This document shows, piece by piece, positions 1 through 27,218 of a stretch of DNA of 27,218 nucleotides. The position numbers and the translations under genes are program-made. The notes under the pieces are model-generated. The model made no database searches. It was not told where the DNA came from and saw nothing but the letters and a program-made list of their open reading frames with translations. Location: positions 1 to 27,218 of IMG/VR virus record IMGVR_UViG_3300037481_000254; one strand, given 5' to 3'. The stretch comes from a virus. The stretch's first letter is position 1. Each line of letters opens with the position of its first letter.

Positions 1-6
1 ACGCCG

Positions 7-351
7 ATGGATCGTATTCACGACAGGGACTGTGATGGGAGATGGTGGCTATACAACTTCGACGGCACCCTGTTCATTGTCCCGCTCCACAGGACCAAAA
101 TCAGCGTTGAAGTCGTGTACAAGAACATCAGCGACGACAGTATGCACCTCGAAATGTTCGAGCCTCACGAGATCCTGACCGAAAACCAGTTTGACCAAAT
201 ACCAGCCGAAGTGCTGGACTCTGAGTTCAATGTTGAAGTCACCGGCAGGCTTCCAACCGTCCATAGCAGCGAGTGTGCCCTTTTGAGTGGCGGAACCGAA
301 TGCACCTGCCCATCCATTGATGACTATGATGACGAGGAAGAAGATGAGTAA
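7..351 (+). CDS. Hypothetical acidic-tail protein, possibly 5'-incomplete
   Basis: I do not recognise this 114-residue protein. It has a mixed beta-rich N-terminal half, two W residues near the start, a Cys cluster near the C-terminus (C-A-L-L..C-T-C at about residues 90-101) and a strongly acidic D/E tail. The two codons before the ATG are open (ACG, CCG), so the true start may lie before the window. Its stop overlaps the start of the next gene by 8 bases, which supports translation as part of a phage operon. Function unknown. Confidence 0.6.
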   Translation: MDRIHDRDCDGRWWLYNFDGTLFIVPLHRTKISVEVVYKNISDDSMHLEMFEPHEILTENQFDQIPAEVLDSEFNVEVTGRLPTVHSSECALLSGGTECTCPSIDDYDDEEEDE

Positions 352-844
352 CATATTCAAAACTGAATCCATCCCGATTGTGGACAAGGAATACCTGTCC
401 GACATCGCTCAGAACCTGTGGCAGCTTCAATCATTCCAGCGAAGTGTTCGCATGTTCCTCTCCGAAGTGAAGCGGCCCCTCACCGGCATCGACAAAAACC
501 TCGCCTACCAAGTCGAGGAGCTGATGAAGGCCATCAAGCGCGGGTTTGTGGTCGAAGACGAGATCAATGAGGCCAACCAAAAGATCACCGACTACCGGAA
601 GGAGCTGGTCCCGTGGCTCAAGAAGATCTTGGAGTGGGCTGAAACCGGAGTGCTCACGTTTGACTCCTATGCAGGGACATTGTTCGAGGCCCCGCCAAAG
701 GACGACGCGCCAGACGTGGCCGACAAGGGTGACACTCCTGACCTGCCCGCTGACCTTCAGCCGAGGCCCAAGGTGTTCACAACGGAGAAGGCCGCTAAGC
801 CGAACAAGGGCAAGCCTGCGACGAAGGGGAAAAAGGCGAAATGA
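344..844 (+). CDS. Hypothetical helical protein with Lys/Pro-rich tail
   Basis: A 166-residue protein that I do not recognise. I chose the ATG at 344 because a GAGGAAG ribosome site lies just upstream and the start overlaps the previous stop; an upstream in-frame ATG at 287 lies deep inside the previous gene. Residues 1-120 look mostly alpha-helical and amphipathic. The last 50 residues are Pro/Asp-rich and then Lys-rich (K-A-A-K-P-N-K-G-K), a disordered basic tail that could bind nucleic acid. It overlaps the next gene by four bases (ATGA), so the two are probably translationally coupled. Confidence 0.65.
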   Translation: MSNIFKTESIPIVDKEYLSDIAQNLWQLQSFQRSVRMFLSEVKRPLTGIDKNLAYQVEELMKAIKRGFVVEDEINEANQKITDYRKELVPWLKKILEWAETGVLTFDSYAGTLFEAPPKDDAPDVADKGDTPDLPADLQPRPKVFTTEKAAKPNKGKPATKGKKAK

Positions 845-1158
845 GCGAAGGAGAGTCATCGGCAATTCAAGTCAGCATAGATCCCGAAGCTGTCAACAAG
901 ATGGTGTCGGAAGCGATCCTCAAAAGCGCGATTGGCAACAAGATCAAGTCAGCCATCGAGGGCGAGCTTTTGAGAATCAACAACAGCTACTCGAACCCGT
1001 ATGTTGGCGTCATTCAAAGTGTCATCAACGACATCATCAGGGATTTGGTCGCAACCCAACACTCAGACGCGATCAAGGAACAGGTACACAAGCTGGTCAC
1101 TGAGGAAAAGGTGAACAGCGTTGTTGAGACTATTTTCAAAAGGCTCATGGATAGGTAG
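841..1158 (+). CDS. Hypothetical helical protein
   Basis: A 105-residue protein starting at the ATG that overlaps the previous stop (ATGA). It is predicted mainly alpha-helical, with regular I/V/L spacing and no Cys, and with no membrane segment. The middle N-N-S-Y-S-N-P-Y stretch separates two helical halves. I do not recognise a family. Its place in a run of small coupled genes suggests an early or accessory phage function. Confidence 0.6.
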   Translation: MSEGESSAIQVSIDPEAVNKMVSEAILKSAIGNKIKSAIEGELLRINNSYSNPYVGVIQSVINDIIRDLVATQHSDAIKEQVHKLVTEEKVNSVVETIFKRLMDR

Positions 1159-1170
1159 CAAGGAGGCCCA

Positions 1171-1416
1171 ATGACTGAGCACATTGACGACGAAGAGGAA
1201 GTGAAGCCGCCACCTAGCCGACTCAAGCGTCATATGCCCTTGATGCTCGGAATGATGGCTGCTCTCGCAATGGCAGGTGGCGGAATGCCTGGAACAGGCT
1301 TTGGGCTCGGATTCGGTGGAGGCCGGAGCAAGGCGAAGGTGGAAACGAAAAAGCGCAACCAGGAACGAAACCGTGCAGCACAAAAAGCTGCCAAGAAGAA
1401 AGGAAAAAGGAAGTGA
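1171..1416 (+). CDS. Small protein: acidic head, Met/Gly-rich hydrophobic core, basic tail
   Basis: An 81-residue protein with an AAGGAGG ribosome site seven bases before the ATG. The N-terminal 12 residues are acidic. Residues about 22-35 form a Met/Ala/Leu hydrophobic stretch, followed by a Gly-rich run to about residue 51, then a strongly Lys/Arg-rich tail. The hydrophobic part could be a short membrane helix or a Gly-rich oligomerisation region; the basic tail could contact DNA, RNA or the inner membrane face. No family recognised. The 31-residue membrane-segment gene begins inside its stop codon. Confidence 0.6.
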   Translation: MTEHIDDEEEVKPPPSRLKRHMPLMLGMMAALAMAGGGMPGTGFGLGFGGGRSKAKVETKKRNQERNRAAQKAAKKKGKRK

Positions 1417-1508
1417 GCTTCAAATGCGGCCCTATTGAGGCCATCTTGATTATGTTGGCGGTTGTTGCGATTGGCGTGGCTGTCGCGTTCATTTATTCGG
1501 CACACTGA
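1413..1508 (+). CDS. 31-residue single-transmembrane micro-protein
   Basis: A GTG-initiated frame of 31 codons starting within the previous gene's last codons (GTGA overlap) and preceded by an AGGAAAAAGG purine-rich site. It encodes a short polar N-terminus followed by an uninterrupted hydrophobic helix of about 20 residues (A-I-L-I-M-L-A-V-V-A-I-G-V-A-V-A-F-I) and ends in S-A-H. This is a textbook single membrane segment. In a phage it could be a holin-like, spanin-associated or superinfection-type membrane peptide, but nothing specific can be assigned. Confidence 0.5.
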   Translation: MSFKCGPIEAILIMLAVVAIGVAVAFIYSAH

Positions 1509-1516
1509 GGTGAGGC

Positions 1517-1756
1517 ATGGGACTGGACTACTATGACATCAACCTAAACGGACGAGAACTGCGCCTGTTTGAAAAAACCCTGACTTACGAGCAGATCATC
1601 AAGCTCGCATTCGGTGAACACGCAAACACATCAATCCTGTACACAATCACCGTGCATCACAAGTCCCTTTCATGCACGATCAAGCGAGAAGAATTACTTC
1701 ACTTGACCTGCGGAACAACATGGAAGATCAACGTGGCAGATACGGGGTACGCATGA
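1517..1756 (+). CDS. Ubiquitin-like beta-grasp protein (Multiubiquitin-domain-like)
   Basis: A 79-residue protein with a GAGGTGAGG ribosome site. Its layout matches the Multiubiquitin (PF14452-type) beta-grasp pattern: a first strand with I-N-L-N-G-R-E (8-14), an L-T-Y-E-Q-I-I-K-L-A-F helix (22-32), an L-Y-T-I-T-V strand (41-46) and a closing G-T-T-W-K-I-N-V strand (66-73). That family normally sits with bacterial E1/E2-like conjugation genes. Here the domain is single and stands in a phage accessory run. The C-terminus is T-G-Y-A, not Gly-Gly, so conjugation competence is uncertain. No E1, E2 or deubiquitinase is visible in the window. The family match is from remembered pattern, not a search. 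Confidence 0.55.
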   Translation: MGLDYYDINLNGRELRLFEKTLTYEQIIKLAFGEHANTSILYTITVHHKSLSCTIKREELLHLTCGTTWKINVADTGYA

Positions 1757-2016
1757 AAATCGACGACTTCGTAATGGCCAGCAACACGTTCAGCGAAATG
1801 AAAAAGGCTGAAACCGAGCTTGAGAGGGTTTCGGTGCTTTTGGGCCGCGACATGCGAAACATCGACATCGTTATTCGTGACAATGGCAACTCGTCCAACA
1901 CGATTGAGATAAATGGATCTCGAAGTCCTGCGCTGGTCACGAGTATGATTCAGGAAGTTCGCAAGGTATTTCGCAACAAGTACAACGCATTCGCTGAAGA
2001 ATTTGAAAGGATATAG
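1753..2016 (+). CDS. Hypothetical protein, translationally coupled to the ubiquitin-like gene
   Basis: An 87-residue protein. The ATG at 1753 overlaps the stop of the ubiquitin-like gene (ATGA), which makes it preferable to the in-frame ATG at 1672. The N-terminal half looks helical (M-K-K-A-E-T-E-L-E-R-V), the middle contains short beta segments (N-I-D-I-V-I, N-T-I-E-I-N-G) and the end is a long helix. I do not recognise a family. The tight coupling suggests it may act together with the ubiquitin-like protein or the following Acb2-like gene. Confidence 0.6.
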   Translation: MKIDDFVMASNTFSEMKKAETELERVSVLLGRDMRNIDIVIRDNGNSSNTIEINGSRSPALVTSMIQEVRKVFRNKYNAFAEEFERI

Positions 2017-2019
2017 CTC

Positions 2020-2292
2020 ATGTTCGTAAACTCGCACCCATCAAACAGGATCACAGCAGAAAACTTGAAGGAGGTGATCTACTGGCACCGCCCGAGTCCT
2101 AACCAGATTCAGCGCATGGAAAACCTCGCGGCAAACTGCGAGCAACTGATGCAAGGAATACTGGACGCTGCCCCTGACTGTGCCGACAGAACGAAGGCGC
2201 TCCAATACGTCCGTGCAGCGCGGATGTGGGCCAATTCAGCCATCGCGTTGGAGCCAAACACGCCAGTGGATCACACGAGAGGCCAGGGATGA
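2020..2292 (+). CDS. Acb2/Tad1-hairpin-domain protein, probable anti-CBASS cyclic-nucleotide sponge
   Basis: A 90-residue protein with the layout of the Acb2/Tad1 hairpin-domain family: a Y-W-H-R-P-S-P-N-Q segment (21-29), a helix with E-N-L-A-A-N-C-E, an A-A-P-D-C-A-D-R-T-K-A-L turn (50-61) and the closing R-A-A-R-M-W-A-N-S-A-I-A-L helix (65-77). Characterised family members form hexamers that bind cyclic di- and trinucleotides and gcADPR-type signals, starving CBASS and Thoeris effectors. They act in the host cytoplasm early in infection. The gene is coupled to the exonuclease-like gene by ATGA. The assignment rests on recognised sequence pattern; ligand range cannot be told. Confidence 0.7.
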   Translation: MFVNSHPSNRITAENLKEVIYWHRPSPNQIQRMENLAANCEQLMQGILDAAPDCADRTKALQYVRAARMWANSAIALEPNTPVDHTRGQG

Positions 2293-2780
2293 AAACTATC
2301 CTTTGCGTGGACATCACCGTCACGCAGATGAACCAGATCGATGAGATCGGGCTCGCTGTTGCGTCGGACAACGTGTACCCATACGGCGTGGTGTTCAAGC
2401 GAGGGGATGACTTTCAGAGCTTTGTTGATTTCATGATGGGCTTCCACTCCAGCCGGTCGGTTCCATGGGCCTCATGGGGCTCAATCGACCGCGAGATACT
2501 GGAGTGGTTCCATCCACGACACCTCCCCACCAACCCAATGGGGTGTGTTCACTTAAACCTCAAGAACTACTACTCGGTTTTGGAAGGTGATGAAAACCCA
2601 ACCCTCAAGGCCGCGATGAAAAGGCTGGTCAGCGAGGAAGATGCACGACCAAAGTACACATCCGTTGCAGCGGAAGCGGCGGTGCAGTGTGCTAATATAA
2701 TGTTTGCGCTCATGAACAAATACAAGCAGAAGCCGATGCGATCAATCATCGAAAACTGCTTCGTCGAATCCTATGGATAG
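2289..2780 (+). CDS. DEDD 3'-5' exonuclease-like protein, catalytic residues apparently degraded
   Basis: A 163-residue protein whose start overlaps the Acb2-like stop (ATGA). The order of elements resembles small DEDDh exonucleases: a first strand I-L-C-V-D-I-T (4-10) followed by D-E-I-G (18-21), then W-A-S-W-G-S-I-D (60-67), H-L-N-L-K, and a basic region ending in a helix. In active enzymes the first motif is D-x-E and the last is H-x4-D; here the first reads D8-I-T10, and the region after K-Y-T-S-V-A-A-E-A lacks a clear H/D pair. It may be an inactive, nucleic-acid-binding derivative, or the family call may be wrong. Confidence 0.45.
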   Translation: MKTILCVDITVTQMNQIDEIGLAVASDNVYPYGVVFKRGDDFQSFVDFMMGFHSSRSVPWASWGSIDREILEWFHPRHLPTNPMGCVHLNLKNYYSVLEGDENPTLKAAMKRLVSEEDARPKYTSVAAEAAVQCANIMFALMNKYKQKPMRSIIENCFVESYG

Positions 2781-2789
2781 GGAGGGAAT

Positions 2790-2915
2790 ATGTTGCAGGA
2801 TGACTATGAGAATGATGTTTACCGTTACTTTCGGAACCTCGCATTCGCGGTCATGATCTTTTTCACGTTTGCATTTTTCGGGACATTGATCGCTATTTAC
2901 TTGGCAAAAAGCTGA
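2790..2915 (+). CDS. 41-residue single-transmembrane micro-protein
   Basis: A frame of 41 codons preceded by a strong GGAGGG site at 2781-2786. The N-terminus is acidic and polar (residues 1-12), followed by a Phe-rich hydrophobic helix covering about residues 17-38 and a short K-S end. This is a convincing single membrane segment with the polar N-terminus outside the helix. A holin-like or membrane-sensor role is possible, but no family is recognised. Confidence 0.55.
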   Translation: MLQDDYENDVYRYFRNLAFAVMIFFTFAFFGTLIAIYLAKS

Positions 2916-2935
2916 ACAACGAACAGGAGAACGCC

Positions 2936-3319
2936 TTGAAAACGATACGACGATGTGAAACCTATTTGAATTTCATCAGGAAGCAGGAATGTTGCGTCAC
3001 TGGACATCGAGTTGAAGGAGAAGTTTGCGCTCATCATGTCAGGTTGGGCGCGAGTGCGGGCACCGGCATCAAGCCAAGCGATTTCAGGTGCGTGCCACTG
3101 TGTCACTCGGCACACCAGGAGCTTCATCAGCTCGGAGAAAAGGCCTTTTGGGGTAGGGCCGGGAAAGATCCGCATGAGCTGATCCTGGGCTTCATGATGA
3201 AGTTTGCCGCAGAGAAGAGGATGGGACATAACGTGCTCATCATGGCCCTGGAAAACGAGATCGCCAATCAGCTCCAATCGAAGTTCCACGCTGTCAGCGT
3301 TGAGGAGTGTGGAGAATGA
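2936..3319 (+). CDS. HNH-type nuclease (Ref/DUF968-like zinc-bound fold)
   Basis: A 127-residue protein starting at TTG, chosen because AGGAGA lies five bases upstream. It shows the compact treble-clef/HNH pattern seen in DUF968/Ref-like phage nucleases: Y-L-N-F-I-R then C19-C20-V-T-G, A-H-H (32-34), A-G-T-G-I-K-P-S-D-F (41-50), V-P-L-C-H (53-57) with H60, and E-L-H (62-64). Histidines at 33/34, 57, 60 and 64 and the cysteines would bind metal and form the active site. Such enzymes nick or cut DNA, often in phage recombination or host DNA degradation. The C-terminal 55 residues are helical. Fairly sure of the family, not of the role. Confidence 0.7.
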   Translation: MKTIRRCETYLNFIRKQECCVTGHRVEGEVCAHHVRLGASAGTGIKPSDFRCVPLCHSAHQELHQLGEKAFWGRAGKDPHELILGFMMKFAAEKRMGHNVLIMALENEIANQLQSKFHAVSVEECGE

Positions 3320-3648
3320 AATCACCATTTTCAAAGCGTGTGATTCGCGCCCTCGAACTCCTGTGCGAAGCCTATGAGAAGAGATCAGGCATCGGCACCC
3401 GATACTCCAACTATTCGCTCATCAACGAGCTTCAAAGTCATGGCTTGCTGTTTTCGGTGCGTGGCAGAGGGGGTGGAGTGTTCCTGGGCCGTGAGCCCGA
3501 GGAGATCACCCTGTACGACGTGATGGTGGCCGTGGAAGGAGCCTTGGAGAAGGACGAAACACCAGCCGGCCTGCTCAACATGTTCCTCGCCCGTCAGCTC
3601 AAACACGCGAAGCTCGCCGACTTCGTTTCGCAGACCATTGAGGTGTGA
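3316..3648 (+). CDS. Rrf2-like winged-helix regulator, copy 1
   Basis: A 110-residue protein starting at the ATG that overlaps the HNH stop. It carries the wing and hinge signature of Rrf2-family regulators: R-G-R-G-G-G-V-F-L (49-57) followed by P-E-E-I-T-L-Y-D-V-M-V-A-V-E-G (61-75). Rrf2 proteins are dimeric DNA-binding repressors or activators. The cysteine cluster that binds an Fe-S centre in IscR/NsrR is absent, so cluster sensing is unlikely. The next gene encodes a paralogue, and the two share an identical 18-base stretch over the P-E-E-I-T-L codons. Probably a phage transcription regulator. Confidence 0.6.
   Translation: MKSPFSKRVIRALELLCEAYEKRSGIGTRYSNYSLINELQSHGLLFSVRGRGGGVFLGREPEEITLYDVMVAVEGALEKDETPAGLLNMFLARQLKHAKLADFVSQTIEV
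3495..3512 (+). repeat. 18-base exact repeat in tandem Rrf2-like genes, copy 1
   Basis: GCCCGAGGAGATCACCCT, identical to 3867-3884 and spaced by 372 bases (124 codons). It lies in the same structural position of both Rrf2-like proteins, pointing to tandem gene duplication. Confidence 0.7.
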
Positions 3649-4467
3649 GTGTTTCGCCTGACGCAGCGAACTGAGGACGCTTGGAACGCGCTGGTTTACA
3701 TGGCTGTCACCGACGAGAAGGCCGGGAAGTGCGTCATGCAGCAAGGCCCGGACCTCAAGCCATACATCAAGGCTTCTGAGTTCCACGAGATCGTCATCAA
3801 CCTTGCCAAGGGCGGCATCCTCGCCAGCCATCGAGGACGCAACGGTGGCTACACACTTTTCATGAGGCCCGAGGAGATCACCCTTGTGCTGGTCATGAAA
3901 ACAATGGAGAGGGGAGCCGCGGCGACGAACGGCACCGCGTTTGGCATCGTCAGCCGGATCATCGAACGCAAGATGCAACAAATCACAGTGGCCGACTTCA
4001 TGGAGGTCGAGTCCGATAAGGAGCCTGACATGCTCGAAGAGTTGAAGAAGGAAGTGAAAAGGGCAAGGGCCGAGTCCACCTGCCCGCAGCGCACCCGGTT
4101 CAGTGACGACCTCAAGAGGCGACTCATCAAGGCCATGGAGGAGCACGGGTCGCACATCATTTCCGCCGAGATGAAGATCAACAAACCGCAGTTGTATCGC
4201 TGGCGCACGGAATTGGGTGGTGGAGTGGTCAAGGATGAACCCGATAGGGTTGAGCAGAAGGAGTCCGCGGTGACTCAGGTTGAGGAAGCTCCAGCCGAGG
4301 AGTCGATGCCCCCACCACGGGAGCACCAGAGTTTGGTGACACCACAGCCGGAAATTCGAGTGTACCGCCGAGGGGATCGCCCTCAAACCCAAACTCCTGT
4401 GGATGCCAGAGTCGAGGCCGACATCACCCTGCCCTCGGGCACCTTCATCCGGATCTACGGAGCATGA
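3649..4467 (+). CDS. Rrf2-like winged-helix protein with C-terminal extension, copy 2
   Basis: A 272-residue protein starting at a GTG directly after the previous stop. Residues 1-85 are Rrf2-like: T-Q-R-T-E-D-A-W-N-A-L-V-Y-M-A (5-19), a helix E-I-V-I-N-L-A-K-G-G-I-L (47-58), R-G-R-N-G-G-Y-T-L (62-70) and R-P-E-E-I-T-L (73-79). Residues about 145-187 (a basic K-R-R-L-I-K-A-M-E-E-H-G stretch, then K-P-Q-L-Y-R-W-R) look like a second helix-turn-helix of transposase or repressor type. The remaining C-terminus is Pro/Glu-rich and probably disordered, with a short beta end. It could be a two-headed DNA-binding regulator or a silencing-type protein. No Fe-S cysteine triad. Confidence 0.6.
   Translation: MFRLTQRTEDAWNALVYMAVTDEKAGKCVMQQGPDLKPYIKASEFHEIVINLAKGGILASHRGRNGGYTLFMRPEEITLVLVMKTMERGAAATNGTAFGIVSRIIERKMQQITVADFMEVESDKEPDMLEELKKEVKRARAESTCPQRTRFSDDLKRRLIKAMEEHGSHIISAEMKINKPQLYRWRTELGGGVVKDEPDRVEQKESAVTQVEEAPAEESMPPPREHQSLVTPQPEIRVYRRGDRPQTQTPVDARVEADITLPSGTFIRIYGA
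3867..3884 (+). repeat. 18-base exact repeat in tandem Rrf2-like genes, copy 2
   Basis: Identical to 3495-3512, encoding the P-E-E-I-T-L hinge of the second Rrf2-like protein. Confidence 0.7.
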
Positions 4468-4622
4468 GGTTCTCGCACGTCCCAAGGAGGCACAAACACG
4501 AGTGGATGGACTCCTGCGGGGATGGGCAGTTCAAGCGACCGCGAAGGAAGGGATGGTTCAAGAAAATGCAGCGAAAAAAATGGCTCAAACGATGCCGAAA
4601 GGCGATGGAGGTGGACGAATGA
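4464..4622 (+). CDS. 52-residue Arg/Lys/Trp-rich basic protein
   Basis: A short frame of 52 codons linked by ATGA overlaps at both ends, to the Rrf2-like gene and to the following Cys-rich gene, which is the pattern of real genes in this region. The product is very basic, with K/R runs at residues 23-29 and 33-46, and contains three internal Trp. It could bind nucleic acid. It is too short for a firm call, and a competing frame (4403 onward) covers the same bases. Confidence 0.45.
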   Translation: MRFSHVPRRHKHEWMDSCGDGQFKRPRRKGWFKKMQRKKWLKRCRKAMEVDE

Positions 4623-4864
4623 AACGACTTCTCACCTGTGAGTTTTTGAGCCCTCCGACATGGGCAGGGATGCAAAAGCTGTGCGATGGATGCCGAGGGA
4701 TCTGGAAATGCAACGAACTCCGCAAAATGAAGGACGCAGAGTATGAACGAACGAAACCCGCTCGACCTGTACGAAACGCCAAAGTGGATGACCGACTACC
4801 TTCTAAAGGAGTGGCTCCTCGCAAAGTGGGGGCGAAACCTCGCCAAGGAAAACAAGGAAGGTAG
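4619..4864 (+). CDS. Small Cys-rich protein with basic tail overlapping the methyltransferase gene
   Basis: A protein of 81 codons starting at the ATG that overlaps the preceding stop. Cysteines at residues 7, 22, 25 and 31 (C-D-G-C then C-N) could hold a zinc ion. The last 40 residues are Arg/Lys/Pro-rich and read across the first 122 bases of the methyltransferase gene in another frame, an unusually long overlap for this genome. Either the tail is genuine dual-coding sequence, or the frame drifted past its original stop. No family recognised. Confidence 0.5.
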   Translation: MKRLLTCEFLSPPTWAGMQKLCDGCRGIWKCNELRKMKDAEYERTKPARPVRNAKVDDRLPSKGVAPRKVGAKPRQGKQGR

Positions 4865-5408
4865 GCTGTACACCGTCTTCGAGCCTTGCGCCGGGACTGG
4901 CAGCATCGCCACCGTGCTTGAGGAGTTTGGGTTTTGGTTGGTGCAGCGCAACGACATCAATCCAGCCATGCCCGGGATCTACTCGGCAAAGGACGCATCG
5001 AAGGAGGAGATGTGGAAGGAGCTGTTCCCCGAGCCCCGCTTCCAGCTCGACTACGTTATCTCCAACCCGCCTTACTCGACCAGCGAGGACTGCTTCAAGA
5101 TCATAACTCATGCTAGGCGCTATGCTCGGTTTGGCATGGCGATGCTACTTAGGATAAGCTGGCTTGAACCAACGATGCTGAGAAGCGACTGGCTCGTAGC
5201 GAATCCTCCCGACACCGTGCTTGTGCTACCCCGTTGGAGCTTCAAGCAGAATGGCGCAACCGACTCGGTGACGTGTGCATGGATGATTTGGGACTCACTT
5301 TTCAGGCGCGGAGTGAAGGTTGCTCCGAGGTCAATCAAGGCGAATGAACAGGAGAATGATGATGGAGATCGAGCTGAAGCCGATGCAGGTGTGGAAACGG
5401 AAAAGTGA
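4743..5408 (+). CDS. N6-adenine-type DNA methyltransferase
   Basis: A 221-residue class I SAM-dependent methyltransferase. It begins with the D-L-Y-E-T-P-K-W signature common to phage adenine methylases, has the SAM-binding motif E-P-C-A-G-T-G-S (47-54), an R-N-D-I-N acidic-loop motif near residue 75, and the catalytic S-N-P-P-Y motif (107-111) that transfers methyl to adenine N6. The domain ends near W-M-I-W-D-S; the last 35 residues are polar and overlap the next gene. It has no associated restriction nuclease here, so it is likely an orphan enzyme protecting phage DNA from host restriction or altering host methylation. Confidence 0.75.
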   Translation: MNERNPLDLYETPKWMTDYLLKEWLLAKWGRNLAKENKEGRLYTVFEPCAGTGSIATVLEEFGFWLVQRNDINPAMPGIYSAKDASKEEMWKELFPEPRFQLDYVISNPPYSTSEDCFKIITHARRYARFGMAMLLRISWLEPTMLRSDWLVANPPDTVLVLPRWSFKQNGATDSVTCAWMIWDSLFRRGVKVAPRSIKANEQENDDGDRAEADAGVETEK

Positions 5409-5748
5409 CGGGAAATTCGTCGTGCTGCTCATGGCTGACCTACTCATGTTTGGAAGTGAGAAGTCCGCCGTCATGTATCAGGAGCTGGACATCGCACCGG
5501 AAGGCAAGGCAACCCCAGGGCAGAAATGGGCAAGGCCAACGGAGTCATTCATGAATGGCTTTTGCCCGATTGGTGAGGTGAAACGCAATGAAGAGAGACT
5601 TGATGACAAGGGTGATGGAGGAGTTCGACCTGAAGTTGAGGCCGGAGCACATGATCCTGAAGATATTCAAGGGCAAGGAGCTGACGCTGGCGGATGTGAT
5701 CAAGTTCGCGGTGAGGCAAGCGGCGACGGACTGTATGACGGCGCGTGA
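5362..5748 (+). CDS. Hypothetical protein with long 3' overlap
   Basis: A protein of 128 codons. Four in-frame ATGs lie at 5344-5362; the AGGAGA at 5350-5355 favours 5362. Residues 1-70 look like a genuine small beta domain (M-Q-V-W-K-R-K-S-D-G-K-F-V-V-L-L, then Y-Q-E-L-D, K-W-A-R-P, F-M-N-G-F-C-P-I). From about residue 75 the composition turns to Gly/Asp/Glu-rich sequence of out-of-frame character, and this part overlaps the next gene by 161 bases. The start also overlaps the methyltransferase end. Function unknown; the C-terminal part may be functionally neutral. Confidence 0.5.
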   Translation: MEIELKPMQVWKRKSDGKFVVLLMADLLMFGSEKSAVMYQELDIAPEGKATPGQKWARPTESFMNGFCPIGEVKRNEERLDDKGDGGVRPEVEAGAHDPEDIQGQGADAGGCDQVRGEASGDGLYDGA

Positions 5749-5782
5749 CGAGGCAAGAAAGCAACTGGATGAACTCGATTGA
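5588..5782 (+). CDS. Hypothetical small helical protein
   Basis: A 64-residue protein with GAGGTGA about five bases upstream of its ATG. It is charged and almost wholly helical, with a central L-T-L-A-D-V-I-K-F-A-V-R-Q-A-A segment. It starts inside the previous reading frame and ends 15 bases before the endolysin start. No family recognised. Confidence 0.55.
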   Translation: MKRDLMTRVMEEFDLKLRPEHMILKIFKGKELTLADVIKFAVRQAATDCMTARDEARKQLDELD

Positions 5783-5797
5783 GCAAAGGAGATCGAT

Positions 5798-7165
5798 ATG
5801 ACGTTTTCATGGAACAAGTTTATTGAGACTGCGGCGTTTTACCCTTTTGAATATGAGTGGATGAGGAACCTGATTGTCGCGCAGTCCATCATCGAGAGTG
5901 GACGAGGAGTGACGCCCTTGTCCTCCGGGCACTGCAACTTCAACGGCATGAAGTTTCGCAGCACGGTTGCTTCATTCGGTGGCAAGAAGTTCCAGTATTT
6001 CACGGACAGTGAGCCGTTCCGTGACGAGGCTGGAAATGAGGTTGCAGCAGGCACTCCAGGAGCGAAGAGATGGGACTGGTTTTTCGAGTTCCCTGACTAT
6101 GAAACCGCCATTGAAACATGGTGCGCGTTCTGGTTCAGGAAGGACGGCGATTGGGTTCCCTACCCGAAGGTCCGAGCAAAAGATCCTGAAGTTATGGCTG
6201 GCATGAAGGCTTTTCTTGAGTACATCGGCCCAATTTACTGCCCGTTTTTCACCAACTCCCATGACACCAGCTATGCCGACTACATCATCACCAAATGCCT
6301 GCCTGAAGCTCGTGCTGCTGTTATAAAAGCTCAGTCAGAACTCCAGCCGCCTCCTTCGGTCAAAAAGTCCTATCGAGGTGAGCTTGATCCCGTGACCATG
6401 CGCCTTCGCATCATTCAAGAACCAGGAGCCAAGGTGTTTGCCATCGCCGACACTGACAACGGCGTGAACTTCAAGCTGGTGGCCGCACTCAAGACGGTGG
6501 AGGATCTTGGTGGATACCGGACACTGGTCAAAACCTGGGACCATCCCAGCAGCCTTCCCCCTCCTGTTCAACCCAAGCCCAAGCCCAACCCAGGAGCCAA
6601 GAGGATTTTGCTCGACCCAGGCCACAGCGACCTCCACACAGGAGCTGATGGAACCACGGATGCAGTCCACGAAGAGTTCCTGAACCGCCTCCAGGCTTCA
6701 ATCGTCCAGCCGATCCTCCGCGATGCAGGGTTCGTCTGTGACATCTACGACCCATTGAGCGACGTGCTTTCCGAGATCGGCGGCAGGGCCAAGGACTATG
6801 ACATGTTCATCTCCTTCCACCACAACGCTACGGGCCACAAGGACTACTACACCTGCGTCATGGTTCACGCCGAGCTTGCCAAGGCCGCGTCCAGGCTGTT
6901 CGCCTCTCGCGTGGCATTGAGGGTCAGTGCAGCGATTGGGCTCAAGGTGCTGAACTTCGGTGACGGCCAGCTTCCCGGCGTTTATCCCAACAGCCTTGGT
7001 GTGCTTCGGGCCGCAGAGAACTCGGGATGTCCCGGGCCGTGCGTCCTGGTCGAGTCCTACTTCGTTGATGCCTATGGCGACCTGGACTTTTGCAGGGAGA
7101 GGTCAATCAAGGCAGCCAAGGCCATCGCGACAGCGGCGGCTGAATGGTACGGGGTGCAGGCATGA
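5798..7165 (+). CDS. Two-domain endolysin: glucosaminidase-like plus N-acetylmuramoyl-L-alanine amidase (Amidase_3)
   Basis: A 455-residue peptidoglycan hydrolase with an AAAGGAG site. Residues about 1-185 resemble the glucosaminidase (GH73-like) fold: A-Q-S-I-I-E-S-G-R-G (28-37) with the likely catalytic Glu33, then C-N-F-N-G-M-K. A linker of small repeats and a Pro/Lys-rich hinge (about 250-265) leads to an Amidase_3 domain: D-P-G-H276, E292/E293, S-F-H-H-N with H341/H342, and V-L-V-E419-S-Y, which supply the zinc ligands and catalytic Glu. It would cut both the glycan chain and the stem-peptide amide at lysis. There is no signal peptide, so release would need a holin; the small membrane proteins upstream are candidates. 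Confidence 0.8.
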   Translation: MTFSWNKFIETAAFYPFEYEWMRNLIVAQSIIESGRGVTPLSSGHCNFNGMKFRSTVASFGGKKFQYFTDSEPFRDEAGNEVAAGTPGAKRWDWFFEFPDYETAIETWCAFWFRKDGDWVPYPKVRAKDPEVMAGMKAFLEYIGPIYCPFFTNSHDTSYADYIITKCLPEARAAVIKAQSELQPPPSVKKSYRGELDPVTMRLRIIQEPGAKVFAIADTDNGVNFKLVAALKTVEDLGGYRTLVKTWDHPSSLPPPVQPKPKPNPGAKRILLDPGHSDLHTGADGTTDAVHEEFLNRLQASIVQPILRDAGFVCDIYDPLSDVLSEIGGRAKDYDMFISFHHNATGHKDYYTCVMVHAELAKAASRLFASRVALRVSAAIGLKVLNFGDGQLPGVYPNSLGVLRAAENSGCPGPCVLVESYFVDAYGDLDFCRERSIKAAKAIATAAAEWYGVQA

Positions 7166-7344
7166 GCGAAGCATCCCGCGCCACACCAGACTCCGTAAAG
7201 CGCATGATCGAGGAGCTTCCTGACAATTCCATGCCAGCCATCTTCAACTTCATCGTCCTTGAGTGCATGAAGCGGAACACATTCAAGGGCAAGTCGCTGG
7301 CGAAGCTGGTGGAATCAATTGAGAAGGCAACCGGAGGTAAGTGA
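7162..7344 (+). CDS. Hypothetical small helical protein
   Basis: A 60-residue protein starting at the ATG that overlaps the endolysin stop (ATGA). It is short and helical with one moderately hydrophobic helix (M-P-A-I-F-N-F-I-V-L-E) that is too polar for a clear membrane segment. No family recognised. Its coupling to the endolysin is suggestive only of shared expression. Confidence 0.55.
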   Translation: MSEASRATPDSVKRMIEELPDNSMPAIFNFIVLECMKRNTFKGKSLAKLVESIEKATGGK

Positions 7345-7766
7345 TGAAAGTCGCCTTTATCCAGTTCGAGGTGAACGACTCGAAGGACGTGAAACTTTTT
7401 GCCGAGATAGTGGCTTCCATCGGCGTCAGCGTCCCATCATTGGCCGCGCCTGCTGTTCATGCGAACATGACAGAGGAACAACAACGGGCCTCAATGACGT
7501 GCGTGACGAATCAATTGGCGAAAGCCATTGGAACGCCAAAGCCAAAGCTGGACACCAAGCAGAGAGCAAGGGTGGCGGCGAAGGCGCGGTGGGAAAAAAA
7601 GCGTGCTGATGATGAAAAAAAGCTGGAGAAGGCGACTGAGGAAAAGGAATACCTCGAAGTGAGTGACCCAATCCAGTTTGACCCGAACGCGCAGCCCACA
7701 GGTGAACCACTGGTAGAAGACGAACCAATCGACGGTAGGCACATCATCGAGGGAAACTGGAGGTAG
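7344..7766 (+). CDS. Hypothetical protein with basic coiled-coil centre
   Basis: A 140-residue protein. The ATG at 7344 is preferred because GGAGG sits six bases upstream and it shares a base with the previous stop (TGATG). Residues 1-30 look beta-alpha (M-K-V-A-F-I-Q-F-E-V). Residues about 70-103 form a Lys/Arg/Ala-rich helix followed by Glu/Lys heptads, probably a coiled coil. The C-terminus is acidic. Two genes upstream of the large terminase, it could be a divergent small terminase subunit, but no motif confirms this. Confidence 0.55.
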   Translation: MKVAFIQFEVNDSKDVKLFAEIVASIGVSVPSLAAPAVHANMTEEQQRASMTCVTNQLAKAIGTPKPKLDTKQRARVAAKARWEKKRADDEKKLEKATEEKEYLEVSDPIQFDPNAQPTGEPLVEDEPIDGRHIIEGNWR

Positions 7767-7769
7767 CCC

Positions 7770-7991
7770 TTGAGCCGACAACTCGGAATCACTGAAGTGG
7801 AGACTTACATAGTGGTCCCGCAGCGTCGGGGGATTTGTCATCAGTGCGATGTGATTTACATCGGCAAGAAGGAAACGGTAAAATGCCCTGCCTGTGGGAA
7901 GGTTTTTCAAACGGTTGACATGCTATCGTCGGTGAAGATACCAACTTCCCAATGGATTTATCCTCCGGGGAAACGACGGAAGCGGGGATGA
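7770..7991 (+). CDS. Zinc-ribbon protein
   Basis: A 73-residue protein starting at TTG, selected because GGAGG lies six bases upstream. It contains a two-knuckle zinc ribbon, C23-H-Q-C26 and C39-P-A-C42, followed by a short basic end (K-R-R-K-R-G). Such ribbons bind nucleic acid or protein partners. Its stop lies just before the terminase GTG start, so it is co-transcribed with terminase; a role in packaging or late transcription is possible but not shown. Confidence 0.6.
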   Translation: MSRQLGITEVETYIVVPQRRGICHQCDVIYIGKKETVKCPACGKVFQTVDMLSSVKIPTSQWIYPPGKRRKRG

Positions 7992-7992
7992 A

Positions 7993-9729
7993 GTGGACCA
8001 GAGAACAGTTTCCGAGCAGGAGTACCTTGCCCGACTCCTCCAGTTCGACAAGGATTTAGATCGGACGCCACGCCTTAAATATGCGCTCATGTACCATCAG
8101 AATATCCGTGGCGAGCCGATGACTTTCCATGACAAGCCGTACCTGATCTCGATTTACAAGGACACCGCCAAGCGAATCACAATGCAATCATCGGTGCAGA
8201 CCGGAAAGTCGGAGTTCCTGATAATATCGGCCCTAAGCTATGCGGAACGCGGCTTTCAGGTGATGTATGTATTGCCTCAAGAGGACATCCGAAACACCTT
8301 CGTTGCCAACCGAATCGATCCGCTGATCAAGCGGGTGCCGTATTATGCTTCGCAGATGCGGATAGCTGGAGGAACGTCGGCCAATCGCGGCCTCAAGCAC
8401 TACGGACGCGGCACCATTTTCTTCGTGTACTCGGGCTCAACAACAGCGTTCATTGAAAAGCCCATTGATGCGATTGTGTCGGATGAAGTCGATCGATTTG
8501 ACCTGCACAACTACGAAAAGGCAGATGACCGCATGACGGCATCGCCTCACAAAATCAAGTACGAAGCGTCCAACCCCTCCGTGGATAACTACGGCGTGAA
8601 CAGATCGTACCTTGAGAGTGACCAGCGCCAGTTTTTCGTGAAGTGCCCTCACTGCCAGCAGTGGCAGATCATGGACTGGTTTCGCAACGTAGTCATGCAG
8701 ACTGACGATGAAAAATACATCCTGCGCGACCGCGAATGGGATCGTGGATCGAATCGCGACATATACGTTTTCTGCATCAAATGCTCCAAGCCACTCGACA
8801 GGTTCACAACCAAGGCCGTGTGGGTGCCAAAGTATCCTGAAATCAAGGACCACCACGGCTACCACATCCACCAGATGATGTCGGGATACGTCCTTGTCCA
8901 TGAAATGTGGTCCAAGTTCCTCAAGGGACTCGAAGACGACGTTGCGATGCAGGTGTTTTTCAACTCCATCCTCGGCACAACCTATGCAATGAAGGGCGCT
9001 AAGCTCACGGACGCCCTCCTCAATCGCTGCAAGAGGAAATACCTCATGCCGGTGACGGGCTCGGCCTGCGTCATGGGCATCGACGTTGGCAAGCGACTCC
9101 ATGTTGTCGTGCGGGAACCTTTGCCAGATGGTACGCTCAGGCTTGTGTTTGCAGGAACCCTAGCCGAGTTCGAGGATGTCGATGAGTTGATGACGAGATA
9201 CCAAGTCAGGTGTTTCGTCGTTGACTGTATGCCGGAAACCAGGAAGTCGAAGGATTTAGTTTCGAGATTTCGTGGCAAGGGCTACATGGCGCGATACACC
9301 AACGGCCTCGTGGAGCTGGCGGTGGACAACGACAAGCGCGTCGTTTCAGCCGACAGAACGATGTTGATGGATCGGGTGAACAAGGCGTTCCAACAGGAGC
9401 AACTCTTACTTCCAGCAAACGCTCAATCGCTTGATGGAGGTGACTATTATGCCCTGCTCAAAACGCCAACCAGGATCTTTGACGAAGAACGAAACCAATT
9501 CACCTGGGTCGGAGATCCCGACCACTATTTCCACGCCGAGGTTTACTGTTACTGCGCTCACAAGTCGGCTGGGGATTTCAGAGTCACTGGGATCGACCTT
9601 GGGAAGCCTGCCTACGAAAAAGCCGAAGCGCCCGAGGATTCCATGTTCCCACCGGGAACTCCTCAGAACATCATCGCCCACTACAAGGCCATGTTTGATG
9701 GGATGGCAAGCGAGTCAAGGGCGAAGTAA
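7993..9729 (+). CDS. Terminase large subunit (GpA-like)
   Basis: A 578-residue packaging motor that pumps phage DNA into the prohead and cuts it. The ATPase half has a Walker A Q69-T-G-K72-S73 and Walker B with D164-E165. A zinc-finger insertion, C218-P-H-C221 and C261-I-K-C264, is characteristic of the lambda GpA branch. The nuclease half contains M-G-I-D364-V-G-K and a second acidic strand with D411, matching the RNase H-like metal site. GTG start at 7993 directly after the zinc-ribbon gene. Length is near the usual 550-650. The portal gene follows after 41 bases. No separate small subunit was recognised. Confidence 0.85.
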   Translation: MDQRTVSEQEYLARLLQFDKDLDRTPRLKYALMYHQNIRGEPMTFHDKPYLISIYKDTAKRITMQSSVQTGKSEFLIISALSYAERGFQVMYVLPQEDIRNTFVANRIDPLIKRVPYYASQMRIAGGTSANRGLKHYGRGTIFFVYSGSTTAFIEKPIDAIVSDEVDRFDLHNYEKADDRMTASPHKIKYEASNPSVDNYGVNRSYLESDQRQFFVKCPHCQQWQIMDWFRNVVMQTDDEKYILRDREWDRGSNRDIYVFCIKCSKPLDRFTTKAVWVPKYPEIKDHHGYHIHQMMSGYVLVHEMWSKFLKGLEDDVAMQVFFNSILGTTYAMKGAKLTDALLNRCKRKYLMPVTGSACVMGIDVGKRLHVVVREPLPDGTLRLVFAGTLAEFEDVDELMTRYQVRCFVVDCMPETRKSKDLVSRFRGKGYMARYTNGLVELAVDNDKRVVSADRTMLMDRVNKAFQQEQLLLPANAQSLDGGDYYALLKTPTRIFDEERNQFTWVGDPDHYFHAEVYCYCAHKSAGDFRVTGIDLGKPAYEKAEAPEDSMFPPGTPQNIIAHYKAMFDGMASESRAK

Positions 9730-9770
9730 ACTCATAAACAGCAAGCATACCAATTCAGAAAGGGACTGCT

Positions 9771-11444
9771 ATGGCCAAATCAAACCCAAGTAGTGATCAC
9801 AAGGTTCCCACTCCAGCCGAGCTTGATCAGCGCGTGAGAGAGTCAAGCCAGGGGCGGCTTGGGTTCGGTGACGTGCTGAAGTACATGGCCCTCGGCATGA
9901 CTCCCTCGGCCCCTCGCCTGCCAGAGCAAGCCTACGGTGCCGCCAGCTACTATGGCGGCTACCAAAAGGGCTACTCAGGGACCAACAACGCCAGAGGAAC
10001 GCTGAGCTTCAACCTGCTCCGGCAGATCTCCGAGCGGTCCTCTTTGCTGGCCTCAATCGTGTCCAAGCGCCAGTTCCAGGTTTCCCGGTTCGCCCGGATC
10101 GCCCGGAAAACGAAGCACGGTGAGGTTGGTTTCCGTGTCATGCACCGAAGAAGCGGCGACGACAACTTCACGGTGCCGGATGGCTACAGCGACATTTGTC
10201 ATGAAGCCGAAGAAATGCTCATGTCACCCTGGACGGTGTTTTGGAACGAAGGTGTCATTTTCCAGCAGATCGAGCCGTGTCTTGACGATTTCATGTCAAA
10301 AGTGATGGAGGATCACCTAGTCATCAACAGGCCAACTGTTGAATTAGGTGTGGACATGTATGGTGTTCCCAGAGCTTTCGGTGCGATTGATGGCGCGAAC
10401 GTCATCCCGACCTTTTCCGCGCTCAAGTTCTTGACAGCGAAAGCTCGCCTCACCACCGACAACAAGTGGCAGGAAAACTACTCAGGAATGCGCTCAATGA
10501 TGCAACGCATGAGCGACGTGTACGAGGTGGACATCACCGAGGAGACTGAGTACATTTACATGCTCAATGGCAAGCCTGTACGCACGTTTCCCATGGGCCG
10601 AATCATCATCGCGCCGTTCCTTCCAAGCACAGACGTTCGGTTTGCTGGCTATCCGCGCTCACTCACGGAAAAGGCGATCTTCGCCATCCTCGCTGAGATC
10701 ATGGCTATGAGCGCCAACCTTCGATACTTCCAGACCGGCAACATGACGGAAGTGATCCTCGCGATGAAGGGCGACTACCAGGACAAACACATCGCAGACC
10801 TGACCAACATCCTCCAGGCCAACATGAGCGGCATCGAGGGCATGTTCAAGGTTCCCCTGATCGCTCTGCCCGAGGCTGACGACCTCATGGTTCACCAGCT
10901 TAGGCAAAACCACAAGGATATGTTGTTTGACTTCTACATACAGAAGCTAACAAACATGACGTGTGCCATTTTTTCCATGCACCCAAGTGAGATCAACGAA
11001 GCTCCACGAGCGGGAGACAACAAGGGTGCGCTCCAATCCGCCAATCAGGAAGTGCAAATCAGCATGGCCCAGGAGCAGGGCCTTGAAACCTCGTTGAACC
11101 ATTTCAAGACTCACATTTTCGACCCAATCCTTCGGCAGATCGATCCCGACCTCGTGATGGAGTGGGACTATGGGCGAAGCGAGCAGGAGATTGTCACCCT
11201 CGCAACCAGCAAGGCCACCTTCGTCACCGTGAACGAGCAACGCAAGATGTGTGGCATGGAGCCATTGCCCAAGGAGCAAGGCGGCGAAGTGGTCGCCAAC
11301 CCGTTTATCCAGGCCAAAAATCAAATGGAAGCTCAGCAGAAGCAAATGGCACAGCAGCAGCAAATGGGTCAGCAAGGCCAACCAGGAGGCCAGCCTGGGG
11401 GCGATGTAGGAGGGGCAGATGAATTTGGAAAACCGCCGTTCTAG
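9771..11444 (+). CDS. Portal protein
   Basis: A 557-residue protein with an AAAGGGA site. Position directly after the large terminase, length, and the overall pattern identify it as the portal, the twelve-subunit ring at one capsid vertex through which DNA passes. Visible portal-like features are the N-terminal helical segment with S-L-L-A-S-I-V, a beta-rich clip/wing middle, the long stem-type helix region around A-I-F-A-I-L-A-E-I-M, and N-H-K-D-M-L-F-D-F-Y in the crown side. The last 35 residues are Gln/Gly/Pro-rich and disordered. The cold-shock gene starts inside its 3' end. Confidence 0.75.
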   Translation: MAKSNPSSDHKVPTPAELDQRVRESSQGRLGFGDVLKYMALGMTPSAPRLPEQAYGAASYYGGYQKGYSGTNNARGTLSFNLLRQISERSSLLASIVSKRQFQVSRFARIARKTKHGEVGFRVMHRRSGDDNFTVPDGYSDICHEAEEMLMSPWTVFWNEGVIFQQIEPCLDDFMSKVMEDHLVINRPTVELGVDMYGVPRAFGAIDGANVIPTFSALKFLTAKARLTTDNKWQENYSGMRSMMQRMSDVYEVDITEETEYIYMLNGKPVRTFPMGRIIIAPFLPSTDVRFAGYPRSLTEKAIFAILAEIMAMSANLRYFQTGNMTEVILAMKGDYQDKHIADLTNILQANMSGIEGMFKVPLIALPEADDLMVHQLRQNHKDMLFDFYIQKLTNMTCAIFSMHPSEINEAPRAGDNKGALQSANQEVQISMAQEQGLETSLNHFKTHIFDPILRQIDPDLVMEWDYGRSEQEIVTLATSKATFVTVNEQRKMCGMEPLPKEQGGEVVANPFIQAKNQMEAQQKQMAQQQQMGQQGQPGGQPGGDVGGADEFGKPPF

Positions 11445-11679
11445 CGAGCGGTATTTGGGAAAGGTGCTGTGGTTCAACTCGAACCTTGGGTATGGATTCA
11501 TCATGCCAGAGGACAAAGTTGTGAATAAAGGCGTTGACTTGTTCGTTCATTATCACAGCATCGTGCAGGGCGGATTCAAGACGCTCATGATGAACGACAT
11601 CGTTGAGTTCGCACTCGGGGAAAACAAAAAAGGCCCATGTGCGCTGGATGTGAAGCTCGTGCAGAGGAGTCAGTCATGA
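11419..11679 (+). CDS. Cold-shock-domain protein
   Basis: An 86-residue protein with one OB-fold cold-shock domain: G-K-V-L-W-F-N (14-20), RNP1-like L-G-Y-G-F-I-M, RNP2-like D-L-F-V-H-Y-H, and the closing strand D-V-K-L-V. These domains bind single-stranded RNA or DNA and act as RNA chaperones. The ATG lies 26 bases inside the portal gene with AGGAGG about six bases upstream. Its placement between portal and head genes, rather than in an early operon, is unusual and suggests late expression or a virion role. Confident of the fold. Confidence 0.8.
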   Translation: MNLENRRSSERYLGKVLWFNSNLGYGFIMPEDKVVNKGVDLFVHYHSIVQGGFKTLMMNDIVEFALGENKKGPCALDVKLVQRSQS

Positions 11680-12059
11680 TCGCAGCATTTCAAATCCGCA
11701 AGGGTGCAACCGCTCCGTGGCTGGAGGTGGTGCTCACTCAATCAGGCAGACCAATCCCATGGGAACAGCCGAGCTTTCCCTGTCCACCCAACGTGAAGGA
11801 AGCTCCAATCGACCTCACCGGCATGACTGTGAAGGCGAAGATGTACGGTTGTGGCCGCACTCAGCCCGAGCATGTGGTGTTCGGCATCACCAGCGTGAAG
11901 GACGCAGTAAATGGCGTCATCATTCACAAATGGGATCCAGAGGACACCGCTGACGTTGGCTACTTCATGATGAGCTTCGAGGTGTCAGACTCGAACACAG
12001 GAGCCATCCTCATGTGGCCGTACCTGCGCGAGCAGTTCATGATCGAGGTGACGCCGTGA
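11676..12059 (+). CDS. BppU-N-like beta-sandwich protein
   Basis: A 127-residue protein starting at the ATG overlapping the cold-shock stop. The layout (F-Q-I-R-K-G-A near the start, D-L-T-G-M-T-V-K-A-K-M, then G-V-I-I-H-K-W-D-P-E-D-T-A-D-V-G-Y-F, and a final strand) matches the beta-sandwich of baseplate/upper-tail BppU N-terminal or related phage accessory domains. Next to the portal it could instead be a neck or head-decoration component. The role is uncertain; the fold call is moderate. Confidence 0.5.
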   Translation: MIAAFQIRKGATAPWLEVVLTQSGRPIPWEQPSFPCPPNVKEAPIDLTGMTVKAKMYGCGRTQPEHVVFGITSVKDAVNGVIIHKWDPEDTADVGYFMMSFEVSDSNTGAILMWPYLREQFMIEVTP

Positions 12060-12271
12060 CTTCACCCTACCAGCTAAGACAGGCCATGGGCGGATTCAGC
12101 GCCGAGGAACATGAGGCTTTTTATTACATCATGGACAAGATCCGCAAAGGGAAACCCACACTCAGCTCCTCAGAAGCAATCGACGAGGGCCTTGACCAGG
12201 GCATGTTCGTGCTTGGCAAGGAAGGCGAACTCCGCGTGAACAAGGACTACTTCAATGGCAAGACTGTTTGA
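12056..12271 (+). CDS. Hypothetical small protein
   Basis: A 71-residue protein starting at the GTG that overlaps the preceding stop (GTGA). It appears helical at first (E-E-H-E-A-F-Y-Y-I-M-D-K-I) and has a short beta end with G-K-E-G-E-L-R-V-N. No family recognised. Its last 17 bases overlap the start of the SNF2-like gene. Confidence 0.6.
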   Translation: MTSPYQLRQAMGGFSAEEHEAFYYIMDKIRKGKPTLSSSEAIDEGLDQGMFVLGKEGELRVNKDYFNGKTV

Positions 12272-15200
12272 CTGGATTCGCAAATCGCTGGTGAAACCGC
12301 ACTATCGAAAACTGCCGAACGGCAAGATCATTTGGATTGACCAGTACCGTGACAGCAGAAAAGAGGCGGAAAAAAACCTTGCGGCGTACCGTCACACTGC
12401 CGTGCAAGCCGATGACAACAGCACCACCGTTGTCGAAGGCAACAAGCTCAAGACCTACAAACACACGCCAGCCGATGAAATGAACGAGGAGTCAATCCAC
12501 AACTACCTCGGCCAGACAACGCCAATCGACGAGGCGCATGTTTGGAGGCATTGGAAATACAACCCAGGACTTCGTGCTCAGCATGAAGGTTTGGAGATGT
12601 CAGACAGCCATGACCTCAACGAGGTGCTCGATGGCTACCTCAAAAATGAACACGACAACGCCAAAGCTGAAGGCCGTGAGCCCATTTGGGAATCGAGAAA
12701 TGACGTTCGGAAAACCATCGAAAAGTACGAAATCAAGCCGATGCTCAAAACCATCAAGAAGAGGGCTGGAGCAGCGGAGTTCACATCAAAAGCAGATCAT
12801 CCTGCGCTGTACAAGGCCATACTGAGTTCGCCGCACGCCGACTACCACGAGAAGGCCGAAGCGAAAATGGGCCTGGAACACGGCGAGGCAGCGAAGGCAT
12901 ATTGGATAAAAACCGAAAAGGAAAACCTCGCAGCATCGAACCTGCGGCCCCAAGATTGTCCAAAGATCCCTCACATCAGCTCGAAGTTTCCCCTGTTCGC
13001 ACATCAGGCCGAGGTGCTGGCAAAGCTCAACAAGATGAAGTCAGCCATCGTCGATGTGGACATGGGCGGTGGCAAGGGCCTCCTTCTGCCCTACGACGCC
13101 ATCAACCTCATGCACCAGGGAAAGGTGAAGCGCCCGCTCATCATCGCAACGGGGATGACGCTGCACGCCAACGCGAAGAAGATCCTGGAATACACCAATG
13201 GCACCGTGAATGTGTTCGTGTTCGACAACAAACTCATTCAGGAAAAGTACGGCGGCGATATTGAAAAAATGGTTGAGGACATCAAGAACGCACCTCCAAA
13301 CACCATTTTCATGACCAGCTACGACAACATTTCGTACAACGTCGGCCTTACTCCCGAGGAGGCAGAAGATCCGACAAAACAGTTCCAACGGGCTCAGCGA
13401 ATGTCGGGTGCCAACTTCGACTATGTGGCATGTGACGAGTCCCACAAAATCAAGAACGCCGCATCAGGCCGTCACAAGGCCATGCAGTATTTCAGCGGTG
13501 CGCCCTACAAGCGGCTGGCGACGGGAACATTCATTTCAAGAGATCCTGCTGACGTTGTGGGCCAGCTTTCCTGGCTGTATCCAGGCAAAACGCAAAACGT
13601 GGACGAGTTCAGCCGTCAGTACGGGTTCAGCAAGACGAAGGACGGATTCAACTGGACCGACAAGGGTGTGAAGCAGCTCCGCGAGGACTTGCTCTCGCAG
13701 GGCTTCATTTCCATCCGACGCACCAACTGGATGCACCAGCTCAAAGATCGCATCGAAAAAACCAGCATCGTGAAGCTCAAGCCAAAGGCCGCAATCGCCA
13801 ATGAGATGGCCGTGGACGACGCCTTCGACGCGATCCAGGCCCTTGCCGACACCGACCCCAAGATCGCCGAGGAGCTTCGACGCCTGCGCGGGGATGAAGA
13901 CGATGATGACGACGCGCCCACAGGCAAGGTGATTGACGCCATCAACACCCTCACCGGCATCGTGGATCATCCAAGCGAGTTCGCAGACAAGGTGAAGGCG
14001 GCGAAGGCCCTGTGTGACAAGGCTGGCGCGGACTACACCTACCAGGAGGATTCGTGGAAGAAGGGCTATGACGGTGAGGAGGGTGAGGAAAACATCCCCC
14101 ATGACGTGAAGCGAGCCCAGGCGTTCCTGCGGAAGTTCAGGCCCAAGACGCTCCAATCCATCCTGAACCTCAGCGGCGAGGTGTCAGCCAAGGCCGAGGA
14201 CGCCTACGCAAAGATGAGGGAACACTTCAAGGATCCCAAGAACGGCAAGTTCATCCTGTTCACGAAGCGCATCAACAGCGCCCGACATGTGTTCGACAAC
14301 CTGCCGCCCGACCTCAAGAAGGACGCCGTTTACTTCGACGGCTCCAACAAGGAAGGGCTTGAACCGTTCCTTCAGCACGACAAAGGCCCGAAGATCTTCA
14401 TCGCCTGCGACGAGGCCATCAAAGAGGGCGTGAACATGCAGGCCGCCAATGCCCTGTACCGATATGACCTCGGCTGGACTCCGGGCGACGTGGAGCAGTC
14501 CTACGGGCGAGTGTGGAGGTTTGGGCAGAACCGGCCTGTGAAGATCCATGTGGGCATCAGCGACGGCACCATGGACGTGACCAAATATGCCCGGTTGATG
14601 AGCAGACACAACTCCAACATGAAAGTGGTTTCGGGCTACGACGCCGTTCCCGGTTTCATGGCCTTCAAGATGAACATCGACAACATCCGGGCAAACCGGA
14701 GTGCCGAGCAGCTCGGGCAGTATGAGCAGGTTGCCCAGGCCGTGCTGGACTACCAAAAGGAAGAGAACAAAAAGGTCCGGGAGGTGTACGGCGACAAAAA
14801 GTACGACGTGGCAGCTCCTGGCGCCATCGCCGGATCCAAGAAAGCAACCGGCTTCCAGTACGAAACCTTGGAGGACGAGCAACCGACTGAACCCGTGAAG
14901 TCCGGTCGGCAGACAGCATCGAACCTTGCATCGAACCGAAGTGAACAAAAACAAGGTGTTAAGTCCGGGCCCGAACCAGGCAAGGGCGATAAGCCTGCGG
15001 AAATCAAGAACAAAACTCCCTCCGGAGGCGAAAAAGCGGAGTCAAAACAACCAGCTAAGGACACCTCCAAGCCATCCAATCAAGTACCCATCAAGAAGGA
15101 CGAGCCCAAGGATCTGACTCCTGACGAAAACAACGAGGCCGCTGAGCACCACCTCAAGTACGCGGCCCATCACCTCGCCAACGAGAATAAGGGGCTTGCC

Positions 15201-15752
15201 ACCAAGCACTGGAAAACGGCCCGGAGGCACCTGCGGCAGGCCGGCAAGGGGAAGAGGGACGCGCACCTCACGCACCTCGCCAAGGACAAGGAGGCGTTCA
15301 AGGCGTTCGCCCATTCGATGAAGAACAAGATGAAGGACTCGCCACACGCCTATGTCGAGCACAAGCACGACAAGCGCCTGCCACCCGAGGAGGCTGACGG
15401 GACGCCTTCAGAACAACCAGCCAAGGAAAAGCCAAAGGCACAGGCCCACGACACAATGGGTCGCACTGAGCGTGGCCTGAAGGAGAAGAAGCTGGAGTCG
15501 AAGTCGAGCGCGATGGATGCGCTCAAGCAGGCGATCAGTGACCAGGGCTACGATCTTGCTGATGTGGATGACGAAACACTCGGCGAGATGGACACGGATC
15601 TGAAAACCTATTCCGCACACATGGAAGGCGGGAAGGATGCGAAGGCATACTGGAAGGCATGGGCGAAGACGCATGGCGGTGCTCCCGACGATGACCACAA
15701 GGCGGCTATCGAGCGAGCGGCTGAAGTTTTGAAGCAAAGGAGAGGGAAATGA
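12255..15752 (+). CDS. SNF2-like helicase with C-terminal shared W-x2-W/H-G-G domain, probable virion cargo
   Basis: A 1165-residue superfamily 2 translocase. Residues about 240-800 hold the helicase core: motif I D269-M-G-G-G-K274-G, motif II D394-E-S-H397, an S-A-T-equivalent region A-T-G-T-F, motif V E-G-V-N-M-Q and motif VI Q748-S-Y-G-R-V-W-R-F-G-Q758. In canonical SNF2 motif I the residue after K is T; here it is G275. The N-terminus (1-230) is a separate domain with a K-L-P-N-G-K-I-I-W-I hairpin. The C-terminus is a Lys/Pro-rich linker, a His-rich helical part, then the domain shared with the next two proteins (about 1085-1160). Location after the portal suggests packaging and ejection with DNA, as with P1 DarB; this is inferred. 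Confidence 0.75.
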   Translation: MARLFDWIRKSLVKPHYRKLPNGKIIWIDQYRDSRKEAEKNLAAYRHTAVQADDNSTTVVEGNKLKTYKHTPADEMNEESIHNYLGQTTPIDEAHVWRHWKYNPGLRAQHEGLEMSDSHDLNEVLDGYLKNEHDNAKAEGREPIWESRNDVRKTIEKYEIKPMLKTIKKRAGAAEFTSKADHPALYKAILSSPHADYHEKAEAKMGLEHGEAAKAYWIKTEKENLAASNLRPQDCPKIPHISSKFPLFAHQAEVLAKLNKMKSAIVDVDMGGGKGLLLPYDAINLMHQGKVKRPLIIATGMTLHANAKKILEYTNGTVNVFVFDNKLIQEKYGGDIEKMVEDIKNAPPNTIFMTSYDNISYNVGLTPEEAEDPTKQFQRAQRMSGANFDYVACDESHKIKNAASGRHKAMQYFSGAPYKRLATGTFISRDPADVVGQLSWLYPGKTQNVDEFSRQYGFSKTKDGFNWTDKGVKQLREDLLSQGFISIRRTNWMHQLKDRIEKTSIVKLKPKAAIANEMAVDDAFDAIQALADTDPKIAEELRRLRGDEDDDDDAPTGKVIDAINTLTGIVDHPSEFADKVKAAKALCDKAGADYTYQEDSWKKGYDGEEGEENIPHDVKRAQAFLRKFRPKTLQSILNLSGEVSAKAEDAYAKMREHFKDPKNGKFILFTKRINSARHVFDNLPPDLKKDAVYFDGSNKEGLEPFLQHDKGPKIFIACDEAIKEGVNMQAANALYRYDLGWTPGDVEQSYGRVWRFGQNRPVKIHVGISDGTMDVTKYARLMSRHNSNMKVVSGYDAVPGFMAFKMNIDNIRANRSAEQLGQYEQVAQAVLDYQKEENKKVREVYGDKKYDVAAPGAIAGSKKATGFQYETLEDEQPTEPVKSGRQTASNLASNRSEQKQGVKSGPEPGKGDKPAEIKNKTPSGGEKAESKQPAKDTSKPSNQVPIKKDEPKDLTPDENNEAAEHHLKYAAHHLANENKGLATKHWKTARRHLRQAGKGKRDAHLTHLAKDKEAFKAFAHSMKNKMKDSPHAYVEHKHDKRLPPEEADGTPSEQPAKEKPKAQAHDTMGRTERGLKEKKLESKSSAMDALKQAISDQGYDLADVDDETLGEMDTDLKTYSAHMEGGKDAKAYWKAWAKTHGGAPDDDHKAAIERAAEVLKQRRGK
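15507..15734 (+). repeat. Shared W-x2-W/H-G-G helical domain, copy 1 (SNF2-like protein)
   Basis: Residues about 1085-1160 of the SNF2-like protein. Core Y1132-W-K-A-W-A-K-T-H-G-G-A-P followed by a D-D-D-H helix. About 50 residues before the core are helical and end in a short E-G-G-K-D loop. Aligns along its full length, by eye, with copies 2 and 3; DNA identity is low, so the copies are old. Confidence 0.65.
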
Positions 15753-17134
15753 GGTTTTTAGTCAACTTGTTCAAGGCTAAGGCGGCAAACATTGGCGAAC
15801 GGCGCAAGTGGGGTGCTGGAGAGTTTGAAAAGCAAATGGGCGGCAAATGGACCCGCGTCGAGGCCCAAAAGCACCTCAACATGGCTCTGGACCGTCACAA
15901 CCTCAGTCCCAAGGACATCGACAAGGACACGATGAACGAGGTTCACGAGGACATTGAGGACTTCCACAAGAAAGTCCACCTCGGAGGCCAGGACCGGAAC
16001 GAATACTGGAAGGCATGGGGCAAGCAGCACGGGGGCGCACCCGGCAAGAGTCACCGTTCAGTCGTCCAGCTCGCCCATGAAATGATCATCCAGGCCCATG
16101 GCGTTCCCACTCCAGCGTCGCGTACGAAACTCAAGAACAAGGCCGAGGCCGAGGGGAAGCCAGCACCCAAGTTCGAGGTGCAGCCGAAGAAGGACGAACC
16201 CGGCAAGCTCGTTCCCCCGCGCAAAACGATCAAGGTGCAGCCAAAGATCAAAGTTCCCAAGAAAATGATCGACCCGCTGCCCGACAACCAAACGCACACC
16301 AACCGATTTGTCGTCGAGGGCGACAGCGGCAAGGACTACGTTGTGTCGCAACACAAGGGAAGCGGAGAGTGGCAGTGTGGATGCAACGGCTGGAAGTACC
16401 ACGGCCACAAGTGCAAACACCTCGACCGCCACCTTGACCAAATCAAGAGCCTTGTGAAGCAGGGTGCCAAGCCAACCGAGCGCGGTGAGGATCGCTATAA
16501 GGACGTGAAGGCTCGCTACCAGGAGGAAAAGGCGAAGAAGGCCACTCCGAAGATCACGGTGCAACCGAAGATCCCCATGAAGGCCGCTGTCGCGAAACCG
16601 AAGCTACCTCCTGAGTTGAAGGGAGCATCGTCAGATCCTGTGCAGAGAAAAAAGCAAATACTGACCCGCTTGAAACAGATCGACGATCAGCTTTCAAACC
16701 AGCAGTTTTTGACGGGTGATGCCAGAAAGAAACTAATGGACGAGTTCACGAAACTGTCAGCGCACCTTGCATCATCAAGCCAGGACCACGACATTGCCGT
16801 GGAGAAGAAAAACTCGTCACAGCCAGCGCCATCGGACACTCGGCTCGACTTGAACCCCGACCACGGGAAACTCATGATCCTTCACAGCAGAATATCGAAA
16901 AGGCTACGATTGCCGACGGCTCACAAAAGGGATCTAGCTTCGATGTTGAATGGTGGTGAGTACAACGAAAAGAATGACCGCATTTCGTTTGTCAGGAAGG
17001 GCGGAGGCGGGGGAAGTTCCCACATTACGTTCAAGGATGGAAAGATCTTCACATACGAAGATAACAGTGGCGTGAGTTTTGGCGACAAGGCACACGACAA
17101 GGTGGCACAAGCCTTGGTCACTCACTACACATAA
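15749..17134 (+). CDS. SWIM-zinc-finger protein carrying the shared W-x2-W/H-G-G domain
   Basis: A 461-residue protein coupled to the SNF2-like gene by ATGA. It starts with a W/G hairpin (E-F-E-K-Q-M-G-G-K-W-T-R-V, 25-37), then the shared helical domain (38-115, core Y86-W-K-A-W-G-K-Q-H-G-G). A Lys/Pro linker leads to a SWIM zinc finger: C210-G-C212 and C222-K-H224, preceded by S-G-E-W-Q. SWIM domains bind DNA or proteins. The C-terminal 170 residues include a helical part and a small alpha/beta end with a Gly run (G-G-G-G-G-S-S). No catalytic domain seen. It may be an adaptor for the neighbouring helicases. Confidence 0.65.
   Translation: MRFLVNLFKAKAANIGERRKWGAGEFEKQMGGKWTRVEAQKHLNMALDRHNLSPKDIDKDTMNEVHEDIEDFHKKVHLGGQDRNEYWKAWGKQHGGAPGKSHRSVVQLAHEMIIQAHGVPTPASRTKLKNKAEAEGKPAPKFEVQPKKDEPGKLVPPRKTIKVQPKIKVPKKMIDPLPDNQTHTNRFVVEGDSGKDYVVSQHKGSGEWQCGCNGWKYHGHKCKHLDRHLDQIKSLVKQGAKPTERGEDRYKDVKARYQEEKAKKATPKITVQPKIPMKAAVAKPKLPPELKGASSDPVQRKKQILTRLKQIDDQLSNQQFLTGDARKKLMDEFTKLSAHLASSSQDHDIAVEKKNSSQPAPSDTRLDLNPDHGKLMILHSRISKRLRLPTAHKRDLASMLNGGEYNEKNDRISFVRKGGGGGSSHITFKDGKIFTYEDNSGVSFGDKAHDKVAQALVTHYT
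15860..16093 (+). repeat. Shared W-x2-W/H-G-G helical domain, copy 2 (SWIM protein)
   Basis: Residues about 38-115 of the SWIM protein, core Y86-W-K-A-W-G-K-Q-H-G-G-A-P followed by G-K-S-H and a V-V-Q-L-A helix. A D-I-D-K-D-T-M-N-E-V segment matches D-V-D-D-E-T-L-G-E-M in copy 1, and an L-G-G-Q-D loop precedes the core. Confidence 0.65.
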
Positions 17135-17144
17135 GGAAGCGGCA

Positions 17145-20100
17145 ATGAAATTCACCTTCGGCAAGACTTCAACTCGTGGGCTCGGCATTTTCAAGGCCAA
17201 GGAACTGCCGGAGGGAACCATTGTCCGGCGCACAGACGGCTGGTATCAAAAAAGCGGTGGCGAGTGGAAACGCTTGCCGCATGAGCACGCCGCACTCAAG
17301 CAAGGGCCGCACGTTGTCCCTGAGATTGACCCAGCCAAAGTCCTCGATGACCACTTGAACGCGATGGAGATCGACGGCTGGGATGAAACGAGCGACGAGG
17401 ACAAGAATGACATCAAGGAGGACATCCTTGAGGATATTCACTCACTGTTTCACACGGGCGACAACAAAAAGTTTTGGAAAGAATGGGCAAAAACGCATGG
17501 TGGCAAACCTGACGCCATGCACAAGGAAGTGGTCGAAGCAGTCGCTGCAAGGATGCGTGAGACTGCCAAGCCACCCGTGTTGGCACAGCCAAAAGCTCCC
17601 GCTCCGGTTGTGCCAGCATCGAGGGGGATCAAGGAGCCGGAGAAGGTCACACCTCCAGCTCCTGCATCCATTCCTCCTCAAATACTCAAGCAGGCCAACG
17701 ACAACATCAGGAAAGAGAATCCGACTTACATCGTCCCGATCAACAAGGTCAAAAAGGAAGTTGAAAAGCTGGTTGGAAGGAAGGTCAGTGACGAAGAGTT
17801 GTTTGGGTTGATAACCACCGCCAGGGAACACTACGACATCGCGCAGGAGGTTCCGTCAGGAAACAGTGGCGCACTCAAGACGGATAAAGGACATATCGGC
17901 TTCATTCGCGTGTACCCCAAAGGCGAGGCAGCCAGCCAGAATCCAAAGCAACACGTCGCACAGCACGTCACTCCGCAGGCCATCCCTCACGCGGTCACGG
18001 AAGCGAAGAAGGAGATCTTCAAGCCAGCGCCTGCGCCCGTCCAGGACGACGTTGAAAGCAAAAGGTGGGAAGCAAAAAGGCTCCTGCAACAGACTGTCGG
18101 GCAAATGTACAATCGTTCCGCCGTTGAAGATCCGATATGGGGAACGGTGGCTGATGGGCTCAATTGGGTGATGAAGAATGGAACAGATCAGGCAAGGAAT
18201 TTCCTGATTGATCTGTTCGTGAAAAACCCGAAGGACTTCATCCCTCTCATTGGAACATACGTTCAGATCGCAAAATTGCCAGGCCAAAAGGCCAGCGTGT
18301 TTGGCGTGAGGGACTTCATCCAAAAGCAGGCCGAGTCGCAGTCAGGTCAGAAGGTGGTCAAGCCTGCGCCCGCACCTGTTGTGGATGACAATCTTGCCAA
18401 GATCGATAAGGACTACACTGTTCATCCCGGAAACTTCAAGGAAGTCCTTGGCTCCAAAAACTTCTACAATGTCATTGGAAAGTTTTACGACAGGCACGGC
18501 ATTTCGGCATTTTCCACTGACACCGGCAAGGGTGACTATGAGATCTTGACGAGAGAAGGAGGCGTCGTCCTTGGGGTTGCGAAGCATGGGAAAGCCGGGA
18601 CAGTGCGCTCCAGTGACGGCAGATACTTCGTCAATCCGAAGCTCCTGAGCGATCTTCCCGCGCCTGCGCCCGTGGAACCACCCAAGGAGGAAAAACCTCA
18701 GTGGAGCCCAGGACACAACAAGGAGAAGATCAAGGACGCCATTCAACAGCTCACCAGCTCAACCGACAACGCTCTGCGTGAAATAGGCGCTGGATTGGCT
18801 TATGCCGCGTTCAAGGCCCCGCCGTTCGTCAATAGTTATGTGAACCATATAGCCAACGACGTGAAGATGTTTCAATCGGTGGTGAATGAGTATTTCCAAC
18901 AGGCAGGCATGGGCGCAACCTCGGGTGGGTTCGCTGACTTCATGAAGAAGAAAGCTGAACAGGCGCTCCAGGCCGTTGACGATGAAATTCAAAAAAAGCA
19001 GGCACCGAAACCCGCACCGAAGCCGGAACCGAAGGTCGATCTGAAGCCACTCGACGCAGAAGGGCTGGCATTCGACAACTTTTGGGGGAAAAACAAGGCC
19101 GCGCTGGACAAGGTTGTGAACGACACGATTGCCATGGGTGTCGATCCGAAGAGGATCTCATTTGAGGACGAACCCCATCGCCTTCGCTATGTGTCGCGAG
19201 GGAAAACGAAGTACGTCGAGACAAAGATCAAAAGGATGTACGTTGACGAGGTGCTGATCGGGATTGAAAGGGTCAATCCACCCGTCAAAGGTGTTGCACA
19301 GCACCAAATGCTTTCACACAAAGAAATCATGGAAGCTGTCAAGTTCCTTGCAAGGACCGGCAAGGACATCACCCCCAAGCCCAAGGCCGCGCCTGCACCC
19401 GCGCCAGCACCCAAGACGCCAAGCGTGGATGATGCTCACCCTGGCGCTGCCATTGGCGAGATCCATGAGTGGAAGGATGGTTGGTACGAGAAGGTTGGCC
19501 CTGGCGAGTGGAAACAGGTCAACAAACCAGCCGAACGAGGCATCAAGGACGACACGCCCACACTGAAGGCCCCGAAGGAGTCGAAGAAGGCACCCAAGGG
19601 CAAGGGTGCTGTGTCGCCCAGCGTCAACATGACATTGGCGCAGCTCAAGTCGATCAAGGAGAACAACTACATCGGCGCGTCCGGCCAGGAGTATGTGGCC
19701 GAGGAAGTGGACACGCGCATCAACGAGATCACACCGAAGAAGGGTGAGCAACTGTACGAAAAGCAAATGAAGTCCGAGGCTGACCAGCACGAAGTTCACC
19801 TGGAAGAGATCCGCAACAAGCTCCTGCTCAATGACTTCAAGGCCGTGTCGCACGATCAGTTTTGGGACGGGATTGTGAAGTTCGAGAACGAAACAGGGCT
19901 CAAGCTGACGCACCTGCACACCAAGGGCGAAGTCCAGGTTTCTGTTGATGGAAAGCCAGCCATGTCATCGAGGCTCGGCACCGTTTCAACGGACGACGAC
20001 GGAACGTCGACAGGCTACACACTCAACATGGCCTACTTCGACAAAACGAAGAGTCCACTCCCAGGAACAGTCGGGAAACCCTTACCGCAGAAGGAAAAGG

Positions 20101-22334
20101 AACCACTGCTCGATGTTGTCATTCCAAAAGGGTTCAAGTATCTTGGCGAGGCCGGACCCGACCAGCACCTCATACAGCACGAAAAAACTGGTGACGTGAT
20201 GATCGGCGAAGGTGTGAATGAGGCTGACTGGAAATTCCACGCCTCAAAAAAAAACCTAGCTAAGGAGAACGCCAAGGTGAACGAAGTAATCGAAAAGCTC
20301 GATAAGGAAGCAGGCAAGGAACCGCTGATTGTTGGCAAAACCTGGGAAGAAATTCAGGCGATGCAGCAAAAAACGTACAAGCCAAAACTGGTTGACACGA
20401 GTGTTTCGGGAAAGAAAGAAGCAACCAAGGAGGACATTGCGCTCCTCAAAAAGCACGGTGAGGCTGGATTGAAGGAGAAGGAGTTTTACGGAACCCTTGA
20501 GCGGCTTGAAACGTCAGGGCTGTTGAAAAAGGAAGAACCAACACCCGCTCCAGATCCTGAGCCAACCGTGAAGGAAATGACGCCGAAAACCATCGCGCAG
20601 GCCATCACCACGGAAAACACCGCGCAGAGTATCATCCCCATCGAGGTCGATTCCCTGCCCGATGTGGACCTCACGCTGTTGCCGAAGCTCGACGGGCGTA
20701 TGCCGAGCAAGTATCAGATGGCCGTGTTCAAGTTCATCAAGTTTGGCAAGGGCAACGGCATCGTGGACGCTGTGGCTGGTTCTGGCAAGTCAACGACGAT
20801 TGAGATCGCATTCGACCTGCTGAGTGCAGGCGACAAGCTGAACACGCGCTTCCTGGCCTTCAACAAGCACATCGAGCGAGAGCTTGGGACACGCGGCCTG
20901 CCTGCCAAAACGATGCACGCCGAGGGCTTTGCTGCTTGGCGCAACGCGATGAAGGGTGCGAGAGTCGCAGTCGAAAACAACAAAATCCTGAACATCCTGA
21001 ACGAAGATCTGCCAGGGTGGGGCAACAAGGAAATGAGACTGGTGGTGAGCGACCTTGTGAACAAGGCCAAGCTCCACGGACTCGTTCCCAAGGCTGCTCT
21101 CAAGGACAATCCGAAGCTCCAATCCCTCATGGAGGACGACGATCAAAACTGGACGGACCTCATGCAGCGGTTCGATATTCAGGCCCCTGCTGGCGAGACA
21201 ATGGGAAGTGTCATCAGGCTTGCCCGGAGTGCGCTCACCGATTCAATCCAGCAAAAGGATGTGATTGACTTCTCCGACATGATTTACATGCCCATGGTGT
21301 ACAACACCGAAATGCCGAAATACAAGTTCCTGTTCGTGGACGAACTCCAGGACTTGAACCCGCTCCAGCACGTCCTGGTGTCCAAGATGCTCGCGAAGGA
21401 TGGGCGTTTCATCGGTGTCGGCGATCCTTTCCAGTCCATGTACGGTTTTGCCGGCGCAGATGTTCACGGCATGAAACACGCCCAGGACGTATTCAAGGCC
21501 ACCAAACTTCCGTTGTCGATCTGTTACCGATGCCCGAAGGAAATCATTGAGAAGATGGCGAAACCCCTCGTGCCGCACATCGAGGCCGCACCTTGGGCAC
21601 CCAAGGGTGAGATCGAGCACCACGGCCTGAAGTTCGACAACAAGATGTTCAAAATGAACGACATGATCTTGTGCCGCACCAACGCGCCCCTCGTGCAGCT
21701 CACATACCAGCTGATCAAGGACCGCATCCCTTGCAAGATGCTCGGTCGCGACATTGGAGCTGGCCTTGCCAAGATCATCAAGAAGCAGAAGGCCGGTTCA
21801 GTTCCCGAGCTGATCAACAAGCTCGAAGCCTGGGTAGCCAAGGAAGTCAACATCGCTCAGCGCAAGAACCCCGATGCCGACGTGTCGTTCATCCAGGACA
21901 AGTTTGACACCATCATGACGTTCGTGGACAACGCGAAGGCCACGACTCCTGAAGGGATCGCGGCAGAGATTGAGGATCTGTTCGCTGACGAGGACACCAA
22001 GGGTGTTGTTCGGCTCTCCAGCGTCCACAAGGCAAAGGGCCTGGAAGCTGACAACGTGTTCATCCTCAATGACCACCTGATGCCTGGGAAGTGGGCCAAG
22101 ACTCCCGACGACCTCCAGCAGGAGCGCAACATTCAGTACGTCGCCTATACGCGGCCCAAGAAGAAGCTCGGATTCATTGAAATGGAAAAGCGCAGCAGCC
22201 AGGACATCACGAAATCTGTGATGACGATCTTCCGTGCATCCAGCCGGGGATTGTCCGATGATGTTGGAATCACTAAGTCGCGGATCACCATTCCGTCAAT
22301 CCTGAACATCGGGAGAAGGTATGCCAGTCGATGA
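17145..22334 (+). CDS. Giant modular protein ending in UvrD/Rep-type helicase, probable virion cargo
   Basis: A 1729-residue protein; the ATG at 17145 has AAGGAAG upstream, and earlier in-frame starts lie in the previous gene. It opens with a W/G hairpin (D31-G-W-Y..E-W41-K-R) and the shared helical domain (61-139, K-F-W-K-E-W-A-K-T-H-G-G). Six or so small domains follow, separated by Pro/Ala linkers (K-P-A-P-A-P-V), including a tandem pair of helical modules (303-400, 526-611) and a second hairpin (778-792). The C-terminal 550 residues form a complete superfamily 1 helicase: G-S-G-K1215-S-T, D1399-E-L-Q-D, G-D-P-F-Q-S-M-Y-G-F, Y-R-C-P, V-H-K-A-K-G-L-E and V-A-Y-T-R. It overlaps the next start by 14 bases. 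Confidence 0.75.
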   Translation: MKFTFGKTSTRGLGIFKAKELPEGTIVRRTDGWYQKSGGEWKRLPHEHAALKQGPHVVPEIDPAKVLDDHLNAMEIDGWDETSDEDKNDIKEDILEDIHSLFHTGDNKKFWKEWAKTHGGKPDAMHKEVVEAVAARMRETAKPPVLAQPKAPAPVVPASRGIKEPEKVTPPAPASIPPQILKQANDNIRKENPTYIVPINKVKKEVEKLVGRKVSDEELFGLITTAREHYDIAQEVPSGNSGALKTDKGHIGFIRVYPKGEAASQNPKQHVAQHVTPQAIPHAVTEAKKEIFKPAPAPVQDDVESKRWEAKRLLQQTVGQMYNRSAVEDPIWGTVADGLNWVMKNGTDQARNFLIDLFVKNPKDFIPLIGTYVQIAKLPGQKASVFGVRDFIQKQAESQSGQKVVKPAPAPVVDDNLAKIDKDYTVHPGNFKEVLGSKNFYNVIGKFYDRHGISAFSTDTGKGDYEILTREGGVVLGVAKHGKAGTVRSSDGRYFVNPKLLSDLPAPAPVEPPKEEKPQWSPGHNKEKIKDAIQQLTSSTDNALREIGAGLAYAAFKAPPFVNSYVNHIANDVKMFQSVVNEYFQQAGMGATSGGFADFMKKKAEQALQAVDDEIQKKQAPKPAPKPEPKVDLKPLDAEGLAFDNFWGKNKAALDKVVNDTIAMGVDPKRISFEDEPHRLRYVSRGKTKYVETKIKRMYVDEVLIGIERVNPPVKGVAQHQMLSHKEIMEAVKFLARTGKDITPKPKAAPAPAPAPKTPSVDDAHPGAAIGEIHEWKDGWYEKVGPGEWKQVNKPAERGIKDDTPTLKAPKESKKAPKGKGAVSPSVNMTLAQLKSIKENNYIGASGQEYVAEEVDTRINEITPKKGEQLYEKQMKSEADQHEVHLEEIRNKLLLNDFKAVSHDQFWDGIVKFENETGLKLTHLHTKGEVQVSVDGKPAMSSRLGTVSTDDDGTSTGYTLNMAYFDKTKSPLPGTVGKPLPQKEKEPLLDVVIPKGFKYLGEAGPDQHLIQHEKTGDVMIGEGVNEADWKFHASKKNLAKENAKVNEVIEKLDKEAGKEPLIVGKTWEEIQAMQQKTYKPKLVDTSVSGKKEATKEDIALLKKHGEAGLKEKEFYGTLERLETSGLLKKEEPTPAPDPEPTVKEMTPKTIAQAITTENTAQSIIPIEVDSLPDVDLTLLPKLDGRMPSKYQMAVFKFIKFGKGNGIVDAVAGSGKSTTIEIAFDLLSAGDKLNTRFLAFNKHIERELGTRGLPAKTMHAEGFAAWRNAMKGARVAVENNKILNILNEDLPGWGNKEMRLVVSDLVNKAKLHGLVPKAALKDNPKLQSLMEDDDQNWTDLMQRFDIQAPAGETMGSVIRLARSALTDSIQQKDVIDFSDMIYMPMVYNTEMPKYKFLFVDELQDLNPLQHVLVSKMLAKDGRFIGVGDPFQSMYGFAGADVHGMKHAQDVFKATKLPLSICYRCPKEIIEKMAKPLVPHIEAAPWAPKGEIEHHGLKFDNKMFKMNDMILCRTNAPLVQLTYQLIKDRIPCKMLGRDIGAGLAKIIKKQKAGSVPELINKLEAWVAKEVNIAQRKNPDADVSFIQDKFDTIMTFVDNAKATTPEGIAAEIEDLFADEDTKGVVRLSSVHKAKGLEADNVFILNDHLMPGKWAKTPDDLQQERNIQYVAYTRPKKKLGFIEMEKRSSQDITKSVMTIFRASSRGLSDDVGITKSRITIPSILNIGRRYASR
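17235..17273 (+). repeat. W/G hairpin motif, copy in UvrD-like protein N-terminus
   Basis: Encodes D31-G-W-Y-Q-K-S-G-G-E-W-K-R43. Matches the second copy at 19476-19520 almost residue for residue. Confidence 0.6.
17325..17561 (+). repeat. Shared W-x2-W/H-G-G helical domain, copy 3 (UvrD-like protein)
   Basis: Residues about 61-139 of the 1729-residue protein, core F110-W-K-E-W-A-K-T-H-G-G-K-P followed by D-A-M-H and a V-V-E-A-V-A-A-R-M helix. A T-S-D-E-D-K-N-D-I segment corresponds to the acidic helix of copies 1 and 2. Confidence 0.65.
18051..18344 (+). repeat. Internal helical module of the UvrD-like protein, unit 1
   Basis: Residues about 303-400. Ends in F-G-V-R-D-F-I-Q-K-Q-A-E-S and is flanked by K-P-A-P-A-P-V linkers. 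The G-T-V-A-D-G-L-N-W-V-M segment matches R-E-I-G-A-G-L-A-Y-A-A in unit 2. Similarity is visible but weak. Confidence 0.45.
18720..18977 (+). repeat. Internal helical module of the UvrD-like protein, unit 2
   Basis: Residues about 526-611. Ends in G-G-F-A-D-F-M-K-K-K-A-E-Q, matching the end of unit 1, and is flanked by Pro/Ala and Lys/Pro linkers. An old tandem duplication is likely. Confidence 0.45.
19476..19520 (+). repeat. W/G hairpin motif, internal copy in UvrD-like protein
   Basis: Encodes D778-G-W-Y-E-K-V-G-P-G-E-W-K-Q-V792. Looser versions occur in the SWIM protein (residues 25-37), the MuF fusion (349-360) and the SNF2-like protein (17-28). Confidence 0.6.
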
Positions 22335-24045
22335 AATCACGCACATGGGGCAGGCCCGCAAGCAAAAGGTCGCTGCCCTGGTTCAGGAGGCCAAGAAGAA
22401 GCACTGGACCCCTGGGATGCTGGCCGAACGCCTGAAGCGCGTTGCTGACACTCCCACGAAGCGTGACAAGCGAGACTGGTACACCGTTGCCCGAACCGAG
22501 CTGACCGATGTGAAGGCCCATGACTCCATCGACGCCATCCTTGAGAAACACGGTAGGAAGGCCAGGGTTATCCGCAAAACGGGTGACGCCTGTGAAGCCT
22601 GTCTGCACGCCTTCGGCCACCCCAGCAAGCCTCGGGTGTGGACTGCGGGCACAATCCCTGACCACCTCAAGGGTGCCGTCCATCCCAACTGCAAATGCTC
22701 GCCCTGGCTGGTTGTGGGGATTGAGAAGATCAAAAAGTCGACTTTTTTGATAAAGGGCTCACTCCAGAAAAAGATGAAACTCACCGCGCCTCCAAGTGAG
22801 GAGGCATTTCATTGGATGCGCTCAGGGTTTATGCCAGCTAAGAGGCAAGCTATTCCGCGAGCTGAAGGTGACGAGCGGAAAAGGATGTTACACAAACTTC
22901 ATGGGCTCACCGATGTGAAGAAGCACGCGGATGGAACGAGGAGCTTCCTGATGCACCGAGGAATGGGTGGAGGAGAGTTCCAGGACAACATAAAGGACGG
23001 CAAGTATTCCTCGAAGGAACGAACATCTTGGACGCCATCACTCAAAACAGCAAAACATTTTGCACGTCGCGAAGCGTTGGAAAAAACAACAAACCCCGTT
23101 GTTTCGGCATGGGTTCACGAGAATGACATTCATTCGATGCCCGCCATGAAGGTTGGAAAAAACAATTCAAAAGCCACAGCAGCAGTAAGGAAAGAACAAG
23201 AGTTCCTTGTCGGTCACGAAAAACAATCAAACCACTCGCCAGTCCACAATGTTGAGCATGTCTCTGGATATGGAGGAGGGTGGAACGAAGTTTTCAAAAA
23301 AGCGTTCATCGTGAAGTCCGGCTATCGGGCCTTTTATGGCGAGATCCGCCACAGGAAAAGTGGCACCTGGGAAAAAACGGTGGACGGCTGGAAAAAGGTC
23401 AAAGAGGACAAGGACGGCAGCAAGGGCTCATGGGCATTTGATCCGAAAGATCCCAAGCAATACTACTGGAAACAGTATTACAACATCGACAAGAACAGCC
23501 CGCTACCCATCAAAAACGTCATCGACAACTGGATGAAGTACAAAGCCACACCAGCAGACGCGGTGACTCACGCCAAATATAAGGCGAAGGACTTGTTGCC
23601 ATACCGTGAATACTACTGGAACGAGAGCAAGAACCGGCACGGCAAGGAGGAGTGGGAAAGCCTCAAACAAAGCATCAAAGCGGGCGGCTGGAGTGAGGAT
23701 GATCCTCTCATTCTCATGATAGATCGCAAGGATCGTAGGGTGTATGTCGGCGAAGGAAACCATCGCCTCAACATCATCAAGGAAGTGTTTGGAGATGACT
23801 ACGAGGTTCCTGTCAGGTTTTACTGCACTGGTGGAGCTGACAATGTTTTCAATGAACTCAAAGAGGAAAAAAAGCGGCTGAAGGAATGGCAAAAGGAAAA
23901 GGCAGAGAAGCTCAGCAAGGCATTCAAGCTGCCTGAGTTCAACTACCAAATGAGGTTCGTGATAGCCAAGCACCTCAAGCCGAAGAAGATCAGCAAGGAA
24001 CAGTGGAAGGAAAAAGTGAAACAAGCCACCGGAGAAGGGGTGTGA
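22321..24045 (+). CDS. Mu gpF-like head protein fused to ADP-ribosyltransferase-like and ParB/sulfiredoxin-like domains
   Basis: A 574-residue fusion with GGGAGAAGG upstream. Residues 1-135 match the C-terminal part of Mu gpF/SPP1 gp7 minor head proteins: A-R-T-E-L-T, C91-E-A-C94 and H121-P-N-C-K-C126. Residues about 150-305 fit an R-S-E ADP-ribosyltransferase: H-R213-G-M, S236-W-T-P-S and E292-Q-E294-F-L-V. A W/G hairpin (T349-W-E-K..G-W357-K-K-V) precedes a ParB/Srx-like domain (about 420-510) with E-G-N-H481-R-L. MuF-linked toxins are known in temperate phages. The fusion suggests delivery of an Arg-modifying enzyme from the virion, as T4 Alt does; that is inferred. Catalytic activity of either domain is unproven. 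Confidence 0.65.
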   Translation: MPVDEITHMGQARKQKVAALVQEAKKKHWTPGMLAERLKRVADTPTKRDKRDWYTVARTELTDVKAHDSIDAILEKHGRKARVIRKTGDACEACLHAFGHPSKPRVWTAGTIPDHLKGAVHPNCKCSPWLVVGIEKIKKSTFLIKGSLQKKMKLTAPPSEEAFHWMRSGFMPAKRQAIPRAEGDERKRMLHKLHGLTDVKKHADGTRSFLMHRGMGGGEFQDNIKDGKYSSKERTSWTPSLKTAKHFARREALEKTTNPVVSAWVHENDIHSMPAMKVGKNNSKATAAVRKEQEFLVGHEKQSNHSPVHNVEHVSGYGGGWNEVFKKAFIVKSGYRAFYGEIRHRKSGTWEKTVDGWKKVKEDKDGSKGSWAFDPKDPKQYYWKQYYNIDKNSPLPIKNVIDNWMKYKATPADAVTHAKYKAKDLLPYREYYWNESKNRHGKEEWESLKQSIKAGGWSEDDPLILMIDRKDRRVYVGEGNHRLNIIKEVFGDDYEVPVRFYCTGGADNVFNELKEEKKRLKEWQKEKAEKLSKAFKLPEFNYQMRFVIAKHLKPKKISKEQWKEKVKQATGEGV

Positions 24046-24047
24046 CC

Positions 24048-24320
24048 ATGAACCCAGCCATGAACATCAAAAAGGCTCACGATTGGATATTCAAAGCCAA
24101 AGAATACCTGAAAGGCGGCAAGGCCGACGGGAAGCCTGACAGCGCATTCGACCCCAAGGAACTCAAGATGGGCATGAAGGTGGAAACCGAGCACACGAAA
24201 TGCCCGAAACGCCGAAAGGAGATCGCCAAGGATCACCTCGAAGAGTTCGGGAACTACTACACCCACCTCAAGGACATGGAAGATCGCCTGAAGTCCAAAA
24301 AGAAGAAGGGCGCTGCCTGA
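24048..24320 (+). CDS. DUF5661-like protein
   Basis: A 90-residue protein with GGAGAAGGGG before the ATG at 24048. The centre has the DUF5661 hallmark: E-L-K-M-G-M-K-V-E-T-E-H-T, then A-K-D-H-L-E-E-F-G-N-Y-Y and H-L-K-D-M-E. This small alpha-helical family is frequent in phages and has no assigned function. The C-terminus is Lys-rich. Its place between the MuF fusion and the protease fits a head-associated or internal protein. Confidence 0.65.
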   Translation: MNPAMNIKKAHDWIFKAKEYLKGGKADGKPDSAFDPKELKMGMKVETEHTKCPKRRKEIAKDHLEEFGNYYTHLKDMEDRLKSKKKKGAA

Positions 24321-24407
24321 TCGACGCATCGCCTGCTACCAAACCCATGTGGTTCCCTTGTTTATTTGCTTCATAACCAGCGAAAATGGATAGAAGAGAG
24401 GTTAAGC
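24321..24407 (+). promoter_or_regulatory. Short AT-richer intergenic gap before the capsid genes, possible promoter
   Basis: This 87-base gap is the longest in the right half of the window and more AT-rich than its surroundings (CCCTTGTTTATTTGCTTCATAACC). It ends with a GAGAGG ribosome site for the protease gene. I see no convincing -35/-10 pair and no stem-loop followed by T. Its position ahead of protease, scaffold and capsid would suit a promoter for strong late expression, but that is a guess. Confidence 0.2.
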
Positions 24408-25208
24408 ATGAACATAAGCATTGAGCATAACCCAAGCAGCTTCATGGTGCGTTCGGATGGCACCTTCCGGGCCTCATTCGGTGGCATCGAGATGAACCTG
24501 CTCAAAGCGCAGGACAAAAACGGCGCTGTTGTTTATCCATTTCAGGGCATTTGTTCCACACAGGACAAGGACATCGAAGGCGAGATATTGATTCAAAAGG
24601 GCCTCGATTTCGCTCCGTTCATGCAGTTCGGAGAGTTCAACTGGAACCACATTCCCTTCGCCATGGTTGGAGTACCTGTTGGCAAAAAGGCGTGGTTCGA
24701 CGATCCAGTGTGGAAGAGTCAGGGTGAAATACTTGGCGGATTGGTTGCATTGTCGCTTAACGGCAAGGACTACACGACCGACCAAATCGTCAGCCAGCAC
24801 AACACGCTCAAGAAAGCAGGGCACACGAAGGGCCTCGCGCAGTCCGTCGAGGGCAAAGTCGTCGAGCGGAGCGCGTGCGGAAAGTTCGTGAAGAGTGCGA
24901 CGATCTACAATATCGCGTTGACGTTCCAGCCGATCAACGGTGGCACCAATGTAGATCTGTTGGCGAAGAGTTTTGCTGGAAAAGCCGAGATCATAACGTC
25001 GGATCGCTGGTACGACAGCCTTGAAAAGGGCGCGTTGTCCGTCGCAGACGCGAAGCCGGTTATGAAGGAGGATCTTGAAGGCGCGACCGACGAGGTTGGT
25101 ATGTTGGCGCGGAAGCTGAGGGATCGGCTCATGGTTCGCAAGAGCATGGGACGCCTGGAAGCTGAAGTGCATGTTTGGAACTTTCTCCGTAAAAAATACG
25201 GGAAGTAG
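24408..25208 (+). CDS. Prohead maturation protease
   Basis: A 266-residue serine protease. The ATG at 24408 has GAGAGG just upstream and is preferred over an earlier in-frame start. The herpesvirus-assemblin/HK97-type core shows G-I-C-S-T-Q-D-K-D-I-E-G near residue 50, catalytic His in F-N-W-N-H81, and catalytic Ser in A-Q-S146-V-E-G-K-V-V-E-R, followed by the A-T-I-Y-N-I-A-L-T strand. It would cleave the scaffold and head proteins, and perhaps the packaged cargo proteins, during capsid maturation. The C-terminal helical tail may be autocleaved. Gene order protease-scaffold-capsid supports the call. Confidence 0.75.
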   Translation: MNISIEHNPSSFMVRSDGTFRASFGGIEMNLLKAQDKNGAVVYPFQGICSTQDKDIEGEILIQKGLDFAPFMQFGEFNWNHIPFAMVGVPVGKKAWFDDPVWKSQGEILGGLVALSLNGKDYTTDQIVSQHNTLKKAGHTKGLAQSVEGKVVERSACGKFVKSATIYNIALTFQPINGGTNVDLLAKSFAGKAEIITSDRWYDSLEKGALSVADAKPVMKEDLEGATDEVGMLARKLRDRLMVRKSMGRLEAEVHVWNFLRKKYGK

Positions 25209-25217
25209 GAGGATCTT

Positions 25218-26075
25218 ATGGATCGCTTTGATGAACTCTCTTCGGAGCTGGAAAGCTCCATCGCTGAGGAGCCAACCTCGGAAAATCAAGCCGACGGGTT
25301 GGCAAAGGCTGTGACCGATGCAGCGCGGGACTACCTGGAAAAGGCCAAGGGCAAGAAGAAGGGCGAAAAAAATCCGTCCGACCTCACTGCCGAGGAAATT
25401 TCCAACAACACCGAGGAAGAAATTGAGGCTGACGGCGACCCTGCTGAGCATCCCAAAGCATCCGGTGGCGCATATCCTGACGTGAAAAAGTACGTCAAGA
25501 AGGCCGCTGAATGCGATGACGACGACGAGGATGACGACGACGAGGATGACAAGCCTGACTTTTTCAAGAAGAAGGGCAAAGTCAAAAAGGCCGTCACTGA
25601 GGACGAGGAAGTTGATGCTACCGAGTTCATGGGTGAGCTTGGAGAAGCAGTCAACTACATCGGCGGAAGGTTGGAAAACCTTGCCAAGTCGATGAACCTC
25701 TTGATGAAGGGTCAGGCCATTTTCGGCAACATCGTTGCTGACCTTGCCGATCCTCGCAAGGACAAACTCCAGGAAACCATGGCAAAGGCCCTTGTGTTCC
25801 TCGTGAAAGAGAACAAGGAACTCAAAAAGGCCGTGTCCCTGAATGTTGACCTGATGAAGGCCGTTCAGAAGATGCCTGGACTTCCCGTGGTTGCTGGTAT
25901 GATCAATCCAGCAGGCTCCTCCGAAACCGCCGATACCGTGCAGAAAGCACAAGGACCGACGGCATCGAAGGCTGACATGGACACGCTGATGAAGGCAAGA
26001 TTGGAAGGGAAGATCACCCATGCACAATGGCTGCAAGCCAAGCACACGGGCGACCTCTCTTTTCTCAAGGGTTGA
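25218..26075 (+). CDS. Scaffold-like protein
   Basis: A 285-residue protein with an AGGAGGA site. It is highly charged, with a Lys-rich N-terminal region, a long Asp/Glu run at about residues 99-112, coiled-coil helices at about 140-215 and a C-terminal A-R-L-E-G-K-I-T-H-A-Q-W-L-Q helix of the kind that contacts the capsid protein. Between protease and major capsid genes, with low-complexity acidic and helical character, it is most likely the internal scaffold that guides shell assembly and is then degraded. No sequence family recognised. Confidence 0.65.
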   Translation: MDRFDELSSELESSIAEEPTSENQADGLAKAVTDAARDYLEKAKGKKKGEKNPSDLTAEEISNNTEEEIEADGDPAEHPKASGGAYPDVKKYVKKAAECDDDDEDDDDEDDKPDFFKKKGKVKKAVTEDEEVDATEFMGELGEAVNYIGGRLENLAKSMNLLMKGQAIFGNIVADLADPRKDKLQETMAKALVFLVKENKELKKAVSLNVDLMKAVQKMPGLPVVAGMINPAGSSETADTVQKAQGPTASKADMDTLMKARLEGKITHAQWLQAKHTGDLSFLKG

Positions 26076-26119
26076 GGACAGGGTTTTTACAACGGGAATC
26101 TTGAAAGGAGATCCATCGT

Positions 26120-27218
26120 ATGAATAACTTTACTGAGTCGCAAATCATGGACTTGGTGCGAAAAGCCCTGTCCGTGGATAGCGCGACAGGCGCATCAATT
26201 GCTCCATTCATGAAGGAATCGCTCGAAGACGAAGCCTACGTCCAACTGTATTCGGAAAAGGACAAGGCTCAGATGTCCCTTCTGAAGGATCTGCCGCGCG
26301 TTCAGGCTGGACAGATCGCACACGAGTTCACCATTGTTGACACCTACGGCAACCACAAAGCCAAGGCGTCATTCTCGGCGAACTCCCTCCCAACCAGCGC
26401 CAACATCGGCGGCACGAAAAAGGTTGTGAACCTGAAACTGTACGGCAAAACTTCCGCCGTCCAGGGCCTCACGGTGCTTCAGAACACCATCCGGGCAATG
26501 GGTCAGCCCAACATCGCTTCGGCCAACGACATGGCCGTGCGGCGTCTGCTCATGTACGTCCTCAACACGGAGCTTTACGGTTCCGACACTCGCTGCACCC
26601 TGGACACCAACCAGTTCAAGGGCTTCTTCCAGCTCATCGACGAGCTTACGAAGGCGACGGGCGCAACGGGCTACTTCAGCAACGGCGACATCTTCATCGA
26701 CCTCCGTGGTCAACCGCTTCTTCCTCCGGCCATCAAGTCCCAGGCCGTTGGAATCACCAAGCGCAACGCCATCCTCCGCAGGATCTATATGGCTCCTGAA
26801 GTGCTGGAAACGCTGGAGAACAACCTCGATCCAGCCGCTCGCTTCCTGATCGCTCCCCAGGCTTCCACGCAGGGAATGATCGTTGGCAACAGCATCGACG
26901 GAATGCGCGTTCAGGGTGAGATTGTGTACTTCCGGCGCGACAATGCGCTGTCCACCTTCGTCAAAACTGGTGGACCCAACGGCACTCTGATTGCAGGCGC
27001 TCCCGCAGCGTTCGCATTCGGTGGAGCTGGTGGCGGAACGATCACACAACCCGCAGTGAACATCGCAGGCGTCGGCAAGTTCGCCACGACTGGCGAGAGA
27101 CTCACGGGCCTCATTTACATCGTGACCGCTGTGAACGATGTGGGCGAGTCGCTGTACTCCACCACCTCCGCTCCAGTGAACGCCACGGCTGGCAAGACGG
27201 TTGAGTTCACGATCACTC
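26120..27218 (+). CDS. Major capsid protein, 3'-incomplete
   Basis: The frame opens at ATG 26120 with a strong AAAGGAG site and runs open to the window end (366 codons seen). The product has an HK97-type order: a helical N-terminal arm, A-H-E-F-T-I-V-D-T-Y-G-N, a long spine-like region with A-N-D-M-A-V-R-R-L-L-M-Y-V-L-N-T-E-L-Y, and I-Y-M-A-P-E-V-L-E-T-L. From about residue 320 it enters a G-L-I-Y-I-V-T-A-V-N-D-V-G-E-S beta-sandwich typical of Ig/FN3-like surface domains. The strong ribosome site and gene order support the major shell protein. The C-terminus is not in the window. Confidence 0.7.
   Translation, partial: MNNFTESQIMDLVRKALSVDSATGASIAPFMKESLEDEAYVQLYSEKDKAQMSLLKDLPRVQAGQIAHEFTIVDTYGNHKAKASFSANSLPTSANIGGTKKVVNLKLYGKTSAVQGLTVLQNTIRAMGQPNIASANDMAVRRLLMYVLNTELYGSDTRCTLDTNQFKGFFQLIDELTKATGATGYFSNGDIFIDLRGQPLLPPAIKSQAVGITKRNAILRRIYMAPEVLETLENNLDPAARFLIAPQASTQGMIVGNSIDGMRVQGEIVYFRRDNALSTFVKTGGPNGTLIAGAPAAFAFGGAGGGTITQPAVNIAGVGKFATTGERLTGLIYIVTAVNDVGESLYSTTSAPVNATAGKTVEFTIT

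Follow-up and report, generated by a model that had tools for sequence, protein, structure and literature searches.

Organization of the locus

The window, by which we mean the whole stretch of DNA analysed, is the entire virus record IMGVR_UViG_3300037481_000254 (27,218 bases), which is possibly fragmentary. A GpA-type large terminase was identified at 7993-9729 by Pfam and PHROG-type profile matches, and a portal gene (9771-11444), an amidase-type endolysin (5798-7165), and helicase-like genes were also present. Two very large plus-strand ORFs downstream of the portal gene (12255-15752, 1165 aa; 17145-22334, about 1730 aa) combined helicase parts (phrog_62 and phrog_1967) with long low-complexity stretches. 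No match to Phage_integrase or Resolvase was obtained in 7 of 7 records tested, which are possibly fragments, and a lytic lifestyle of the phage is plausible.

The genes studied here lie on the plus strand. A DUF968/HNH-type nuclease gene (2936-3319; PF06147, 38.5 bits against a cut-off of 27.8) is followed by gp1 (3316-3648), which encodes a protein of 110 aa from the ATG at 3316 to the TGA at 3646-3648 and is preceded by a Shine-Dalgarno-like GAGGAG motif at 3302-3307. The end of the HNH gene and the start of gp1 share four nucleotides (ATGA). The next gene, gp2 (3649-4467, 272 aa), begins with a GTG at 3649, the base directly after the gp1 TGA and in the same frame, and its stop codon is at 4467. 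A gp1-gp2 readthrough protein across this one TGA was set aside since gp2 has its own Shine-Dalgarno-like motif (GAGG, 3640-3643, within the end of gp1); it was also disfavoured by the N-terminus of gp2, which aligns with the N-termini of bacterial Rrf2 proteins.

About 1 kb upstream of the pair, at 2020-2292 (plus strand), a 90-aa protein matched PF24729 (Acb2/Tad1 hairpin family; 32.9 bits, cut-off 27), and we take it to be a probable anti-CBASS/anti-Thoeris nucleotide sponge. Downstream of the pair, a DNA methyltransferase-like gene was found at 4743-5408 (plus strand; phrog_799, 105.5 bits); in a related contig, L004, the HNH and phrog_2693 genes are followed by one of 200 aa that bears a similar NPP motif.

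The sequence-only reading had proposed a look for palindromic sites upstream of phage and host genes. No palindrome was detected near the two genes in positions 1-8000 of the window with arms at most 40 bases apart, and the two inverted repeats obtained under the same limit (5543-5560 and 5925-5966) lie away from gp1 and gp2. In positions 1-12300, there were 4 promoter-like sites against 4.9 in shuffled sequences and 8 terminator-like sites against 12.5.

Relatives of the locus

A terminase search gave three close contigs, and a terminase alignment gave nine further ones. PF02082 (Rrf2) exceeded its cut-off in 2 of the 13 related records, window included, namely the window and the record of contig L003; several of the 13 are short and possibly fragments, so that the absence of Rrf2 carries little weight. 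In L003 a single Rrf2 gene (258-608) follows the HNH gene, and its product shared 37% identity with gp1 (111 residues aligned), scoring 38.6 bits against PF02082 (cut-off 30) and 30.7 bits against TIGR00738 (cut-off 73.3). Neither a second Rrf2 gene nor an HTH_Tnp_1 match was found in the L003 record. Between gp1 and the L003 protein, the dimerization helix (13 of 24 residues identical) and the wing (9 of 19) were best kept, and helix 1 through the recognition helix (14 of 43) and helix 4 (6 of 18) were less so.

Searches of viral_contigs with single proteins and with alignment A1 confirmed no related Rrf2 loci, and the search with alignment A3 recovered L003 only. An HNH-anchored search yielded four loci. 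Two belonged to the L003 and L004 contigs, and PF02082 matched neither of the two other records. The L004 record likewise gave no PF02082 match. In the place of gp1 it carries, after the HNH gene, a gene for a phrog_2693 protein (1428-1925) with the same ATGA overlap; by eye this protein consists of a zinc ribbon plus a winged helix, and it had no clear match among PDB sequences.

The four-nucleotide overlap of the HNH gene with the next gene is thus common to the window, L003, and L004, which would fit gp1 being an accessory subunit of the DUF968/HNH nuclease, translated together with it, instead of a transcription factor. However, the overlapping gene of L004 belongs to phrog_2693, a family of unknown function, in a record without an Rrf2 match, and we regard this explanation as improbable. 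Four-nucleotide gene overlaps are common in phages.

gp1 and gp2 as diverged Rrf2 homologues

The sequence-only reading had described two adjacent Rrf2-like genes, and both ORFs encoded products above the PF02082 cut-off of 30 bits. The match of gp1 (44.9 bits) was limited to profile positions 43-86 of 132, and that of gp2 (40.3 bits) covered positions 2-87. Against the NCBIfam Rrf2 superfamily model TIGR00738, the scores were 38.4 bits for gp1 and 43.1 bits for gp2; because both missed the cut-off of 73.3, we describe the proteins as diverged homologues, not as full Rrf2 members.

The AF2 model of gp1, built with 17 aligned sequences, had a pLDDT of 90 and a pTM of 0.81. The alignments behind the AF2 models included bacterial Rrf2 rows, which favours an Rrf2-like result, so the models do not test the homology independently. 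In a Foldseek search against solved structures, CymR, RsrR, and IscR were closest to gp1, with E values from 4.1e-7 (CymR, PDB 2y75). VIA gave a Z of 13.2 for gp1 with CymR (2.8 Å, 106 residues) and of 13.1-13.2 with IscR (2.1 Å over 101 and 2.4 Å over 100 residues). The N-terminal domain of gp2 (residues 1-123, 3649-4017) matched the same structural entries, with a TM of 0.85 by target length to IscR 4hf2. The winged-helix fold proposed earlier was therefore predicted for gp1 and for the N-domain of gp2, and gp1 is modelled as an Rrf2 fold with a wing and a C-terminal dimerization helix. As a separate observation, the sole viral match to the gp2 model at E ≤0.001 was BFVD M4M9K8, an unnamed 111-aa viral protein with an Rrf2 fold (E 1.1e-5, TM 0.72 by target length).

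The gp1 model contains helices at residues 7-21, 33-41, 66-74, and 83-97 (DSSP). Its wing, formed by strands 45-48 and 54-57 and bearing RGRGGG, corresponds to 3448-3486 (DSSP of the model and alignment A4). No helix was present between residues 22 and 32, which we take to be the position of alpha-2 in Rrf2 proteins, and the model thus lacks a complete helix-turn-helix (HTH) of alpha-2 and alpha-3. Helix 1 begins 44 residues before the wing in gp1, 43 in L003, and 58 in gp2. All 14 bacterial rows of alignment A4 fall within 54-61, so that gp1 and L003 each lack 10 or more residues ahead of the wing. In the gp2 model, residues 26-41 were non-helical with a pLDDT of about 65-73. Canonical DNA reading appears doubtful for gp1, because alpha-2 is missing from its model, and may be so for gp2, whose equivalent stretch is non-helical in its model; the loss of alpha-2 in the gp1 model argues against a textbook HTH repressor.

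Relationship between gp1 and gp2

The two proteins were 37% identical over 73 aa (E 2e-11). They had been reported to share an identical 18-base block, and the sequence GCCCGAGGAGATCACCCT indeed occurs exactly at 3495-3512 and at 3867-3884 (plus strand), 372 bases apart. It encodes PEEIT(L), which is an Rrf2 family consensus. Redrawing the codons of the two proteins according to the usage of this phage gave a common stretch of at least 18 bases in 23 of 5000 trials (0.0046), and in the DNA around the block 61 of 150 bases (41%) were identical in register. At the nucleotide level, the block is mildly more than codon bias would give. A recent tandem duplication was rejected on the 41% in-register identity and the tied best matches of the Rrf2 part of gp2 (gp2N).

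Those best blastp rows were L066 (48.1 bits), L022 (46.6), L024 (46.2), and gp1 (46.2), with L003 at 27.3. Independent best matches had been named as evidence against paralogy; the pairing of gp1 with L003 was clear, and gp2N tied with bacterial rows and gp1 within 2 bits. A tree was built from 31 rows, comprising gp1, gp2N, L003, and 28 bacterial rows; L020, L027, L031, L049, L054, L058, L063, and L064 were left out as the same or nearly the same gene and L051 and L060 as mis-read ORFs. gp1 and L003 formed a clade (support 100/98), and gp2N was placed on a long branch apart from them. Since gp1, gp2N, and L003 formed one clade in 8% of the bootstrap trees, with no rejection by the AU test (p 0.284), the proposed paralogy of gp1 and gp2 was not established. 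Judging from these comparisons, gp2N may descend from an old duplication or from an independent capture.

Occurrence of Rrf2 genes in phages

Rrf2 proteins had been called rare in lytic phages; our searches of phage records agreed with the rarity, and this phage is plausibly lytic. gp1 had no match in 50,697 phage records, and gp2 matched one record (E 0.5). A DNA pattern of the Rrf2 wing found 16 stretches in viral_contigs, of which six were Rrf2 ORFs by reading, a lower bound because the pattern was exact. The four of these six that were scanned (L076, L078, L081, and L084) passed Pfam Rrf2, and L077 and L083 are nearly the same as L076. By comparison, Rrf2 was matched at E 1 in 14 of 14 bacterial control genomes and over the cut-off in 12.

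When the L078 protein was used for tblastn, 21 of the 50,697 phage records matched. Seventeen of them were opened, and 15 held bacterial-type Rrf2 genes. Wing-to-LxD distances (defined below) could be measured in 13 of the 15 and were 61-71, counted from one residue earlier than our other loop figures; in L100, L105, and L106 the pattern also matched an earlier site (58-63), and the later site was taken. The L104 frame has a stop after 89 residues, and the wing of L107 falls outside the pattern. The neighbour context of the bacterial-type genes was taken from annotation for L099 and from the neighbouring genes for five others. Among these phage-labelled records, L099 (CAKLQH020000011.1) is annotated iscR-iscS-iscU-iscA-hscBA, and L094 (MT835613.1) and L095 (MT835488.1) have isc/suf-like neighbours by eye; all three probably represent bacterial DNA filed among the phages.

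The other two opened records were judged to be genuine phage contexts and carry compact Rrf2 proteins: Citrobacter phage Chris1 (UOL51134.1, 'IscR') and a homologue in Klebsiella phage Kp4865-4. Like gp1 and gp2 these proteins are phage-borne; they are 123 aa long, with no Cys after the wing and a shortened C-terminal region (41-43). The Chris1 protein matches PF02082 at positions 4 to 86 and so retains the HTH region, whereas the match of gp1 starts at 43. Both records have one Rrf2 match, and the Pfam result for Chris1 contained no second HTH. L078 (IMGVR_UViG_3300034158_000052) and L081 (IMGVR_UViG_2710264500_000007) encode similar proteins of 123-127 aa without Cys after the wing, with the HTH region present (profile from position 2 or 4) and one Rrf2 match per record; unlike in the window, their neighbours look by eye like temperate-phage early genes. 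The Chris1 gene, annotated IscR, is flanked by exonuclease VIII on one side and the cro/cII region on the other. Short Rrf2 genes lacking Cys after the wing thus occur near recombination, replication, or immunity genes in Chris1 (annotated) and in L078 and L081 (by eye). Compact Rrf2 proteins are hence already known in other phages, one of them annotated as IscR. In the literature covered, from which most subscription journals were absent, we found no paper that linked the Rrf2 family with a phage-encoded protein or an iron-sulfur cluster regulator with a phage genome.

The wide distribution of Rrf2 genes in the bacterial control genomes bears on a decoy mechanism, in which gp1 (or gp2) would pair with a host Rrf2 regulator and block it, thereby freeing the iron, NO, or cysteine genes of the host during infection. 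Conservation of the dimerization helix and the wing, with the sensor loop and alpha-2 lost, is consistent with such a role. On the other hand, over whole rows of alignment A4, gp1 is 24-32% identical to bacterial Rrf2s, and we consider a decoy quite unlikely.

Loss of the Fe-S sensor loop

According to PMC9973013, three conserved Cys are present in the majority of Rrf2 homologues. As a measure of the loop, we counted the residues that separate the wing (xGxxGG) and the C-terminal LxD-like motif; there were 51 in gp1, 52 in gp2, and 52 in L003. No Cys was present in this interval in any of the three, in line with the earlier statement that gp1 and gp2 lack the Fe-S cysteines, and none has the three conserved Cys after helix 4 that characterize Fe-S-sensing Rrf2 proteins. 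The Rrf2 part of gp1 has a single Cys (residue 17), as does that of gp2 (residue 28).

Measured with named anchors, every one of the 28 bacterial tree rows had a distance of 63-73, and five of them (L022, L024, L055, L056, and L059) also had no Cys there. The named anchors gave 69 for L021, 70 for L055, and 65 for L065; a looser pattern, which put the end motif in the wrong place in L021 (52) and L055 (86) and missed it in L065, was discarded. The four other genes judged to lie in phage context gave 57 (L078), 50 (L081), 41 (Chris1), and 43 (Kp4865-4), the end anchor being less certain in the last two. All seven phage-context genes were shorter than every measured bacterial row, in a set assembled after looking, with anchors picked by eye and with gp1, gp2, and L003 not being independent data points. 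L076 and L084 from the viral contigs have full-length loops (69) and bacterial-looking neighbours by eye, and they were kept out of the phage count by judgement.

As in IscR, NsrR, and RirA, gp1 and gp2 have the RGxxGG wing, the PEEIT-helix 4, and the C-terminal helix; they differ from these proteins in having no Cys ligands and a deleted loop, and gp1 also in the absence of alpha-2 from its model. CymR, the cysteine regulator of Bacillus, is an Rrf2 protein without an Fe-S cluster. It resembles gp1 in fold and in having no Fe-S ligands, but possesses helix alpha-2. Two Firmicute records without Cys after the wing (L102 and L108), which we take to be CymR-like, have a wing-to-LxD distance of about 61 residues versus 51-52 in gp1 and gp2. 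By this measure, the sensor loop of gp1, gp2, and L003 is deleted, beyond mutation of its ligands.

Loss of the loop and of alpha-2, together with the sparse distribution among the related records, would also be expected if gp1 and gp2 were functionless, decaying host-derived genes. Yet the ORFs are intact with Shine-Dalgarno-like motifs, and the 37%-identical relative in L003 keeps the frame, the fold motifs, and the gene order, making decay very improbable.

The C-terminal tail of gp2

The long tail with a possible second HTH attributed to gp2 by the sequence-only reading was supported by PF01527 (HTH_Tnp_1, IS66 TnpA-like; 4087-4272), narrowly, at 24.9 bits on the protein against a cut-off of 24.1; a DNA search gave 27.6 bits. 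The tail model, of lower confidence, consists of three helices (residues 153-188), a linker partly below pLDDT 50, and C-terminal strands at residues 235-271 (4351-4461; DSSP of the AF2 model, pLDDT about 59-73) that include ITLPSGTFIRI. This order of HTH, linker, and C-terminal strands resembles the IS66 accessory protein TnpA (NF047595), from which gp2 differs in its sub-cut-off score (34.7 bits against 74) and in the Rrf2 domain fused in front. The tail alone had no match at E 1 among plasmids or PDB sequences.

These features raise the possibility of a split regulator, in which gp1 would be a small modulatory protein with an incomplete HTH. By heterodimerizing with gp2 through the C-terminal helix that both share, gp1 would control gp2, and gp2 would read DNA with the HTH of its tail. 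Such a division fits the adjacency of the genes (TGA, then GTG), the C-terminal helix kept in both proteins, and a gp1 model without alpha-2 beside a gp2 with a separate HTH. However, L003 has a relative of gp1 without gp2, so that gp1 must work alone there, and the Rrf2 domain of gp2 is as close to bacterial proteins as to gp1; we consider the split unlikely, although the least so of the alternatives. The absence of gp2 from L003 and of alpha-2 from the gp1 model likewise disfavours a simple two-protein switch.

Proposed function and implications

Our preferred reading, to which we assign a probability of about one half, is that gp1 and gp2 are sensor-less, dimeric, phage-adapted regulators of the Rrf2 fold; confidence in it is limited because the gp1 model lost alpha-2. 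The data show the homology, the predicted fold, the deleted loop, the missing alpha-2 of the gp1 model, the gene overlap, and the domain architecture; from these we infer that the two proteins dimerize, bind DNA, and regulate. The Rrf2 scaffold, comprising the first helix, the recognition helix, the RGxxGG wing, helix 4, and the C-terminal dimerization helix, has been kept, and the loop that bears the Fe-S ligands in IscR and NsrR has been cut out. With this loop lost, the proteins would be constitutive dimers whose activity is set by their own dose and not by iron, NO, or cysteine, and they may tune phage or host promoters during infection. gp1 would be the conserved core, coupled to the HNH gene via the four-base overlap. 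gp2 would be an added protein whose flexible tail bears a likely DNA-binding HTH, and DNA reading may have been moved or added to this second HTH.

A more speculative extension, which we hold with little confidence, is that phages repeatedly excise the Fe-S loop to give compact sensor-less Rrf2 proteins. Here the HTH-less gp1 would pair with gp2 or a host Rrf2 protein, and gp2 would regain DNA binding via the IS66-TnpA-like HTH, the result being an anti-regulator at the protein level derived from a sensor.

A short wing-to-LxD distance together with the absence of Cys may serve as a simple signature for distinguishing genuine Rrf2 genes of phages from bacterial DNA that carries a phage label. 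Bacterial Rrf2 proteins set iron-sulfur, NO, and cysteine physiology, and a phage class with the dimer helix and wing retained but the sensor deleted would suit overriding that control.
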